From assembly GCF_001422445.1 (NCBI RefSeq), contig NZ_LMNA01000001.1, positions 604,735 through 668,734 of the forward strand: a stretch of DNA of 64,000 nt, given 5' to 3'. A program made the position numbers and the translations under genes. This stretch comes from Pseudorhodoferax sp. Leaf274 (GTDB lineage: Bacteria; Pseudomonadota; Gammaproteobacteria; Burkholderiales; Burkholderiaceae_C). Numbering within the stretch: the stretch's first letter is position 1; every line of letters begins with the position of its first letter. This document shows positions 1-64,000 of this stretch, one piece after another. The notes under the pieces were generated by a model. That model did not search any database, was not told the DNA's origin, and saw nothing but the letters and a program-made list of their open reading frames with translations.

Positions 1-1
1 C

Positions 2-496
2 ACGGTCTACTACACGGTGCTGGGCATCGCCGCCACCGCGGTGGCCACGGCCATCGTGGTGCGGCGGCGGCGCTTCGGCCTGGCGCTGGTGGGCATCGGC
101 TTCGACGAGCAGCGCGCGCAGACGCTGGGCGTGAACACGCGGCTGGTGAAGACGCTGGGCTTCGCGCTGACCGCGGCCTTCGCCGGTGCCATCGGCGCGG
201 CCATGGCCGTGCGCTGGACCTACATCGACCCCGTCACGGTGTTCAACCCCTTCATCGGTTTCCAGACCGTCCTGATCGCGCTGATCGGCGGCGCGGCCAC
301 GCTGTGGGGCCCCCTGGTGGCGGCCGTGGTGTTCAGCGTGCTGGCCGAGACGCTGCGGCTCCAGCTGCCGCAGGCCTACATGGTGGCGCTGGGGTTGCTG
401 CTGATCCTGTCGGTGATGTATTTGCCGGACGGCCTCGGAAGCCTGCGCTGGGCGCAGGTGCGCGGCTGGTTCCAACGGGAGCGTCTGAATGGCTGA
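2..496 (+). CDS. livM: Branched-chain amino acid-type ABC transporter permease, 3' part (LivM-like)
   Basis: This is the C-terminal part of an inner-membrane permease of the LivM/LivH family; its 5' end lies outside the window. It shows alternating hydrophobic segments and the cytoplasmic loop GVNTRLVKTLGFALTAAFAG, which fits the EAA-like loop that contacts the ATPases. The stop overlaps the start of the next gene (an ATPase) by 8 bases, so the two are translationally coupled. The substrate cannot be told from sequence; in this family amino acids, amides, urea and aromatic acids are all known, and the aldehyde dehydrogenase downstream would suit an aromatic substrate (inference). Confidence 0.9.
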   Translation, partial: TVYYTVLGIAATAVATAIVVRRRRFGLALVGIGFDEQRAQTLGVNTRLVKTLGFALTAAFAGAIGAAMAVRWTYIDPVTVFNPFIGFQTVLIALIGGAATLWGPLVAAVVFSVLAETLRLQLPQAYMVALGLLLILSVMYLPDGLGSLRWAQVRGWFQRERLNG

Positions 497-1226
497 ACGG
501 TTGCTGGAGGCCCGCGCGGTGACGGTGCGCTTCGGCGGCCTGACGGCCGTCGATGCGGTGGACGCGCAGTTCGATGCGGGCGAGCTGGTCGGCATCATCG
601 GGCCGAACGGCGCGGGCAAGACCACCTTCTTCAACGCGATCTCGGGCGTGCAGGCGCCGACCAGCGGCGCGCTGCTGCTCGGTGGGCGCGACCTGGCGGG
701 GCAGGGGCCGCACCGCTTCGCGGCCCAGGGCGTGGCGCGCACCTTCCAGACGCCGCGCGTGTTCGGCGGCCTGCGGGTGGTCGACAACGTGGACTTCGGC
801 CTGCAGTTCGCGGGCAGGGGCCGCAGCGCCGGCCCCGCGCTGGCCGATGCGCAGGCGATCCTGGCGTTGATCGGCCTGTCGGCGCAAGCCGAGCTGCCGG
901 CGTCTGCAGTCACGCCGGCCCAGCAGCGCCTGCTGGAGATCGGCATGGCGCTGGCGACGCGGCCACGCCTGCTGCTGCTCGACGAGGTGGCGGCCGGGCT
1001 GACCGAGGCCGAGGTGGAAGCCATGGCCCGCTTAATCGGCCGGCTGCGCGGCGAACTGGGCCTGGCTGTCGTCTGGATCGAGCACGCGGTGACCACCTTG
1101 CTGCGCCATGTGGAGCGCGTGCTGGTGCTGCACCAGGGGCGCAAGATCGCGGACGGCTCGCCGGCCGAGGTCACGCGCAACGCGGAGGTCATCGAGGCGT
1201 ATTTGGGTGACGAGGTGGTGCAATGA
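489..1226 (+). CDS. livG: Branched-chain amino acid-type ABC transporter ATP-binding protein (LivG-like)
   Basis: Cytoplasmic ATPase of 245 residues that would pair with LivF to power the LivM permease. Walker A is GPNGAGKT at residues 38-45 and Walker B ends LLLLDE. The signature region, which should read like LSYGQQR, reads VTPAQQRLLEIG, so the Ser-Gly-Gly core is lost, and the usual Pro after the Walker B Glu is Val. Family placement is supported by length, by the FQTPRVF stretch and by the neighbours. The start overlaps livM. The following 313 bases before livF are non-coding and hold an inverted repeat, unusual for a liv operon. Confidence 0.9.
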   Translation: MAERLLEARAVTVRFGGLTAVDAVDAQFDAGELVGIIGPNGAGKTTFFNAISGVQAPTSGALLLGGRDLAGQGPHRFAAQGVARTFQTPRVFGGLRVVDNVDFGLQFAGRGRSAGPALADAQAILALIGLSAQAELPASAVTPAQQRLLEIGMALATRPRLLLLDEVAAGLTEAEVEAMARLIGRLRGELGLAVVWIEHAVTTLLRHVERVLVLHQGRKIADGSPAEVTRNAEVIEAYLGDEVVQ

Positions 1227-1276
1227 AAGCGTGTGCATTTGCCGTGGTGCCAGACCACGCCGACGGTGTGCTCTCC

Positions 1277-1489
1277 TCCGCGAATGTCCCCCGGCCCGGG
1301 CCGCAAGCGGCCCGGGCCTCCTCCTTTATTTCGCTGCGAAGAACACACCATCGACGCGGTCCGCCAACGTCGCGTTGCACAACCGGGCACGACACGACGT
1401 GTCCAAGGTCGAGGACATCGGGTGGCCTTTGCAGCGAAATAAAGGAGGAGCCAGGGCCGCCTGCGGCCCTGGCGGGGGACATTCGCGGA
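1277..1489. repeat. REPIN-like inverted repeat between livG and livF
   Basis: Two arms in opposite orientation (1277-1340 and 1428-1489) enclose 88 bases. Each arm has a 16-base outer block identical in both copies, a central perfect hairpin (12-bp stem left, 11-bp stem right, 2-base loops), and a 22-base inner block with one difference, containing CTCCTTTATTTCGCTGC. The two central hairpins differ in sequence, but both remain perfectly self-complementary. This is the layout of a REP doublet. It fills most of the 1227-1539 gap between livG and livF; I see no gene or clear promoter there. Family membership needs a genome-wide search. Confidence 0.75.
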
Positions 1490-1539
1490 AGAGGCTACCC
1501 GGTGGCCTCGACCCACGCGCCACGCCAAGGAACCTGGAC

Positions 1540-2253
<714 letters not shown>

Positions 2254-2265
2254 AAGGAGAAACCC

Positions 2266-3720
2266 ATGTCCGACCTGTCCATGCTCATCAACGGCCTGGC
2301 CGCCACCGCCGAAGCCGGAGCCACCTTCGAGCGCCGCAACCCCCTGGATGGCAGCCTGGCCACGCGCGCGCCGGCCGCCACCCCGGCCGATGCGGTGCGT
2401 GCCGTCGAGGCCGCTGCCGTGGCCTTCCCCGCCTGGAGCCAGACCGGCCCCAACACGCGCCGTGCGCTGCTGCTCAAAGCCGCCGACGCGCTGGAGGCCA
2501 AGACCCCGGCATTCGTGGCCGCGCTGCCGCGCGAGACCGGCGCCACGGCCATGTGGGCCGGCTTCAACGTGATGCTCGCTGCCGGCATGCTGCGCGAGGC
2601 CGCCGCCCTGACCACGCAGATCGCGGGCGAGGTGATTCCCTCCGACGTGCCGGGCAGCCTGGCGCTGGCCCTGCGCCAGCCGGCCGGCGTGGTGCTGGGC
2701 ATCGCACCCTGGAACGCGCCCGTGATCCTGGGCGTGCGTTCCATCGCCACGCCGCTGGCCTGCGGCAACACGGTGGTGTTCAAGGGCTCGGAGCTGTGTC
2801 CGCACACGCACCAGCTGATCGCCCAGGCCTTCGTGGACGCGGGCTTCCCGGCCGGGGTGGTGAACTACATCACCAACGCGCCGGCCGATGCCGCCGCCGT
2901 GGTCGACGCGATGGTCGCCCACCCGGCCGTGCGCCGCGTGAACTTCACCGGCTCCACGCGCGTGGGCAAGCTGATCGCCGTGCAGTGCGCGCAGCACTTG
3001 AAGCCCGTGGTGCTGGAGCTGGGCGGCAAGGCGCCCCTGGTGGTGCTGGACGATGCCGACCTCGATGCGGCGGTGGACGCCGCCGCCTTCGGCAGCTTTG
3101 CCAACTCGGGCCAGATCTGCATGAGCACCGAGCGCATCGTGGTCGATGCGTCCATCGCCGACGCCTTCGTTGCGAAGTTCGCCGCCAAGGCCAGCGCGCT
3201 GCCCCTGGGCGACCCGCGCGGGCCCGACCCCGTCGTACTGGGCAGCGTGGTGGGCATGAACACGGTGGAGCACTGCAACGCCCTGATCGACGATGCACTG
3301 GCCAAGGGGGCCAAGCTCCTGTGCGGCGGCAAGGCCGACAGCACGCTGATGCCGGCCACGTTGCTGGACCACGTGACGCCTGCCATGCGCATCTATGGCG
3401 AGGAGACCTTCGGCCCGGTCAAGGCCATCGTGCGCGTGGGCGGCGTGGAGGAGGCCGTCCGCGTGGCCAACGACAACGCCTACGGGCTGTCGTCTGCCGT
3501 GTTCGGCCGCGACACGGCGCGCGCGATCGCGGTGGCGCAGCGCATCGAGTCCGGCATCTGCCATGTGAACGGCCCCACGGTGCACGACGAGGCGCAGATG
3601 CCCTTCGGCGGCGTCAAGGGCAGTGGCTCGGGCCGTTTCGGTGGCAAGGCCGGCATTGCGGAGTTCACCGACCTGCGCTGGGTGACGGTGCAGACCGGGG
3701 AGCGGCACTACCCGTTCTGA
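2266..3720 (+). CDS. NAD(P)-dependent aldehyde dehydrogenase, vanillin/salicylaldehyde dehydrogenase-like
   Basis: A 484-residue cytoplasmic aldehyde dehydrogenase, oxidising an aldehyde to the acid with NAD(P). The general base Glu251 sits in LELGGKAP and the nucleophile Cys285 in SGQICMSTER, at the usual spacing; the cofactor motif FTGSTRVGK is present. Overall character is closest to the vanillin, salicylaldehyde and benzaldehyde dehydrogenase group, but substrate specificity is inferred. AAAGGAG directly precedes the ATG. It follows livF after 12 bases, which suggests the transporter imports its substrate or a precursor. Confidence 0.85.
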   Translation: MSDLSMLINGLAATAEAGATFERRNPLDGSLATRAPAATPADAVRAVEAAAVAFPAWSQTGPNTRRALLLKAADALEAKTPAFVAALPRETGATAMWAGFNVMLAAGMLREAAALTTQIAGEVIPSDVPGSLALALRQPAGVVLGIAPWNAPVILGVRSIATPLACGNTVVFKGSELCPHTHQLIAQAFVDAGFPAGVVNYITNAPADAAAVVDAMVAHPAVRRVNFTGSTRVGKLIAVQCAQHLKPVVLELGGKAPLVVLDDADLDAAVDAAAFGSFANSGQICMSTERIVVDASIADAFVAKFAAKASALPLGDPRGPDPVVLGSVVGMNTVEHCNALIDDALAKGAKLLCGGKADSTLMPATLLDHVTPAMRIYGEETFGPVKAIVRVGGVEEAVRVANDNAYGLSSAVFGRDTARAIAVAQRIESGICHVNGPTVHDEAQMPFGGVKGSGSGRFGGKAGIAEFTDLRWVTVQTGERHYPF

Positions 3721-3813
3721 CCGCATCTACACCGATCGGCTGAAAACACGCCTTGCGCGTGGGCCCCATGCACGCCATGCTCCGCGCCCAGGACATGGCG
3801 AGGAGGGTGGGCG

Positions 3814-6132
3814 ATGCCTTTTGGCTCCGACGGTGCGGGTCTGGTCTTGGTGACGGTGGCGGTGGTCGTCGCCGGGTTGGGGCTTGGCTGCGCGCTGGCG
3901 CTGCTGTGGTTGTACCGGCGCCTGGGCCTGCAGCGCGGGCAGTTGCGCCATGCGCTGAGCCAGCTGGCGCACTCCGAGCAGCAGACGCGCGACGCGAATG
4001 AGCTGCTGCTGGCCAAGCAGGGGGTGGAGCAGGCGTTTGCCGCGCTGTCCACCTACATGCAGGGCATCGACCAGCACGCGATGGTCTCGGTGACCGACAC
4101 CGCGGGCCGCATCCTGCAGGTCAACGACAAGTTCGTGCAGATCAGCGGCCACAGCCGCGAGGCACTGGTGGGGCAGGACCACCGCTTGCTGAATTCGGGC
4201 TACCACGACCCCTCCTTCTTCGGCCGCATGTGGACCGCCATCAGCCATGGAGACATCTGGCGCGACGTGGTATGCAACCGCAACGAGGCAGGTGGTTTGT
4301 ATTGGGTCGACATGGCCATCGTGCCGCAGAAGGACGCCGCGGGGCAGGTGGGGCGCTACATCGCCGTCTGCGTGGACATCACCGAGCAGCGCCGCCACGA
4401 GGAGGCGCTGCACTACCGAGCCACCCACGACATGCTGACCGAGCTGCCCAACCGCGTGCTGCTGCTCGAGCGCATGGCCCGCGCGATCGCGCGGGCACGC
4501 GGCCGCCAGCGGCTGGTGGCGGTGTACTTCGTCAACCTCAACCGCTTCAAGCAGATCAACGACAGCCTGGGGCGCGGCGCGGGCGACCAGGTGCTCTACG
4601 ACATGGCGCGGCGGCTACAGGACGAGGCGCGCGGGGGCGACACCGTGGCGCGGCTGGCGGGCGACGAGTTCGTGGTGGTGTGCGAGGGCCTGGCCCGCAG
4701 CATGGTGGAGCCGTTCGGCGCGCGCATCCATACCGCGCTGCAGGCGCCTGTCCTTCTGTCCGGCGAGCCGCACGTGCTGGGCGGCAGCGTGGGGGTGGCG
4801 CTGTTTCCCGACCATGGCGACGACCCGGAGACGCTGGTCAAGCGGGCCGATCTCGCGATGGTGCAGTCCAAGGGCCAGGGCGACCGGGGCGTGTGCATCT
4901 TCTCCAGCGAGATGCAGGACGCTATCGACGTGCGGGTGCAGAAGGAGGCGCGCCTGCGCGATGCCATCGACCGCCGCGAACTGGTGCTGCACTACCAGCC
5001 GCAGGTGGACTTCGAGACCGGCGCGCTGGTGAGCCTGGAAGCGCTGGTGCGCTGGGACTCGCCCGACTATGGCTTCCTGATGCCGGGCAAGTTCATCGGC
5101 CTGGCCGAGGAGTCGGGCCTGATCGGACAGATCGACACCTACGTGGTGGATGCCGCCTGCCGCCAGATGCAGCGCTGGCACCAGCAGGGGCACGGCTGGA
5201 TCCGCACGGCCGTGAACCTGGCGGCGACGAAGTTCTCCGACCCGCACTTCAAGACCGAGCTGCACGATGCCATGGTGCGCTACGGCATCCCGCCCGGTGT
5301 GCTGGAGCTGGAGGTGACCGAGAGCCTGGCCATGCGCGACCCGGATGCGGCGCTGGTGCTGATGCACGAGCTCAAGGAGCAGGGCATCCTGCTCTCGGTG
5401 GACGACTTCGGCACCGGCTATTCCAACCTGGGCTACCTCAAGCGCTTTCCGGCCGACCGGCTCAAGGTGGACCAGTCGTTCGTGCGCGGCCTGCTCAAGA
5501 GCCCGCAGGACCGGGCCATCGTCGCGGCCGTGGTGCGGCTCGCGCACAACCTGAACATGCGTGCCATCGCCGAGGGGGTGGAGACCGAGGACGAGGCCAT
5601 CCTGCTGTACGCGCTGGACGTGGACGAGATCCAGGGCTACTGGATGGCGCGTCCGCAGCCGGCCGAGGCGGTCGAAAAGATGTTCGACCGGCCGATGCTG
5701 CTGGACCCGGCGGCCTTCCTGCAGCGCGAGGCCATGCCGGTGGTGCTGCTGGTGGAGGACGAGGAGATCACGCGCCAGCTGCTGGAGCATCTGCTGCAGT
5801 CCTTCGGCGTGCGGGTGGCCAGCGCGGCGAGCGCCGAGCAGGCCCTGCAGATGTTCCACCAGCACGACTACGCCGTCGCCATCGTCGACCACTGGCTGCC
5901 GGGCAGCAGCGGCATCGAGCTGCTGAGCCAGATCCGCAAGCGCATGCCGCACACCGCGCGGGTGCTGATGACGGTGAGCAACGATCCGCAGGTGCTGCGC
6001 GACGCCATCAACATCGGCGGGGTTGCGCACTTCCTGGCCAAGCCCGTCGATCCGGCGGTGCTGCGCAACGTGGTGCACGATGCCAGCTGGAACACGGTGG
6101 CGCAGCGGCGGCATGCACGCCCGCCGGGCTGA
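3814..6132 (+). CDS. Membrane PAS-GGDEF-EAL protein with C-terminal receiver domain (c-di-GMP metabolism)
   Basis: A 772-residue signalling protein. Order: one N-terminal membrane helix (about 8-32), a short helical linker, a PAS/PAC domain (about 80-195), a GGDEF domain (about 205-360), an EAL domain (about 380-630) and a REC domain (about 648-765). The GGDEF signature is AGDEF at 282-286, a variant often still compatible with cyclase activity; the phosphodiesterase signature EAL is at 409-411 with DDFGTGYS downstream, so hydrolysis of c-di-GMP is plausible. The receiver has Asp692 (IVDHW) as probable phosphoacceptor and the late Lys in FLAKPVD. A REC domain at the far C-terminus is uncommon. 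No histidine kinase lies nearby. Confidence 0.9.
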   Translation: MPFGSDGAGLVLVTVAVVVAGLGLGCALALLWLYRRLGLQRGQLRHALSQLAHSEQQTRDANELLLAKQGVEQAFAALSTYMQGIDQHAMVSVTDTAGRILQVNDKFVQISGHSREALVGQDHRLLNSGYHDPSFFGRMWTAISHGDIWRDVVCNRNEAGGLYWVDMAIVPQKDAAGQVGRYIAVCVDITEQRRHEEALHYRATHDMLTELPNRVLLLERMARAIARARGRQRLVAVYFVNLNRFKQINDSLGRGAGDQVLYDMARRLQDEARGGDTVARLAGDEFVVVCEGLARSMVEPFGARIHTALQAPVLLSGEPHVLGGSVGVALFPDHGDDPETLVKRADLAMVQSKGQGDRGVCIFSSEMQDAIDVRVQKEARLRDAIDRRELVLHYQPQVDFETGALVSLEALVRWDSPDYGFLMPGKFIGLAEESGLIGQIDTYVVDAACRQMQRWHQQGHGWIRTAVNLAATKFSDPHFKTELHDAMVRYGIPPGVLELEVTESLAMRDPDAALVLMHELKEQGILLSVDDFGTGYSNLGYLKRFPADRLKVDQSFVRGLLKSPQDRAIVAAVVRLAHNLNMRAIAEGVETEDEAILLYALDVDEIQGYWMARPQPAEAVEKMFDRPMLLDPAAFLQREAMPVVLLVEDEEITRQLLEHLLQSFGVRVASAASAEQALQMFHQHDYAVAIVDHWLPGSSGIELLSQIRKRMPHTARVLMTVSNDPQVLRDAINIGGVAHFLAKPVDPAVLRNVVHDASWNTVAQRRHARPPG

Positions 6133-6176
6133 GCCGGTCAGGACGCTCTGCCGCCGTCCCCTGGCGCCGCCGGGGA

Positions 6177-6476
6177 TCAGGGCGTTGGTGAAAACCTGGA
6201 CGAGGGCGCCGTCGCGGCTTCGAGCCGCGTGAGCCAGGCCATCGCCGTGCCGGTGTCGTCGCCGCACATCTCGTGCGAAGGCTGCAGGCCGGCGCAGACC
6301 GCGGGCCGCTCGGGCGCGCCGAAGATGCGGCAGCGCCGGTCGGCGCCGAGCTGTACGCAGGGCACACCGGCCGGCTTGCCGCCGGGCATGCCCGGGATGG
6401 GCGAACTGATCGACGGCGCGGTGCAGCAGGCGCCGCAGCCGCTGCGGCAGGAGGGCGGGGAATCCGGGGGCGGCAT
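6177..6476 (-). CDS. YkgJ-type cysteine-cluster protein
   Basis: A 99-residue protein with four N-terminal cysteines in the pattern CRSGCGACC (10, 14, 17, 18) and later Cys residues in VPCVQL, RCRIFG, AVCAGL and EMCG. That arrangement is typical of YkgJ/CxxCxxCC zinc- or iron-binding cluster proteins, whose role is unknown. The ATG at 6476 is the only in-frame start just before the cluster; no strong ribosome site is visible. It lies tail-to-tail with the c-di-GMP gene and head-to-head with the antitoxin gene. Confidence 0.75.
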
Positions 6477-6520
6477 GCGGGGGATTGTCGGCCACGGGGT
6501 GCAGGCGAGAGTTGGCCCGG

Positions 6521-6550
6521 TAAAATGTACAGATCTCTGGAAGTTGTACA
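6521..6550 (+). promoter_or_regulatory. TGTACA operator pair at the antitoxin promoter
   Basis: Two TGTACA hexamers (6526-6531 and 6545-6550) stand directly before the antitoxin start at 6552, the first overlapping a TAAAAT that could be the -10 box (6521-6526). YefM-type antitoxins are known to bind palindromes with a TGTACA core, and the downstream gene encodes a Phd/YefM antitoxin, so this is a likely autoregulatory operator. Centres are 19 bp apart. No clear -35 box is visible. Confidence 0.65.
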
Positions 6551-6551
6551 A

Positions 6552-6800
6552 ATGCAGATGCTGCCCCTCAGTGAATTCCGCGCCAACGCGTCGGCCATGC
6601 TCGATTTGGTCGAGCAGGGCGAGACCGTGCGCATCCTGCGCCATGGCAAGCCCGTGGCCGACCTGGTGCCGGTGCGCGAGAGCGCGGTCGAACGCGTGCC
6701 GAGCTGGAAGCGCAAGATCGAGCCCCTGCAGATCGCACGCCCCGATGGCAAGACGGGCGCGCAGCTGATCGTCGAAGAGCGCGAGAAGGCGCGGTACTGA
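6552..6800 (+). CDS. Type II antitoxin, Phd/YefM family
   Basis: An 82-residue antitoxin: N-terminal DNA-binding fold ([20 protein letters not shown], then [15 protein letters not shown], the classic Phd/YefM pattern) and a basic C-terminal tail expected to block the toxin. An alternative start 27 bases upstream would place the operator inside the gene, so the ATG at 6552 is preferred. The matching VapC gene starts 91 bases after the stop, longer than usual in such pairs. It should repress its own promoter through the TGTACA sites. Confidence 0.87.
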
Positions 6801-6891
6801 GTGAAGCGGGCTCCACGCTCCCCCGCTGCGCGCGGTCCGTTGCCCCCCAAGGGTGTGCGTCAATGCCTTCAAGCGGCCGGGCGCCACTGAC

Positions 6892-7311
6892 ATGCGCCTG
6901 CTGCTCGACACATCCGCGCTCTACAAGCGCTATGCGGCGGAAGCCGGCACCGACGAAGTCGCCGCGCTGGGCGAGGCCGCACGGGAGATCTGCGTGGCGG
7001 CGCACTGCCTGACCGAAGTGGCCTCGGCCCTGAACCGGCAACGCCATGACGGCCTGGTCACCACGGATGCCTATGCGCGCATCATGGCCGACGTGCACCG
7101 CGACTTCGAGGACTTCTCTCTGGTACCGCTGGACCCGCGCGTCCAGGCCCTGGCCATCTCTGCCATGGAGCGCGCGCGGTTGCGCGCCATGGATGCCTTG
7201 CACATCGGCTCGGCGCAGCACGCCGCAGTTGACCTTTTCGTCACAGCCGACCGCCGCCAGGCGGACGCCGCCGAGGCCGCCGGCCTCAAGACCCGATTGA
7301 TCACCGCATGA
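6892..7311 (+). CDS. Type II toxin, VapC-like PIN-domain ribonuclease
   Basis: A 139-residue PIN-domain protein. The acidic metal-binding residues are visible: Asp6 in [10 protein letters not shown], Glu in LTEVASAL, Asp in AMDALHIG and Asp in VTADRR. VapC toxins cleave RNA, often tRNA, when their antitoxin is lost. Its stop overlaps the mnmG start (ATGA at 7308), so the toxin and a tRNA-modification gene are translationally coupled. A longer start 39 bases upstream is possible, but the conserved domain begins at 6892. Confidence 0.87.
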
Positions 7312-9236
7312 GCACCCCCTACACCCACCCCCAGGAATTCGACGTCATCGTCGTCGGCGGCGGCCATGCCGGCACCGAGGCCGCGTTGGCCGCGGCCCGC
7401 ATGGGCTGCAAGACGCTGCTGCTCACCCACAACATCGAAACGCTGGGGCAGATGAGCTGCAACCCGTCCATCGGCGGCATCGGCAAAGGCCACCTCGTCA
7501 AGGAGGTGGACGCGCTGGGCGGCGCCATGGCCTTGGCCACCGACGAGGGCGGCATCCAGTTCCGCATCCTCAATTCGAGCAAGGGCCCGGCCGTGCGCGC
7601 CACGCGCGCCCAGGCCGACCGCGTGCTCTACAAGGCCGCGATCCGCCGCATGCTGGAGAACCAGCCCAATCTGTGGCTGTTCCAGCAGGCCGTGGACGAC
7701 CTCATGGTGCAGGGTGACCGCGTGGTGGGCGCCGTGACCCAGGTCGGCATCGCCTTCCGCGGCCGCACCGTGGTGCTGACCGCAGGCACCTTCCTGGACG
7801 GCAAGATCCATGTGGGCCTGAACAACTACGCGGCCGGCCGCGCGGGTGATCCCCCGGCGCAGTCGCTGAGCGCGCGGCTCAAGGAGCTGCAGCTGCCGCA
7901 GGGGCGGCTCAAGACCGGCACGCCGCCACGGCTGGACGGGCGCAGCATCGACTTTTCCAAATGCGCCGAGCAGCCGGGCGACGGCATGCCCGGGGGCGAG
8001 CGTGAGACCGTGCCCGTGTTCAGCTTCATGGGCCGGGCCGACATGCACCCGCGCCAGATGCCATGCTGGGTGACGCACACCAACGCGCGCACGCACGACA
8101 TCATCCGGTCGGGCTTCGACCGCAGCCCCATGTTCACCGGCAAGATCGAGGGGGTGGGGCCGCGCTACTGCCCCAGCGTGGAAGACAAGATCAACCGCTT
8201 TGCCGACAAGGACAGTCACCAGATCTTCCTGGAGCCGGAGGGGCTGACGACCCACGAGTTCTATCCCAACGGCATCTCGACCAGCCTGCCGTTCGACATC
8301 CAGTACGCGCTCGTGCGCTCGATGCCGGGCCTGGAGAACGCCCACATCCTGCGGCCGGGCTATGCCATCGAGTACGACTACTTCGACCCGCGCGCGCTCA
8401 AGAGCAGCTTCGAGACGCGTGCGATCCAGGGCCTGTTCTTTGCTGGCCAGATCAACGGCACGACGGGCTACGAGGAGGCGGCTGCCCAGGGCCTGTTCGC
8501 CGGCGCCAACGCCGCTCTGCAGTGCCTGGGCCGTGAGCCCTGGATGCCGGCGCGCGACCAGGCTTACCTGGGCGTGCTGGTGGACGACCTCATCACCAAG
8601 GGGGTGAGCGAGCCCTACCGCATGTTCACGAGCCGGGCCGAGTTCCGGCTGCAGCTGCGCGAGGACAACGCCGACATGCGGCTGACCGAGGTCGGTCGCC
8701 AGATGGGCCTGGTGGACGACGCGCGCTGGGATGCCTTCAGCCGCAAGCGCGATGCTGTTTCACGTGAAACAGAGCGGCTGCGTTCGCTGTGGGTGAGTCC
8801 GCGCAACCTGGCAGCGGCCGAATCCGAACGTGTGCTGGGCAAGGCCATCGAGCACGAATACAACCTGGCCGACCTGCTGCGCCGGCCGGGCGTGGACTAT
8901 GCGGGACTGATGTCGCTGGATGGTGGGCGCTTCGTGCCCGAGAAGGCCCTGGACGAGCAGGAGGTCGAACAGATCGAGATTGCCGCCAAGTACGCCGGCT
9001 ACATCGGCAAGCAGAAGGAGGAGGTCGAGCGCGCGGCACACCTGGAGACGCTGCGCGTGCCGGAAGACTTCGACTACATGGCGGTGCCCGCGCTGTCGAT
9101 CGAGGTGCGGCAGAAGCTGCAGAAGCAGCGCCCCGAGACGCTGGGCCAGGCGTCGCGCGTTTCCGGCGTCACGCCGGCCGCGATCTCCTTGCTGCTGGTG
9201 CATCTGAAGAAGCGCGGCCGCGCCGTCAGCGCGTGA
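7308..9236 (+). CDS. mnmG: tRNA uridine-5-carboxymethylaminomethyl(34) synthesis enzyme MnmG (GidA)
   Basis: A 642-residue FAD protein that, with MnmE, builds the cmnm5 group on wobble U34 of several tRNAs. The FAD-binding stretch [17 protein letters not shown] begins near residue 16, followed by the family motif [18 protein letters not shown]; the C-terminal helical domain is full length. It is the first gene of the mnmG-rsmG-parAB block, which in many bacteria lies near the replication origin. A perfect parS sequence lies within it at 8756-8771. The start overlaps the vapC stop and the stop overlaps the rsmG start. Confidence 0.97.
8756..8771. other. parS centromere site (perfect)
   Basis: The 16-base palindrome TGTTTCACGTGAAACA matches the canonical parS consensus bound by chromosomal ParB. 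It is inside the mnmG reading frame, about 3.1 kb upstream of parB. It is expected to nucleate ParB loading and spreading. Confidence 0.93.
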
Positions 9237-9877
9237 AGAGCCGCCTGCTGGATGCGGCGCATGCCTTGGGCCTGGCATTGTCAGACCAAGAGGCCGATGC
9301 ATTGCTGGCTTACCAGGGCTTGATCGCCAAATGGAACAAGGTCTACAACCTGACGGCCGTGCGCGACCCCGGGCAGATGCTCACGCAGCACCTGGTGGAT
9401 TGCCTGGCGGCCGTGCCGCCGCTGCGGCGCGCGCTGGCGGAGCAGGGCGGTGATGCGCCGGCGCTGCTGGATGTCGGCGCCGGCGCGGGCCTGCCCGGCG
9501 TGGTGTTCGCCATCCTGCATCCGCAGCTGCAGGTGCATTGCGTGGACACGGTTGCGAAGAAGGCGGCCTTCGTGCAGCAGGTGGCAGCGGAACTGAAGCT
9601 GCCCAACCTGCGCGGGCTGCATGCCCGTGTCGAGAGCCTCGGGCAGGGCTATGACGTGGTTTCCAGCCGGGCCTTCGCCTCGCTGGTCGACTTCACGGCC
9701 TGGTCGCGCGAAGCGCTCAAGCCGGGCGCAGTATGGCTGGCCATGAAGGGCAAGGAACCGCACGACGAGATCGCTGCACTGCCGGCCGATGTGCAGGTGT
9801 TTCACGTGGAACATCTGCAGGTTCCGGGGCTGGAGGCCGAGCGCTGCATCGTCTGGATGCGGCCCGCTGCCGCTTAA
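9233..9877 (+). CDS. rsmG: 16S rRNA (guanine(527)-N(7))-methyltransferase RsmG (GidB)
   Basis: A 214-residue SAM-dependent methyltransferase that makes m7G527 in 16S rRNA. The SAM-binding motif [18 protein letters not shown] is at about residues 79-96, and SRAFASL later is typical of RsmG. Start is GTG at 9233, overlapping the mnmG stop by 4 bases (GTGA). A near-perfect parS lies near the 3' end (9798-9813). Confidence 0.96.
9798..9813. other. parS-like site (one mismatch)
   Basis: TGTTTCACGTGGAACA differs from the canonical parS at one position of one half-site. It lies inside rsmG, about 1.04 kb from the perfect site and 2 kb before parB. A second ParB site is plausible. Confidence 0.8.
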
Positions 9878-9908
9878 ACTCGCGGCCTGCTTCCCCTAGG
9901 AGATCCCC

Positions 9909-10520
9909 GTGTTCGGCATTGCTGACTACGGCGCATTTGTCGCCGCCATCGTCGTCTTCTTGATGATTCCCGGACCGGGCAACCTCGCACTGATCACCTC
10001 GACCAGCAAGGGCGGCCTGCGTGGCGGCCTGGCCTGCGCCGCCGGCATCATCCTCGGAGACCAGATCCTGCTATGGCTGGCCCTGGCCGGCGTGGCGGCC
10101 GTGCTGGCCGCCTATCCCGCGGCGTTCCACGCCGTGCAATGGCTGGGTGCCGCCTACCTCGCCTGGATGGGCGTGCGCATGTTGCGCGCCAAGCCGGGCG
10201 ACGCGCCGGTGCTGCAGATGCAGCCGCGCCATTACCTGCGCCAGGCGCTCATGATCACGCTGTTGAATCCCAAGGCCATCGTGTTCTACATGGCCTTCTT
10301 TCCGTTGTTCATTGCGCCCGCACAACACCAGGGCATGGTGACCTTCGGCGTGATGGCCGCCACCATCGCCGCGCTGGGCTTCACCTACAGCCTCATCGCC
10401 GTGCTGCTCACCCATACGCTGGCCGAGCGCCTGCGTGCCAACCGCCGGATCTCCGGCGCGCTGGAGAAGATCGCCGGGCTGTTCCTGGTCGGCTTCGGCA
10501 TCAAGCTGGCGGTGCAGTGA
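9909..10520 (+). CDS. LysE/RhtB-family amino acid exporter
   Basis: A 203-residue inner-membrane protein with about six hydrophobic segments. The family signature PGPGNLALITSTSKGGLRGG follows the first helix, and FFPLFI after LNPKAIVFYMA is also typical of the LysE/RhtB family. Such proteins export amino acids or homoserine lactones; the substrate here is unknown. Start is GTG at 9909, with AGGAG just upstream. The stop overlaps the parA start by one base, placing an exporter inside the segregation operon. Confidence 0.9.
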   Translation: MFGIADYGAFVAAIVVFLMIPGPGNLALITSTSKGGLRGGLACAAGIILGDQILLWLALAGVAAVLAAYPAAFHAVQWLGAAYLAWMGVRMLRAKPGDAPVLQMQPRHYLRQALMITLLNPKAIVFYMAFFPLFIAPAQHQGMVTFGVMAATIAALGFTYSLIAVLLTHTLAERLRANRRISGALEKIAGLFLVGFGIKLAVQ

Positions 10521-11284
10521 TGGCGCGTGTTTTCTGCATTGCCAACCAGAAGGGCGGCGTCGGCAAGACCACGACGACTGTCAACCTGGCGGCCGGATTG
10601 GTCCGTGCCGAGCAGCGTGTGCTGCTGATCGACCTGGACCCGCAGGGCAACGCCACCATGGGCTCGGGCGTCGACAAGCGGGCGCTGGAGCTGTCGGTGT
10701 ACGACGTGCTGCTGGAGTCCGCCAGCATCGCCGAGGCACGCGTGAAGTCCGAGAAGTGCGGCTACGACGTGCTGGGCGCCAGCCGTGAATTGGCCGGTGC
10801 CGAGGTCGAGATGGTCAGCGTCGAACGGCGCGAGCGCCGCCTCAAGCAGGCGCTGGAGGCGGTGCAGGGCGACTACGACTTCGTGCTGATCGACTGCCCG
10901 CCGTCGCTCTCGATGCTGACCTTGAATGGCTTGTGCGCAGCGCACGGCGTGATCGTTCCCATGCAGTGCGAATATTTTGCGCTCGAAGGGCTGACGGACC
11001 TGGTCAACACCATCAAGCAGGTCCACGCCAATCTCAACAAGGAACTCAAGATCATCGGCCTGCTGCGTGTGATGTTCGACCCGCGCATCACGCTGCAGCA
11101 ACAGGTCAGCGACCAGCTCAAGGGCCATTTCGGCGACAAGGTGTTCGACACCGTGATCCCGCGCAACGTGCGCCTGGCCGAGGCACCGAGCTATGGCCTG
11201 CCGGGCGTGGTGTTCGACCCCTCGGCGCGCGGCAGCCAGGCCTACCTGAGCTTCGCGCGCGAGATGGTGGTGCGCGCACGATGA
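10520..11284 (+). CDS. parA: Chromosome partitioning ATPase ParA (Soj)
   Basis: A 254-residue ParA-family ATPase that moves ParB-parS complexes along the nucleoid. The deviant Walker A KGGVGKT is at 11-17, followed by LLIDLDPQGNAT (A') and FVLIDCPPSLSMLT (Walker B). It lacks the N-terminal helix-turn-helix of plasmid type Ia ParA, as expected for a chromosomal protein. It overlaps the genes on both sides (LysE-family stop, hydrolase start). Confidence 0.96.
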   Translation: MARVFCIANQKGGVGKTTTTVNLAAGLVRAEQRVLLIDLDPQGNATMGSGVDKRALELSVYDVLLESASIAEARVKSEKCGYDVLGASRELAGAEVEMVSVERRERRLKQALEAVQGDYDFVLIDCPPSLSMLTLNGLCAAHGVIVPMQCEYFALEGLTDLVNTIKQVHANLNKELKIIGLLRVMFDPRITLQQQVSDQLKGHFGDKVFDTVIPRNVRLAEAPSYGLPGVVFDPSARGSQAYLSFAREMVVRAR

Positions 11285-11823
11285 GCGTCGGCGTGCTCAC
11301 GCTGCCGGGGTGGCAGGGCTCTGGCCCCGGCCATTGGCAGACCTTGTGGGAGCAGCGCCACGGCGACCGCCGCGTCGAGCAGCACGACTGGACGCGGCCG
11401 CTGCGCGGCGACTGGCTCGCGCGGCTGGACGAGGTGCTGCTGGGCCTGCCGCAAGAGCAGGGCGTGGTGCTGGCCGCCCACAGCCTGGGCTGCATCCAGG
11501 TGGCCGCCTGGGCCGACCACAGCCGGCTGACGGCGCGCGTGCGCGGTGCCCTGCTGGTCGCGCCCGGCGATGTCGAGCGCGAAGACCTGCGCGTGCTGCT
11601 GCCGGGTTGGGCGCCCATCGTGCGCCGGCGCTTGCCATTCCGAAGCCTGCTCCTGGGCAGCCGCAACGACCCCTACTGCACCCAGGAGCGCGCCCAGGCC
11701 ATGGCGCGGGACTGGGGTGCGACTTACCACGACATGGGCGCCGGCGGGCATCTGAACGCCGCATCGGGACTGGGCGACTGGCCCGCCGCGCGCGCCTTGC
11801 TTGAAGAACTCCGGAAAGAATAG
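11281..11823 (+). CDS. RBBP9/YdeN-family alpha/beta hydrolase
   Basis: A 180-residue small serine hydrolase. It begins with the family pattern LPGWQGSGPGHWQTLWE; the nucleophile elbow reads AAHSLGC, and the late GAGGHLNAASG supplies the likely catalytic His. Substrate is unknown for the family in bacteria. It overlaps the parA stop by 4 bases and ends 5 bases before parB, so it is cotranscribed between the two partition genes. Confidence 0.85.
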   Translation: MSVGVLTLPGWQGSGPGHWQTLWEQRHGDRRVEQHDWTRPLRGDWLARLDEVLLGLPQEQGVVLAAHSLGCIQVAAWADHSRLTARVRGALLVAPGDVEREDLRVLLPGWAPIVRRRLPFRSLLLGSRNDPYCTQERAQAMARDWGATYHDMGAGGHLNAASGLGDWPAARALLEELRKE

Positions 11824-11828
11824 ATCCT

Positions 11829-12761
11829 ATGGTCACCAAACGCCCCAAGGGCCTGGGCCGCGGGCTGGAAGCCCTGCTGGGCCCCACCGTCGCCGACACG
11901 CCGGTTGGCGAGGCCAGCGCCGCTGCCGACGGCAAGCCCAGCACGCTGAGCCTGGAGGCCATGGTGCCGGGCCAATACCAGCCGCGCACGCGCATGGACG
12001 AAGGCGCGCTCTACGAGTTGGCCGAGAGCATCAAGGCCCAGGGCATCATGCAGCCCATCCTCGTGCGCCAGCTGACGGCAGGCGAGCACGCGGGCAAGTA
12101 CGAAATCATTGCCGGCGAGCGCCGCTTCCGCGCTGCGCGCCTGGCCGGCCTGGACCAGGTGCCGGTGCTGGTGCGCGACGTGCCCGACGAGTCCGCGGCC
12201 GCGATGTCGCTGATCGAGAACATCCAGCGCGAGGACCTGAACCCGCTGGAAGAGGCACAGGGCCTGCAGCGCCTGGTCAAGGAATTCGGCATGACGCACG
12301 AGCAGGCGGCCCAGGCCGTCGGCCGCTCGCGCAGCGCGGCCAGCAACCTGCTGCGCCTGCTGCAACTGGCCGATCCGGTGCAGACCATGCTCATGGCCGG
12401 CGACCTGGACATGGGCCATGCGCGCGCGCTGCTGTCGCTGGACCGGGCCACGCAGATCACGGCCGGCAACCAGATTTCGGCCAAGAAGCTGTCGGTGCGC
12501 GAGGCGGAGAGCCTGGCCAAGAAGCTGTCGGCCGAGTTCACGCTGACCTCGCCCAAGCCGAAGAAGGAGAAGTCGCGCGACTTGAAGCGGGTGGAGGAGG
12601 AGCTCTCCGACCTGTTCGCCGCCGACGTCGAGATCCGCATCAAGAAGCGCGTCAAGCGCGGCGGCCGCATGCAGGAGGCGGGCGAGCTGAGCATCCAGTT
12701 CGGTTCGCTCGAAGAGCTCAACGGGCTGATCGAGAAGCTGTCGCCCACGGTCGCGCGCTGA
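11829..12761 (+). CDS. parB: Chromosome partitioning protein ParB (Spo0J)
   Basis: A 310-residue CTPase clamp that loads at parS. The N-terminus KGLGRGLEALLG is the ParA-interacting type; the CTP-binding GERRFRAAR begins at 96; the helix-turn-helix follows (VGRSRSAASNLLRLLQL), and the C-terminal dimerisation part is present. Two parS sequences lie upstream in mnmG and rsmG. Its stop overlaps the next start by one base. Confidence 0.97.
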   Translation: MVTKRPKGLGRGLEALLGPTVADTPVGEASAAADGKPSTLSLEAMVPGQYQPRTRMDEGALYELAESIKAQGIMQPILVRQLTAGEHAGKYEIIAGERRFRAARLAGLDQVPVLVRDVPDESAAAMSLIENIQREDLNPLEEAQGLQRLVKEFGMTHEQAAQAVGRSRSAASNLLRLLQLADPVQTMLMAGDLDMGHARALLSLDRATQITAGNQISAKKLSVREAESLAKKLSAEFTLTSPKPKKEKSRDLKRVEEELSDLFAADVEIRIKKRVKRGGRMQEAGELSIQFGSLEELNGLIEKLSPTVAR

Positions 12762-13495
12762 TGCCGCGCCTGCCCTGGCCGCTGCCCGCCGTGCTGGCCT
12801 GGGCGCTGGCCTGGGGCTTGTTCAGGGTTCTGCTGGGTGTTGGCGCAACCCCGTGGCTGGCGTTGCTGCTGGCCAGCGCCGCGGGTGCCTTGGCCAGTGT
12901 GCTGGGCAGCACGCTGTGGCGCCGCCTGCTGATCGCGCTGGGCTTTCCGCTGGCCCTGCTGCTCAGCGGCGCGGCCCAGTGGCCGGCCTGGGCCTGGCTG
13001 CTGCCAATGGCCTTGCTGGCACTGGTCTATCCGCTCAATGCCTGGCGCGATGCGCCGCTATTCCCGACACCGGCCGGTGCACTGCAGGGCCTGGCTGCGC
13101 AGGCGCCGCTGCCGCCCGGCGCCCGGGTGCTGGATGCCGGCTGCGGCCTGGGCCACGGATTGCAAGCATTGCGCTGGACATATCCACAGGCCGAACTGCA
13201 TGGGGTGGAATGGAGCTGGCCTTTGCGGCTCGCCTGCGCACTGCGCTGCCCCTGGGCCCGCGTGCGCCAGGGCAACATGTGGCGCGCCGACTGGCGTCCC
13301 TTTGCCATGGTCTACCTGTTCCAGCGGCCCGAGAGCATGGCGCGCGCCGTGGCCAAGGCCCAGGCGGAGCTGGCACCCGGCGCGTGGCTGGTCAGCCTGG
13401 AGTTCGAGGCCACCGCGCTGCGGCCCACGGCCCGCCTGCAAGGCGCCGATGGCCGCCCGGTCTGGCTGTACCAGGCTCCCTTCACGAAGGCATGA
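12761..13495 (+). CDS. Membrane-anchored class I SAM-dependent methyltransferase-like protein
   Basis: A 244-residue protein with three to four N-terminal hydrophobic helices (residues about 8-100) followed by a compact methyltransferase fold whose SAM motif is VLDAGCGLGHGLQAL, near residue 123. Membrane-embedded methyltransferases of this kind are seen next to parB in related bacteria, but the substrate is not known. It is last in the segregation operon and is followed at once by a hairpin terminator. Confidence 0.7.
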   Translation: MPRLPWPLPAVLAWALAWGLFRVLLGVGATPWLALLLASAAGALASVLGSTLWRRLLIALGFPLALLLSGAAQWPAWAWLLPMALLALVYPLNAWRDAPLFPTPAGALQGLAAQAPLPPGARVLDAGCGLGHGLQALRWTYPQAELHGVEWSWPLRLACALRCPWARVRQGNMWRADWRPFAMVYLFQRPESMARAVAKAQAELAPGAWLVSLEFEATALRPTARLQGADGRPVWLYQAPFTKA

Positions 13496-13518
13496 AAAAA
13501 CCGCCCGAAGGCGGTTTT
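13495..13518. terminator. Bidirectional intrinsic terminator
   Basis: Stem CCGCC-CGAA-GGCGG (13501-13514) is flanked by a run of A on the left and TTTT on the right, so it can end transcripts from both directions. It lies between the convergent methyltransferase and CsgG-like genes. Confidence 0.87.
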
Positions 13519-13536
13519 GATCGCAGCAGGGTCAGC

Positions 13537-14367
13537 TTATTGGCCGACCTTCAGCACGCCACCGCGGCCCAGGCCGCCCTTGACTTCCTGCGCCTTGTAG
13601 TTGCGCAGCGAGATGACCATGGAGTTCCAGGCGTCGACGAAGGCCGACACCGTGGCCTTGCCCTCGGGCGTGCGCGAGAAGCCGCCCAGGCCCGCCGCTG
13701 CACCGCCGCCGAAGGCGCCCAGCGCCGCACCGAAGTTGGTGGCCGTGGCGTTGCCTTCGGAGATGCCGATCTGCACGCCCGAACGGATGTCGAACAGCGT
13801 CATGGTCACGACCGAAGCCTTGCTTTCCATCGAGCCGGCCAGTGCGCCGAAGCCGCGCGGAAGGAAACCGCCCAGGCCGGCCGCCACTTTGCCGGTGGAG
13901 TCGTTGTCGATGATGATGGCCGGCTCCAGGAAGTAGTCGGCCGCCACGCGCTGGCCCTTCTCCTGCTTGGAGCCCGCGCGGAACTCGCCCGAGTTGCGCT
14001 GCTTGTCGGTGATGGCGGACAGCTTGCTCTCGGTGCGGTTGTTGCCGATGGAGGTGATCACGAAGCAGTTGGACTGCTGCACGGCCAGGCGCAGCAGCGG
14101 CTCGATCGAGGTCACCTTGGTGGCCGCGCCGAAGCTGGCGTACCAGTCCTTGCCGCGGCCGTCATCCACCGCCAGGGTGCCCATCGGTGCGTCGCAGCGC
14201 TCCAGCGCCGGATTGGCGCCCACGCTCGAACCCCCGGCTGCGCCGCCCGTCACGGCCGTGGGCGCGGTGCCGGTCGTGACCTTGCCGCCGCCAGGCGTTT
14301 CGCAGCCGGCCAGGGCCAGGACGGAGGCGACCAGCACGGCAGGACGCAGGAAGGAGGAGGTGTTCAT
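13537..14367 (-). CDS. CsgG/HfaB-like lipoprotein
   Basis: A 276-residue protein with a lipoprotein signal (lipobox LAGC, Cys about 22). The mature part has the pattern of CsgG-like outer-membrane secretion proteins: VTSIEPLLRLAVQQSNCFVI, the ADYFLEPAIIIDN strand and SVVTMTLFDIRSGVQIGISE. CsgG exports curli subunits in enterobacteria, but no csgA, B, E or F is nearby, so this is an orphan member. It lies 56 bases downstream of the Sel1 lipoprotein gene on the same strand, probably one operon. Confidence 0.75.
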   Translation of the reverse strand: MNTSSFLRPAVLVASVLALAGCETPGGGKVTTGTAPTAVTGGAAGGSSVGANPALERCDAPMGTLAVDDGRGKDWYASFGAATKVTSIEPLLRLAVQQSNCFVITSIGNNRTESKLSAITDKQRNSGEFRAGSKQEKGQRVAADYFLEPAIIIDNDSTGKVAAGLGGFLPRGFGALAGSMESKASVVTMTLFDIRSGVQIGISEGNATATNFGAALGAFGGGAAAGLGGFSRTPEGKATVSAFVDAWNSMVISLRNYKAQEVKGGLGRGGVLKVGQ

Positions 14368-14423
14368 GGCTTGGCTTTCAGCAAGAGGATGGGTGAAGGA
14401 AAGTGGTGCGGGCGGGGCGGCGG

Positions 14424-15029
14424 TCAGTAGCGGTAGTACCAGCCGGTCGGGCGCCAGGCCCAGTAATACGTGTAGCCGGTCTGCCAGTAGCCGTACCAGG
14501 CGGTGCGGTTCAGGTTGACCCAGGCCTTGTATTCGTCCTGGTTCTTCTTCTTGGCGGCGGAGGCCTCGGCCAGAAGCTTGCTGGCTTCCCTGTCGCCACG
14601 GGCGGCGGCCAGCGACAACCATTTCTCGGCTTCGGCCGGATCGGAGCCCATTTCTTCCAGGCCCATCAGATAGAAGCGGCCGAGTGCCAGCTGGGCCTGC
14701 GGATGGCCGCGCTCGCCGGCGCTGCGCATCCACTGCAGTGCCTGGTAGCTGTTCTGCGGCACGCCGTCGCCGCGGAAGTAGCGCAGGCCCAGGTCGTAGG
14801 CGGCGCGCGGGTCTTTCTTGCCCAGGTCGGACAGCGCGGCGATGCGGCGTGTCTGCTCGGGGTTGTCGTCGCGCGTGGCGTCGAAGGTAGCGCTGTTGCG
14901 CGGACGGTCAGAGCAGCCCCTGTCGTCGCAGATGCGGACCATGGCCGGCTGGTCCGGTGCGGCGGCCGGCGGCGCCTGCACGCAGGCCGCCAGGGCCAGT
15001 GCGGCGAGGGGCAGAAGCGGGCGGATCAT
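14424..15029 (-). CDS. Sel1-repeat lipoprotein with aromatic-rich C-terminus
   Basis: A 201-residue protein. Its signal peptide ends in a lipobox (LAAC, Cys16). Sel1-type repeats follow at about 75-150 (AAYDLGLRYFRGDGVPQNSY, then ALGRFYLMGLEEMGSDPAEA). The last 26 residues are half Trp or Tyr, ending WYYRY, which is unusual. Sel1 proteins act as scaffolds; the role here is unknown. Gene order suggests a shared job with the CsgG-like lipoprotein downstream. Confidence 0.75.
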   Translation of the reverse strand: MIRPLLPLAALALAACVQAPPAAAPDQPAMVRICDDRGCSDRPRNSATFDATRDDNPEQTRRIAALSDLGKKDPRAAYDLGLRYFRGDGVPQNSYQALQWMRSAGERGHPQAQLALGRFYLMGLEEMGSDPAEAEKWLSLAAARGDREASKLLAEASAAKKKNQDEYKAWVNLNRTAWYGYWQTGYTYYWAWRPTGWYYRY

Positions 15030-15181
15030 GGAAATCCCATCAGAAAAGGGGCAACTGTATGTCTTGACTTGCAAAAGTTCCATGCATGTCAAGTCGGAGA
15101 GTAACCAATTTTGACGAAATCTCCGGGGCGGTGGCCGGGAATTTTGTGTGAACCATGCACGCCATCGGGCGCGCCAGCCAC

Positions 15182-16606
15182 TCACATCACGAAAATCTTG
15201 CCCGGATTCATGATGTTCAGCGGGTCCAGCGCGCGCTTGATCGTGCGCATCATCTCGACCGCGCCGGCGCCGGTCTCGTCCACCAGGAACCCCATCTTGT
15301 GCAGGCCCACGCCGTGCTCGCCCGTGCAGGTGCCCTCCAGCCGCAGCGCGCGCGCCACCAGGTCGTGGTTGAGCTGCTCGGCCTTGGTGCGCTCCTCGGG
15401 CAGGTTCGGGTCCAGCAAGTAGCCGAAGTGGAAGTTGCCGTCGCCCACGTGGCCGACGAGGAAGTAGGGGATGCCGCTGGCATCGGCCTCGGCCACGGAA
15501 TCGAGCAGGCAGTCCGCCAGCCGCGAGATCGGCACGCAGGTGTCCGTGGAGATCACCTTGCAGCCCGGGCGCGATTGCACGGCCGCGAAGTAGGCGTTGT
15601 GCCGCGCCGTCCACAGCCGCGTGCGCTCCTCGGGCGTGCTGGCCCATTCGAAGGCGTTGCCGCCGAATTCGGCCGCGATCTCCTGCACCGTCTCGGCCTG
15701 CTCCTGCACGCCGGCCGGCGAGCCGTGGAACTCCATGAGCAGCATGGGCTCCTCGCGCAGGGCGAGCTTGGCATAGGCGTTGACCATGCGCACGGTGTTC
15801 GCGTCGATCAGTTCGACACGCGCGATCGGCACGCCCAGCTGCACCGTCTGGATCACGGTGCGCACGGCCGCCTCGATGCTCGGGAACGAGCAGATCGCGG
15901 CCGAGACGGCCTCGGGCAGCGGGTAGATGCGCAGCGTGACCTCGGTGATCACGCCCAGCGTGCCCTCGCTGCCCACGAACAGCCGCGTGAGGTCGTAGCC
16001 GGCCGACGACTTCTTGGCCCGCGTGCCGGTGCGGATGGCCTCGCCCTGGGCCGTGACCACCTCGAGCGCCAGCACGTTCTCGCGCATGGTGCCGTAGCGC
16101 ACGGCGTTGGTGCCGCTGGCGCGCGTGGCGGCCATGCCGCCGATGGACGCATCGGCGCCGGGGTCGATCGGGAAGAACAGGCCGGTGCTCTTGATCTCCT
16201 CGTTGAGCTGCTTGCGCGTGACGCCGGGCTGCACCGTCACCGTCAGGTCTTCGGCGTTCACGGCCAGCACCTTGTTCATGCGCGACACATCGATGCTGAT
16301 GCCGCCCTGCACGGCCAGCAGATGGCCTTCGAGCGAAGAGCCCACGCCGAAAGGGATCACCGGCACCGCATGCGCGGCGGCCAGGCGCACGGCGTGTGCC
16401 ACATCGTCGGTGCTCTCGGCGAACACCACGGCGGCCGGCGGCGGCACGGTGAATGAGGATTCGTCGCGCCCATGCTGCTCGCGCACCACGAGCGCGGTGG
16501 AACAACGCTCGCCGAAGTGGGCCTTGAGCGCCTCGACCAGCGCTGCGGGCACCTCGCGCGGATGGAATTCGGGGATCAACTGGGCGGTGCTGGCAGGAGC
16601 GTTCAT
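15182..16606 (-). CDS. FAD-linked oxidase, D-lactate dehydrogenase (cytochrome)-like
   Basis: A 474-residue flavoprotein of the GlcD/LDHD group, oxidising D-2-hydroxy acids. The FAD PCMH domain includes PFGVGSSLEGH and IDPGADASIGGMAATRASGT; the C-terminal cap carries GHVGDGNFH, typical of D-lactate and D-2-hydroxyglutarate dehydrogenases, and GEHGVGLHK near the end. It resembles mitochondrial LDHD more than multisubunit GlcDEF, since no glcE or glcF is adjacent. It is divergent from the DUF35 operon, and the 131-base gap holds a motif shared with 32934. Confidence 0.88.
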   Translation of the reverse strand: MNAPASTAQLIPEFHPREVPAALVEALKAHFGERCSTALVVREQHGRDESSFTVPPPAAVVFAESTDDVAHAVRLAAAHAVPVIPFGVGSSLEGHLLAVQGGISIDVSRMNKVLAVNAEDLTVTVQPGVTRKQLNEEIKSTGLFFPIDPGADASIGGMAATRASGTNAVRYGTMRENVLALEVVTAQGEAIRTGTRAKKSSAGYDLTRLFVGSEGTLGVITEVTLRIYPLPEAVSAAICSFPSIEAAVRTVIQTVQLGVPIARVELIDANTVRMVNAYAKLALREEPMLLMEFHGSPAGVQEQAETVQEIAAEFGGNAFEWASTPEERTRLWTARHNAYFAAVQSRPGCKVISTDTCVPISRLADCLLDSVAEADASGIPYFLVGHVGDGNFHFGYLLDPNLPEERTKAEQLNHDLVARALRLEGTCTGEHGVGLHKMGFLVDETGAGAVEMMRTIKRALDPLNIMNPGKIFVM

Positions 16607-16644
16607 GGCTTGTCTCCGGAAGGGAGCGCCATTCTAGAAGTCGC

Positions 16645-16675
16645 CTGAACACCCCGTTCACCAAATACGGATGGC
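16645..16675 (+). promoter_or_regulatory. 31-nt motif shared with 32934-32964
   Basis: Matches the sequence at 32934-32964 at 27 of 31 positions in the same orientation; both begin CTGAACACCCC and end GATGGC. Each lies in a divergent intergenic region, 60-75 bases before a plus-strand catabolic operon. A common regulator or promoter type is likely, but the factor is unknown. Confidence 0.6.
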
Positions 16676-16737
16676 GCCTGCCGGCCCCGGGCGGCATGCT
16701 TGCGTCCATTCGAAACCCGAAGAGACACGCTTCTCCC

Positions 16738-17136
16738 ATGACCACCATCCTCCCACCCGATGCGGCGGGCGGCGTCCAGGCGCGCCACCAGGCCGCGCTG
16801 AAGGAAGGCCGCTTCCTGATCCAACGCTGCGGCGACTGCAGCCAGCACGTCTACTACCCACGCGCGCTGTGCCCGCACTGCGGCAGCGAAGCGCTCGAAC
16901 TGGTCGCGCCCGCCGGCACCGGCACCGTCTACTCCGTGACCACGATGCGCCGCAAGCCCGAGGCCGGTGGCGACCTCAATGTGTCGCTGATCGACCTGGA
17001 CGAAGGCGTGCGCCTGATGAGCCGCGTCGAAGGCGTGCCGGCCAGCGATGTGCGCATCGGCCTGCGCGTCGAGGCGCGCGTGCTGCAGCGCGAGGGCGCG
17101 GACGCGCTCGTGGTGTTCGATCCGGTGCAGGGGTGA
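16738..17136 (+). CDS. Zn-ribbon OB-fold protein (DUF35), thiolase/aldolase partner
   Basis: A 132-residue DUF35 protein: zinc ribbon with CGDC and CPHC (residues about 38-57) followed by the OB fold (GTVYSVTTMRRKP onwards). In steroid side-chain degradation, DUF35 subunits bind thiolase-like Ltp2 to form a retro-aldolase; elsewhere they accompany SCP2-type thiolases. The next gene, 4 bases on, is such a thiolase-like protein, so the two are expected to form a complex. The ATG at 16738 is preferred over one 42 bases upstream because the domain starts after it. Confidence 0.88.
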   Translation: MTTILPPDAAGGVQARHQAALKEGRFLIQRCGDCSQHVYYPRALCPHCGSEALELVAPAGTGTVYSVTTMRRKPEAGGDLNVSLIDLDEGVRLMSRVEGVPASDVRIGLRVEARVLQREGADALVVFDPVQG

Positions 17137-17140
17137 CGCG

Positions 17141-18316
17141 ATGAGCGATTGGAAACAACTGCGCGGCCGTGCCGCGATTGCCGGCGTGGCCACCTTCGGC
17201 TGCGGCGAAGCCCCGGGCTACACCGACATGGAACTGCTGGCCATCTCGGCCCGCCAGGCCGTGGCCGATGCGGGCCTCAAGATGAGCGACATCGACGGCC
17301 TGTGCACCGCCAGTGCCGCCGCCACCATGTGGGCCATGCCCGTCGTCGAGCACCTGGGCATCCGCCCGGCGTACATCGACTCCACGATGATCGGCGGCTC
17401 TAGCTTCATCGCCCACCTGCTGCCGGCCATGCACGCGCTGGAGTCGGGCCAGTGCAATGCGGTGCTGGTCTGCTACGGCAGCACGCAGCGCACCGCCACC
17501 TTCGGCCGCAAGGAAGTCGTGGCCAGCCGCAAGTTCCTGGACCCGCAGCCCTACGAGACGCCCTACGAGCCCATGATGCCGCTGTCGGCCTACGCGCTCG
17601 CTGCCGCACGCCACATGCACCAGTACGGCACCACGCGGCGCCAACTGGCCGAGGTGGCCGTGGCCGCGCGCCAGTGGGCGCAGAAGAACCCCGAGGCCTT
17701 CATGCGCGACCCGCTCACGATCGAGGACGTGCTCAAGGCCCGCATGGTCAGCGACCCGCTGTCGGTGCGCGACTCTTGCCTGGTCACCGATGGCGGCGGC
17801 GCCTACGTGCTGGTGCGCGCCGACCGCGCGAAGGACCTGCCGAACAAGCCCGTCTACGTGCTGGGCAACGGCACGGCCTGCTGGAACCGCCAGATATCGT
17901 CCATGCACGACGTGACCGTGACGGCCGCCAAGGACTCCGGCGCCGCCGCGTTCGCGATGGCGGGCCTGGCGCCCAAGGACATCGACGTGCTCGCGCTGTA
18001 CGACGCCTTCACCATCAACGTGCTGCTGTTCCTGGAAGACCTGGGCTTTTGCAAGAAGGGCGAGGGCGGCCCGTTCGTCGAGAACGGCGCCATCGCACCG
18101 GGCGGGCGCCTGGCCGTCAACACCAACGGCGGCGGCCTCTCCTGCGTGCACCCCGGCATGTACGGCATCTTCGCGCTGATCGAAGGCGTGCGGCAGCTGC
18201 GCGGCAACTGCGGCGAACGCCAGATCCTTGGCGCCAAGACCGCGCTGGCGCATGGCAACGGCGGCACGCTGTCCAGCCAGGCCACCGCCATCCTCGGCCT
18301 GGCCGAAACCCTTTGA
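17141..18316 (+). CDS. Thiolase-like (SCP2/Ltp-type) enzyme lacking the nucleophilic cysteine
   Basis: A 391-residue thiolase-fold protein of the lipid-transfer/SCP2 class. Where a thiolase has its acyl-accepting Cys, this one reads MIGGSSFIA (Gly86-Ser87-Ser88), and the second Cys motif near the C-terminus is HGNGG (His371). His337 in CVHPGMYG is retained, and LALYDAFT contains a Tyr-Asp pair reminiscent of Ltp2-type aldolases. Claisen-type thiolysis by the normal route is therefore doubtful; retro-aldol cleavage of a beta-hydroxyacyl-CoA, as in Ltp2-DUF35 complexes, is a reasonable inference. Gene order DUF35 then thiolase supports complex formation. Confidence 0.83.
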   Translation: MSDWKQLRGRAAIAGVATFGCGEAPGYTDMELLAISARQAVADAGLKMSDIDGLCTASAAATMWAMPVVEHLGIRPAYIDSTMIGGSSFIAHLLPAMHALESGQCNAVLVCYGSTQRTATFGRKEVVASRKFLDPQPYETPYEPMMPLSAYALAAARHMHQYGTTRRQLAEVAVAARQWAQKNPEAFMRDPLTIEDVLKARMVSDPLSVRDSCLVTDGGGAYVLVRADRAKDLPNKPVYVLGNGTACWNRQISSMHDVTVTAAKDSGAAAFAMAGLAPKDIDVLALYDAFTINVLLFLEDLGFCKKGEGGPFVENGAIAPGGRLAVNTNGGGLSCVHPGMYGIFALIEGVRQLRGNCGERQILGAKTALAHGNGGTLSSQATAILGLAETL

Positions 18317-18335
18317 GAACCTGAAGGACCTGACC

Positions 18336-19496
18336 ATGGCCCACACCCAAGACAAGTACGAAGAAATCCGCGACGCCGTGCGCTCGCTGTGCGCCGAGTA
18401 CCCCGACGAGTACTTCCGCAAGATCGACGAGCAGCGCATCTATCCCGAGGCCTTCGTCGACGCCCTGACCAAGGCCGGCTGGATGGCCGCGCTGATCCCG
18501 CAGGAGTACGGCGGCTCCGGCCTGGGCCTGACCGAGGCCTCCGTGATCATGGAAGAGGTCAACCGCGCCGGTGGCAACTCCGGCGCCTGCCACGGGCAGA
18601 TGTACAACATGAACACGCTGCTGCGCCACGGCTCCAAGGCGCAGAAGGAGTTCTACCTGCCCAAGATCGCCACGGGCGAATGGCGGCTGCAGTCCATGGG
18701 CGTGACCGAGCCCACCACGGGCACCGACACCACCAAGATCAAGACCACGGCCGTGAAGAAGGGCGACCGTTACGTCATCAACGGCCAGAAGGTCTGGATC
18801 AGCCGCATCCAGCACTCCGACTTCATGATCCTGCTGGCGCGCACCACGCCACTCGCGGACGTGAAGAAGAAGAGCGAAGGCCTCTCGATCTTCATGGTCG
18901 ACCTGCGCCAGGCCGAGAAGAGCGGCATGACCGTGCGGCCCATCCTGAACATGGTCAACCACGAGACCAACGAGCTGTTCTTCGAGAACCTGGAGATCCC
19001 GGCCGAGAACCTGATCGGCGAGGAAGGGCAGGGCTTCAAGTACATCCTCGATGGCCTGAACGCCGAGCGCACGCTGATCGCCGCCGAATGCATCGGCGAC
19101 GGCTACTGGTTCATCGACCGCGTCTCCAAGTACGTGAAGGACCGCATCGTGTTCGGCCGCCCCATCGGCCAGAACCAGGGCGTGCAGTTCCCCATCGCCG
19201 AGGCCTACATCGAGGTTGAGGCCGCCAGCCTCATGCGCTGGAAGGCCTGCGAGCTGTTCGACGCGCACCAGCCCTGCGGCGCCCAGGCCAACATGGCCAA
19301 GTACCTCGCGGCCAAGGCCAGCTGGGAGGCGGCCAACGCCTGCATCCAGTTCCACGGCGGCTTCGGCTTCGCCTGCGAATACGACGTGGAACGCAAGTTC
19401 CGCGAGACGCGGCTGTACCAGGTCGCGCCGATCTCCACCAACCTGATCCTGAGCTTCGTGGCCGAGCACATCCTCGGGCTGCCGCGCTCGTTCTGA
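18336..19496 (+). CDS. Acyl-CoA dehydrogenase family protein with atypical catalytic site
   Basis: A 386-residue flavoprotein with the acyl-CoA dehydrogenase fold: N-terminal helices, the central VTEPTTGTDTTKIKT beta domain, and the C-terminal helical part with QFHGGFGFACEYDVE. The usual catalytic Glu in YEGTS is absent: the equivalent segment is LYQVAPIST with Gln362, and the base may lie elsewhere, as in some family branches. It is 19 bases after the thiolase-like gene and 10 before MmgE/PrpD, so part of one operon. Substrate unknown. Confidence 0.87.
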   Translation: MAHTQDKYEEIRDAVRSLCAEYPDEYFRKIDEQRIYPEAFVDALTKAGWMAALIPQEYGGSGLGLTEASVIMEEVNRAGGNSGACHGQMYNMNTLLRHGSKAQKEFYLPKIATGEWRLQSMGVTEPTTGTDTTKIKTTAVKKGDRYVINGQKVWISRIQHSDFMILLARTTPLADVKKKSEGLSIFMVDLRQAEKSGMTVRPILNMVNHETNELFFENLEIPAENLIGEEGQGFKYILDGLNAERTLIAAECIGDGYWFIDRVSKYVKDRIVFGRPIGQNQGVQFPIAEAYIEVEAASLMRWKACELFDAHQPCGAQANMAKYLAAKASWEAANACIQFHGGFGFACEYDVERKFRETRLYQVAPISTNLILSFVAEHILGLPRSF

Positions 19497-19506
19497 GGAG
19501 CTGGAC

Positions 19507-20859
19507 ATGAGTGAGCATCCCAGCCGAGACCTGGCCGCCTTTGCCGCCGGCCTGCGTTTCGAGGACATTCCCGCGCCCGTGCTGCGCCGCACCGAGGACC
19601 TGTTCCTCGACTGGTACGGCTCGGTGCTGGCCGGCAAGGGTTCGCGCGCGGTCGAGTCCATCGCCAGCTTGGCCCGCGCCATGGGTCCGGCCGATGGCGC
19701 GAGCGAGGTGCTGATCTCGCGCACACGCAGCAGCCCACTGTTCGCCGCCATGGTCAACGCCGCGGCCTCGCACGTGGCCGAGCAGGACGACGTGCACAAC
19801 GGCTCGGTGTTCCACCCTGCGGCCGTGGTGTTCCCGCCCGCGCTGGCCGTGGCCCAGGCCATCGGCGCTTCGGGCAAGGATCTGCTCGTGGCCTCGGTGG
19901 TCGGCTACGAGGTTGGCATCCGCGTCGGCGAGTTCCTGGGCCGTTCGCACTACCGCATCTTCCACACCACGGCCACGGCCGGCACCGTGGCGGCCGCGGC
20001 CGCCGTGGGCCGCCTGCTGGGCCTGGACGCCGGCCAGATGCTGCACGCCTTCGGTTCCGCCGGCACCCAGGCGGCCGGCCTGTGGGAGTTCCTGCGCGAC
20101 GCGGCCGACAGCAAGCAGCTGCACACGGCCAAGGCCGCCAGCGACGGCCTGCTGGCCGCCTACCTGGCCAAGGACGGTTTCACGGGCGCGCAGCGCATCC
20201 TGGAAGGCAAGCAGGGCATGGGCGCCGGCATGTCGACCGACGCCAACCCCGCCAAGCTGACCGACGGCCTGGGCACGCGCTGGACGCTGGCCGAGACCTC
20301 GTTCAAGTACCACGCCTCGTGCCGCCACACGCACCCGGCCGCCGACGCGCTGCAGCAGGTCGTGCGTACGCACGGCCTCAAGCTCGCCGACATCGCCCAG
20401 GTCACGACCCACGTGCACCAGGGCGCCATCGACGTGCTGGGCCCGGTGACAGACCCCAGCACGGTGCACCAGAGCAAGTTCTCCATGGGCACGGTGCTGG
20501 GCCTGATCGGCGCGTTCGACCGCGCGGGCCTGGCGGAATTCGACGCGCACTTCCGCAGCCCCGAGGTGGTCGCGCTGCGCGACAAAGTCACCATGGTGCT
20601 CGATGCCGAGGTCGATGGCGCCTATCCTCAGCGCTGGATCGGCAAGGTCACGGTGCTCACCACCGACGGCCGCACGCTGCATGGGCGCGTGGACGAACCC
20701 AAGGGCGACCCCGGCAACACGCTGAGTCGCGCCGAGATCGAAACCAAGGCGCTGCAACTGTCCGCGTATGCGAACGGCGCAACCCCCGACGAGACGCGCG
20801 GCGTGGCCGAACGCGTCTGGCGCATGGCCGAGTGGCCGCGCGTCACCAACCTGCTGTAA
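19507..20859 (+). CDS. MmgE/PrpD family protein
   Basis: A 450-residue member of the MmgE/PrpD family, which includes 2-methylcitrate dehydratase and cis-aconitate decarboxylase and acts on tricarboxylate-like substrates. Recognisable parts are the AEQDDVHNGSVFHPAAVV stretch (about residues 90-110), AFGSAGTQAAGLWEFL, and KYHASCRHTHPAADAL near 265. No prpB or prpC is present, so a methylcitrate-cycle role is not indicated. It follows the acyl-CoA dehydrogenase closely and precedes the SDR gene by 33 bases. Confidence 0.85.
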   Translation: MSEHPSRDLAAFAAGLRFEDIPAPVLRRTEDLFLDWYGSVLAGKGSRAVESIASLARAMGPADGASEVLISRTRSSPLFAAMVNAAASHVAEQDDVHNGSVFHPAAVVFPPALAVAQAIGASGKDLLVASVVGYEVGIRVGEFLGRSHYRIFHTTATAGTVAAAAAVGRLLGLDAGQMLHAFGSAGTQAAGLWEFLRDAADSKQLHTAKAASDGLLAAYLAKDGFTGAQRILEGKQGMGAGMSTDANPAKLTDGLGTRWTLAETSFKYHASCRHTHPAADALQQVVRTHGLKLADIAQVTTHVHQGAIDVLGPVTDPSTVHQSKFSMGTVLGLIGAFDRAGLAEFDAHFRSPEVVALRDKVTMVLDAEVDGAYPQRWIGKVTVLTTDGRTLHGRVDEPKGDPGNTLSRAEIETKALQLSAYANGATPDETRGVAERVWRMAEWPRVTNLL

Positions 20860-20892
20860 ACACCCAATTCCCAAGACGAAGGAGCACACAAC

Positions 20893-21813
20893 ATGAGCGA
20901 ACAAACATTGATGGCCGGCAAGGTCATCGTCGTCACCGGTGCCGGTGGCGGCATCGGCCGCGACATCGCGCTGGCGCTGGCCAAGTCCGGCGCGCGCGTG
21001 GTGGTCAACGACATCGGCGCGTCCGTCAGCGGCGAAGGCAATGACGCCGGCCCCGCGCAGAAGGTGGTCGACGAGATCAAGGCTCTGGGCGGCGAGGCCG
21101 TGGCCAACACCGACAGCGTGTCCGATGCGCGCAGCGGCGCCCGCATCGTCACCTCGGCGCTCGACACCTTCGGCCGCATCGACGGCGTGGTGAACAACGC
21201 CGGCATCCTGCGCGACCGCTTCTTCCACAAGATGAGCGACGACGAGTTCGACGCCGTCATCAAGGTCCACCTGTACGGCAGCTACTACGTGAGCCGCGCG
21301 GCCGCCACGCACTTCAAGGAGCAGAACTCCGGCGTGTTCGTGCACATGACCAGCACCTCGGGCCTGATCGGCAACTTCGGCCAGGCCAACTACTCGGCCG
21401 CCAAGCTGGGGCTGGCCGCGCTGTCCAAGTCCATCGCGCTGGACATGCAGAAGTTCAATGTGCGGAGCAACTGCATCGCGCCGTTCGCCTGGAGCCGCAT
21501 GATCGGCTCGATCCCCACCGAGACCGACGCCGAGAAGGCCCGCGTGGAACGCATCAAGCAGATGACGCCGGCCAAGATCGCGCCGCTGGCCGTGGCGCTG
21601 TGCAGCGATGCGTCGCAGGACACCAACGGCCAGATCTTCGCCGTGCGCAACAACGAGATCTTCCTGATCAGCCAGCCGCGCCCGGTGCGCTCGGTGCACC
21701 GCTCCGAAGGCTGGACGCCCGAGTCCGTGCTGAGCCACGCGCTGCCGGCCATGAAGGCCAGCTACTTCGGCCTGGACCGCTCGGGCGACGTGTTCACCTG
21801 GGATCCGGTCTGA
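20893..21813 (+). CDS. SDR-family 3-hydroxyacyl-CoA dehydrogenase-like oxidoreductase
   Basis: A 306-residue short-chain dehydrogenase. NAD-binding TGAGGGIGRDIALAL is near residue 16, NNAG follows in VVNNAGILRDRFF, and the catalytic Ser-Tyr-Lys are in STSGL and YSAAKLG. The sequence resembles the dehydrogenase domain of peroxisomal multifunctional enzyme 2 (hydroxyacyl-CoA oxidation), with an extra C-terminal segment after 240. AAGGAG precedes the ATG. It is last in the DUF35 operon; an acyl-CoA hydroxy intermediate is the likely substrate. Confidence 0.87.
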   Translation: MSEQTLMAGKVIVVTGAGGGIGRDIALALAKSGARVVVNDIGASVSGEGNDAGPAQKVVDEIKALGGEAVANTDSVSDARSGARIVTSALDTFGRIDGVVNNAGILRDRFFHKMSDDEFDAVIKVHLYGSYYVSRAAATHFKEQNSGVFVHMTSTSGLIGNFGQANYSAAKLGLAALSKSIALDMQKFNVRSNCIAPFAWSRMIGSIPTETDAEKARVERIKQMTPAKIAPLAVALCSDASQDTNGQIFAVRNNEIFLISQPRPVRSVHRSEGWTPESVLSHALPAMKASYFGLDRSGDVFTWDPV

Positions 21814-21843
21814 AGCGCCGGGCGCGCACCGCGCCCTGTCCCA

Positions 21844-22749
21844 TCAGCGCTTGCCCACCTGCAGCGCCGCCCGGTGCAGGTGCGCCACGAAATGCCGCAG
21901 GGCGGGCTTGAGCAGCGCACCGCGCCGCACGATGGCGCCCAGCGTCAGCGGCAGGTGGCCTTCCTTGATCGGCACCACCGCCATGTACTGCGCGGCCAGC
22001 GGGTGCGTGGCGATGGGCATCGGCATCAGGCCCACGTAGTCGCCCTGTGTCAGCAGTGCCAGCAGCGCCAGCGTGCTGTTCACCACCGCCGCCGGCATGG
22101 GCGGCGTGAGGCCATGCAGGTCGAACAGCTGGCGCGCATAGCCTGACTTGCCCGTGAGGCTCGTGAACACCCAGCGTGCCGCGACCAGCTGGCCCAGCGA
22201 GCGCGCACGGGCCAGCGGGTTGCCCTTGCCCACCACCACGGCCATCTCGATCGGCATCAACGCCTCCACCTCGAACTCGCCGGGCGGCAGGTTGTCCGGG
22301 ATGGGGCCGACCACCACGTCGACCTCGCCCTCGCGCAGCAGCGTGAGCTGGGCCATGTAGAGCTCTTCGCGCACACGCAGCTGGATGTCGGGGTAGTCGC
22401 GGCCGAAGGTGCGCATGGTCTCGGGGATCAGCAGCATCACCGCCAGCGGCACCGCGCCCACGCCCAGCTCGCCGACCATGCGGCCACCGAGCTGGTCGAT
22501 CTGCTCCTGCGCATCGTCCAGCTCGCGCATCGCGCGCCGGCCGTGCTCGAGCAGCACCTTGCCCTGCGCCGTGGGGAACACGCCGGCCGTGGAGCGCTGC
22601 AGCACCGGCGCGCCCACCGCGCGCTCCAGCTCGCGCATGGCCTTGGTCACGGCCGGCTGCGACACCCCCAGGCGCCGCGCCGCGCCGCGCAGGCTGCCTT
22701 CCTCCACGGCAGCGATCAGCGTCTGCAGGGCGGTGAGCTTGATCCCCAT
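21844..22749 (-). CDS. LysR-family regulator, probable regulator of the gallate genes
   Basis: A 301-residue LysR protein: N-terminal winged helix (LTALQTLIAAVEEGSLRGAA, then LGVSQPAVTKAMREL) and a C-terminal effector domain. It is divergent from the gallate dioxygenase gene, the usual place for a pathway LysR, and in Pseudomonas putida gallate use is controlled by a LysR protein, GalR. The ATG at 22749 is preferred over 22758 and 22767 because it fits the family N-terminus and leaves an ATA-N9-TAT box outside the gene. Confidence 0.88.
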   Translation of the reverse strand: MGIKLTALQTLIAAVEEGSLRGAARRLGVSQPAVTKAMRELERAVGAPVLQRSTAGVFPTAQGKVLLEHGRRAMRELDDAQEQIDQLGGRMVGELGVGAVPLAVMLLIPETMRTFGRDYPDIQLRVREELYMAQLTLLREGEVDVVVGPIPDNLPPGEFEVEALMPIEMAVVVGKGNPLARARSLGQLVAARWVFTSLTGKSGYARQLFDLHGLTPPMPAAVVNSTLALLALLTQGDYVGLMPMPIATHPLAAQYMAVVPIKEGHLPLTLGAIVRRGALLKPALRHFVAHLHRAALQVGKR

Positions 22750-22758
22750 GCGAACCAT

Positions 22759-22775
22759 GATAACCATGGGCTATC
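22759..22775. promoter_or_regulatory. Candidate LysR-type box upstream of gallate dioxygenase
   Basis: GATAACCATGGGCTATC is an interrupted palindrome of the ATA-N9-TAT form typical for LysR regulators. It lies between the divergent LysR and gallate dioxygenase genes, 10 bases from the LysR start. Confidence 0.5.
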
Positions 22776-22890
22776 GCGCCCCCCAACGCGGCATCTTCCG
22801 GCGCCCGCGACGCCTGCCTAAAGTCCACCCGTTCGTCGTTGATCCATCGCAAACCTGCGGATCGGCAACGCCTGGAGGAGACACCCACAC

Positions 22891-24198
22891 ATGGCCACGA
22901 TCGTCGGCGGCATCGCCGCCTCGCACACCCCCACCATCGGCTTCGCGTTCGACCGCGACAAGCAGGACGACCCGGTGTGGAAGCCCATCTTCGACGCGTT
23001 CCGCCCGGTGCAGGAATGGATCGCAGCCAAGCGGCCCGACGTGCTGCTGATGGTCTACAACGACCATGCCACGTCGTTCTTCTTCGACCACTACTCGGCC
23101 TTCACGCTGGGCGTGGGCGCGCAGTGGCAGGTGGCCGACGAGGGCGGCGGCGCGCGCGACCTGCCGCCCATCGCCGGCCACCCGGCCCTGGCCGCCCACA
23201 TCGGCCAGAGCCTGATGATGGAAGAGTTCGACATGTCCTTCTTCCAGGACCGGCCGCTGGACCACGGCATCTTCTCGCCGCTGTCGGTGATGTGCCCGCA
23301 CGAGCCGGGTTGGCCGGTCAGGCTGCTGCCGCTGCAGATGGGCGTGCTGCAGTTCCCCGTGCCCAGCGCGCGCCGCTGCTGGAAGCTGGGCCAGGCACTG
23401 CGCCGCGCCGTCGAAAGCTACCCCGAAGACCTCAAGGTGGCCATCGTCGCGACGGGCGGCCTGTCGCACCAGGTGCATGGCGAACGCGCGGGCTTCAACA
23501 ACCCGCAATGGGATGCGCAGTTCCTCGACCTGTTCGAGCGCGACCCCGAGGCGTTGACGGGCATCACGCAGGCCGAATACGCCGCGCTGGGCGGCATGGA
23601 GGGCGCCGAGGTCATCATGTGGCTGGTCATGCGCGGCGCGCTGGCCGCGCAGGTGGAGTGCAGGCACCGCGCCTACTACCTGCCTTCGATGACCGGCATC
23701 GCGACCGCCATCTACGAGCCCGTGCAGCAGGCGTCCATGCCAGGCGTGGTGGCGCGCCACCGCGAGCGCATCGCCACGCAGCTGGCCGGTGCCGAGGCCT
23801 TGCCGGGCACCTACCCTTACACGATCGCGCGCAGCGTCCAGGGCTACCGGCTCAACAAGTTCCTGCACGCGCTGATCGAGCCCGCGCAGCGGGCCCGCTT
23901 CCTGGCCGACGAGGCCGCCACCCTGCGCGATGCGGGACTGACCGACGAGGAGTGCCGCCTCGTGCGCGCGCGCGACTGGCGCGGGCTGATCCACCACGGC
24001 GTGATCTTCTTCATGCTGGAAAAGCTCGGCGCCGTGGTCGGCGTGTCCAACCTGCACATCTATGCCGCCATGCGTGGCGAGAGCCTGGAAGACTTCCAGA
24101 AGACGCGCAACACCCAGGCCGTGTACTCCGTGGCCAGCGGCGCCGCGCCCCGGCACGCCTGGGACGCACCCGCCGCGCCCGCCGCGGCCGCCAGCTGA
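22891..24198 (+). CDS. galA: Gallate dioxygenase (LigAB-type extradiol ring cleavage)
   Basis: A 435-residue type II extradiol dioxygenase with a LigB-like catalytic domain (1-280) fused to a LigA-like C-terminal domain (about 300-410), the layout of gallate dioxygenases GalA and DesB. Fe(II) ligands His12 (ASHTP), His59 (NDHA) and Glu240 (GAEVIMW) are visible, as are the catalytic His125 (LDHGIF) and His193 (LSHQVHG). It opens gallate to 4-oxalomesaconate. GGAGGAG lies before the start. Neighbours are a LysR regulator, an aromatic-acid transporter and a tannase. Hydratase and aldolase genes for the next steps are not in the window. Confidence 0.9.
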   Translation: MATIVGGIAASHTPTIGFAFDRDKQDDPVWKPIFDAFRPVQEWIAAKRPDVLLMVYNDHATSFFFDHYSAFTLGVGAQWQVADEGGGARDLPPIAGHPALAAHIGQSLMMEEFDMSFFQDRPLDHGIFSPLSVMCPHEPGWPVRLLPLQMGVLQFPVPSARRCWKLGQALRRAVESYPEDLKVAIVATGGLSHQVHGERAGFNNPQWDAQFLDLFERDPEALTGITQAEYAALGGMEGAEVIMWLVMRGALAAQVECRHRAYYLPSMTGIATAIYEPVQQASMPGVVARHRERIATQLAGAEALPGTYPYTIARSVQGYRLNKFLHALIEPAQRARFLADEAATLRDAGLTDEECRLVRARDWRGLIHHGVIFFMLEKLGAVVGVSNLHIYAAMRGESLEDFQKTRNTQAVYSVASGAAPRHAWDAPAAPAAAAS

Positions 24199-24279
24199 TC
24201 CCGCGGCCTCGCGTCCGCCACCCATCCCCCACCAACCCGAACAAGGCCGGCCCGCAGGGGCACGGCCCGGAGACAAGCC

Positions 24280-25629
24280 ATGCCTGCAACAGCGCCCATC
24301 GACGTCAAGGCCTTCATCGACGACCGGCCCGTTTCCCGCTACCAGTGGCTGCTGGTGCTGCTGTGCTTCCTCGTCGTCGCGGCCGACGGCATGGACGTGG
24401 CCATCATGGGCTTCGTCGCGCCGACCATCCTGCAGGAATGGAACATCTCGCGGCCGGCCTTCGGCCTGGTCATGAGCGCGGCGCCGATCGGCCTCGTGGT
24501 CGGCGCGCTGGTGGCCGGCCCCTCGTCCGACCGCTTCGGCCGCAAGCCCGTGCTGATCCTGTCGGTGCTGCTGTTCGGCCTGTTGACGGTGGCCACCGCC
24601 TACACCCATTCGCCGACCGAGATGGCGCTGCTGCGCCTGCTGACCGGCATCGGCCTGGGCGCGGCCATGCCCAACACGACCACGCTGCTGTCCGAATACG
24701 CACCGGCCCGCCAGCGCGCGCTCATGGTCACCATCATGTTCACGGGCTTCAACCTGGGCTCGGCCCTGATCGGCTTCGCCGCAGGCTGGCTGATCCCGCT
24801 GCATGGCTGGCGCACGGTGCTGGTGTTCGGCGGCGTGCTGCCGCTGCTGGTGGTGCCCTTGCTGCTGTGGCTGCTGCCCGAATCGGCCCGCCTGATGGTG
24901 GTGCAGGGCAAGCCGGCCGAGCGCATCGCGGCCACGCTGGGCCGCGTGTGCGCGTTCCGCTTCGCACCTGGCACGCGCTTCATGTCGCCCGAGCCCGCGC
25001 TGGCCGGCCGCAGCTCCATCGGCGTGCTGTTCTCGCAGGGCTTCGGCGCGCTGACCATCGCACTGTGGGTCACCTACTTCATGGGCCTGCTCGTCATCTA
25101 CCTGCTGACCGGCTGGCTGCCCACGCTCATGAAGGACGCCGGCCTGACCATCGCCACCGCCGCCAACGTGACGGCCATGTTCCAGATCGGCGGCACCATC
25201 GGCGCCGTGGTCGTGGGCTGGGCCATGGACCGCGTGCGGCCGGCCCGCGTGATCGGTGCGGCCTACCTGGCCGGCGGCCTGTGCGTGCTGGCGGTCGGTG
25301 CCATCGGCGTGCTGTCGCCGATGCTGACGCTGATGGTGTTCAGCACGGGCTTCTTCATGAGCGGCGCGCAGACCGGGCTCAACGCGTTCGCCCCCAACTG
25401 CTACCCCACCGCCGCACGCGCTACCGGCGTGAGCTGGATGCTGGGCATGGGCCGCTTCGGCAGCATCCTGGGCTCGGGCTTCGGCGGCGCCTTGCTCGGC
25501 ATGGGCCTGGGCTTCGGCGCCATCCTGTCCTTGCTGGCCGTGCCGGCGGCCTGCGCGGCGGTCGCGATCCTCAGCACGCTGCGCCAGCGCGCCGCGCTGG
25601 GCGCCGTGGCCGCCGGGCCGGCCCACTGA
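24280..25629 (+). CDS. Aromatic acid:H+ symporter (AAHS) family MFS transporter, probable gallate importer
   Basis: A 449-residue major facilitator with 12 predicted helices. DGMDVAIMGFVAPTI in helix 1, and the loop SDRFGRKPVLILS, are typical of the aromatic acid:proton symporters (PcaK, BenK, GalT). Location between gallate dioxygenase and tannase makes gallate the most likely substrate (inference). It starts 81 bases after the dioxygenase stop. Confidence 0.87.
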   Translation: MPATAPIDVKAFIDDRPVSRYQWLLVLLCFLVVAADGMDVAIMGFVAPTILQEWNISRPAFGLVMSAAPIGLVVGALVAGPSSDRFGRKPVLILSVLLFGLLTVATAYTHSPTEMALLRLLTGIGLGAAMPNTTTLLSEYAPARQRALMVTIMFTGFNLGSALIGFAAGWLIPLHGWRTVLVFGGVLPLLVVPLLLWLLPESARLMVVQGKPAERIAATLGRVCAFRFAPGTRFMSPEPALAGRSSIGVLFSQGFGALTIALWVTYFMGLLVIYLLTGWLPTLMKDAGLTIATAANVTAMFQIGGTIGAVVVGWAMDRVRPARVIGAAYLAGGLCVLAVGAIGVLSPMLTLMVFSTGFFMSGAQTGLNAFAPNCYPTAARATGVSWMLGMGRFGSILGSGFGGALLGMGLGFGAILSLLAVPAACAAVAILSTLRQRAALGAVAAGPAH

Positions 25630-25697
25630 CCGTTCACCCGCCCCGACGGGGCCTTCATTTCCCACCACGATGCCCGCTGGGCCCAAGGAGACTGTGC

Positions 25698-27560
25698 ATG
25701 CAACACCCTTTCAAACGCCGCGCGCTCGCGGCAGCCATTGCCGCGGTCTCGGCCGCCGGCCTGCTGGCGGCCTGCGGCGGCGGTGACGATGCGTCCGACG
25801 CCGGCCCCGGCGTCTACGACAGCGCGCTGGCCTTCGACAAGGCCAGGTACACGACGATCACCGTCACGCTCGACGGCGTGCGCACGCCGGTCCGCTGGTA
25901 CCGGGAAGTCTGCTACGTCGGCAAGCCGATGGCGCTGGCGCCGACGCAATCCGCCGGCGCGGTGGACAACCAGGCCTGCGGCTACCAGAACATGAACATC
26001 TTCGTGCGCGAGGCCGACGCGGCCAGGCAGGACAACGCCATCCTGCTCAACGTCAACAACGCGGGCTGGCTGGCCAGCTACCAGGGCGGCAAGGGCGGCT
26101 GGAACGGCACGGACCCCATCACCAACGCCAACTACGCCGGCGCCGACATCGTCAACGGCGGCACCTACGTCAGCAACAGCGACACCGACAAGCGGGGCGC
26201 CGCGCTCGCCCGCGGCTTCGTCTACATCAACATGGCCTCGCGCAGCCGCGGCGCGACAGCGCCCGCCGGCGTCTTCGAGGACGGCATCTACCAGGGCAAG
26301 GCGCCCGCCGCCATCGTCGACGCCAAGGCCGCCGTGCGCTACCTGCGCCTGAACGACGGCGCCATGCCCGGCAACGCCAGCCGCATCGTGGTGAACGGCA
26401 CCAGCGGCGGCGGTGCGCAGAGCACGCAGCTCGGCGCCACGGGCGACAGCGCCGACTACCTGCCCTACCTGAAAGCCGTGGGTGCCGCCGGCATCGACAC
26501 CAACGGCAAGAGCGCGATCAGCGACAGCGTCTACGCCATCGTGGCCTACTGCCCGATCCAGGACATGGGCAGCGCCGACCTGGCCTACGAGTGGATGTTC
26601 AACGTGCTGGACACGCGCGCGCTGGTCTCCGCCGACCAGAAGGCCGGGCTGATCGTCGATGCGAGCGGCAACGAGCTCGTGCGCGCCTCCAACCCCGATC
26701 CTGCGGGCAGCACCGCATTGAAGACCAGGTTCGTGGCGTACCAGGCGGGGCTGGGCCTGAAGAACGAGGCCGGCGCGGCGCTGACCGCCGACAACATGCT
26801 GCCTGCACTGGAGGCCGAGATCAAGAAAGCGGCCAGCGCGTACGTCAAGGCCGGCAAGGCCTTCGTCGCCTACAACGCCTTCGGCAGCGCGGCCGCCAAC
26901 GGCGTGGCCGGTGGCAGCGGCACGCTGTACTACAAGAACGACTTCATCGACGTGGACGCCAGCGGCACGGTGACGGACTTCAACATGTCCAACTACCTGA
27001 AGTTCGTCGCCAAGCAGGCGCGGCTCAAGGCCGTGCCGGCGTTCGACCAGGCCGGCCAGACCCCGGCACTCGCCGCGACCCCGACCGCCGACACCACCAA
27101 GGCCGGCGCTGCCATCAACGGCAACTACAGCGGCGGCGAGTCCAACCTGTTCGGCACGGCGGCGCAGGTCTATTCCAACTTCACCGAATACGCCTGGAAC
27201 AACAACAACGGCGGCGACGCCGTCAATGCCCGGCAGGCCGATGTCGGTTTCAAGAACACCGGCATCGCCTGGGCGGCCAACCCGCAGCAGGCCTTCCTGC
27301 TGAACCAGTACAAGATGATCAACGCGCTGGCCTACATCGGCAGGACCGACGGCATCACCACGCACTGGCGCATCCGCGTCGGCGCGCGGGACCGCGACAC
27401 GTCGTTCACCGTGGCCTACAACCTCAGCCGCGCGCTGAAGGGCGACGCCAAGGTCAAGGACGTCGACTACGCCCTGCACTGGGACCAGGGGCACGCCGGC
27501 AACTACGACGTGCAGGCCGCCTTCGCCTGGATCGACCAGCGGCTGGCCGCCGGCAACTGA
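25698..27560 (+). CDS. Secreted tannase (tannin acyl hydrolase), bacterial subtype
   Basis: A 620-residue exported enzyme hydrolysing galloyl esters of tannins to gallate. The signal peptide ends in a lipobox-like LLAAC (Cys26), so it is perhaps a lipoprotein. The nucleophile elbow is GTSGG with Ser236; Asp567 (ARDRDTS) and His599 (WDQGHAGNYD) complete a triad whose Asp-His spacing of 32 equals that of the Lactobacillus plantarum tannase. AAGGAG precedes the start. Downstream of the gallate transporter and dioxygenase genes, it completes a tannin-to-ring-cleavage module. Feruloyl esterase relatives are the main alternative. Confidence 0.85.
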   Translation: MQHPFKRRALAAAIAAVSAAGLLAACGGGDDASDAGPGVYDSALAFDKARYTTITVTLDGVRTPVRWYREVCYVGKPMALAPTQSAGAVDNQACGYQNMNIFVREADAARQDNAILLNVNNAGWLASYQGGKGGWNGTDPITNANYAGADIVNGGTYVSNSDTDKRGAALARGFVYINMASRSRGATAPAGVFEDGIYQGKAPAAIVDAKAAVRYLRLNDGAMPGNASRIVVNGTSGGGAQSTQLGATGDSADYLPYLKAVGAAGIDTNGKSAISDSVYAIVAYCPIQDMGSADLAYEWMFNVLDTRALVSADQKAGLIVDASGNELVRASNPDPAGSTALKTRFVAYQAGLGLKNEAGAALTADNMLPALEAEIKKAASAYVKAGKAFVAYNAFGSAAANGVAGGSGTLYYKNDFIDVDASGTVTDFNMSNYLKFVAKQARLKAVPAFDQAGQTPALAATPTADTTKAGAAINGNYSGGESNLFGTAAQVYSNFTEYAWNNNNGGDAVNARQADVGFKNTGIAWAANPQQAFLLNQYKMINALAYIGRTDGITTHWRIRVGARDRDTSFTVAYNLSRALKGDAKVKDVDYALHWDQGHAGNYDVQAAFAWIDQRLAAGN

Positions 27561-27582
27561 GGGTGCCGCGCAGGGGAGGGCC

Positions 27583-28797
27583 CTACTTCAGGCTCTCCAC
27601 CTTGCCGAACGGCTCCATGTCCACGCCGTTGTAGCGCACCGGCTGCATCGCGGCCACGGCGTGGAGATCGTCCGCGCTGTTGGCGATCGTCACGCCCGGC
27701 AGCAGCAGCTCGACCTTGGGGTTCTTGAGGTTGCTGGCGATGCGTCGGATGTTCTCGCGCGTGAGGTTGTCGCCGCACTCGCGCAGCACATGGGCCATCA
27801 GCTGCGCGGCCACGTAGCCCGTCACGCCCGAGCTGTTCAGCGGGTCCACGCCGGGCGCGTAGGTCTTGAGCAGCTCCTTGTAGGCCTTCATCTCCGGGTC
27901 GTTGTCCCATGCCTTGGAGCCCGGGTCCTTGTAGTAGGCCAGGGAGATCGCGCCCTTGGCCTTGTCGGCACCGGCCGGCTCCAGCGCCATCTTGACCGAG
28001 GCCCCGGCGATGTTCACGTAGCGCTCGGGCGTCCAGCCCAGCTCGGCCACCTTGCGCAGGGCCTGCGCCGTGGTGCGCGCGGTGGAGGCCAGCACCAGCA
28101 CATCCGCCCCGGAGGCCTTGAGCTGCACGATCTGCGAATCGACGGTGGGGTCCGTCACCTCGAAGGTGGCCTGCGCCACCAGGCTGGCGTTCTTGCCGGC
28201 CAGGCCTTCCTGCAGGCCCTTGAGGATCTCGCGGCCCAGGTCGTCGTTCTGCATCAGGATCGCCACCTTGGCGCCGGGCTTGTTGGCCGCGATGTGGTGG
28301 GCGAACACCTTGCCCTCGCCGCGGTAGCTGCCGAGCATGGGCGTGGTCCAGGGGTACTGCCTGGCGTTGTCGAACTGGCTGGCGCCGCTTTGCAGGAACA
28401 GCTGCGGCACCTTCTTGGCGTTCATGTAGCGCTGGATGGCGGTGTTGCTGGCCGTGCCCAGGCTGCTGAACCAGGCCAGGATCTGGTCCTGCTCGACCAT
28501 GCGGCGCGCCACCTCCACCGTCTTCGGCGGCGAGTACTGGTCGTCGTAGACCAGCAGCTTGACCTTGCGGCCGTTGATGCCGCCTTGCTCGTTGAGCTTC
28601 TTGAAGTAGGCCTCGGCCACCTTGCCGATGATGGCGTAGCCCGACACCGGGCCCGACAGCGGCATCGGCATGCCCAGCAGGATCTCTGTGTCGCTGGCGC
28701 CGGGGTCGTATTGCTTCTGGGCAAAGGCGGCGGGGGCCAGCAGGCTGGCGGCCAGGGCCGTGCTGGCGAGCGCGAGCGTGCGACGGGTGATGGGCAT
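27583..28797 (-). CDS. LivK-type ABC transporter substrate-binding protein, orphan
   Basis: A 404-residue periplasmic binding protein of the branched-chain amino acid/aromatic type. It has a Sec signal peptide ending AFAQ near residue 25, then ILLGMPMPLSGPVSGYAIIG and INGRKVKLLVYDDQYSPPKT, the usual family N-terminus. No permease or ATPase gene adjoins it; it could serve a transporter elsewhere, for example the liv genes at the window start. GGAG precedes the chosen ATG at 28797. A LysR gene lies upstream on the same strand. Confidence 0.87.
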   Translation of the reverse strand: MPITRRTLALASTALAASLLAPAAFAQKQYDPGASDTEILLGMPMPLSGPVSGYAIIGKVAEAYFKKLNEQGGINGRKVKLLVYDDQYSPPKTVEVARRMVEQDQILAWFSSLGTASNTAIQRYMNAKKVPQLFLQSGASQFDNARQYPWTTPMLGSYRGEGKVFAHHIAANKPGAKVAILMQNDDLGREILKGLQEGLAGKNASLVAQATFEVTDPTVDSQIVQLKASGADVLVLASTARTTAQALRKVAELGWTPERYVNIAGASVKMALEPAGADKAKGAISLAYYKDPGSKAWDNDPEMKAYKELLKTYAPGVDPLNSSGVTGYVAAQLMAHVLRECGDNLTRENIRRIASNLKNPKVELLLPGVTIANSADDLHAVAAMQPVRYNGVDMEPFGKVESLK

Positions 28798-28930
28798 GGA
28801 GTCTCCGGTTGGCATGGTTTTGTGCGCCCACTTGTCGGCGCGAGTGGGCGGTGACTATGGCGCCGGCCTTGCCGCGGCACCATGGCCGAAGCGATCACGC
28901 GCATTGGCGCAATCGATCTGTGAGGCGCCC

Positions 28931-28952
28931 ATGCGTCGCCTATGCGTCGCCT
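28931..28952. repeat. 11-bp tandem duplication at a LysR stop codon
   Basis: Two exact copies of ATGCGTCGCCT stand head to tail and span the stop codon of the LysR gene at 28940. It looks like a recent slippage event; the reading frame of the LysR is not disturbed. Confidence 0.8.
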
Positions 28953-29854
28953 GTGCGCGCCGCGTCGCGCTCGCCCGCCACCTGGCGCACCAGATCCCAC
29001 GTGAGCTGCGCCACGGGCGCCAATGCGCGGTGCTTGCGCCGCACGAGCACGACGCGGCGGTCCATGCGTGGCGCCAGCGGCCGCGCGACCAGGCCGGGCA
29101 GCCCGCCCGGCGGCAGCGCCAGCGTGGGCACGACCGAGATGCCCAGCCCGGCGTCGAGCATGCGGAAGATCGTCGTCGGGTGCCCCACCTCCTGCGCCAC
29201 GGGCGCCTGCACGCCGTGCGTGCGCAGCGCCTCGTCGATCAGGCGGCGGCTGCCCGAGGCGTGGTCCAGCAGCACCAGCGGTTCGCCGGCCAGCGCGGTC
29301 CAGCGCACGCTGCGCTTGCGCGCCAGCGGGTGTGCGGCCGGGCAGACCAGGCAGAAGGGTTCGGTCAGGATGGTCTCGGCATGCAGGTCGGCGCTTTGCA
29401 CGGGGTCGATCACCACGCCGAAGTCCACCTCGCCCGCGAGCACGCTGGCCAGCGCGTCGTGCTGGATGCGGTCCAGCAGCACCAGCTCCAGGCCCGGATG
29501 CGCCAGCCGGCAGCGCGCGATGCAGGCCGGCAGCAGATTGGCCGACAGCGTGGGGCTGCTGGCCACGCGCACGCGGCCCTGGCGCTGCGTGGCCAGGCCG
29601 CGCACGTCCAGCAGCATGGTGTCCAGCTCGTCCAGCACACGGTCCAGCCGCGCGGCCAGGCTGCGGCCGGCCTCGGTCAGCACCACCTCGCGCGTGGTGC
29701 GGTCCAGCAGCTTCAGGCCCAGCTGCTGCTCCAGCTCGGTCATGCAGCGGCTCACGGCCGGCTGCGTCAGGCCGATCTGGTCGCCAGCCCGCGTGAAGCT
29801 GGCGTGCGCAGCCACGGCCTGGAAGACACGCAATTGGCGCAGGCTCACATTCAT
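28940..29854 (-). CDS. LysR-family transcriptional regulator
   Basis: A 304-residue LysR regulator with N-terminal MNVSLRQLRVFQAVAAHASF and the helix-turn-helix IGLTQPAVSRCMTELEQQLG, then the effector domain. It is divergent from the bile-acid-symporter-family gene and lies upstream of the orphan binding protein, so either may be its target. An interrupted palindrome ATTG-GCG-CAAT at 28903-28913 between it and the binding-protein gene could be an operator (weak). Confidence 0.87.
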   Translation of the reverse strand: MNVSLRQLRVFQAVAAHASFTRAGDQIGLTQPAVSRCMTELEQQLGLKLLDRTTREVVLTEAGRSLAARLDRVLDELDTMLLDVRGLATQRQGRVRVASSPTLSANLLPACIARCRLAHPGLELVLLDRIQHDALASVLAGEVDFGVVIDPVQSADLHAETILTEPFCLVCPAAHPLARKRSVRWTALAGEPLVLLDHASGSRRLIDEALRTHGVQAPVAQEVGHPTTIFRMLDAGLGISVVPTLALPPGGLPGLVARPLAPRMDRRVVLVRRKHRALAPVAQLTWDLVRQVAGERDAARTGDA

Positions 29855-29947
29855 GCGGCCGAATCATAAATTCATCAGATCAATCCATTTCTCTTTGGGC
29901 GCGCGGCGCGGTCCAATGGCGGCATTCCCGTTTCCTGGTTGCACCCC

Positions 29948-30964
29948 ATGGCCCGTTCCCGCCTGCTGCCCGACAACTTCACGCTGTACCTCGTCACCAC
30001 CGTCGTGCTGGCCAGCCTGCTGCCGGCCTCCGGCCGCTTGGCCCAGGTGCTGGAGGTGGCCACCACGGTGGCCGTGAGCCTGCTGTTCTTCCTGCACGGC
30101 GCCAAGCTGTCGCGCCAGGCCATCCTGGCCGGCATCGGCCACTGGCGGCTGCACCTGGTGGTGGTGGCCAGCACCTTCGTGCTGTTCCCGCTGCTGGGCT
30201 GGGCGCTCAAGCCGCTGCTGCAGCCGCTGGTCACGCGCGACCTGTACACCGGCATCCTTTACCTGTGCGCGCTGCCGGCCACGGTGCAGTCGGCCATCGC
30301 CTTCGTGTCGATGGCGCGCGGCAACATCCCGGCGGCGGTCTGCAGCGCCTCGGCCTCCACGCTGCTGGGCGTGGCGTTCACGCCGCTGGTGGTGGGCCTG
30401 CTGCTGACGCAGAACGCGGCCATGGGCGACCCGCTGGACGCGATCGGCCGCATCGGCATGCAGCTGCTGCTGCCCTTCATCGCCGGCCACCTGCTGCGGC
30501 CTTGGCTCGCCGGCTTCCTGCAGCGCCGCGCATCGGTCATGAAGGTGGTGGACCAGGGCTCCATCCTGCTGGTGGTCTACGCGGCCTTCAGCCACGCCGT
30601 GATCGACGGCCTGTGGTCGCAGGTGCCGCTCTCCGCGCTGGCCGGCCTGCTGGTGGTCTGCGCCGTGCTGCTCGGCCTGGTGCTGGTCATCACCACCTGG
30701 AGCGCGCGCCGCATGGGTTTCTCGAAGGAAGACGAGATCACCATCGTGTTCTGCGGCTCCAAGAAGAGCCTGGTCAGCGGCGTGCCCATGGCCAAGGTGC
30801 TGTTCGCCGCCAACGTGGCCGGTGCCATCGTGCTGCCGCTGATGCTGTTCCACCAGATGCAGCTGATGGTGTGCGGGGTGCTGGCGCAGCGCTATGCGCG
30901 GCGGGCGGCGGCGGAGCAGGTGGTGTCGGCGACGGCACCAACGGCATCTGAGGTGCCTCGCTGA
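29948..30964 (+). CDS. Bile acid:sodium symporter family protein (YfeH-like)
   Basis: A 338-residue membrane protein with about ten hydrophobic segments. FFLHGAKLSRQAILAG and the region around ALPATVQSAIAFVSMARGN match the SBF-like YfeH branch of the bile-acid:sodium symporter family, whose substrates in bacteria are mostly unknown. The closing charged region GSKKSLVSGVPMAKVLF is also typical. It is divergent from a LysR gene, a common arrangement for this family. The start ATG at 29948 was preferred to one 9 bases upstream. Confidence 0.87.
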   Translation: MARSRLLPDNFTLYLVTTVVLASLLPASGRLAQVLEVATTVAVSLLFFLHGAKLSRQAILAGIGHWRLHLVVVASTFVLFPLLGWALKPLLQPLVTRDLYTGILYLCALPATVQSAIAFVSMARGNIPAAVCSASASTLLGVAFTPLVVGLLLTQNAAMGDPLDAIGRIGMQLLLPFIAGHLLRPWLAGFLQRRASVMKVVDQGSILLVVYAAFSHAVIDGLWSQVPLSALAGLLVVCAVLLGLVLVITTWSARRMGFSKEDEITIVFCGSKKSLVSGVPMAKVLFAANVAGAIVLPLMLFHQMQLMVCGVLAQRYARRAAAEQVVSATAPTASEVPR

Positions 30965-31063
30965 TGCCACGGAGGCGGCGACAGCAATGTGCCGCGATCT
31001 TCATGCAGGAAATGCGGCTCCCTCCAGCAGACCGCTTGAGCCAGCCGACCCGCTCGCAGCGCT

Positions 31064-31318
31064 TTGCCGTCGTACCGCGGCCACGGCATCGGGCGCGGCC
31101 TGGTCGACGCCGCGATCCAGCACGCGCGTGCACGCGACGGCCTGCGCACGCTGACGCTGACGATCACGGCCCGCAACGTGGCCGCCATCGCGCTGTACCG
31201 GGCGGCCGGCTTTGCGGCCTTTGGCAGCGAGCCCTTGGCAGTGAAGAAGGCGCTTGCCGGCGAGCACGGTGGACCGTGCCCCTTGCGCGCGCCTGGACTG
31301 CTACGATGGCCAGCATGA
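31064..31318 (+). pseudogene. GNAT acetyltransferase remnant, truncated at both ends
   Basis: The reading frame encodes the acetyl-CoA-binding part of a GNAT acetyltransferase (YRGHGIGRGLVDAAIQHARA, then ITARNVAAIALYRAAGF) but lacks the whole N-terminal half, and the usual C-terminal ending is replaced by unrelated residues after FGSEPLAVK. The only start is a TTG with no ribosome site. The 100 bases before it show no coding signal. It is read as a decayed gene; its stop overlaps the next ATG. Confidence 0.65.
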
Positions 31319-31524
31319 CCCGCACCGTCGGCCGCCAGGACCGTTCCGAGCTGATCCTCGATCCCTCCGAGGCCTGGCGACGTGGCCGTCTGCTGGATGC
31401 GATGCTGGCGGGCCTGCGCGCGCCGCGGCCGCATGGCGTCACGCGTGCCACGCACCGCGAGATGAACCGGGCTGACGACGCACGCCAGCTCGAAATGGCG
31501 CGCCGGCTCAACGGGCCGCGCTGA
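31315..31524 (+). CDS. Small protein of unknown function paired with a nucleotidyltransferase
   Basis: A 69-residue, highly charged protein (many Arg and Asp) with no membrane segment. I do not recognise its family. It starts at the stop of the acetyltransferase remnant (ATGA) and ends 12 bases before the nucleotidyltransferase gene, an arrangement like an antitoxin-toxin pair. An alternative start 9 bases upstream is possible. Confidence 0.6.
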   Translation: MTRTVGRQDRSELILDPSEAWRRGRLLDAMLAGLRAPRPHGVTRATHREMNRADDARQLEMARRLNGPR

Positions 31525-31536
31525 GGCGCGACGCGC

Positions 31537-31992
31537 ATGGACACGGACAGCCTGCTCAACCTGCTGCGGCGCTTTCAGCACGAGGGTGTGCAATACATCC
31601 TCGTGGGTGGGCATGCCGTGCGCATGAACGGCTTCCTGCGGGCCACCGAAGACATCGACATCCTGCTGCCTTCGTCCATCGACAACGGCCACCGTGTGAT
31701 ACGCGCACTGTCGTTCCTGCCATCGAGCCAGGACCTCGATCCAGAATGGTTCGCCGTGCCGGCGGACGAGCCCGAGAACATCCGCGTGGCCGACGCCCTG
31801 CTGATCGACCTGTTGTTCGCGGCCAACGGCCAGACTTACGGCAGCCTGCAGCCCCACGTGCGCACCGTGACGGTGGAGGGCGTGGACATCCGGACGCTGG
31901 ACATCGAAGGTCTGCTCAAGACCAAGACCGACTACCGCGACAAGGACCGCATCGACCGGGACGTGCTGCAGCGGCTCAAGTCCCAGCTGTAG
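31537..31992 (+). CDS. Nucleotidyltransferase-fold protein (AbiEii/DUF6036-like)
   Basis: A 151-residue protein with a minimal nucleotidyltransferase core: GGHAVRMNGFLRATEDIDIL, where Asp39 and Asp41 would bind metal, and a later acidic position in LLIDLLFAA. Such proteins include toxins of AbiE-like and MNT-HEPN systems and also uncharacterised housekeeping members. The C-terminus (LLKTKTDYRDKDRIDRDVLQ) is the pattern seen in AbiEii-like proteins. It follows the small charged gene above, so a toxin-antitoxin role is possible but not shown. Confidence 0.75.
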   Translation: MDTDSLLNLLRRFQHEGVQYILVGGHAVRMNGFLRATEDIDILLPSSIDNGHRVIRALSFLPSSQDLDPEWFAVPADEPENIRVADALLIDLLFAANGQTYGSLQPHVRTVTVEGVDIRTLDIEGLLKTKTDYRDKDRIDRDVLQRLKSQL

Positions 31993-32001
31993 GTCTCCGG
32001 G

Positions 32002-32907
32002 CTACAGCAACCGATCCGCGAAGCTGAAATTCGCCAAATGCCGCACCAGCTCCGCCGCCAACCTGGGCAGCGGCTGGCCGGCGCGGTTGACGATCTTGGT
32101 CTCGCGCTGGGCCCAGGCGTCGGTGAGCGGCACCAGGGCCAGCTTCATGGTCCGCGCGTGGCGCGCCGCCGACGAGCGCGGCAGGATGCCGATGCCCACG
32201 CCGGCTTCCACCAGCAGGCAGATCGACTCGAAGCTGGAGACCTGGATGCGGAACTCCAGGTTGCGGCCGATCTGGCGCGCCAGCGGCGGCAGGAAGTTGG
32301 CCAGCGCGCTGCCTTCGGCCAGCGAGATGTGCGGCTCGTCCAGCGTCTGCACGAAGTCCATGCGCGGCAGCGCCGCCATGGCATGCCGTGCCGGCACCAC
32401 CACCACCAGTTCATCGGCGACGAAATCGCGCACCTCCAGGCCCTGCGTGTCCACGTTGCCGGCCACCAGGCCGATGTCGGCATGCGCCTCGTGGATCGCC
32501 ATCACGATCTCCTGGCTCAGCCGCTCGCGCAGGTCGATGCTCACGTCCTTGTGCTGCGCCAGGAAGCTGGCCAGCGCCGAGGGCAGGGCGCTGGTGATCG
32601 AGGTGGTGTTGGCCAGCACGCGCACATGGCCCTTGGCGCCCTGGGCGTAGTCGCGCAGGTCGATCTTCAGGTGGTCCACCTGCTGCAGCACCTTGCGCGC
32701 GTGGTGCAGCAGCGCCTCGCCGGCCGGATTCAGTTCCACGCCCTGGGGCTTGCGGTAGAACAGCTTGGCGCCGATGTTGTCTTCCAGCTGCTTGATGCGC
32801 GTGCTGGCCGCGGCCAGCGAGATGCAGGCGCGCTCGGCCCCGCGCCGCAGGTTGGATTCCTCGGCGACGAAGACGAACAGGCGGAGGTCGAACAGGTCGA
32901 AGTGCAT
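32002..32907 (-). CDS. LysR-family transcriptional regulator
   Basis: A 301-residue LysR regulator (MHFDLFDLRLFVFVAEESN at the start, helix-turn-helix around ACISLAAASTRIKQLEDNIG). It is divergent from the Bug-acyl-CoA dehydrogenase operon at 33037, which it probably controls. The 129-base gap holds the 31-nt motif at 32934-32964. The ATG at 32907 is chosen from the family N-terminus; an upstream start would cover that motif. Confidence 0.88.
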   Translation of the reverse strand: MHFDLFDLRLFVFVAEESNLRRGAERACISLAAASTRIKQLEDNIGAKLFYRKPQGVELNPAGEALLHHARKVLQQVDHLKIDLRDYAQGAKGHVRVLANTTSITSALPSALASFLAQHKDVSIDLRERLSQEIVMAIHEAHADIGLVAGNVDTQGLEVRDFVADELVVVVPARHAMAALPRMDFVQTLDEPHISLAEGSALANFLPPLARQIGRNLEFRIQVSSFESICLLVEAGVGIGILPRSSAARHARTMKLALVPLTDAWAQRETKIVNRAGQPLPRLAAELVRHLANFSFADRLL

Positions 32908-32933
32908 GGCGTGGGGCCGCGAGCGTACCCCAG

Positions 32934-32964
32934 CTGAACACCCCCTTCGCCAAAAACTGATGGC
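32934..32964 (+). promoter_or_regulatory. 31-nt motif shared with 16645-16675
   Basis: Second copy of the motif described at 16645 (27 of 31 identical, same orientation), placed 72 bases before the first Bug receptor gene and 26 bases from the LysR start. It may be a LysR operator or a shared promoter core. Confidence 0.6.
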
Positions 32965-33036
32965 CGCGGCTGCGGCGCGGTGCCATCCTCGCCGCTCGGG
33001 CACACGACCCGCGACAGGCCACCAGGAGACACCACC

Positions 33037-34014
33037 ATGCCGTCAAACCTTCCCCGTTCCGCCCGCCGCACTGCGCTGGCGGGCTTGCTGTGCGCCGGTG
33101 CGCTGGCCGCCGCGCCTGCGTGGGCACAGCAGCAGCCCGTGCGCCTCATCGTCGGCTACGCGGCCGGCGGCCCGGTCGACACGGCCGCGCGCCAGTTCGC
33201 CCAGGTGTTCGGCCGCGAGCTGGGGCGCACGGTGATCGTGGAGAACAAGGCCGGCGTGGCCGGCGCGCTGGGCGGCGAGACCGTGGCCCGCGCGGCGCCC
33301 GACGGCAGCGTGCTGTACTTCGGCGCCAGCCCCACGCTGACGATCAGCCCGCACGTGCTCAAGAGCATGCCCTTCGATCCGGTGAAGGACCTGACGCCGC
33401 TGGCGCCGGTGCTGAGCTACGCCAATGCGCTGGTCATCAACAAGGACCTGCCGATCAAGAACCTCAAGGAGCTGATCGCGTATGCCAAGGCCAACCCCGG
33501 CAAGTTGTCCTACGGCTCGGCCGGCATGGGGGCATCGAACCACCTCTCCGGCGAACTGTTCGCCAAGCAGAGCGGCCTCTCGATGACGCACGTGCCCTAC
33601 AAGGGCAACGCGCCGGCCATGACCGATGTGATCGGTGGCCAGCTGACGATGATGTTCGACATCGTCAGCACCGCGCGCAACTACATCCAGACAGGCCGCG
33701 TGCACCCGCTGGCCGTGACCTCGCGCGAGCGCAACGCCTCGCTGCCCGACGTGCCCACCATGCGCGAGGCCGGCCTGCCGGGCTACGAGGTGATCGGCTG
33801 GTATGGCGTCTACGGCCCGGCGCAGATGAAGACCGAGCAGGTGGCGCAGGTCAACACCGCCGTGAACCGCACGCTGGCCGACGAGGGCCTGCGCAAGATC
33901 TGGGCCGAGCAGGGCTACGACATGTGGAAGGGCGCGCCCGCGGTGCTGGCCGAGCAGCAGCGCAAGGACCTGGAGATGTGGCGCGGCGTGACCCAGGGCA
34001 TCAAGTTCGAATGA
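33037..34014 (+). CDS. Bug-family tripartite tricarboxylate receptor
   Basis: A 325-residue periplasmic receptor of the Bug/TctC family. A Sec signal peptide ends at AWAQQ near residue 30; the mature protein starts PVRLIVGYAAGGPVDTAARQ and includes YKGNAPAMTDVIGG, both family hallmarks. These receptors bind carboxylates for TctAB permeases; none is adjacent. It leads an operon with a second Bug gene and acyl-CoA genes, and CCAGGAGAC lies before the ATG. Confidence 0.9.
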   Translation: MPSNLPRSARRTALAGLLCAGALAAAPAWAQQQPVRLIVGYAAGGPVDTAARQFAQVFGRELGRTVIVENKAGVAGALGGETVARAAPDGSVLYFGASPTLTISPHVLKSMPFDPVKDLTPLAPVLSYANALVINKDLPIKNLKELIAYAKANPGKLSYGSAGMGASNHLSGELFAKQSGLSMTHVPYKGNAPAMTDVIGGQLTMMFDIVSTARNYIQTGRVHPLAVTSRERNASLPDVPTMREAGLPGYEVIGWYGVYGPAQMKTEQVAQVNTAVNRTLADEGLRKIWAEQGYDMWKGAPAVLAEQQRKDLEMWRGVTQGIKFE

Positions 34015-34022
34015 GGACCGCC

Positions 34023-34997
34023 ATGTTCAAGCACACCGCTCCCTGGATCGCTGCACTGGCCGTCACCACGTCGGCCGCACCCGCCCTGGCGCAGGACGCC
34101 TGGCCCACCAAGCCCGTCACCCTCATCGTGCCGGCCGCGCCCGGCGGCACCACCGACATCGTCGCGCGGCTGCTGGCCGATGGCCTGTCGCGCGCCTGGG
34201 GCCAGAGCGTGGTGGTCGACAACAAGGCTGGCGCGGCCGGCATCATCGGCTCGCAGCAGCTGGTGCGCTCCGCGCCCGATGGCTACACGCTGATCATGGG
34301 CAACATCGGCCCCAACGCGATCAACTACAGCCTGTACAAGAAGCTGCCGTACAAGGCCACGGACTTCGCGCCGGTGACGCTGGCCGTCTCGGTGCCCAAC
34401 GTGCTCGTGGTCAACGCCGGCTCGGGCATCACGAGTGCCAAGGACCTCATCGCCAAGCTCAAGGCCGAGCCGGCCAAGCACGCGTTCGGCTCCTCCGGCA
34501 AGGGCCAGTCGCCGCACCTGTCGGGCGAGATGTTCCTGCAGCGCACCGGTACCAAGGCAGAGCACGTGGCCTACAAGGGCGCCGGCCCGGCCGTGGCGGC
34601 GCTGCTGGCCAACCAGTACACCTTCATGGTGGACAACCTGCCCAGCTCGATCGCGCAGATCCAGGGCGGCAAGTTCCGCGCGCTGGCGCTGACCGGCGCC
34701 ACGCGCAGCCCGCAGCTGCCCGACGTGCCCACCATGGCCGAGGCCGGCGTGCCCGACATGGTGGTCACCGCCTGGTTCGGCCTGATGGCGCCGGCCGGCA
34801 CGCCGCCGGCCATCGTCCACAAGATCCAGCAGAGCGCCCGCCAGGTGCTGCAGGCGCCCGAGAACGTGCAGCGCCTGCGCGGCATGGGCGCCGAACCCGG
34901 CGGCAACACGCCGGAGGAGTTCGCCCGCTTCATCGACGCCGAACGCGCGCGCTGGCACAAGACCGTCGAGGCCGCCGGGCTCTCGATGGACGAATGA
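34023..34997 (+). CDS. Bug-family tripartite tricarboxylate receptor (second copy)
   Basis: A 324-residue Bug receptor with signal peptide ending ALAQD and mature start WPTKPVTLIVPAAPGGTTDI, then YKGAGPAVAALLANQ. It shares the fold of the preceding protein but is clearly divergent, so it is an old paralogue rather than a recent duplicate. It starts 8 bases after the first receptor gene. The ligand is probably an organic or aromatic acid related to the acyl-CoA enzymes downstream (inference). Confidence 0.9.
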   Translation: MFKHTAPWIAALAVTTSAAPALAQDAWPTKPVTLIVPAAPGGTTDIVARLLADGLSRAWGQSVVVDNKAGAAGIIGSQQLVRSAPDGYTLIMGNIGPNAINYSLYKKLPYKATDFAPVTLAVSVPNVLVVNAGSGITSAKDLIAKLKAEPAKHAFGSSGKGQSPHLSGEMFLQRTGTKAEHVAYKGAGPAVAALLANQYTFMVDNLPSSIAQIQGGKFRALALTGATRSPQLPDVPTMAEAGVPDMVVTAWFGLMAPAGTPPAIVHKIQQSARQVLQAPENVQRLRGMGAEPGGNTPEEFARFIDAERARWHKTVEAAGLSMDE

Positions 34998-35025
34998 CCT
35001 TTTCTTGACCTTTGATGGACCCGAC

Positions 35026-36189
35026 ATGATCCGCGACCCCGAAATCACCCAGGCCTTCCTGGACAGCGTGCGCACCTTCGTCAACGAGCGGCTGGTGCCG
35101 GCCGAGCACACCGTCGCCGAGACCGACCAGATCCCCGAAGACATCGTCAACGAGATGAAGGCCATGGGCCTGTTCGGCCTGACCGTGCCCGAGGAGTACG
35201 GCGGCCTGGGCGTGACGATGGAAGAAGAGTCGCTGATCATGTTCGAGATGGGCCGCACCTCGCCGGCCTTCCGCTCGCTGTTCGGCACCACGGTGGGCAT
35301 CGGCTCGCAGGGCATCCTGATCGACGGCACGCAGGCGCAGAAGGACCACTGGCTGCCCAAGCTTGCCAGCGGCGAGCTGACGGCCAGCTTCGCGCTGACC
35401 GAGCCCGAGGCCGGTTCCGACGCGGCCTCGCTGCGCACCACGGCGCGCAAGGCAACGGACGCGCAGGGCGAGCACTACATCGTCAACGGCAGCAAGCGCT
35501 TCATCACCAACGCGCCCACGGCCGGCATCTTCACGCTGATGGCGCGCACCGACCCCAACAACAAGGGCGCGGGCGGTGTCTCGTCCTTCATCGTCGACGC
35601 CAGGACGCCCGGCATCACGGTCGGCAAGCCCGACAAGAAGATGGGCCAGCGCGGCGCGCACACGGCCGATGTGACCTTCGACAACGTGCGCGTGCCGGCC
35701 GAGAACATCATCGGCGGCAAGGAAGGCCAGGGCTTCAAGACCGCGATGAAGGTGCTGGAGAAGGGCCGCATCCACATCGCCGCGATCTGCGTGGGCGCGG
35801 CCGAGCGCATGCTCGACGACGCGCTCAAGTACGCGATCGAGCGCCGCCAGTTCGGCCAGCCCATCGCCGAGTTCCAGCTCGTGCAGGCCATGCTGGCCGA
35901 CAGCAAGATGGAGGCCTATGCCGCGCGCTGCATGGTGATCGACGCCGCGCGCCGGCGCGACAACGGCGAGAACGTCTCGACCGAGGCCTCGTGCTGCAAG
36001 CTGTTCGCCTCCGAGATCTGCGGCAAGGTGGCCGACCGCGCCGTGCAGATCTTCGGCGGCTCGGGCTACGTGGCCGACCACGGCATCGAGCGCTTCTACC
36101 GCGACGTGCGCCTGTTCCGCCTGTACGAGGGCACGAGCCAGATCCAGCAACTCGTGATCGCGCGCAACATGATCAAGGCCGCGAGCTGA
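35026..36189 (+). CDS. Acyl-CoA dehydrogenase
   Basis: A 387-residue acyl-CoA dehydrogenase. The substrate-binding segment FALTEPEAGSDAASLRTTA, the FAD-contact region QIFGGSGYVADHGIER and the catalytic Glu in LYEGTSQIQ are all in place, so it should be active, in contrast to the family member at 18336. Start chosen at MIRDPE (35026) rather than 21 bases upstream. It lies in the LysR-divergent Bug operon with an acyl-CoA ligase, so it probably acts on the CoA ester of the imported acid. Confidence 0.9.
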   Translation: MIRDPEITQAFLDSVRTFVNERLVPAEHTVAETDQIPEDIVNEMKAMGLFGLTVPEEYGGLGVTMEEESLIMFEMGRTSPAFRSLFGTTVGIGSQGILIDGTQAQKDHWLPKLASGELTASFALTEPEAGSDAASLRTTARKATDAQGEHYIVNGSKRFITNAPTAGIFTLMARTDPNNKGAGGVSSFIVDARTPGITVGKPDKKMGQRGAHTADVTFDNVRVPAENIIGGKEGQGFKTAMKVLEKGRIHIAAICVGAAERMLDDALKYAIERRQFGQPIAEFQLVQAMLADSKMEAYAARCMVIDAARRRDNGENVSTEASCCKLFASEICGKVADRAVQIFGGSGYVADHGIERFYRDVRLFRLYEGTSQIQQLVIARNMIKAAS

Positions 36190-36227
36190 TTCCAGCTGCC
36201 GTACCACGACAACCACGGAGACAAGAC

Positions 36228-37196
36228 ATGCACCAGCCGCTGCGCGCGCTGTTCGCGGAGCGGCTGCGCCTGCCGCTGATCGCCGCCCCCATGTTCCGCG
36301 TGTCGGGGCTCGACCTCACGCTCGCGGCCTGCCGCGCCGGCGTGGTCGGCTCCTTCCCCACGGTCAACTGCCGCAGCGTGGCCGAACTGGACGACTGGCT
36401 CACACGCCTGGCGGCCGAACTCGGCCCGCAGGACGCACCGTTCTGCCCCAACCTGATCATGCGGCGCGAGAACCTGCGCGAGGAGTTGGCCTGCCTGCTG
36501 CGCCACCGCGTGGAACTGGTCATCACCAGCGTGGGCGCGCCCGATGCCGCCGTGGCGCCGCTGCACGACATCGGCTGCCGCGTGCTGGCCGACGTGGCCT
36601 CTGTGCGCCATGCCGAGAAGGCCATCGCCGCGGGCGTGGACGGCCTGGTGCTGCTGACGGCCGGCGCGGGCGGGCAGACCGGCTGGGCCAACGGCCTGGC
36701 CTTCGTGCGTGCCGTGCGGGCCTTCTACGATGGTCCCATCGTGCTGGCTGGCGGCGTGTCCGACGGCGCGGCGCTGCTGGCCGCGCAGGTGGCGGGTTGC
36801 GACCTGGGCTACATGGGCACCAAGTTCATCGCCACCGACGAGAGCATGGCCGAGGACGGCCACAAGCAGATGCTGGTGGACAGCCGGCTCGACGACGTGC
36901 TGCTCTCGCGCGCGTTCACGGGCCTGGAGACCAACACGCTGGTGCCGTCCATCGTGGCCGCGGGCCTGGACCCCAAGGCGCTGCCGACCGACATGAGCGA
37001 GGAACGCGCGGCCGCGCTGTACGGCAGCGGTGGCGAGACCAGCATCCGGCGCTGGCGCGACATCTGGAGCGCGGGCCACAGCGTCTCGGGCGTGGACCGG
37101 CGCGGCAGCGTGGCCGCGCTCGTGGCGCAGACAGCCGGCGAATACCGCGCCGCTGCGCAGGCGGCGATGGCGTGGTTGCCGGGCGTGGCGCGATGA
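36228..37196 (+). CDS. Nitronate monooxygenase/NPD-like FMN protein with altered catalytic residue
   Basis: A 322-residue TIM-barrel flavoprotein of the 2-nitropropane dioxygenase-like family. The N-terminus LPLIAAPMFRVSGLDL and phosphate-binding VLAGGVSDGAALLAA and DLGYMGTKFIAT fit the family. The segment that in nitronate monooxygenases reads GGHTG with a catalytic His is GAGGQTG here (Gln150), so nitronate oxidation is uncertain. Members of this kind often sit beside acyl-CoA genes. GGAG precedes the ATG; the stop overlaps the ligase start. Confidence 0.8.
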   Translation: MHQPLRALFAERLRLPLIAAPMFRVSGLDLTLAACRAGVVGSFPTVNCRSVAELDDWLTRLAAELGPQDAPFCPNLIMRRENLREELACLLRHRVELVITSVGAPDAAVAPLHDIGCRVLADVASVRHAEKAIAAGVDGLVLLTAGAGGQTGWANGLAFVRAVRAFYDGPIVLAGGVSDGAALLAAQVAGCDLGYMGTKFIATDESMAEDGHKQMLVDSRLDDVLLSRAFTGLETNTLVPSIVAAGLDPKALPTDMSEERAAALYGSGGETSIRRWRDIWSAGHSVSGVDRRGSVAALVAQTAGEYRAAAQAAMAWLPGVAR

Positions 37197-38749
37197 GCGC
37201 CGCCCACCAGCACCCGACCTACTGCGGCCTCGTGCTGCGCGCGCTGGCACGCTACCCCGACCGCGTGGCCTTCCAGACCGCCGAACGCCAGGTGCGCTAT
37301 GCCGAGGCCTTCGACTTCATCGGCCGCGCGCAGGCGGTGCTGCAGGCCGCCGGCCTGCAACGCGGCCAGCGCGTCGCGCTGCTCAGCGCCAACCGCTGGG
37401 ACAGCTGGTGCGCCGGCGTGGCCGCCCAGGCCCTGGGTGCCATCGTCACCTCGCTGCACCCGCTCGGCGCGCTCGACGCCCACCTCTACCAGCTGGCCGA
37501 TGCCGAGGTCAGCCTGCTCATCGTCGACGCCCAGGGCTTCGGCGAGCGCGGCGGCGAACTGGCCGCACGCTGCCCCGGCCTGCAGGTGCTCACGCTGGGT
37601 CCGGCCGGCTATGGCCAGGACCTGCTGCGCCTGGCCGATGCACACGGCACGGCCAACGCCTTGGACCTCTCGCTGCCCGGCGGCATCGCCACGCTGAACT
37701 ACACGGGTGGCACCACCGGCCAGCCCAAGGGCGTGGTCAAGACCTCGGCCGCCAACGCGCTGATGTCGCTGACGGTGATGGCCGAGTTCGAGCTGCCGCG
37801 CCGCCCCAGCTTCCTGGCCGTGGCGCCCATCAGCCACGTGACCGGCACCAACGTGCTGCCCGTGCTGTGCAAGGGCGGCACCGTGCACCTGCTCGAGCGC
37901 TTCGACCCCGAGCGGCTGCTGGCCACCATCGCACGCGAACGCATCAACTTCGCGCTGATGGTGCCCACCATGGTCTACGTGCTGCTGGACCACCCGGGCC
38001 TCGGCCAGCACGACCTGTCGTCGCTGGAACTCGTGCTGTACGGCGCCTCGCCGATGTCGCCCGCGCGCCTGGGCGAGGCCTTGGAGCGCATCGGCCCGGT
38101 GTTCTCGCAGCTGTACGGCCAGTCCGAGTGCTACCCCATCGCCACGCTGCCCAAGGCCGACCATGACGTGGCCCGCCCGCACCTGCTGGCCGCCTGCGGC
38201 TTCGCCAGCGCGGCCTGCGAGGTCGCGCTGCTGGACGACCAGCTGCAGCCCGTGCCGCCCGGCGAGGCCGGCGAGATCTGCGTGCGCGGCGGCATGGTGA
38301 TGAGCGAGTACTGGCGCCAGCCAGTAGCCACGGCCGAGGCCCTGGCCGGCGGCTGGCTGCACACCGGCGACGTGGCGCGCCGCGACGCCGAAGGGCGGCT
38401 GTACATCGTCGACCGCAAGAAGGACATGGTGGTCTCGGGCGGCTTCAACGTCTATCCGCGCGAGGTAGAGGACGTGCTGAGCAGCCACCCGGCCGTGGCC
38501 CAGGCGGCCGTGATCGGCGTGCCCGACGCCAAGTGGGGCGAATCGGTCAAGGCCGTGGTCGTGTTGCGGCCGGGCCAGCAGGTCGAGGCCGAGACGCTGA
38601 TGGCGCTGGTGCGCGAGCGCAAGGGCGCGCTGCACGCGCCCAAGCAACTCGTGTTCGCCGACGCGCTGCCGCAGACCGCGCTGGGCAAGATCGACAAGAA
38701 GGCGCTGCGCGCGCAGGAGTGGTCGGGCAGCGGCCGCAACGTCGCCTGA
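37193..38749 (+). CDS. AMP-dependent acyl-CoA ligase
   Basis: A 518-residue ANL-superfamily enzyme that would activate a carboxylic acid with ATP and CoA. Motifs: P-loop NYTGGTTGQPKG (about residue 166), A5-like LYGQSE, the hinge region GWLHTGDVARRD, DRKKDMVVSGGFNVYPREVE, and a catalytic Lys in LGKIDKKALR. It overlaps the NPD-like gene (ATGA). With the Bug receptors and acyl-CoA dehydrogenase it makes an uptake-activation-oxidation set. Confidence 0.9.
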   Translation: MSAAHQHPTYCGLVLRALARYPDRVAFQTAERQVRYAEAFDFIGRAQAVLQAAGLQRGQRVALLSANRWDSWCAGVAAQALGAIVTSLHPLGALDAHLYQLADAEVSLLIVDAQGFGERGGELAARCPGLQVLTLGPAGYGQDLLRLADAHGTANALDLSLPGGIATLNYTGGTTGQPKGVVKTSAANALMSLTVMAEFELPRRPSFLAVAPISHVTGTNVLPVLCKGGTVHLLERFDPERLLATIARERINFALMVPTMVYVLLDHPGLGQHDLSSLELVLYGASPMSPARLGEALERIGPVFSQLYGQSECYPIATLPKADHDVARPHLLAACGFASAACEVALLDDQLQPVPPGEAGEICVRGGMVMSEYWRQPVATAEALAGGWLHTGDVARRDAEGRLYIVDRKKDMVVSGGFNVYPREVEDVLSSHPAVAQAAVIGVPDAKWGESVKAVVVLRPGQQVEAETLMALVRERKGALHAPKQLVFADALPQTALGKIDKKALRAQEWSGSGRNVA

Positions 38750-38945
38750 AGCGGCGCACCACGACTGGAGACACGACAGGGCCGGGATGGGCCTGGTGCC
38801 TGCCGGCGATCCGTCCGGCAGGTTCGTCGCCGTGTGCGCAGCGATACGCCCGTCCGGGGCAAGGCGATCAAGGACGGCGGCATCACGCGCGGCCGGGCTG
38901 CGTGCGAACATGGCCGGCCTGTCCACGCCACTCCAGGGAGCCGCC

Positions 38946-39335
38946 ATGTCCAGCACGATCGACCACTTCGCCCCGGCCCGCGCCAAGACGCCGCCGCTGT
39001 CCTCGGCCGCCCGCGTGGGCGAGCTGGTCTTCGTCTCCGGCACGCCGGGCTACCACGACGACGGCCGCATCGACGAGGACGACTTCGCCGCCCAGTTCGA
39101 CCAGGCCCTGGTGAACCTGCGCGCCATCCTGGCCGAGGCCGGCAGCAGCCTGCGCGGCATCGCCAAGGCCAACGTGCTGCTCACGCGCGCGCAGGACGTG
39201 GCCGAGATGAACGTGCGCTACGCGCTGGCCTTCGGGCCGGCGCCGTTCCCCGCCCGCACCACCTGCGTGGTGGCGGCGCTGCCCGATCCGCGCATGCTGG
39301 TCGAGATCGAGTGCGTGGCGGTGGTGCAGCAGTAG
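38946..39335 (+). CDS. RidA/YjgF-family protein
   Basis: A 129-residue RidA-family protein. RVGELVFVSGTPGY and the C-terminal ARTTCVVAALPDPRMLVEIE, with its conserved Arg, match RidA enamine/imine deaminases, though subfamilies without deaminase activity exist. CAGGGAG precedes the ATG. The 196 bases before it show no other gene, only a GC-rich inverted repeat near 38801-38822 that might end the acyl-CoA operon. Confidence 0.85.
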   Translation: MSSTIDHFAPARAKTPPLSSAARVGELVFVSGTPGYHDDGRIDEDDFAAQFDQALVNLRAILAEAGSSLRGIAKANVLLTRAQDVAEMNVRYALAFGPAPFPARTTCVVAALPDPRMLVEIECVAVVQQ

Positions 39336-39387
39336 ACTGCCCGCCGCTGCGGCGCCGCCGGTGCCGGCACGCCGGGGGGATGCACCC

Positions 39388-40800
39388 ATGCAGGACCAGG
39401 ACGCGATGCAGGCCCCCGCCGACTGGGGCCAGGACGGCGGCGCCGACGCCGCGGCCTCGCTGCTGCAGCGCTACGACGCCGCGACGGGCCTCTGGAACCT
39501 GCCGCGCACGGGCGAGTTCTGGGATGCCGTGGCGCTGGCGCGCCAGCTGGGCCGTTTCGGCGCGGGCTGCACCATCGCCATCGTCGACGACGGCTTCGAC
39601 ATGGCCGTGCCGGCGCTCGCGCCCCACACGCTGGTGCCCCACATCGCCGACCCGCAGCCGTTCGCGCACGGCACCGCCGTCGCGCTGCTGATCCTGGCCG
39701 TGGCGCCACAGGCGCGGCTGCGGCTGTACCCCACGCGCACGGCCGCCGGCTGGGACGCGCAGGCCATCGCGCACGCGCTGCAGGCCATCGCACGGACCGA
39801 TGCCGCCATCGTCAACCTGAGCCTGGGCCAGGCGCACGCGCACGCCACGCTGAACCGCTTCGGCGAGTTCCTGGCCGCCATGGCGCCCTGGCCCGGCATG
39901 GCCGAGGCCGAGGCGCCGTACTGGCTCAACAGCTGCCTGGGCGGGCTGGCCGCGCACGGCGGCTGGCGCAGCCTGCTGCGTGCGCCCGACAGCCCGCTGG
40001 CCGACCCCGTGGCCGCGCTGGTGCGCGGTGGCCGCACCGTGGTGGCCGCCACGGGCAACGCGCGCGGGCATGTCTACGACCCTGCGCTGCGTCCCGGCGT
40101 GCTGGCCGTGGGCTTTCAGCGCGTGGCCCGCGGCGGCGATGCCGGCATGGAGCGCGCCGCGCTCAAGGCGCCCACCTACAGCCAGTCGGAGTTCAACGAC
40201 ATCGGGCTGCCGCAGCCGCCCGGCGTGATCGGTTCGAGCTTCGCCGCGCCGCTGGCCGCGGGTTTCGTGGCGCTGATGGCCGAACGGGCCACGCTGCCGG
40301 CCTACGCCGAGCTGGCCTGGAGCGCGGGCCTGGCGGAGCAGCTCATGGCGCAGCTCGGGGCCGATGGCAGCGCGCCGTTGCCCCGGCAGGCGCAGGCCGT
40401 CGCCCTGTTGTTCGCGAACGCGGTGCAGGCCGCGCCCCATGCGCATGGCCGTGGCGATGGTCCCTGCCCGGAATGCGCGCTGTTCGGCACCAGCGCTTTC
40501 GTCAACGGCGGCCTGTATGCGTTGACCTGGGGCGACCTCGACCGGGCTGCTGCGTTGCTGGCGCCGGCCGTGGCCTTCGCCCCGAACAACCCGCATGCGG
40601 CCGCCAACCTGGCGATGGTCCACGCCCGGCGTGCCGAGGCCGCGGGCGAGGTGCAGGCCAGGGCGCGCGAACTCGCCGAGGCGGCGCGCCTCATGGGCCA
40701 GGCCTGCGCGCTGCGCCCGGAACACCAGCCCTACCGCAGGCGGCTGGAGCAATTCACCCACGCCGCGCAAGACTCCCGGGGTTGGACGCTGGACCCGTAA
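39388..40800 (+). CDS. Cytosolic subtilisin-like (S8) peptidase with TPR-like C-terminus
   Basis: A 470-residue S8-family protein with no signal peptide. The catalytic triad is complete: Asp67 (IAIVDDGFD), His94 (FAHGTAVA) and Ser284 (GSSFAAP), with oxyanion Asn224 (ATGNARG). The last 90 residues are helical and TPR-like (DLDRAAALLAPAVAFAPNNP, then LMGQACALRPEHQPYRRRLE). Cys residues cluster at CPECALFG before this tail. The next gene, 41 bases on, encodes an unrecognised protein with one hydrophobic stretch, so the pair may work together. The substrate is unknown. Confidence 0.83.
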   Translation: MQDQDAMQAPADWGQDGGADAAASLLQRYDAATGLWNLPRTGEFWDAVALARQLGRFGAGCTIAIVDDGFDMAVPALAPHTLVPHIADPQPFAHGTAVALLILAVAPQARLRLYPTRTAAGWDAQAIAHALQAIARTDAAIVNLSLGQAHAHATLNRFGEFLAAMAPWPGMAEAEAPYWLNSCLGGLAAHGGWRSLLRAPDSPLADPVAALVRGGRTVVAATGNARGHVYDPALRPGVLAVGFQRVARGGDAGMERAALKAPTYSQSEFNDIGLPQPPGVIGSSFAAPLAAGFVALMAERATLPAYAELAWSAGLAEQLMAQLGADGSAPLPRQAQAVALLFANAVQAAPHAHGRGDGPCPECALFGTSAFVNGGLYALTWGDLDRAAALLAPAVAFAPNNPHAAANLAMVHARRAEAAGEVQARARELAEAARLMGQACALRPEHQPYRRRLEQFTHAAQDSRGWTLDP

Positions 40801-40841
40801 ACTGGGTGCACCGCAACATCGACTCCCGAAAGGACAGTGCC

Positions 40842-41333
40842 ATGGCGCAAGCGCAAGTGCAGCTGCGGCTGCGGACGGTGGACACCGCCGACCTGGACGC
40901 CGCGTACGGCCTCGCGGACGAGCGGCCCGAGGTCGACCTCGAAGCCAGTGCGGGCGAGCCGGGCGGCGGCATCGAGGGCCAGGTGGAGCCCATCACGGCC
41001 GTGCTGGTCGGTGCCGGCGTGGTGGCGGCGGCCAAGTTCGTGCTGGACTGGTGGGACAAGCGCCGTGGCGGCCTCGTGATCGACCAGCGCCCGGCGGCCC
41101 GGGACCAGCTCTACCGCGACGCGGACGTGCCCTACGGCGTGGTGGTCGTCTTTGCCGCCAAGGGCGGCCAGGTCAAGGTGCAGACGCACGACATGCCCAA
41201 GGACGGCATGCAGCAGCTGCTGGAAGCCGTGGTCAGCGGCGCCTACAAGAGCGTGGCCGACCTGGCCAAGCTGGCCAAGGACACGCTGCCCCAGGCTCAG
41301 GTCGAGCAGCAGCCGGACATCCGCTCGGCGTGA
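40842..41333 (+). CDS. Uncharacterised protein with a single hydrophobic segment, partner of the subtilase
   Basis: A 163-residue protein that I do not recognise. It has an acidic N-terminus, one hydrophobic stretch (about 51-70, TAVLVGAGVVAAAKFVLDWW) that could insert in a membrane, then a mixed alpha/beta part (GVVVVFAAKGGQVKVQTHDM). CCCGAAAGGA upstream is a good ribosome site. It is 41 bases after the subtilase gene and probably cotranscribed, so it may be its substrate, anchor or inhibitor. Confidence 0.7.
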   Translation: MAQAQVQLRLRTVDTADLDAAYGLADERPEVDLEASAGEPGGGIEGQVEPITAVLVGAGVVAAAKFVLDWWDKRRGGLVIDQRPAARDQLYRDADVPYGVVVVFAAKGGQVKVQTHDMPKDGMQQLLEAVVSGAYKSVADLAKLAKDTLPQAQVEQQPDIRSA

Positions 41334-41397
41334 CCTGCGTGTCGGCGGGCAGGCGCTTCAGTCCCGGCGCATTGGGGCCGGCGCTCCAGTGGCCCCT

Positions 41398-41730
41398 TCA
41401 GTCGGCCACGCCGCGCTGGAATTCCTCGCGCGACAGCATGCGGTCGCCGTTCGTGTCCATCTGCTCGAAGCGTTCGGCCACGGCGGGCAGCCGCTGCGCT
41501 TCGTCGTGGCTGAGTCGGCCGTCGCCATTGGCGTCGGCGCGGTCGAATGCGGCATTGGCGCGCTGGTAGGCGGCGTCCCGCATGGCGCGCGGAGCCGTTT
41601 GCAGCTGGGCCTGCAGCAGGCTGCCTTGCTCGCGCGCCTGGGCCACCGTGCCCGTGCTGCCCATGAGCAGGGCGGCGAACAGGGCCAGGCTGTGTTCTTC
41701 GAAGCGGGCGAGGGGGCGGGACTTGCGCAT
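41398..41730 (-). CDS. Exported EF-hand protein
   Basis: A 110-residue protein with a predicted Sec signal peptide ending TVAQA and two EF-hand loops, DRADANGDGRLS and DTNGDRMLS, each with the expected Asp/Asn positions and followed by Glu. It probably binds calcium in the periplasm. The ATG at 41730 is chosen because it gives a normal signal peptide. No operon partner is on the same strand. Confidence 0.8.
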   Translation of the reverse strand: MRKSRPLARFEEHSLALFAALLMGSTGTVAQAREQGSLLQAQLQTAPRAMRDAAYQRANAAFDRADANGDGRLSHDEAQRLPAVAERFEQMDTNGDRMLSREEFQRGVAD

Positions 41731-41952
41731 GCGGGAGAAGCGTCGCTGGAGTGGTCGGGCGCCCATTGCAGCAAACACGCGTGCGCCGCGCCAGCACTCT
41801 TGCGCCCTGTTGCCGGCCTCACATCCGCCCGCGGGACTTCACATTTGGAAGCGGCACAATGCCCGGCTTTGCACCGAGCCTGGACTGGCACACCGACCAC
41901 GGTGCCCTCGGGCACATCCAACCACCGAATCCAGGCTGACGAGGACCACCGC

Positions 41953-42513
41953 ATGGGCAAACGCCTCACACAGATCGCCACGCGCACCGGCGACGACGGC
42001 ACCACCGGGCTGGGCGACAACACGCGCGTCGCCAAGGACAGCCTGCGCATCACCGCCATCGGCGAGGTCGACGAACTCAACTCGCACCTGGGCCTGCTGC
42101 TGTGCGAGCCGCTGCCGGCTGCGGTGCGCGAGCTGCTCGTCGATGTGCAGCACCAGCTGTTCAACCTGGGGGGCGAGCTGTCGATCCCCGGCTACGAGCT
42201 GCTCAAGCCCGACGCGCTGCTGCAGCTGGACCAGGCCCTGGCCGACCACAACGCGCAGCTGCCGCGCCTGGCCGAGTTCATCCTGCCGGCCGGCACGCGC
42301 GCCGCTGCGCAGGCCCACGTCTGCCGCACGGTGGCGCGCCGGGCCGAGCGCGCCGTGGTCGCGCTGGGCCGGGCCGAGGCCGTGCGCGACGCGCCGCGCC
42401 ATTACCTGAACCGGCTGTCGGATCTGCTGTTCGTGCTGGCGCGCGTGGTCAACCGCATGGACGGCGGCGACGACGTGTACTGGAAGAGCGAGCGCCTGGC
42501 GCGCGAAGGCTGA
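41953..42513 (+). CDS. Cob(I)alamin adenosyltransferase, PduO type
   Basis: A 186-residue ATP:corrinoid adenosyltransferase. The N-terminal TRTGDDGTTGLGDNTRVAKD binds ATP, and CRTVARRAERAVVAL and NRLSDLLFVLARVVN are the conserved PduO-type helices. It makes adenosylcobalamin for B12-dependent enzymes. It stands alone; I see no cobalamin riboswitch upstream. Full length for the family. Confidence 0.93.
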   Translation: MGKRLTQIATRTGDDGTTGLGDNTRVAKDSLRITAIGEVDELNSHLGLLLCEPLPAAVRELLVDVQHQLFNLGGELSIPGYELLKPDALLQLDQALADHNAQLPRLAEFILPAGTRAAAQAHVCRTVARRAERAVVALGRAEAVRDAPRHYLNRLSDLLFVLARVVNRMDGGDDVYWKSERLAREG

Positions 42514-42516
42514 GCC

Positions 42517-42939
42517 TCACCTCGGCGCGAGGATGGCCATGGTGATGCGCGACACGCAGGTCAGTTCGCCCGCCTCGTTGGCCAGGTCGATCTGCCAGAC
42601 ATGGGTGCTGCGTCCCATGTGCACCGGCCGCGCGGTGCCGATGACCCAGCCGCTGGTGGCGCCGCGCAAGTGGTTGGCGTTGATGTCCAGGCCCACGGCG
42701 CGCCAGTCCTGCGGCACGGCGAAGGCCGCACCGCACGAGCCCAGCGTTTCGGCCAGCACCACGCTCACGCCGCCGTGCAGCAGGCCGTAGGGCTGGCGCG
42801 TGCGCGCGTCCACCGGCACGCGGCCACGGATGAAATCGTCGCCAACCTCCAGGAACTCGATGCCCAGGTGCTCGACGGCGGTGCCAAGGCTGCCCGTGGT
42901 CAGCAGTTCGACGGAGATCGGTTTTTTCCAGATGGACAT
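42517..42939 (-). CDS. Hotdog-fold thioesterase (PaaI/YdiI-like)
   Basis: A 140-residue hotdog thioesterase. YGLLHGGVSVVLAETLGSCG is the signature of the PaaI/MenI-type group, with a Glu in the active-site helix, and GLDINANHLRGATSG follows. It hydrolyses acyl- or aryl-CoA esters. The start ATG at 42939 gives the usual length. It is convergent with the adenosyltransferase gene, 3 bases apart. Confidence 0.88.
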   Translation of the reverse strand: MSIWKKPISVELLTTGSLGTAVEHLGIEFLEVGDDFIRGRVPVDARTRQPYGLLHGGVSVVLAETLGSCGAAFAVPQDWRAVGLDINANHLRGATSGWVIGTARPVHMGRSTHVWQIDLANEAGELTCVSRITMAILAPR

Positions 42940-43082
42940 GGCGTGGCGCAGGCGGTGGACGGCGAGGGCGCCACTATAGGGGCCGCTGCCGGGGCCCCAC
43001 TGTTCTGCTGGCGACATGGGCCTACGCGCACGCGCGGCGCGCGCGCTTGGCGCGTCCCTGGCCGCCCGCCACACTACCGGCG

Positions 43083-44354
43083 ATGCGCGCCCTGAAAACC
43101 ACCCTTGCCGCCGTGGCGGCCTTGCTTGTCGTTGGCGCCGCGCTGCTGTGGTGGTGGTTGCCTTCGGACGCCGCGCTGGCGCAGCGCGTGGCCGAGCAGG
43201 CCAGTCGCGCGCTGGGTGTGCAGGTGCGCGTCGGCGCGCTCGAGTGGCAGCTGCTGCCGCACGCGCAGGTCACCGTGCACGACGTAGCCACGGCGCAGGA
43301 GCAGCCCATCGTGCTGCGCCGCCTGCTGGTGCAGCCCCGGCTGTGGCCGCTGCTGCTCGGGCGGGTGGAGCTGCAGCGCGTGGCGCTCGACGGCGCCACC
43401 GTGGTGCAGCAGTCCCTGCGGGCCTTGGGCGGCGGCGGCGCGAAAGCCGGCGCCCCGGCCGTCGAGCTGGCGCGGCTGGAGTTCAGCGACGTGACCTGGG
43501 TGTCGTACAGCGGCGTGGCCGTGGCGTATTCGGGCGAGGCCGACATCGACCCCGGCCTGCGGCTGCGCGAGGCCCGGCTGTGGCGCCCGGGCCAGGAGCC
43601 GCCGGCCGACCTGCACATCGTGCGCGACACGGCCGACGCGCAGGACGCGACGCAGCGCTTCAGCCTGCAGGCGCGCGTCGGTGGCGGCGCCGCCCAGGGC
43701 CAGGCGCGCGTGCTGGTGCAGGACGGGGGGCGGCTGCGGCTGGAGGGCGAGCTCACGCCGCGCGGCGTGGAGGTGCAGGCCGCGCTGGCCGCCTTCCACC
43801 GCGACGCGCCCGTGGGCGGCCGCGCCGATGGCGAGACCCGTTTTGCCGCCGAGGGCGACAACCCGCTGGCCTTGGCGCAGACCCTGCGCACCGAGACGCG
43901 CTTCACCATGCAGCCCGCCACCGTGCTGCGTTTCGACCTGGACCGCGCCATCGAGACGCTGGGCCGCGAACACGCGGGGCAAACCCGGCTGGACCGGCTG
44001 ACCGGCGGCGTGGAAACCCAGAACACGCCCGCGCAGGGCATGGTCATTCGCTTCATCGACATCAAGGCCGAGGCAGGGCGCCTGAGCGCCAGCGGCTCGG
44101 CCGTGCTGCAGCGGCGCCAGCTGCAAGCCACGGCGGCCATCGACCTGGTCGACGGCGTGGTCGGCGTGCCGATGCGCATCGAAGGGCCGCTGGGCCAGCT
44201 CAAGGTCACGGTGTCCAAGGCGCCGCTGGTCGGCGCGGCCGCCGGCACCGCCGTGCTGCCGGGCATCGGCACCGCCATCGGCGCGGCCATCGGGCGCCTG
44301 TTCGGCGGCGACGAGGCGCCCCCGCCCAAGGCAGCGCCGGCCCCACGCCACTGA
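43083..44354 (+). CDS. AsmA-like envelope protein
   Basis: A 423-residue protein with an N-terminal membrane helix (about 5-24), then a long beta-rich periplasmic part with repeated short hydrophobic strands such as VELARLEFSDVTWVSYSG, and a Gly/Ala-rich C-terminal hydrophobic segment. This is the pattern of AsmA-like bridge-type proteins; classification is approximate. Its role may be lipid movement between membranes, as known for larger family members. Confidence 0.7.
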   Translation: MRALKTTLAAVAALLVVGAALLWWWLPSDAALAQRVAEQASRALGVQVRVGALEWQLLPHAQVTVHDVATAQEQPIVLRRLLVQPRLWPLLLGRVELQRVALDGATVVQQSLRALGGGGAKAGAPAVELARLEFSDVTWVSYSGVAVAYSGEADIDPGLRLREARLWRPGQEPPADLHIVRDTADAQDATQRFSLQARVGGGAAQGQARVLVQDGGRLRLEGELTPRGVEVQAALAAFHRDAPVGGRADGETRFAAEGDNPLALAQTLRTETRFTMQPATVLRFDLDRAIETLGREHAGQTRLDRLTGGVETQNTPAQGMVIRFIDIKAEAGRLSASGSAVLQRRQLQATAAIDLVDGVVGVPMRIEGPLGQLKVTVSKAPLVGAAAGTAVLPGIGTAIGAAIGRLFGGDEAPPPKAAPAPRH

Positions 44355-44411
44355 TTGCCGCGGGGCGCCGCGCCTATCATGCGCGGCACCCGGAAGACAG
44401 GAGACTCCGCC

Positions 44412-46436
44412 ATGGCGCCGACAACGCCGACACCGCTCAAGCCGACCGCGCAGCACACTCCGCACATCGCGCGCTACCTGGACTGGCTCCAGTCCTCGCG
44501 CGGCCTGGCCTTTGCCGACTACGACGCGCTGTGGCGCTGGTCCACCTCCGACCTGGAGGGCTTCTGGCGGAGCATCTGGGACTACTTCGCCCTGCAGTCG
44601 CCGACGCCGCACCGGACCGTGCTGGCGAACGACGCGATGCCGGGCGCCGCATGGTTCCCCGGCGCGCAGACCAACTACGCGCGCCAGGTGCTGCGCCATG
44701 TGGGCGCCGCGCATGCGGCGGGCTGCCCGGCCATCGTCAGCGACAACGAGCGCGGCCAGCGCCGCGAACTGTCCTGGCCCAACCTGCAGCGCCAGGTGGC
44801 CGCGCTGGCCCTGCACCTGCGCGCGCAGGGCGTGCAGCGTGGCGACCGCGTGGCCGCCTACCTGCCCAACGTGCCCGAGACCATGGTCGCCTTCCTGGCC
44901 GTGGCCAGCATCGGCGCGGTGTGGAGCGTCTGCGCGCCCGACATGGGCCAGGCCGCCGTGCTCGACCGCTTCCGCCAGATCGAACCCGTGGTGCTGATCG
45001 CCTGCGACGGCGTGACCTACGGCGGCCGCGACCTGGACCGCACGCAGGCCGTGGCCGAGCTGCACGCGGCCCTGCCCAGCGTGCGCCACCTGCTGGTGCT
45101 GGAGAACCTGGGCGGCCTGCCCGGCGTGGCCGGCAGCCACCCGCTGGCGGCGGTGCTGGCGCGCGAGGATGCCGAGACGGCCGCGTTCGAGCCCGACTGG
45201 CTGCCGTTCGACCATCCGCTGTGGATCGTCTATTCCAGCGGCACCACCGGCCTGCCCAAGCCCATCGTGCACGGGCACGGCGGCATCGTCGTGGTGGCGC
45301 TGGCGCTGTCCACGCTGCACAACGACATCGGCAGCAGCTACCAGGGCCAGAGCGAGCGCTTCCTCTGGTACAGCACCACCGGCTGGATCATGTGGAACTG
45401 CCAGGTTGCCGGCCTCCTGGCCGGCACCACCTGCTGCATCTTCGACGGCAGCCCCGGCGGCAGCCGCGAGCAGCCCGACTGGGAGGTGCTGTGGCGCTTT
45501 GCGGAAAGCACGGGCGTGACCTTCTTCGGCGCCGGCGCCGCCTACTTCGCCAACTGCATGAAGGCCGGCGTGGACCTGTCGCGCTACCCGGGCCTGGCGC
45601 GCCTGCGCGCGCTGGGCACCACCGGTTCGCCGCTGGCCGAAGACGTGCAGCGCTGGGGCACGGCGCAGTTCCAGCGCATCGGCGTGCCCGACATCTGGTG
45701 GTGCAACGTCTCCGGCGGCACCGACTTCGCCGGAGGCTTCATCGGCGGCTTGCGCACGCTGCCGCTGGTGCCCGGCAAGATGCAGTGCCGCATGCTGGGC
45801 GCGGCCGTCGAGGCCTGGAGCGACGACGGCAGGCCGCTCGTCGGCGAGGTGGGTGAGCTGGTCTGCACGCGGCCCATCCCCTCGATGCCGCTGTACTTCT
45901 GGAACGACGCCGGCAACGCGCGCTACCTGGCCAGCTACTTCGACACCTTCCCCAGCGTCTGGCGCCACGGCGACTGGCTGCGCGTGGACGCCGACGGCAG
46001 CTGCGTGATCTTCGGCCGCAGCGACGCCACCATCAACCGCCACGGCCTGCGCATGGGCACGAGCGAGATCTACAGCGCCATCGAGTCGCTGCCCGAGGTG
46101 CTGGACGCGATGGTGGTCGACCTGGAGTACCTGGGCCGCCCGAGCTGGATGCCGCTGTTCGTGGTGCTGCGCGAAGGCGTGCTGCTGGACGATGCGCTGC
46201 GGGGCCGCCTGAACGACGCGGTGCGGCACGCGCTGTCGCCGCGCTTCGTGCCCGACGCCATCTTCCAGGTGCCCGAGATCCCGCGCACGCTGTCGGGCAA
46301 GAAGCAGGAGCTGCCGATCAAGAAGCTGCTGCTGGGCCAAAGCGCCGACAAGGTGCTCAACCGCGGCACCATGGCCAACCCGGCCTGCCTGGCCTGGTAC
46401 GAGCAGTTCGCGCGCGAGCGCGCGGCACAGGGCTGA
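44412..46436 (+). CDS. aacS: Acetoacetyl-CoA synthetase
   Basis: A 674-residue ANL-superfamily ligase with the acetoacetate-CoA ligase N-terminus (FADYDALWRWSTSDLEGFWR) and P-loop IVYSSGTTGLPKPIVHGHGG. Later motifs WWCNVSGGTD, RHGDWLRVDADGS and SGKKQELPIKKLLLG, the last carrying the acyl-accepting Lys, are all in place. It activates acetoacetate for PHB or isoprenoid metabolism. CAGGAGA precedes the ATG. A DUF72 gene follows after 3 bases. Confidence 0.92.
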   Translation: MAPTTPTPLKPTAQHTPHIARYLDWLQSSRGLAFADYDALWRWSTSDLEGFWRSIWDYFALQSPTPHRTVLANDAMPGAAWFPGAQTNYARQVLRHVGAAHAAGCPAIVSDNERGQRRELSWPNLQRQVAALALHLRAQGVQRGDRVAAYLPNVPETMVAFLAVASIGAVWSVCAPDMGQAAVLDRFRQIEPVVLIACDGVTYGGRDLDRTQAVAELHAALPSVRHLLVLENLGGLPGVAGSHPLAAVLAREDAETAAFEPDWLPFDHPLWIVYSSGTTGLPKPIVHGHGGIVVVALALSTLHNDIGSSYQGQSERFLWYSTTGWIMWNCQVAGLLAGTTCCIFDGSPGGSREQPDWEVLWRFAESTGVTFFGAGAAYFANCMKAGVDLSRYPGLARLRALGTTGSPLAEDVQRWGTAQFQRIGVPDIWWCNVSGGTDFAGGFIGGLRTLPLVPGKMQCRMLGAAVEAWSDDGRPLVGEVGELVCTRPIPSMPLYFWNDAGNARYLASYFDTFPSVWRHGDWLRVDADGSCVIFGRSDATINRHGLRMGTSEIYSAIESLPEVLDAMVVDLEYLGRPSWMPLFVVLREGVLLDDALRGRLNDAVRHALSPRFVPDAIFQVPEIPRTLSGKKQELPIKKLLLGQSADKVLNRGTMANPACLAWYEQFARERAAQG

Positions 46437-46439
46437 GAC

Positions 46440-47519
46440 TTGCAGGACCGGTTGTTCCCCGAGGAAGCGCCGCCAGCAGCCGCGCCGCCTCCGCGGCCCG
46501 CGGCGCCGCCGGCCGCACCGCCCGTGCCCCCTGTGCCCACCGGGGCGCGCTCACGCCTGCGCCAGGTGGCGCCCGCGTCCTGGCCGGAGGACTTCAGCAC
46601 GCTGGCCGCGCGCCTGCCCGAGCGGCTGCACCTGGGCACCTCGTCCTGGTCGTTCCCGGGCTGGGACGGGCTGGTCTGGGACGGCCAGTACACCGAATCC
46701 ATGCTGGCCCGCCGCGGCCTGGCCACCTACGCCCGGCACCCGCTGATGCGCGCGGTCTCGCTCGACCGCGCCTTCTACCAGCCGCTGACCGTGGCGCAGT
46801 ACGCGGCCTATGCCGAGCAGGTGCCGCCGGACTTCCGCTTCGTGGTCAAGGCGCCTGCGCTGGTGGCCGATGCGCTGGTGCGGCGCGAGGACGGGCAGGG
46901 CATGCGCACCAACGATGCCTTCCTCGACCCCGGCCTGGCCTGGTCGGCCTTCGTCGAGCCCGCGCTGCAAGGCCTGGGTGCCAAGGCCGGCGCGCTGGTG
47001 TTCCAGCTCAGCCCGCTGGCGCAGCCCATGCTGGCGCGCATGCCGCACTGCATCGCGCGGCTCGGCGCCATGCTGGCCGCGCTGCCGCCTGTGGCGCAGC
47101 TGCGGGCGCAGGCGCCGGACCTCGTGATCGCGGTCGAGGTGCGCAACGCCGAATGGCTGGTGCCGGCCTTTGCCGACGCCCTGCGCGCCAGCGGCGCCAC
47201 CTACTGCCTGGGCGGCCACGCCAAGTTGCCGCCGATCACGGAGCAGCTGCCCGTGCTGCGCGCGCTGTGGCCGGGCCCGCTGGTGTGCCGCTGGAACCTG
47301 CACCGCGCCCATGGCGCCTACGGCTACGAGGACGCGAAGGCGCTGTATCTGCCGTTCGACAAGCTGGTCGATCCCGACCCCGAGACGCGCACGGCCCTGG
47401 CCCGCGTGGCACGCGCGACGACGGCCGCGGGCCACCACGCCTACCTCACCATCGGCAACAAGGCCGAAGGCTCGGCACCGCTGACGGTGGAGGCGATGGC
47501 GCGGCTGCTGGCAGGCTGA
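46440..47519 (+). CDS. DUF72 family protein
   Basis: A 359-residue DUF72 (YecE-like) TIM-barrel protein of unknown function. A Pro/Ala-rich linker fills residues 10-40; the domain begins LHLGTSSWSFPGWDGLVWDG and includes VEVRNAEWL and CRWNLHRAHGAYGYEDAK. The start is TTG at 46440, 3 bases after the acetoacetyl-CoA synthetase stop; a later start cannot be excluded. Confidence 0.85.
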   Translation: MQDRLFPEEAPPAAAPPPRPAAPPAAPPVPPVPTGARSRLRQVAPASWPEDFSTLAARLPERLHLGTSSWSFPGWDGLVWDGQYTESMLARRGLATYARHPLMRAVSLDRAFYQPLTVAQYAAYAEQVPPDFRFVVKAPALVADALVRREDGQGMRTNDAFLDPGLAWSAFVEPALQGLGAKAGALVFQLSPLAQPMLARMPHCIARLGAMLAALPPVAQLRAQAPDLVIAVEVRNAEWLVPAFADALRASGATYCLGGHAKLPPITEQLPVLRALWPGPLVCRWNLHRAHGAYGYEDAKALYLPFDKLVDPDPETRTALARVARATTAAGHHAYLTIGNKAEGSAPLTVEAMARLLAG

Positions 47520-48098
47520 TCAGCGCTGCCCGTCGTGGACGGACACGTTCTCCTTGAGCAGCCCGCCCAGCCGCGAATGCACGCGCCCGCCCGTGCCCAT
47601 CACCAGCGCGAACAGGATCTCCTTGGGCCGCGGTGCGTCCTGGATGCCGACCTCGATGCTGTTGAAATGGCTGCGCACGTAGCAGGCATGGATGTAGTGC
47701 ACCGGCACCATGAGTCGGTAGCCCGCGCCGGCCACGGCCTTGGCGGCCGGCACGATGGCCTTGGGCTCGCCGAGCACCGTGCGCATGGCCCAGCCGCCGG
47801 CCTCGTGCCAGACGGCGCCGTGCTCCATCTCGCCGTCCACGCCCACGATGGCGGCCTTGCTGTAGACCTCCACCTGGTCGCGGCCCAGCGTATCGACGAG
47901 TTCCTGCGCCAGCAGCGTTCCGAGGCTGCGCAGCTCGGCCATGAAGGGCATCAGGTCGGGCTCGTAGCGGCCGGCGTAGGGGTTGCGGATGACGGCACAG
48001 GACGCAGCCATCCGCAGAGGCACGTCCACGGGCGGGCCACCCTCGTGGTAGATGGTCTCGACGGTCAGGCTGCGCTTGCGGATCTCGATCAGGGACAT
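47520..48098 (-). CDS. Amino acid synthesis family protein (DUF1185)
   Basis: A 192-residue member of the DUF1185/AA_synth family, often found beside amide- and pyrimidine-degradation genes, with unproven activity. Typical parts are CAVIRNPYAGRYEPDL and VPVHYIHACYVRSHFNSIEV. AAGGAAG lies upstream. It is last of three genes on this strand (flavin reductase, EamA exporter, DUF1185), separated from the exporter by 31 bases. Confidence 0.83.
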   Translation of the reverse strand: MSLIEIRKRSLTVETIYHEGGPPVDVPLRMAASCAVIRNPYAGRYEPDLMPFMAELRSLGTLLAQELVDTLGRDQVEVYSKAAIVGVDGEMEHGAVWHEAGGWAMRTVLGEPKAIVPAAKAVAGAGYRLMVPVHYIHACYVRSHFNSIEVGIQDAPRPKEILFALVMGTGGRVHSRLGGLLKENVSVHDGQR

Positions 48099-48129
48099 GG
48101 GGCTTCCTTGCAAGGGAGGAGGAGGGCGA

Positions 48130-49029
48130 TCATCGCCGAAGCGGCGCGCGGTTGACCAGCCAGATGCCGGCGGCCACCAGTGCCATCGCACCGAGCAGGC
48201 TGGGCGTCAGCGGCTCGTGCAGCGCGAGCGCGCCGAACCCCAGCGCGCACAGCGGCGTCAGGAAGATGAAGGCCGACAGCCGCGTGGCCGGGTAACGGCC
48301 CAGCAGCCACATCCAGGCCAGGTAGCTGACGAAGGCGCCGACCACGGTCTGCAGCGCGAGCGATCCCACGACGAAGGGCGTGAACTGCACGGCCCAGCGC
48401 TCGCCCAGCGCCAGCGACAGCGGCGGGAACAGCAGCGCGCACACACCCAGTTGGTAGAAGAGCAGCTTCTCGGGTGCCAGCCGCGTGAGCCCGGCGGCGC
48501 GGATCAGCACCGTGGTCAGCCCCCACAGCAGCGCCGCCAGCAGCGACAGCAGGTCGCCGCGCCAGGTGCCCAGGCCGGCACCGAAGCCCTCGCGCAGCGC
48601 GAAGGCCACCGCCACGAAGGCGCAGGCCAGGCCGGCCCATTGCGCCGGCCGCAGCCGCTCGCTGGGCACCCACCAGGGCAGCAGCAGCGCGACCCAGAAC
48701 GGCGAGGTGTACAAGAACACCGTGGCGCGCGAGGCCGTGGTGTGCACCAGCCCCAGGTACAGACAGACGAACTCGCCGAAGAACAGCAGCCCCGCCGCCA
48801 GCCCGGCCGCGAGCGAGCCGTCGCGCCCGAACAGCGCGATGCCGCGCCAGCGGCACCACGCCATCAGCAGCAGCGTGGCCGCGACGAAGCGCAACGCCCC
48901 CTGGAGCACCGGCGGCATGTGCGCGATGGTGGCCTTGACCAGCACCTGCTGTGCCCCCCACACCAGGCAGCACGCCAGCAGGATGCCGACGGCCAGGCCG
49001 TCCAACTGGTCCTTGCGCAGGGCCTGCAT
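48130..49029 (-). CDS. EamA/DMT-family exporter
   Basis: A 299-residue membrane protein with ten predicted helices in two EamA repeats, the pattern of drug/metabolite transporters (RhaT/YdcZ-like). Hallmarks include VWGAQQVLVKATIAHMPPVL in helix 1 and LYTSPFWVALL. The substrate is unknown. It starts 3 bases after the flavin reductase stop and precedes the DUF1185 gene, so the three form one operon. Confidence 0.88.
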   Translation of the reverse strand: MQALRKDQLDGLAVGILLACCLVWGAQQVLVKATIAHMPPVLQGALRFVAATLLLMAWCRWRGIALFGRDGSLAAGLAAGLLFFGEFVCLYLGLVHTTASRATVFLYTSPFWVALLLPWWVPSERLRPAQWAGLACAFVAVAFALREGFGAGLGTWRGDLLSLLAALLWGLTTVLIRAAGLTRLAPEKLLFYQLGVCALLFPPLSLALGERWAVQFTPFVVGSLALQTVVGAFVSYLAWMWLLGRYPATRLSAFIFLTPLCALGFGALALHEPLTPSLLGAMALVAAGIWLVNRAPLRR

Positions 49030-49032
49030 GGC

Positions 49033-49551
49033 TCAGAGCGGATGCTCGGTGTATAACCGCCCGCCGTGGAACAGCAGCGGCGAGGCGCCGGCGCGGTGCG
49101 CGCAGTGCTCGACCTCGCCGACGAAGATCACATGGTCGCCTTCCTCGTAGCGGCTGCGGTTGAAGCACTCGAACACCGCGGCCGCGCCTTCCAGCAGCGG
49201 CGCCCCGGCCACGCCCTCGCGCCAGGCCACGCCGCTCCAGCGGTCGGCACCGCGCGCCGCGAAGCGCTCGGCCAGCGCCTTCTGGTCCGAGGCCAGGATG
49301 TTGATGGCGTAGTGCGAGCCGGCGCTCAGCGCGGCCATGGACGAGGCCGCCTGCGCCAGGCTCCACAGCACGAGCGGCGGATTGAGCGAGACGGAGTTGA
49401 AGGAGTTGGCGGTCAGGCCGACCAGCTGGCCGTCGGCGCGGCGAGCGGTCACGATGGTCACGCCGGTGGCGAACATCGACAGGCCCTGGCGGAATTCGGC
49501 GGCGGAGAAACTCGGTGCGCGCGCTTGCGGCGGCACGGCGGGAACAGGCAT
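49033..49551 (-). CDS. Flavin reductase-like FMN-binding protein (HpaC type)
   Basis: A 172-residue flavin reductase of the HpaC/RutF class. FATGVTIVTARRADGQLVGL and NSFNSVSLNPPLVLWSL are the family core, and HVIFVGEVEHC lies near the C-terminus. These enzymes give reduced flavin to a two-component monooxygenase. No oxygenase gene is adjacent; the operon continues with an exporter and DUF1185. Confidence 0.9.
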   Translation of the reverse strand: MPVPAVPPQARAPSFSAAEFRQGLSMFATGVTIVTARRADGQLVGLTANSFNSVSLNPPLVLWSLAQAASSMAALSAGSHYAINILASDQKALAERFAARGADRWSGVAWREGVAGAPLLEGAAAVFECFNRSRYEEGDHVIFVGEVEHCAHRAGASPLLFHGGRLYTEHPL

Positions 49552-49762
49552 GGAGCGGGAATCTACCCGAACTGCCGCACCGCCCCGTCCGGCGGCCGAA
49601 TTGGCGGGCCTTGCGCGAGGGTCAACGGCGGCGCGCGCGTCCTACGGTGGCTCTGCCTGCTCTCCGACAACACCCGCGTGCCAGCGGCAACAAAGTCGGC
49701 AACTTGCCCACACTTGCCTATTTGCTGCCCGGTATTGCCTGGCGGCCAGGAGAACAACCCCC

Positions 49763-50014
49763 ATGGCCAACGACAAGTCCCCCGGCTCCTCCAAGCCCCG
49801 CGTCAACTACCTGCGCCGCCGTCCCCGGCCGGGCGCGTTGGTGCGCCAGCCCGATCTGGCCCTGCCGCACGAGCGCGACCAGACCGAAGAGGGCATGACC
49901 GACGGCAAGGTGACCCCCGAGGGCCGGCAGGCCCATGGCGACCTCGAGCGTGGGGTGCAGGACACCAGCAAGTCGACCGAGATGGATTCGACCTACCGCC
50001 GGCAGAAGCACTAG
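49763..50014 (+). CDS. Small hydrophilic protein of unknown function
   Basis: An 83-residue, strongly charged protein without hydrophobic segments; it begins MANDKSPGSSKPRVNYLRRR. I do not recognise its family. CCAGGAGAA precedes the ATG, and codon choice matches the neighbours, so it is likely real. It stands alone: 211 bases upstream separate it from the flavin reductase, with no clear element seen there. Confidence 0.65.
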   Translation: MANDKSPGSSKPRVNYLRRRPRPGALVRQPDLALPHERDQTEEGMTDGKVTPEGRQAHGDLERGVQDTSKSTEMDSTYRRQKH

Positions 50015-50169
50015 GGCGCATCAGGGGGTAGGGCCAGGGATGCAGTGGGGCGCCAGTCGCTTACGCGCCGCACCGGGGCGCGATTTCTGGTAATTTCCGC
50101 CGCTGCTTCGCTTCGCGGCCAAACCGGCGGCGGAGCGCCCGATGGACATGCATCCCGAAAGGCGCAGCT

Positions 50170-52503
50170 TTGGACACCCTCGCTTCCCCCACCCGTTTCG
50201 GCAGCGGCCAGGCCGTGCGCCGTCTTGAAGACGATGCCCTGCTGGCCGGTCGCGGCAAGTTCACCGACGACGTGGCGCCGCAGGCGCCCCACGCACAGCT
50301 GCGCGCCGTGTTCGTGCGTTCGCCCTATCCGCATGCCGGCATCTCCGCGGTGGATGCCGAGGCCGCACGCGGCATGGCCGGTGTGGTGGCCGTCTACACC
50401 GGTGCCGACCTGGTGGCCGCGGGCGTCAAGCCGCTGCCGCACACGGCCGGCTTCAAGCGGGCCGATGGCAGCCCGGGCGTGAGCCCGGCCATGCATGCGT
50501 TGGCGCACGAGCGCGTGCGCTTCGTCGGCGAGCCGGTGGCCCTCGTGGTGGCCGAGACGCTGCAGCAGGCGCGCGACGCGGCCGAGGCCGTGTTCGTGGA
50601 CTACGCCGAACTGCCCGCCATCACCACGCTGGCACAAGCCCTCTCCGAGGGTGCGCCGGTGCTGACCGAGGCGGCGCCCGACAACATCGCCGCCGAGATG
50701 CGCCATGGCAGCATCCAGGCCACGGCCGAGGCCTTCGGCCGCGCACGCCACCATGTCACGCTGGATCTCACGCACCAGCGGCTGGCCGCGTTCACGCTGG
50801 AGCCGCGCAGCGTGCTGGCCGGGGTCGACGCCGACGACGGCCGGCTGACCATCCGCATGTCCACCCAGATGCCTTCAGGCGTGCGCAACACCGTGGCCGA
50901 CGCGCTGGGCATCGGCCGCGACCAGGCCCGTGTGGTGGTGGGCGACGTGGGCGGCGGCTTCGGCATGAAGACCGGCGCCTACCTGGAGGACGTGGCTCTG
51001 GCGCATGCTGCGCACCAGCTGCGCCGCAGCGTGAAATGGGTGGCCGACCGCAGCGAGGAGTTCCTCTCCACGTACCACGGCCGCGACGTGCGCACGCGGG
51101 CCGAGCTGGCGCTGGACGAGAACGGACGCATCCTCGCGCTGCGCATCGCCTCGCAGGCCAACGTGGGCGCCTACGCCACAGGCACCGGCGTGGCCATCCA
51201 GCTGTTGATCGGCCCCTGGGTGCAGACCAGCGTCTACGACATCCAGACCATCGACTTCCACTTCCAGGCCGTGCTGACCAACCAGGCGCCCACCGGTGCC
51301 TACCGCGGCGCCGGCCGGCCCGAGGCCATCTTCAACATCGAGCGCCTGATGGACGAGGCCGCGCGCCAGACCGGCATCGACCGCATCGCCCTGCGCCGCG
51401 CCAACTTCATCCGTCCCGAGCAGATGCCCTACAAGAACCCGATGGCGCAGACCTACGACACGGGCGCCTTCGAGCAGCAGATGAACCAGGCGCTGGAACT
51501 GGCCGACTGGGGCGGCTTCGCTGCGCGCGCCCAGGCATCGGCCGCGAACGGGAAGTGGCGCGGCCAGGGCATCGCGACCTTCCTCGAATGGACCGGCGGC
51601 AACGTGTTCGAGGAGCGCGTGACCGTGGAGGTGCAGGCCGACGGCATGATCGAGGTGTTCTCGGCCGTCAACGCCATGGGCCAGGGCATCGCCACCTCGC
51701 TCGCGCAACTGGTGGTCGACGCCTTCGGCGTGCCGGCCGAGAAGGTGCGCGTGGTGCTGGGCGACACCGACCGTGGCGACGGCTTCGGCAGCGCGGGCTC
51801 GCGCTCCATCTTCACGGGCGGCTCGGCCGTGCGCATCGGCAGCGAGCGCACCATCGACAAGGCGCGCGAACTCGCGGCCAAGGAGCTCGAGGCCGCGGCC
51901 GAGGACATCCGCTACGAAGGCGGCGCCTTCACGGTGGCCGGCACCGACCTCTCGATCGGCCTGTTCGAGCTGGCCGCGCGCCAGCCCGATCGGCGCATCT
52001 TCATGGACTCCACGAGCAGCGTGGCCGGCCCGACCTGGCCCAACGGCTGCCACATCAGCGAGATCGAGCTGGACCCGCAGACCGGCGCCGTGGAGGTCGT
52101 GGCCTATGCCTCGATGAACGACGTGGGCCGCGTGATCAACCCGCTGATCGTCACCGGCCAGCTCGACGGCGGCGCCGTGCAGGGCATCGGCCAGGCGCTG
52201 TGCGAAGAGGTGGTCTACGACCGCGAGACCGGCCAGCCCGTGGCCGGCAGCCTGATGGACTACGCCGTGCCGCGCGCCAACATCCTGCAGGCCGACTTCG
52301 TCACGCGCATGGACCAGAGCGTGCCCTGCAAGAACAACCCGCTGGGCGTGAAGGGCGTGGGCGAGCTCGGCACCATCGGCGCCACGCCGACCATCGTCAA
52401 CGCCGTGGCCGATGCGCTGGCGCGCAACGGTCTGGCGGGCAAGACGACGCAGCTGCAGATGCCGGTGACGGCGGCGCGGCTGTGGACCGTGATGCACGGC
52501 TGA
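50170..52503 (+). CDS. Xanthine dehydrogenase/CO dehydrogenase-type molybdenum hydroxylase large subunit, orphan
   Basis: A 777-residue molybdopterin-binding subunit. The FGSGQAVRRLEDDALLAGRG N-terminus, GGGFGMK, TGAYRGAGRPEA and the active-site Glu in GVKGVGELG fit the aldehyde oxidase or form-II CoxL-like group; the form-I CO dehydrogenase loop (AYXCSFR) is absent. Start is TTG at 50170, with GAAAGG upstream. The iron-sulfur and FAD subunits, normally adjacent, are missing here, so it may use subunits encoded elsewhere. Confidence 0.87.
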   Translation: MDTLASPTRFGSGQAVRRLEDDALLAGRGKFTDDVAPQAPHAQLRAVFVRSPYPHAGISAVDAEAARGMAGVVAVYTGADLVAAGVKPLPHTAGFKRADGSPGVSPAMHALAHERVRFVGEPVALVVAETLQQARDAAEAVFVDYAELPAITTLAQALSEGAPVLTEAAPDNIAAEMRHGSIQATAEAFGRARHHVTLDLTHQRLAAFTLEPRSVLAGVDADDGRLTIRMSTQMPSGVRNTVADALGIGRDQARVVVGDVGGGFGMKTGAYLEDVALAHAAHQLRRSVKWVADRSEEFLSTYHGRDVRTRAELALDENGRILALRIASQANVGAYATGTGVAIQLLIGPWVQTSVYDIQTIDFHFQAVLTNQAPTGAYRGAGRPEAIFNIERLMDEAARQTGIDRIALRRANFIRPEQMPYKNPMAQTYDTGAFEQQMNQALELADWGGFAARAQASAANGKWRGQGIATFLEWTGGNVFEERVTVEVQADGMIEVFSAVNAMGQGIATSLAQLVVDAFGVPAEKVRVVLGDTDRGDGFGSAGSRSIFTGGSAVRIGSERTIDKARELAAKELEAAAEDIRYEGGAFTVAGTDLSIGLFELAARQPDRRIFMDSTSSVAGPTWPNGCHISEIELDPQTGAVEVVAYASMNDVGRVINPLIVTGQLDGGAVQGIGQALCEEVVYDRETGQPVAGSLMDYAVPRANILQADFVTRMDQSVPCKNNPLGVKGVGELGTIGATPTIVNAVADALARNGLAGKTTQLQMPVTAARLWTVMHG

Positions 52504-52517
52504 CAAGTGGAAGGGGT

Positions 52518-52539
52518 GCTGCCTGCGCGCGCAGGCAGC
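52518..52539. terminator. 22-bp perfect palindrome after the molybdenum hydroxylase gene
   Basis: A perfect inverted repeat centred in GCGCGC, 14 bases after the stop codon. A hairpin would be stable, but there is no T-run, so it is a weak terminator candidate; a role in mRNA stability is equally possible. Confidence 0.5.
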
Positions 52540-52540
52540 G

Positions 52541-52576
52541 TTGGCCAGGAATATATGGTTCATATACGTTCCATAT
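52541..52576 (+). promoter_or_regulatory. Promoter with palindromic operator for the ParD-like gene
   Basis: A -35-like TTGGCC (52541-52546) and -10-like TATACG (52563-52568) are spaced by 16 bases. An imperfect palindrome with ATATGG (52553-52558) and CCATAT (52571-52576) covers the -10, the position expected for antitoxin autorepression. The AT-rich stretch stands out in this GC-rich DNA. Confidence 0.55.
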
Positions 52577-52587
52577 AGAATCCGTGC

Positions 52588-52845
52588 ATGGGCATCGTCA
52601 AGATTTCAGACCTCATGCACGAGAACCTGCGCGTGGCAGGCAACGCGCTCAGCCGCTCCATCAACGCGCAGGCCGAGCACTGGATGCGCATCGGCATGCT
52701 GAGCGAGATGTACCCCGAACTCGACCACCGCGACATCTGCCAGATGCTGGTGCGGGCCGAGCTGGCGGGTGGCTTCGACATCACGGCGGCCGTGGCGCCG
52801 CCGCCCAGCGGGAAGCCCCGGGTGGCAGCGAAGGCCAGGCACTGA
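52588..52845 (+). CDS. ParD-like antitoxin family protein
   Basis: An 85-residue protein of the ParD_like family. It starts MGIVKISDLMHENLRVAGNA and continues SRSINAQAEHWMRIGMLSEM, a ribbon-helix-helix-like pattern that suggests DNA binding. No ParE-type toxin follows; instead a methionine aminopeptidase gene starts 4 bases after the stop. It probably represses its own promoter through the ATATGG/CCATAT palindrome (inference). Confidence 0.75.
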   Translation: MGIVKISDLMHENLRVAGNALSRSINAQAEHWMRIGMLSEMYPELDHRDICQMLVRAELAGGFDITAAVAPPPSGKPRVAAKARH

Positions 52846-52849
52846 ACCG

Positions 52850-53647
52850 ATGCTGATGCCGCGCACCATCGCCATCAAGTCGCCCGAGGAGATCGCCAAG
52901 GTGCGCCAGGCCGGCCGCCTGGCCGCCGAGGTGCTCAGCGTCGTCGCGCCGCATGTGGTGCCGGGCGTGAGCACCGAGGCGCTCGACCGCATCTGCCACG
53001 AACACATCGTGCAGGTGCAGCGCGTCACGCCCGCCAACATCGGCTACCAGGGCTATCCCAAGACCGTGCTGACCTCGGTGAACCAGGTCGTGTGCCACGG
53101 CATTCCATCGCCCGACAAGATCCTGAAGAAGGGCGACATCGTCAACATCGACGTGGCCATCGTCCACGACGGCTGGTTCGGCGACACCAGCCGCATGTTC
53201 TGCGTCGGCAGCCCGAGTGTGCTGGCGCGCCGCCTGGTCGACACCACCTACGAGGCCATGCGCGCTGGCATCCAGCAGGTGCGCCCCGGCGCCACGCTGG
53301 GCGACATCGGCCACGCCATCCAGACCGTCGCGCACCGCGCGCATTTCAGCGTGGTGCGTGAGTACTGCGGCCATGGCATCGGGCGCAACTACCACGAGGC
53401 GCCCGACGTGTTGCACTACGGCCATCGCGGCGAAGGGCTCCGGCTGGAAGCAGGCATGGTGTTCACGGTCGAGCCCATGCTCAACGCCGGCAGGGCCGGG
53501 ACGCGGGAACTGGCCGATGGCTGGACCGTGGTGACCCAGGACCGTTCGCTGTCGGCCCAGTGGGAGCACATGGTGGCCGTTACGCCGGACGGCTACGAGG
53601 TGCTGACGGTGTGGCCGGATGGCACCGGCGACTACCCGCCGGTCTGA
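52850..53647 (+). CDS. map: Methionine aminopeptidase, type I
   Basis: A 265-residue metallopeptidase that removes N-terminal Met from new proteins. Metal ligands are visible in NIDVAIVHDGWFGDTS (two Asp), YCGHGIGRNYHEAP (His), FTVEPML (Glu) and AQWEHMVAV (Glu). Start is the ATG at 52850, with another at 52856. It stands directly after the ParD-like gene and away from rpsB, the usual map neighbour, so it may be a second, accessory copy (inference). Confidence 0.92.
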   Translation: MLMPRTIAIKSPEEIAKVRQAGRLAAEVLSVVAPHVVPGVSTEALDRICHEHIVQVQRVTPANIGYQGYPKTVLTSVNQVVCHGIPSPDKILKKGDIVNIDVAIVHDGWFGDTSRMFCVGSPSVLARRLVDTTYEAMRAGIQQVRPGATLGDIGHAIQTVAHRAHFSVVREYCGHGIGRNYHEAPDVLHYGHRGEGLRLEAGMVFTVEPMLNAGRAGTRELADGWTVVTQDRSLSAQWEHMVAVTPDGYEVLTVWPDGTGDYPPV

Positions 53648-53650
53648 AGA

Positions 53651-54301
53651 TCAGGCCTGCGCCAACGCCTGGCGCATCGCGCCGACCAGCGTGGCCGGCT
53701 CCTGCGCGCCCGACACCGCCACCTTGCGGTTGAAGATGAAGAAGGGGACGCCGCTGATGCCCATCTGGCGGGCTTCCTGGTCGGCCTGGTCGATGGCGGC
53801 CAGGGCCTGTGGGTCGTCGAGGTAGGCGCGCGCGGCCGTGGTGTCCAGGCCGGCCTCGGCGGCGATGGCGGCCAGCACCTCGGCATCGCCGATGAAGCGG
53901 TTCTCGATGAAGTAGGCGCGCAGCAGGCGCTCCTTCACGTCGGTGGCGTCGCCGCCATGGCGCTGCGCGAAATCGATCAGCGCATGCGCCAGGCGCGTGT
54001 TGGGCTGGCGGGTGATGCCGTCGATGTTGAGCTCCAGCCCGGCCGTGCGGCCGGCGGCGCGCACGCGCTCGTAGATGGTGGCGGCGCGCTCGGGCCCGCC
54101 GAACTTCTCCTCGAGGTAGGCCTTGCGGTCGATGCCTTCGGGCGGCAGCTCGGGGTTGAGCTGGAACGGGTGCCAGGCGATGCGCACGGGCGGCAGGCCG
54201 GCCGCCTCGGGGCTGGCCAGCGCGGCCTCCAACCGGCGCTTGCCGATGTAGCACCAGGGGCAGACGACGTCGGAGACGATGTCGATGCTGAGCGATTCCA
54301 T
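53651..54301 (-). CDS. DsbA-family (FrnE-like) thioredoxin-fold protein
   Basis: A 216-residue DsbA/FrnE-like protein with the active site CPWC at the N-terminus (DVVCPWCYIGKRRLEAAL) and the cis-Pro motif GISGVPFFIFNRKVAVSGA. No signal peptide is present, so it acts in the cytoplasm, as FrnE does. It follows the DUF2889 gene by 1 base on the same strand. Confidence 0.9.
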   Translation of the reverse strand: MESLSIDIVSDVVCPWCYIGKRRLEAALASPEAAGLPPVRIAWHPFQLNPELPPEGIDRKAYLEEKFGGPERAATIYERVRAAGRTAGLELNIDGITRQPNTRLAHALIDFAQRHGGDATDVKERLLRAYFIENRFIGDAEVLAAIAAEAGLDTTAARAYLDDPQALAAIDQADQEARQMGISGVPFFIFNRKVAVSGAQEPATLVGAMRQALAQA

Positions 54302-54302
54302 G

Positions 54303-54878
54303 TCACTGTCCTTGCCGGCGGTGCCAGCCGATGAATTGGGGGGCGATGCGCGCGACCACGGGACCGTCGAAGTCCCAGGACATGCAGCCGCCCATGAAGA
54401 AGGGCGGCGTGGTGCGCTCGGGCTCGGGTTCGCCACGTTGCACGCGCAGGTGGTCGCGGTACGCGCCCAGGGTCTGGAAGGCGGCCGTGGCGGTGCCGAA
54501 CAGCAGCTCGCGCAGGTGCGTGCATCCGCGCGTGCTGCCGATGGCTTCGTCCAGTGCACGGCGCCAGCCGCGGCCCAGGGTGGCGCCGATCAGCTGGCGC
54601 ACGGGCGGCTCGGCGCGCGGGCATTCCTCGAACGGCGTGGTCAGCATGGCGGCGTGGATGTCGACGATGGTCATGGCATCGTCGATGGTCACGCGCACCT
54701 CCATGTCGTGCACGGCCGCGCCGGCAGGGCGCTCGCGCCCGCGCACGGTCTTGTCGTAGGGCTTGGTGTCGCGCAAATGGCCTTCGATGTCCCACAGCCC
54801 GTCCTCGCGGTGGTAGCCGCGGTAGGCGATGTGGCGCTCGTGCGCGTGGGCGCGGGGGGCAGGTGGGGGCAGGGGCAT
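54303..54878 (-). CDS. DUF2889 family protein
   Basis: A 191-residue DUF2889 protein, function unknown. Family features are RHIAYRGYHREDGLWDIEGH at the N-terminus, VRVTIDDAMTIVDIHAAM and the GCTHLRELLFGTATAAFQTL region. It is upstream of the DsbA-family gene in a two-gene operon; no direct functional link is evident. Confidence 0.85.
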   Translation of the reverse strand: MPLPPPAPRAHAHERHIAYRGYHREDGLWDIEGHLRDTKPYDKTVRGRERPAGAAVHDMEVRVTIDDAMTIVDIHAAMLTTPFEECPRAEPPVRQLIGATLGRGWRRALDEAIGSTRGCTHLRELLFGTATAAFQTLGAYRDHLRVQRGEPEPERTTPPFFMGGCMSWDFDGPVVARIAPQFIGWHRRQGQ

Positions 54879-54969
54879 GGCGCGCTCGGTCGGGCAAAGC
54901 GAAATTCTAGGAGTCTGGCCAAGACCGCGTGCGCGCCGGCGCCATGCACCGGACGCCTGCGGGACAAGC

Positions 54970-56199
54970 TTAGGCGGGCTTGCGCGCGAACAGGAACAGC
55001 AACGAGCCGCTGGCCGCCAGCAGCGCCAGCACCGTGAACCCGGCGCGGTAGTTGCCCGTCAGGTCGACCAGCACGCCGGCCACCAGCGGCCCGGCCACCT
55101 GGCCGATGGCGATGATCAGCGTCGACAGGCCCAGGATCATGCCGATGGCGTTGCGGCCGAAGTAGTCGGCGCGGATGGCCTGCATCAGCGGCCCGCGCAG
55201 GCCCCAGGCCATGCCGTGCAGCACCGCGAAGGCGGCCACCATGGCGGTGGCGTGGTGGCCGTAGGTCAGCAGCAGCAGCGCCACGCCGTGCGCCAGCATG
55301 CAGCCGGCCGAGAGGTAGCGCTTGTCGTAGCGGTCGCCGATCAGCCAGCCCAGCAGCACCCCGCCGATCTGCGCGCCGGTCAGCAGCGTGATGACCAGCG
55401 CAGCCTGCGCCACGCTGTAGCCCAGGCCCTCCTTCATGTGGCTGATGGCGTGGACGTTGACGGCCGTGACCACCAGCAGTGCGAAACCGTGGCCCAGCCC
55501 CAGCAGCCAGAACGCGCGCGTGCGCAGCGCCTCGCGCGCGGTGAACTCGCGCTGCGGCGCAACGGCGGGCGCGGCGGCGGTGCCGGCGACGGGCGGTGGC
55601 GGGGCCGGATCGCCATCGACGGTGGCGCCATGGTCCTCGGGCCGGCTGCGGAACATCGAGGCCAGCGGCCAGCCGACCACGATGGACACCACGCCCGAGG
55701 CGAAGGCCGTGGCGCGCCAGCCGTAGGTCAGCATCGACCAGGCCACGATGGGCACGAACAGCCCGCCCATGGCCATGCCCAGGTTCATGGCCGACAGCGC
55801 GCGTGCGCGCTTGCGCGAGAACCAGCGGATCACCGCCACGTTGATCGGGAAGTAGCCCGACAGGCTGGTGCCCACGGCGATGACGGCCACCGCCATGTAG
55901 AAGCCGGCCACGCTGTCGATGCGGCTGAGCAGCATGAAGCCGATGCCGAAGGCCACCACGCCGGCGCGGATCATCGCGCGCGGGCCGATGCGGTCGACCA
56001 GCCAGCCCAGCACCGGGCCCAGCAGCGCCGATTCGGCCGATTGCATGGCGGCGGCGCCCGACAGCGTGGTCTTGCTCCAGCCGCGCTCCTCGGCCAGCAC
56101 GGCCACGTAGGCGCCGAAGGCCTGTTGCAGCAGCATGGCCTGCAGGAACTGCAGGCCACCGCCCGCGCCAACCATGCGCCAGCCGTAGAAGATCTTCAT
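54970..56199 (-). CDS. MFS transporter (oxalate/formate antiporter-like group)
   Basis: A 409-residue major facilitator with 12 predicted helices. KIFYGWRMVGAGGGLQFLQA starts the protein, a pattern shared with the monocarboxylate/oxalate:formate-type transporters, and the central loop is Pro/Ala-rich (about 195-220). The substrate is unknown. It is divergent from an ArgP-like LysR gene. Confidence 0.85.
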   Translation of the reverse strand: MKIFYGWRMVGAGGGLQFLQAMLLQQAFGAYVAVLAEERGWSKTTLSGAAAMQSAESALLGPVLGWLVDRIGPRAMIRAGVVAFGIGFMLLSRIDSVAGFYMAVAVIAVGTSLSGYFPINVAVIRWFSRKRARALSAMNLGMAMGGLFVPIVAWSMLTYGWRATAFASGVVSIVVGWPLASMFRSRPEDHGATVDGDPAPPPPVAGTAAAPAVAPQREFTAREALRTRAFWLLGLGHGFALLVVTAVNVHAISHMKEGLGYSVAQAALVITLLTGAQIGGVLLGWLIGDRYDKRYLSAGCMLAHGVALLLLTYGHHATAMVAAFAVLHGMAWGLRGPLMQAIRADYFGRNAIGMILGLSTLIIAIGQVAGPLVAGVLVDLTGNYRAGFTVLALLAASGSLLFLFARKPA

Positions 56200-56301
56200 G
56201 GGTGGCAGGCGCGGCAGGGCAGGTGCATGGCTGGTGAAGGCGCTGCCATGGGGCGCAGCGCCGGTCTCCTCTGGTGGTGGCGCTGACCATACCATCGCCC
56301 C

Positions 56302-57207
56302 ATGCACATGTTCGATCCCGATGCGCTGGAATGCCTGGCCGCCATCGTCGAGGAGGGCGGCTTCGAGCGCGCCGCGCAGCGCCTGCACATCACGCAGTCG
56401 GCGGTGTCGCAGCGGTTGCAGGCGCTGGAGGCGCAGGCCGGCACCGTGCTGCTGGTGCGCAGGCCGCTGAAGGCCACGCCGGCCGGGCAGCTGCTGCTCA
56501 AGCACACGCGGCAGCTGCGCCTGCTGCGCGCCGACCTGGACCGCGACATGCGCGCGTTCGCGCCGCAGGCCGCTGGCCGGCTGCGCGAGCAGGAGCGCGT
56601 GGCCGTGGCGGTGAATGCCGACAGCATCGCCACCTGGGTACTGCCCGCGCTGCAGGAGCCCGTGGCGCAGGGCCTGCCGCTGGAGATCATCGCGGACGAC
56701 CAGGACTTCACGCAGGAGTGGCTGCGCGAGGGCCAGGTGCTGGGCTGCGTGACGACGCTCGACCAGGCCCTGCGCGGCTGCCGCATGGTGCCGCTGGGCG
56801 CGATGCGCTATGTGGCCGTGGCGGCGCCGGGTTTCGCGCAGCAGCGCCTGGGCGGGGCGCTGACGCCGCACAACTTCCACCAGGTGCCGTTCGTGGCCTT
56901 CAACCGCAAGGACGACATGCAGCGCGAGTTCGTCTCCAGCCGGCTGGGGCTGCCGCGGCTGGCGCTGAACCAGCTGTTCGTGCCGAGTTCCGAAGGCCAG
57001 GTGCGGGCGGTTCTGGCCGGCTGGGGCGCAAGCGTGGTGCCCGAGCTGCTGGTGCGCGGGCTGCTGGCCGCCGGGCAGCTGGTGGACATCGCGCCCGGAC
57101 ACGCCGAGCGCGTGGCGCTGTACTGGCACTGCTGGAACCTGGAGTCCGAGGTGCTCGACGGACTCAGCGCGGCGCTGACGCAGGCCGCGCGCGCTGCGCT
57201 GCAATGA
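56302..57207 (+). CDS. LysR-family regulator, ArgP/LysG type
   Basis: A 301-residue LysR regulator. MFDPDALECLAAIVEEGGFERAAQ and LHITQSAVSQRLQALEAQAG match ArgP/LysG regulators, which sense lysine and arginine and often control a divergent LysE-type exporter. Here the divergent gene is an MFS transporter instead; the LysE-family gene of this window is far away at 9909. The 102-base gap between the divergent starts has no clear box. Confidence 0.85.
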   Translation: MHMFDPDALECLAAIVEEGGFERAAQRLHITQSAVSQRLQALEAQAGTVLLVRRPLKATPAGQLLLKHTRQLRLLRADLDRDMRAFAPQAAGRLREQERVAVAVNADSIATWVLPALQEPVAQGLPLEIIADDQDFTQEWLREGQVLGCVTTLDQALRGCRMVPLGAMRYVAVAAPGFAQQRLGGALTPHNFHQVPFVAFNRKDDMQREFVSSRLGLPRLALNQLFVPSSEGQVRAVLAGWGASVVPELLVRGLLAAGQLVDIAPGHAERVALYWHCWNLESEVLDGLSAALTQAARAALQ

Positions 57208-57208
57208 G

Positions 57209-57745
57209 CTATTCGTCCAGCGTGGCGCGCAGCGTGCGGGCCTTGTCGGGATTGAACGGGCCCTGGACGCGGGCCAGCACCTCGCCGCGGCGGTTCAGCA
57301 CCACCACGTGCGGCTGCTCCACGCCCGACAGGCCGGTCGAGCGCGCGAATGCGGCACGGTCCGTGAACACCGGTACCACGGCGGCCTTCTCCTGGGCATA
57401 GCGCTCGCGCAGCCGGGTCTCGATCTCGCTGCGTCCGGCGTCGTCGCCCGGATCGTTGACGACCAGCATGCGCAGCCAGCGCACCGAGGCGTCGTGGCCC
57501 AGCTGCAGGCCCTGGATCCAGCTGTCGACGGCGGGGCGCTGGTCGCGGTGGAAACTGATCAGTGCCAGCGTGCGGTCGCCGGACAGGCCTTCGGGCAAGG
57601 CCAGCGGCTGCTGGTCCAGCTGCCGCGCATGCAGCTGCGGCAATCGCCCCATCACGCTCGATTCCGTGGGCGCGGCCACGGCGAGCAGTACCGCTGCCAC
57701 GACGGCAAGAAACCATGCCAGGGTAGGTGACCAGACGCGTTTCAT
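57209..57745 (-). CDS. Exported thioredoxin-like protein without CxxC
   Basis: A 178-residue protein with an N-terminal hydrophobic signal/anchor (residues about 9-27) and an alpha/beta part (TLALISFHRDQRPAV, then QPHVVVLNRRGEVLARVQGP) like a thioredoxin or redoxin fold. The cysteine pair is absent, so it cannot be a usual redox enzyme. Function unknown. Its stop is close to the ArgP-like stop (convergent). Confidence 0.65.
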   Translation of the reverse strand: MKRVWSPTLAWFLAVVAAVLLAVAAPTESSVMGRLPQLHARQLDQQPLALPEGLSGDRTLALISFHRDQRPAVDSWIQGLQLGHDASVRWLRMLVVNDPGDDAGRSEIETRLRERYAQEKAAVVPVFTDRAAFARSTGLSGVEQPHVVVLNRRGEVLARVQGPFNPDKARTLRATLDE

Positions 57746-57866
57746 ACGGTGGCTCCTGTGGGCGACGACGGGAAGGTGTGGGCCACAAGATAACGCGCGC
57801 TCGACAACCCTGGCGCCCCCGGGTGATTTCCAAACGTAAGAAGTGGCAACGGAATGCAGGCCGTGC

Positions 57867-58694
57867 TCAGATCTCGATCAGCAATCGGGATCGGAAACCC
57901 TGTTGTTCGCCGTTCTTGGCATAGCCCAGCGGGTTGGCCACCACGCGGCAGCCGCGGTGCACGTAGTCGCTGGGCGCATGCAGGTGGCCGTGCATCCAGA
58001 GCTTGGCGCAGGCAAGCAGATCGTCCAGCGCATTGCAGAAGCCGGCCGTGCCCGGCGTGAGGCCGTAGCGCGGGTCGGCGCTGTGCAGGCTGGGCGCGAA
58101 ATGCGTGACGACCACCGTCGTGCCGTCGAAAGGTGTGGCCAGCGCCGAACGCAGCCATTGCTGGCAGGCCAGGCCTTCCTCGCGCATCTCGGCCGCCAGC
58201 CAGGGGGCGCCGTGGCGCGTGGTGCCGGTGCGGCGCAGGTAGTGGTCGGCCGCGCGGAAGGCCTTGTGCCGGGCCTTCAGCTGGTCGGCCAGGGAAAAGG
58301 CACCGCCACGCGCGGCCGGGCCGATGGCGTCGTAGTCGGTCCACAGCGTGGTGCCGACCAGGCGCAGCGCGCCGCCATCGGCGGCCGCGCCGGGCAGTTC
58401 GACGATGGCGCGGTCCAGCCAGCGCAGGCCCAGGCGTTCGCAGGTCTCGCGCAGGCGCACGGCCGCGGCATCCACGTCCAGCATGTCGTACTCGTGGTTG
58501 CCGGGCACGTAGTAGACCGGCACCGGCCAGTCGGCGAACAGGCGCAAGCCGAAGTCGGCATCGGCCATGCGCGAACCGGTCTGGTAGGAGCCGACATCGC
58601 CGGCCAGGATCAGCGCGTCCGCACCGGGCACGGGTTCGGGCACGAAGTCGGTGTGCACTTCCAGGTGCAGGTCGGAAAGGAGCTGAAATTTCAT
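57867..58694 (-). CDS. Metallophosphoesterase
   Basis: A 275-residue calcineurin-like phosphoesterase. All five motif blocks are visible: LLSDLHLE (6-13), ALILAGDVGS, YVPGNHEYD, VVVTHFAPS and LWMHGHLHAP. It probably uses two metal ions to hydrolyse a phosphoester; the substrate is unknown. Its gene is divergent from a small gene whose promoter has an AGGG-N4-CCCT dyad. Confidence 0.88.
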   Translation of the reverse strand: MKFQLLSDLHLEVHTDFVPEPVPGADALILAGDVGSYQTGSRMADADFGLRLFADWPVPVYYVPGNHEYDMLDVDAAAVRLRETCERLGLRWLDRAIVELPGAAADGGALRLVGTTLWTDYDAIGPAARGGAFSLADQLKARHKAFRAADHYLRRTGTTRHGAPWLAAEMREEGLACQQWLRSALATPFDGTTVVVTHFAPSLHSADPRYGLTPGTAGFCNALDDLLACAKLWMHGHLHAPSDYVHRGCRVVANPLGYAKNGEQQGFRSRLLIEI

Positions 58695-58753
58695 GGAATC
58701 GTGGCCTGCGGGCTGACATGCAGGGGTTATGCGTCAACTGCATGGGTCTGCAC

Positions 58754-58781
58754 TTGCAACCCTAGGGATAACCCTTATTCT
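58754..58781 (+). promoter_or_regulatory. Promoter with AGGG-N4-CCCT dyad (copy 1)
   Basis: A sigma-70-like promoter TTGCAA (58754-58759), 16-base spacer and TATTCT (58776-58781), with the dyad AGGGATAACCCT (58764-58775) filling the spacer up to the -10. A near-identical architecture lies at 60075-60103. The site would suit a repressor. Confidence 0.6.
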
Positions 58782-58822
58782 TCAATCACTCTGAACTTTG
58801 GACCGCCACAAGCGGTGTTTGT

Positions 58823-59029
58823 ATGTTGATCGTTTCCTGGTTTGCCCGCGTTCACCAAGGGTGGACCGCTTCCGCCGCAGCTTCTGCCCACAAGGGCGCC
58901 CGCGATGGCGCCACCAGCGAAGTCGCCTTCGCGCTGCTGGAGAGTGCGGACAACCACGCCGGCCACGACCCGCACGAGGCGCGCCGCCTGCGCAGCGCCG
59001 CGCAGGCCTGGCTCAGCGTGGTGCGCTGA
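58823..59029 (+). CDS. Small protein of unknown function
   Basis: A 68-residue protein (MLIVSWFARVHQGW at the start, then LESADNHAGHDPHEARRL) that I do not recognise. There is no good ribosome site, but a promoter with a conserved dyad stands 42 bases upstream. It ends just before the convergent LysR gene. Confidence 0.55.
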   Translation: MLIVSWFARVHQGWTASAAASAHKGARDGATSEVAFALLESADNHAGHDPHEARRLRSAAQAWLSVVR

Positions 59030-59039
59030 CGCACCACCC

Positions 59040-59996
59040 TCACTGCGCGAACGCCTGTTCGGCTGCGCGCACGACGGCCTGGCGCAGCCACTGGTGGTGG
59101 CTCTGCAGATCCATCCGGCGATGCCACAGCGCGGCCACGTGCACGGCCGCCACGTCGAACGGCAGCTCCTGGTGCACCAACTGCTCGGCGATGCCCGTGG
59201 CCTCGACGAAATGGCGCGGCAGCACCGTCAGCAGGTTGGAATTGGCCACCACGCGGCCGGCCGTGAAGAACTGGTTGACCGTCAGCACCACGCGGCGCTC
59301 GCGCTTGAGCAGCGCCAGCGATTCGTCGATGAAGCCATAGGGCCGGCCGGAGAAGCTGACCAACAGGTGGCGCGCGTCGCAGAACTGGTTCAACGTCAGC
59401 GGGCCCCCGGCCAGCGGATGGTCGCGCCGCATCACGCACACGTATTCGCTGTCGTACAGCCGCTCGTGCTCGAAGGGCACGGCCTTGCCGACCTGCGCCC
59501 GCGCGGTCAGGTCGGCCAGCACGGCCGGGAAGAAGCCCACCGCCAGGTCGGCGGTCTCGTCGTCCAGCAGCCGGCGCGGGTCGCGCGTGGTCAGCGGCAC
59601 CACGCGCAGCGAGATGCCGGGCGCCTCTTCTTCCAGGATGTCGACCAACCCCGGCACCAGCATGGCGGCGGTTGCGTCGGCCATGGCCAACACAAAAGTG
59701 TTGTCAGCCGACAACGGATCGAAATTGCTGGGTGCCAACGAAGCCTGCAGTTGCCGCAGGGCCTCGCGCACGGCCGGCCACAACGCCGTGGCACGCGGCG
59801 TGGGCTCGATGCCTTGCCCGCTGCGCTGCACCAGTTCGTCGCCCAGCGCATCGCGCAGGCGCTGGATGGCGTTGCTCACGGCGGGCTGCGTCAGGGACAG
59901 GTTGCGCGCCGCACGCGTGAGGCTGCGCTCGGCGAGCACCTCGTCGAAAACACGCAACAGGTTGAGGTCCAGTGTGCGGAAGTTCGGTGCTGCCAT
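59040..59996 (-). CDS. LysR-family regulator (NodD/PcpR-like group)
   Basis: A 318-residue LysR regulator beginning with FRTLDLNLLRVFDEVLAERS and the helix-turn-helix LSLTQPAVSNAIQRLRDALG, a NodD-like N-terminus. It is divergent from the small membrane-protein gene at 60152; a palindrome TCACCAAGGTGA (60039-60050) lies 43 bases upstream of its start and may be its operator. Confidence 0.88.
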   Translation of the reverse strand: MAAPNFRTLDLNLLRVFDEVLAERSLTRAARNLSLTQPAVSNAIQRLRDALGDELVQRSGQGIEPTPRATALWPAVREALRQLQASLAPSNFDPLSADNTFVLAMADATAAMLVPGLVDILEEEAPGISLRVVPLTTRDPRRLLDDETADLAVGFFPAVLADLTARAQVGKAVPFEHERLYDSEYVCVMRRDHPLAGGPLTLNQFCDARHLLVSFSGRPYGFIDESLALLKRERRVVLTVNQFFTAGRVVANSNLLTVLPRHFVEATGIAEQLVHQELPFDVAAVHVAALWHRRMDLQSHHQWLRQAVVRAAEQAFAQ

Positions 59997-60038
59997 GGGC
60001 GGCCTTGGCGTGAAGAAGTGGGCAAACCACTTTATTCA

Positions 60039-60050
60039 TCACCAAGGTGA
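60039..60050. promoter_or_regulatory. Palindrome in the LysR/membrane-protein intergenic region
   Basis: TCACCAAGGTGA has perfect 5-base arms around AA and lies between the divergent LysR gene and the 60152 gene. A LysR operator is likely, though the usual T-N11-A spacing is not clear-cut. Confidence 0.45.
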
Positions 60051-60074
60051 ATGTCCAGCATCATCAATATAAAT

Positions 60075-60103
60075 TTGAATAGATATAGGGCAAACCCTAA
60101 TAT
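60075..60103 (+). promoter_or_regulatory. Promoter with AGGG-N4-CCCT dyad (copy 2)
   Basis: A strong promoter TTGAAT (60075-60080), 17-base spacer and TAATAT (60098-60103). The dyad AGGGCAAACCCT (60087-60098) overlaps the spacer and -10, as in the copy at 58754. It drives the 60152 gene, whose start is about 45 bases further on. Confidence 0.75.
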
Positions 60104-60151
60104 TCGTTCCATGCCGCTGCCAAGCCAGGTGGCGAAGAAAAGGAAAACACC

Positions 60152-60859
60152 ATGACCAGCTTTGTTCACGTCGACTATCCCCAACAACACCCCGGCGTTG
60201 CCCGCGTCGAGGCGGCGATCGACGCCGCCGGCCGCCTGCGCCAGGGTTTCGACGGCACCCGTGGCATCGCCGCGCTGCTGCTGGCCGCGGTGGTCTCCGC
60301 GCTGCTGGTCCTCGCCGACCGCGTGGTCGACGGCTGGGCCGATGGCCGCCTGATGGCCGCCTGGGTCGTGCTGTGGCTCGTGGCCTTCGCTGCCCTGGCG
60401 GTGTTCGCCACCCCGGCCCGCCGCGTGGCCACGGCGCTGGTGCAGCGCCTGGACGGCTGGTCGCAACGCGTTGCCCGTGACCGCGCCGACGAACGCCTGT
60501 GGGCCACCGCCCAGACCGACGCCCGCGTGATGGCCGACTTGAAGGCCGCCATGTCGCGCAGCGAACTGGCTGCCCCGCGCATCGCGGCTGCCCTGGAAGC
60601 TGCCGAAGACTCGGCCCGCATCAGCCTGCGTGAAGTGGTGCAAGGCTGGTACCGCGACGTGCAGAAGGCCCGCGCCGACGTGGCCTACCTGGCTGCCGTG
60701 CAGCACGACCCGCGCATGCTGGCCGACCTGCAAGCTGCCGCGACCCGCGCCGAATCGGTGCCGGCCCAGACGCAGACCCTGCTGCGCGGCGACAGCGCCA
60801 GCCACGCACTGCGTGACGCCGCCCACGCCATGGGCGCACGCCGCAGCTACTACTTCTGA
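60152..60859 (+). CDS. Membrane protein of unknown function with an internal repeat
   Basis: A 235-residue protein: short N-terminal helix, two membrane helices (about 41-57 and 69-86), then a helical cytoplasmic part. Two similar stretches, DARVMADLKAAMSRSE and DPRMLADLQAAATRAE, about 60 residues apart, suggest an internal duplication. I do not recognise the family. AGGAAAA precedes the ATG, a strong promoter lies upstream and a clear terminator downstream, so it is a well-expressed single-gene unit. Confidence 0.75.
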   Translation: MTSFVHVDYPQQHPGVARVEAAIDAAGRLRQGFDGTRGIAALLLAAVVSALLVLADRVVDGWADGRLMAAWVVLWLVAFAALAVFATPARRVATALVQRLDGWSQRVARDRADERLWATAQTDARVMADLKAAMSRSELAAPRIAAALEAAEDSARISLREVVQGWYRDVQKARADVAYLAAVQHDPRMLADLQAAATRAESVPAQTQTLLRGDSASHALRDAAHAMGARRSYYF

Positions 60860-60896
60860 GCCCAGTGCTCTGCCCCGGCCGCGCCGGGAACCCTTC

Positions 60897-60923
60897 AAAG
60901 CCACCCTTCGCGGTGGCTTTTTT
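60897..60923 (+). terminator. Intrinsic terminator
   Basis: Stem GCCACC-CTTCGC-GGTGGC (60900-60917) followed by six T, just after the 60152 gene. The same stem recurs at 62243. Confidence 0.9.
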
Positions 60924-61001
60924 CATGGCGGTGTCTGCCGGGGGTGCTCGCGGGGTGCCGTCGACAATGCGGTTCCGCCACCAACCCGCGCTCTTGACCG
61001 C

Positions 61002-62228
61002 ATGGAATCCACAACGCCGACGACACCAGCCGATGGCCCGGCCCCACCCCGCGGCGCGCGCGCCGTGCCCCGCAGCGTCTGGGCGCTGGGCTTCGTGTCC
61101 ATGTTCATGGACATCTCGTCCGAGATGGTCCACGCGCTGCTGCCCATCTACATGGTCGCGGTGCTGGGCACCTCGGTGCTGGCGGTCGGGTTGATCGAGG
61201 GCATCGCCGAGGCGACGGCGTCCATCGTCAAGGTGTTCTCTGGCGCCATCAGCGACCGCTTCGGCAAGCGCAAGCTGCTGGCGGTTGTGGGCTATGGGCT
61301 GGGCGCGCTGACCAAGCCGGTGTTCCCTCTGGCCGGCACGCTGGACTGGCTGGTAGGCGCGCGCTTCGTCGACCGCATCGGCAAGGGCATCCGCGGCGCG
61401 CCGCGCGATGCGCTGGTGGCCGATGTGACGCCCCCTGCATTGCGCGGCACGGCCTACGGCCTGCGCCAGACGCTGGACACCATCGGCGCCTTCACCGGCC
61501 CGCTGCTGGCCATGGGCCTGATGTGGTGGACGGCCAACAACTACCGGCTGGTGTTCTGGCTGGCCGTCATCCCCGCCTTCATCGCCGTGGCCGTGCTGGT
61601 GGCCTTCGTGCGCGAACCCAGGCTGCCGGCCGCCACGCGGCCGCGCAAGCTGCCGCTGCGCAAGAGCGAACTCGTGCGGCTGGGCGCGCCGTATTGGTGG
61701 GTGGTCGGCATCGGCCTGGTCTTCACGCTGGCCCGCTTCAGCGAAGCCTTCCTGATCCTGCGTGCCCAGGCGGTCGGCCTGGCACCGATGTGGGCGCCGG
61801 CCGTGCTGGTGGTCATGGGCGTGGCGTATTCGCTCTCGGCCTACCCGGCGGGCGTGCTGTCCGACCGCCGGCCGCGCCAGGACGTGTTGCTCGCCGGGCT
61901 GGCGTTGCTCATCGCCGCCGACCTCGTGCTGGCCTTCGTTCCGGGACTCTGGGGGCTCGGGCTGGGCGTGGCGCTATGGGGCCTGCACATGGGATTCACG
62001 CAGGGCCTGTTCAACGCGCTGATCGCCGACAGCGCGCCGGACGACCTGCGCGGCACGGCCTTCGGCATGTTCAACCTGCTGACGGGCGTGGCCCTGCTGC
62101 TGGCCAGCGTGATCGCAGGCGCGCTGTGGGACCTGGTGGGCTTTCAGGGCACGTTTGCCTGCGGCGCCCTGTTCGCCGCGCTGACGGCGGCCGGCCTGTT
62201 GCTGCGGCGCCGACGGGCGGCGGCATAG
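61002..62228 (+). CDS. MFS transporter
   Basis: A 408-residue major facilitator with 12 predicted helices. The loop SDRFGKRKLLAVVGYGLGAL after helix 2 and DRIGKGIRGAPRDALVADVT after helix 4 are family hallmarks of the YfkF/QuiX-like group; the substrate is unknown. The N-terminal 20 residues are Pro/Thr-rich. The start ATG at 61002 is used because the first helix begins soon after. It converges with pckG. Confidence 0.85.
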   Translation: MESTTPTTPADGPAPPRGARAVPRSVWALGFVSMFMDISSEMVHALLPIYMVAVLGTSVLAVGLIEGIAEATASIVKVFSGAISDRFGKRKLLAVVGYGLGALTKPVFPLAGTLDWLVGARFVDRIGKGIRGAPRDALVADVTPPALRGTAYGLRQTLDTIGAFTGPLLAMGLMWWTANNYRLVFWLAVIPAFIAVAVLVAFVREPRLPAATRPRKLPLRKSELVRLGAPYWWVVGIGLVFTLARFSEAFLILRAQAVGLAPMWAPAVLVVMGVAYSLSAYPAGVLSDRRPRQDVLLAGLALLIAADLVLAFVPGLWGLGLGVALWGLHMGFTQGLFNALIADSAPDDLRGTAFGMFNLLTGVALLLASVIAGALWDLVGFQGTFACGALFAALTAAGLLLRRRRAAA

Positions 62229-62237
62229 CGCCCATTG

Positions 62238-62260
62238 AAAAAGCCACCTCGCGGTGGCTT
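62238..62260. terminator. Bidirectional hairpin terminator between MFS gene and pckG
   Basis: Stem GCCACC-TCGC-GGTGGC (62243-62258). The A-run at 62238-62242 gives a U-tail on the minus strand, so it is best for pckG; on the plus strand only TT follows. Confidence 0.75.
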
Positions 62261-62283
62261 CCTCTTCGGGGCGCGGCGCGGGC

Positions 62284-64000
62284 TCAGGCCGCCAGGCGCT
62301 TCTCGATCTGCTGCTTGATCTCGCCCATTTCCTTGGGCAGGTGGTAGGCCAGTTGCGTGAACAGGTCGTCGTGCAGCTTGAGTTCGGCCTGCCAGGCGGC
62401 CTGGTCGATGCTGGTCACGGTCTTGAACTGCTCGGCGCTGAAGTCCAGGCCGGTCCAGTTCAGCTGCTCGTAGGCCGGGCTCACGCCGAACACGTGTTCC
62501 TGGCCACCGTTGGCCTGGCCTTCCAGGCGGTCGATCATCCACTTCAGCACGCGCATGTTCTCACCGTAGCCGGGCCAGACGAACTTGCCGTCAGCGCCCT
62601 TGCGGAACCAGTTGGTGGTGTAGATGCGCGGCAGCGTGGCGCCGGACTGCTCCAGCTTGGCGCCCAGGTTCAGCCAGTGCTGGAAGTAGTCGCTCATGTT
62701 GTAGCCCATGAACGGCAGCATCGCGAACGGGTCGCGGCGCACCACGCCCTGCTGGCCGGCGGCCGCGGCGGTGGTTTCCGAGCCCATGGTGGCGGCCATG
62801 TAGACGCCTTCCTTCCAGTTGCGCGCCTCGGTCACCAGCGGCACCGTGGTCGAGCGGCGGCCGCCGAAGATGAAGGCGTCGATCTTCACGCCCTTGGGGT
62901 CGTCCCAGGCCTCGTCCAGCGCCGGGTTGTTGATGGCGGCCACCGTGAAACGCGCGTTGGGGTGGGCGGCCTTGGCGCCGGTTTCCTTGGCGATCTGCGG
63001 CGTCCAGTCCTTGCCCTGCCAGTCGATCAGGTGGGCAGGCAGCGCCTTGCCGGCCACGTCGTCTTCCATGCCTTCCCACCAGACGTCACCATCGTCGGTG
63101 AGCGCCACGTTCGTGAAGATCACGTTCTTGTCCAGGCTGCGCATGCAGTTGGGGTTGGTCCTGTAGTTCGTGCCCGGGGCCACGCCGAAGTAGCCGGCTT
63201 CCGGGTTGATCGCGCGCAGCGAGCCATCGGCCTGCGGCTTGATCCAGGCGATGTCGTCGCCGATGGTGGTCACCTTCCAGCCTTCGAAGCCGGTGGGCGG
63301 CACCAGCATCGAGAAGTTGGTCTTGCCGCAGGCGCTCGGGAAGGCCGCGGCAACGTGGTACTTCTTGCCGTCGGGCTTGGTCACGCCCAGGATCAGCATG
63401 TGTTCGGCCAGCCAGCCCTGGTCGCGGCCCATGGTGGAGGCGATGCGCAGCGCAAAGCACTTCTTGCCCAGCAACGCGTTGCCGCCGTAGCCCGAGCCGT
63501 ACGACCAGATCTCACGCGTCTCGGGGTAGTGGACGATGTACTTGGTCTTGTTGCAGGGCCACTTCACGTCGGCCTGGCCGGCTTCGAGCGGCGCGCCCAC
63601 GGTGTGCACGCAGGGCACGAAGTCGCCGTCCACACCCAGCACGTCGTACACGGCCTTGCCCATGCGCGTCATGGTCTTCATGTTCACGGCCACGTAGGGG
63701 CTGTCGGACAGCTCGATGCCGATGTGCGCGATCGGCGAGCCCAGCGGGCCCATGCTGAACGGCACCACGTACATGGTGCGGCCCTTCATGCTGCCCTTGA
63801 ACAGTGCGTTGTCGCCGGTCTGCAGCAACTGGCGCATCTCGGCCGGGGCCGTCCAGTTGTTGGTCGGGCCCGCGTCTTCCTTCTTGGCCGAGCAGATGAA
63901 GGTGCGGTCTTCCACGCGGGCCACGTCCGACGGATCGGACAGCGCCAGGAACGAGTTCGGGCGCTTGGCCGGGTTCAGCTTCTGGAAGGTGCCTGCATCG
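62284..64000 (-). CDS. pckG: Phosphoenolpyruvate carboxykinase (GTP), 5' part cut by the window end
   Basis: The window holds the last 571 codons of a GTP-dependent PEP carboxykinase, which makes phosphoenolpyruvate from oxaloacetate for gluconeogenesis. The frame is open to base 64000, so the start is outside the window. The P-loop with the catalytic Cys reads [13 protein letters not shown], and WRKEGVYMA-like [20 protein letters not shown] and [19 protein letters not shown] are typical of the GTP type. A hairpin terminator follows. Confidence 0.96.

Follow-up and report, generated by a model that had tools for sequence, protein, structure and literature searches.

The question raised by this locus is what a thiolase-like enzyme lacking its nucleophilic cysteine does in an operon with an MmgE/PrpD protein, and which pathway the operon serves. 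The window, that is, the whole stretch of 64,000 nucleotides of Pseudorhodoferax sp. Leaf274 DNA that was analysed, carries five genes on the + strand: a DUF35 (ChsH2-type) Zn-ribbon and OB-fold protein, the partner of the thiolase-like enzyme (16738..17136; PF12172, PF01796); the Cys-less thiolase-fold enzyme itself (17141..18316); an acyl-CoA dehydrogenase (18336..19496); the MmgE/PrpD protein (19507..20859); and an MFE-2-type SDR, a (3R)-hydroxyacyl-CoA dehydrogenase by its PDB matches and motifs (20893..21813). The gaps between them, 5' to 3', are 4, 19, 10 and 33 bases, and the five genes are a tight operon. Their positions and strand were as given in the initial annotation, and the Pfam assignments agreed gene by gene. 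The same gene order was found in six of the six Pseudorhodoferax genomes searched (the window, L126-L129 and L140). The initial annotation had called the operon uncharacterised; this did not hold for the MmgE/PrpD protein and the dehydrogenase, which can be named as Msi- and Mcd-like.

The active site of the thiolase-like protein was analyzed in alignments. The protein scored 678 bits against NF004811/PRK06158 (cut-off 421), a family known here by name. Neither alignment placed a Cys at the nucleophile position; the residue there was Met83 in one and Gly86 in the other, directly followed by Ser-Ser. The claim that both usual cysteines are missing was thus right about the nucleophilic Cys, but the nucleophile residue had been misplaced. 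The His reported at the second Cys site, His371 (HGNGG), is also found in Cys-dependent SCP2-type thiolases (QHN), and the departure lies instead in YDAF, whose Ala289 occupies the position of the Cys in the HDCF motif of SCP2 thiolases. The SCP2-type features, a nucleophilic Cys in NCSTG and the HDCF motif, were both absent from the window protein. Among 111 aligned thiolases, two had TCVGGSS, whose Cys falls at the nucleophile place or three residues before it, depending on the alignment. The signature of the window protein is its own: YDAF, with Tyr287, together with His337 (CVHPG) at the place of the acid tyrosine of Ltp2. The YD Tyr and the acid residue are 50 residues apart in Ltp2 (294/344), Sal (302/352) and the window protein (287/337), and the place of His337 is held by Tyr in Ltp2, Gln in Sal, Tyr in IpfD and His in thiolases.

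A phylogeny of the thiolase had been proposed as a check. In the tree rooted on SCP2 thiolases, BbsB, represented by residues 142-377 only, branched first, and the other 43 rows, including Sal, Ltp2, IpfD and the window thiolase, formed one clade (100/99) separate from the cysteine thiolases. The window protein lies outside the Cys-thiolase clade, so the grouping with Cys-dependent enzymes that was to count against the initial annotation did not occur. This tree was built without L021 and the THIO14 rows L041 and L051, and several long branches remain; both it and the Msi tree described below leave out non-homologous or wrong-frame rows (L157_oth_2960, the L160_oth rows, L177_bbslike) and far outgroups.

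The DUF35 protein was compared in the same way. Its zinc ribbon reads C-x2-C-x10-C-x2-C from residue 31 (C4 type), no MaoC domain is fused to it according to Pfam, and its best PDB match was 6ok1_B, the DUF35 of the TcLtp2 complex (2e-15). For gene neighbourhoods we used 80 named loci, the best 80 of at least 589 by similarity to the window thiolase and not a random sample. In 32 of these loci one flank is shorter than 8 kb, so absences are soft, and gene counts depend on our home-made gene caller and our grouping (single linkage, 45% identity over 60% length). One neighbourhood, L096, shows no thiolase. Of these best 80 loci, 53 had the DUF35 gene next to the thiolase gene and 10 had the two fused, which supports the pairing that had been noted; the fusions argue for a physical complex.

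The characterised relatives of the pair differ from it at the active site. As described in PMC12329534 and PMC11321319, the actinobacterial steroid aldolase Ltp2-ChsH2 shares with the window pair the Cys-less thiolase fold, the DUF35, the YD base Tyr and the C4 ribbon, but it has YDHF (base Tyr294, His296) and the acid Tyr344, whereas the window has YDAF, His337 and a free-standing DUF35. The base Tyr, the DUF35 and the lack of a nucleophilic Cys are found in the window pair, and counterparts of His296 and Tyr344 are not. The proteobacterial bile-acid aldolase Sal-Shy (PMC12329534) has the clade, the base Tyr and the DUF35 in common with the window; it differs in an essential Cys304 in YDCY where the window has Ala289, in Gln instead of His as the acid-place residue, and in a C3H1 instead of a C4 ribbon. 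The ibuprofen-degradation pair IpfD-IpfE (pIBU218) has YDAF, no Cys and a DUF35 neighbour, as in the window; its acid-place residue is Tyr (GFY), a ring dioxygenase and a ligase are encoded next to it, and its identity to the window protein is 36-38%. The IpfD gene is required for growth on ibuprofen. The PDB entry 4u4e, from Sphaerobacter and known here by name, has GGSS, YD[S]F and HPG as in the window. The attribution to an Ltp2-type retro-aldolase was right about the missing Cys and the DUF35, and the clade agrees with it, but judged by its residues the window thiolase is not an Ltp2-type enzyme. YDAF with His would be an additional active-site type in the Ltp2/Sal/IpfD group, and one that could help to decide how thiolase folds become lyases.

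Next to be compared was the MmgE/PrpD protein. The residues of the (S)-(R)-methylsuccinate isomerase Msi (PA0881 type) are His88, Glu91, His102, Tyr148, His152, Lys202 and Lys266 (numbering of PMC12290011). All seven are present in the window protein with a constant offset of +1 (H89, E92, H103, Y149, H153, K203 and K267), and they were identical in 53 of 55 aligned proteins, the exceptions being one sequence cut before the last residue and a 31% paralog from the same genome, which differs. The protein also falls in a clade (99/97) with L032, L043 and L173, the last of which is a canonical five-gene cluster. By these sequence features it looks like the Msi of methylsuccinate utilisation, and its gene adjoins that of the dehydrogenase. 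The latter is 75-89% identical to the dehydrogenases of the five loci that carry the complete cluster (L043, L059, L071, L084 and L091), a comparison that does not include PA0879 itself. It reads YQVAP at the YEGT place, so that the Glu is missing there and occurs in NAER instead. This shifted Glu was found in 23 of 23 aligned Mcd orthologs and in none of 45 members of the neighbouring ACAD2 family. The dehydrogenase had been described as atypical, and so it proved; judged from these alignments it is orthologous to the (RS)-methylsuccinyl-C4-CoA dehydrogenase (PA0879 type) and looks like Mcd. These two proteins had been counted among those that match no known steroid cluster; both resemble enzymes of a known pathway, methylsuccinate utilisation.

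The itaconate/methylsuccinate cluster PA0878-PA0883 (Cupriavidus necator; Gonner 2025, PMC12290011; de Witt 2023, PMC9875883) has adjacent Msi and Mcd orthologs, as here, but the operon carries the DUF35, the Cys-less thiolase and the SDR in place of Ict, Ich and Ccl, which were absent from the operon in six of six Pseudorhodoferax genomes. Candidate genes for Ict (78%), Ich (61-63%) and a Ccl-like protein (37-54%) were found elsewhere in the same genome, and a Ccl-like gene, 46-53% identical to the Ccl of L174, was present in all six Pseudorhodoferax genomes. The best PDB matches of the SDR were 2et6, a (3R)-hydroxyacyl-CoA dehydrogenase, and 1gz6, 17beta-HSD type 4, and the protein carries the TGxxxGxG, NNAG and S-Y-K motifs of an MFE-2-type SDR.

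We then examined how often the thiolase is linked with methylsuccinate genes. Of the best 80 loci, 21 had at least one of Mcd, Msi, Ict, Ich and Ccl no more than 10 kb away, and 14 had both Mcd and Msi; none of the five was found in the other 59, within the available DNA of up to 10 kb. Msi was near the thiolase in 15 of the 80 loci, compared with an expectation of 0.04, which rises to 0.4 on the assumption of one Msi in each genome. The linkage occurs in about ten gene orders, and Mcd or Msi lies near the thiolase in eleven named genera. On the Msi tree, in which some rows labelled as lacking the thiolase stem from short stretches, linkage needs seven changes, at least five of them by the starred branches, and linked Msi proteins form no separate clade. 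One of the rows on this tree, L143 (G292), probably has the thiolase just outside its stretch, because the wider stretch L182 begins with ACAD2. An Msi specialised for larger substrates found no support, since linked and unlinked proteins are intermixed. Also within 10 kb in the best 80 of at least 589 loci were Ict (13), the CoA-transferase groups CaiB24 (11) and CoAT20 (11), the MFE-2 hydratase-type MaoC19 (14), the SDR ortholog (42) and THIO14 (18), a separate SCP2-type thiolase whose aligned examples keep the Cys. In 23 of the 42 loci with the SDR, no second thiolase was found within 10 kb. On another branch of the thiolase, 3-oxoacid CoA-transferase genes lie alongside.

Taken together, the suggestion of a branched-acid degradation route held up as the best reading. 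We give about an even chance to the operon being a lower module for methyl-branched (di)carboxylic acids via methylsuccinate, with retro-aldol cleavage as its likeliest reaction. DUF35 and the Cys-less thiolase would together make up a single enzyme and cleave a beta-oxygenated acyl-CoA with no acyl-enzyme intermediate. Tyr287 would probably serve as the base towards the beta-hydroxyl, like its counterparts in Ltp2 and Sal, with His337, in the position of Tyr344, as the acid. Cleavage would yield acetyl-CoA (or propionyl-CoA) and a carbonyl product leading to free methylsuccinate. Msi may then convert (S)-methylsuccinate to (R)-methylsuccinate, an Ict-type CoA-transferase encoded elsewhere in the genome would activate methylsuccinate, Mcd would make mesaconyl-C4-CoA, and Ich- and Ccl-type enzymes, also encoded elsewhere, would lead to acetyl-CoA and pyruvate. 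The MFE-2-type SDR is predicted to act on the hydroxyacyl-CoA of a step adjoining the cleavage. The sequences themselves show the missing Cys, the Tyr/His signature, the pairing with DUF35, the residues and clade of Msi, the orthology of Mcd and the recurrent linkage; what is inferred is that cleavage is of the retro-aldol kind and yields methylsuccinate, which acid lies upstream, and where the SDR acts. Several observations weigh against this reading: the acid-place residue is His, as in thiolases and unlike the Tyr or Gln of Ltp2, Sal and IpfD; 3-oxoacid CoA-transferase genes accompany the thiolase on its other branch; neither gene block has a hydratase gene; and the Msi loci described below show no DUF35-thiolase.

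Retro-aldol cleavage has a serious rival in a hydrolytic retro-Claisen reaction, in which the SDR would oxidise a 3-hydroxyacyl-CoA and water activated by His337 would split the resulting 3-oxoacyl-CoA, giving acetyl-CoA and methylsuccinate as the free acid. The SDR neighbour suggests a 3-oxoacyl-CoA rather than a 3-hydroxyacyl-CoA as the substrate, and cleavage of the former is favoured by the SDR partner together with the rarity of aldehyde dehydrogenases, which were within 10 kb in seven of the best 80 loci (of at least 589) and in none of the 19 loci linked with Mcd or Msi. The 42 loci with the SDR, among which 23 showed no second thiolase within 10 kb, and the 14 with MaoC19 point the same way, as does a thiolase that keeps its His and has lost its Cys. 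A free acid would moreover suit both Msi, whose substrate it is and whose substrate the CoA-ester is not, and the CoA-transferases that recur nearby and also take free acids (Ict, CaiB24 and CoAT20). We nevertheless consider this reaction rather unlikely, as the closest characterised Cys-less relatives are retro-aldolases and we know of no thiolase-fold enzyme with such a reaction. If true, it would be, to our knowledge, a new reaction for the thiolase fold, on methyl-branched 3-oxo-dicarboxylyl-CoA, and an enzymatic source of environmental methylsuccinate beside itaconate reduction. Less probable again is a Cys-independent thiolysis in which CoA itself attacks a branched 3-oxoacyl-CoA, on the model of BbsAB, the DUF35-bearing benzoylsuccinyl-CoA thiolase of anaerobic toluene degradation, which acts on 2-substituted succinates. 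The genes resemble a beta-oxidation cycle and the Bbs set (DUF35, thiolase, SDR and acyl-CoA dehydrogenase), and BbsB shares the third-residue Ala and the GHP His with the window; but thiolases are regarded as working by a ping-pong mechanism through Cys with one CoA bound at once, the window protein has no such Cys, and the Cys-type THIO14 is at hand in 18 of the best 80 loci. BbsB also carries His in place of the window Tyr, and it lies outside the window clade. Membership in BbsAB was rejected, as the window proteins scored far below the NF053627 and NF053628 cut-offs (28 against 250 and 140 against 750 bits). In a family search, no true BbsB above the cut-off was found in 300 genomes of the order, and the 8 plasmid matches listed of 255 were at most 51% identical.

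Three further readings change the role of the operon. The thiolase might stand in for citramalyl-CoA lyase, cleaving (S)-citramalyl-CoA into acetyl-CoA and pyruvate, with the operon itself being a methylsuccinate operon; Mcd followed by hydration would give a tertiary beta-hydroxyacyl-CoA like the Ltp2 substrate, and the operon has no Ccl gene. This is improbable, because a Ccl-like gene already exists in all six Pseudorhodoferax genomes, Ccl and the DUF35-thiolase occur together within 10 kb in six of the best 80 loci, and the SDR would be left without a role. Slightly more improbable still is mere co-transcription of thiolase and SDR with Msi and Mcd of a different pathway. It accords with the 59 of the best 80 thiolase loci without any of the five genes in DNA of up to 10 kb, and with the absence of the DUF35-thiolase from all 20 Msi loci examined (stretches of 5-19.5 kb, three of them short, hand-picked and mostly best-scoring from 40 Msi-bearing genomes among 300). 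The recurrence of the linkage in different gene orders and genera and the repeated changes on the Msi tree argue against this reading, as does the SDR near Msi without the thiolase in four of the 20 Msi loci. A cluster for steroid side chains, of the Ltp2 or Sal type, which the DUF35 and the Cys-less thiolase had called to mind, is very remote: the motifs are unlike those of either enzyme, the DUF35 is not MaoC-fused and its ribbon is C4, not C3H1, the genome holds a separate Ltp2-like paralog (L123), and no steroid-ring genes were recognised on reading the neighbourhood tables alone. This route was set aside on the motifs and the Zn-ribbon type.

A source of methylsuccinate is of interest in itself. 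In the discussion of Gonner 2025 (PMC12290011), the sole natural source known to the authors is itaconate reduction, which has been demonstrated in gut bacteria; they state there that they have no direct evidence of it in soils. Neither "thiolase" nor "DUF35" occurs in the main text of that paper, and we found no literature tying a DUF35-thiolase to methylsuccinate in a search mostly outside subscription papers. The recurrent link of thiolase and SDR with methylsuccinate genes suggests a candidate for a second source, with genes to test, and the operon hints at the origin of this little-understood compound and at the use of an odd enzyme.

Finally, a second block of genes downstream (32002-38749) was examined; neither it nor the operon block contains a hydratase gene. 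A LysR regulator (32002..32907, - strand) is 81% and 74% identical to the LysR proteins of L032 and L043, which lie within 3.2 kb of the thiolase there, and probably belongs to the same system; the LysR block was retained in all six Pseudorhodoferax genomes. Two TctC/Bug-type solute receptors (33085..34997, + strand; PF03401) are also probable members. The first is 75% identical to a receptor encoded 2 kb away from the L032 thiolase, and there are two receptors at this place in five of the six Pseudorhodoferax genomes and one in the sixth. ACAD2 (35026..36189, + strand), a second acyl-CoA dehydrogenase with the classical YEGT base, is 85% identical to the ACAD2 near the thiolase in L032/L043. 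Among the best 80 loci (of at least 589), 42 have it no more than 10 kb from the thiolase, and it probably catalyses the earlier dehydrogenation of the pathway. A link to the downstream gallate dioxygenase, transporter and esterase genes was rejected, since none of the five further Pseudorhodoferax genomes has such genes between its two blocks. A flavoprotein of the nitronate-monooxygenase family (36228..37196, + strand; PF03060) is a tentative member: five loci have a homolog (40-48%) at a distance of 1.3-8.9 kb from the thiolase, and there is one further partial match. Equally tentative is an AMP-forming acyl-CoA ligase (37193..38749, + strand; PF00501/PF13193), a candidate for substrate activation, which is only 31-39% identical to the ligases near thiolases in other loci and is found in the same block in five of the six Pseudorhodoferax genomes.

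The five genes of the operon (16738..21813, plus strand) lay where the initial annotation had placed them and stood close together as a single unit, the intervening gaps being 4, 19, 10, and 33 bases. The gene order DUF35-thiolase-dehydrogenase-MmgE/PrpD-SDR was identical in all six genus genomes (the window, L126 to L129, and L140), a divergent FAD oxidase gene was present to the left of the operon in each of them, and the window thiolase shared 97% identity with its P. soli counterpart. In operon order, the Pfam domains were a ChsH2-type zinc ribbon plus OB fold, Thiolase_C_1, acyl-CoA dehydrogenase, MmgE/PrpD, and SDR. The thiolase matched NF004811 with 678 bits (cut-off 421), and all the other NCBIfam matches listed for the five proteins were under cut-off. 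Among solved structures, the thiolase was closest in sequence to 4u4e, 9myr (CtSal), and 6ok1 (TcLtp2); the small DUF35 protein was closest to the DUF35 of TcLtp2, MmgE/PrpD to a Bacillus subtilis MmgE-type protein and to IDS epimerase, and the SDR to MFE-2 enzymes.

The genetics of the itaconate/methylsuccinate cluster are treated by de Witt et al. (2023, PMC9875883), and Gonner et al. (2025, PMC12290011) showed that its two extra genes encode (RS)-methylsuccinyl-C4-CoA dehydrogenase (Mcd) and (S)-(R)-methylsuccinate isomerase (Msi), an enzyme of the free acid. The window MmgE/PrpD protein carried His89, Glu92, His103, Tyr149, His153, Lys203, and Lys267, each one position above the published Msi residue, and all seven were common to 53 of 55 aligned proteins. 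The sole other MmgE/PrpD protein in its own genome (search at 1e-5) was 31% identical and lacked the Glu and Tyr. In the Msi tree (55 rows), the window protein grouped with L032, L043, and L173 (support 99/97), the last being a canonical cluster of Ich, Mcd, Ict, Ccl, and Msi.

The window dehydrogenase was 75-89% identical to the dehydrogenase of five loci having all five cluster genes. Mcd orthologs had Glu in NAER and Gln at the YEG place (23 of 23), whereas all 45 proteins of the second acyl-CoA dehydrogenase family, ACAD2, had the classical YEGT. Judged from sequence, the catalytic base of the window dehydrogenase seems to be shifted from the YEG place to the Glu of NAER. Isovaleryl- and long-chain dehydrogenases also carry their base there, and this position fits an acyl-CoA with a beta branch, for example methylsuccinyl-C4-CoA. 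A predicted Msi and Mcd in the operon imply that the compound handled would be methylsuccinate as the free acid, or something closely similar.

Neighborhoods were analyzed in the 80 named loci most similar to the window thiolase (best 80 of at least 589). In this sample DUF35 adjoined the thiolase in 53 loci and was fused to it in 10, and the SDR ortholog and ACAD2 were each found within 10 kb in 42. Within the same distance, Mcd was present in 18 loci, Ich in 16, Msi in 15, Ict in 13, and Ccl in 6; at least one of them occurred in 21 loci, spanning five families, and Mcd and Msi together in 14. The Mcd- or Msi-linked loci spanned eleven named genera, and about ten different gene orders were seen (L031, L032, L040, L043, L044, L050, L059, L071, L084, and L092). 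With Msi in 40 of 300 genomes and 21 kb per locus, the 15 Msi-linked loci compare with 0.04 expected (0.4 if Msi were in every genome), but the sample consists of close relatives, so that this figure serves as a guide and does not test independence. For the linkage label, the Msi tree required seven changes, at least five by starred branches, a scatter close to that of randomly shuffled labels (141 of 500 shuffles were equally low). Because linked and unlinked Msi are intermixed, the substrate is more probably methylsuccinate itself than a special compound.

Taken from the Msi side, 20 Msi loci of the order included 15 with Mcd and 4 with the SDR ortholog, but none with the DUF35-thiolase. In Cupriavidus campinensis, SDR, LysR, Mcd, Msi, and Ich were followed 1.6 kb further by thiolase and DUF35. 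C. metallidurans CH34 (L172, NC_007974.2 434620-451969) had SDR, LysR, a receptor, Mcd, Msi, and Ich together, and no thiolase, DUF35, Ict, or Ccl in the 17 kb read; it is a variant methylsuccinate cluster. Locus L183 (G157) held in one row SDR, MFE-2 hydratase-type MaoC, CaiB transferase, Mcd, Msi, a receptor, and 3-oxoacid CoA-transferase A/B, with no DUF35-thiolase in the 19.5 kb stretch, and unites both context types, methylsuccinate genes and 3-oxoacid CoA-transferase. On a separate branch (L062, L065, L072, L087, L090, L094, and L176; stretches of about 10 kb centered on the thiolase), the DUF35-thiolase adjoined 3-oxoacid CoA-transferase A/B. Frequent companions there were biotin carboxylase subunits together with a FadJ-like protein, or with SDR and an MFE-2-type hydratase.

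The thiolase was aligned with SCP2-type thiolases from the same neighborhoods; it had TMIGGSS, YDAF, and SCVHPG in place of their NCSTG, HDCF, and GHP. In published work on Sal (PMC12329534), the residues named are Tyr294 and Tyr344 for Ltp2 and, for Sal, Tyr302 and Cys304, with Gln352 at the place of Tyr344. The window thiolase had Tyr287 and His337 at these places, with an identical 50-residue spacing. On pIBU218, the gene flanked by those for the ring dioxygenase and a DUF35 protein was taken to be ipfD, which is required in ibuprofen degradation with propionyl-CoA as product (PMC9195938); IpfD had YDAF like the window thiolase, but Tyr at the acid place. In the rooted tree (49 rows), BbsB (a partial sequence) branched off first, and the 43 remaining non-SCP2 rows, including Sal, Ltp2, IpfD, and the window group, formed one clade (100/99), to be read with caution given several long branches. 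The same genome also had a second DUF35-thiolase pair (G000:C29:263066-264693; L123 15066-16693) whose active site resembles that of Ltp2 (SYENF, and Tyr as the acid residue), adjoining acyl-CoA dehydrogenase-like and CoA-transferase-like genes. In genomes G002 and G004, two thiolase-like paralogs, 38% identical, had one in-frame stop each (G002:C34:371830-372972 and G004:C43:1633-2775) and are possibly pseudogenes or sequencing errors.

Two chemistries fit a Cys-less thiolase fold. One is retro-aldol cleavage of a hydroxyacyl-CoA by the DUF35-thiolase, as in its clade mates, and homology favors it. The other is attack by water on a 3-oxoacyl-CoA, which context and a retained histidine favor: of the 42 loci with the SDR ortholog, 23 had no other thiolase found nearby, aldehyde dehydrogenase was rare (7 of 80 loci, and none of the 19 Mcd/Msi-linked ones), and the thiolase histidine was kept. 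We prefer the whole reading with the retro-aldol step, giving it about an even chance, and retain hydrolysis as a less probable but more novel alternative.

Under either chemistry, a longer methyl-branched acid would be activated by the ligase of the second block and oxidized by ACAD2, a hydratase step would be supplied from outside both blocks, and the DUF35-thiolase and SDR would act upstream of Msi/Mcd, yielding methylsuccinate. Use of free methylsuccinate would require Ict, Ich, and Ccl; candidates for all three were found in the same genome, away from the operon, and Ccl-like genes were present in all six genus genomes. The second block (32002-38749), ten kb downstream of the operon, encodes LysR, two TctC-type receptors, ACAD2, a nitronate-monooxygenase-like protein (NMO), and an acyl-CoA ligase. 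In Aquabacterium humicola (L032), genes no more than 3.2 kb from the thiolase shared 75-85% identity with the LysR, first receptor, and ACAD2 of this block. LysR, receptor, ACAD2, and NMO were grouped in all six genus genomes, and the ligase also in five.

Between both blocks lay a gallate/tannin block (21844-27560) of LysR (minus strand), gallate dioxygenase (NF009904, 779 bits), an aromatic-acid MFS transporter, and an esterase-like protein (Pfam BD-FAE only; tannase-like by eye); the dioxygenase, transporter, and esterase genes were absent from this location in the other five genus genomes, so that this strain alone of the six has them there. Two small neighboring genes at 6552-7311 were, by eye, Phd/VapB-type antitoxin-like and PIN-domain-like. 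At 7308-12761, GidA/GidB-like and ParA/ParB-like genes (by eye) followed one another, as is usual for an origin region, and the GC skew changed sign near 16 kb.
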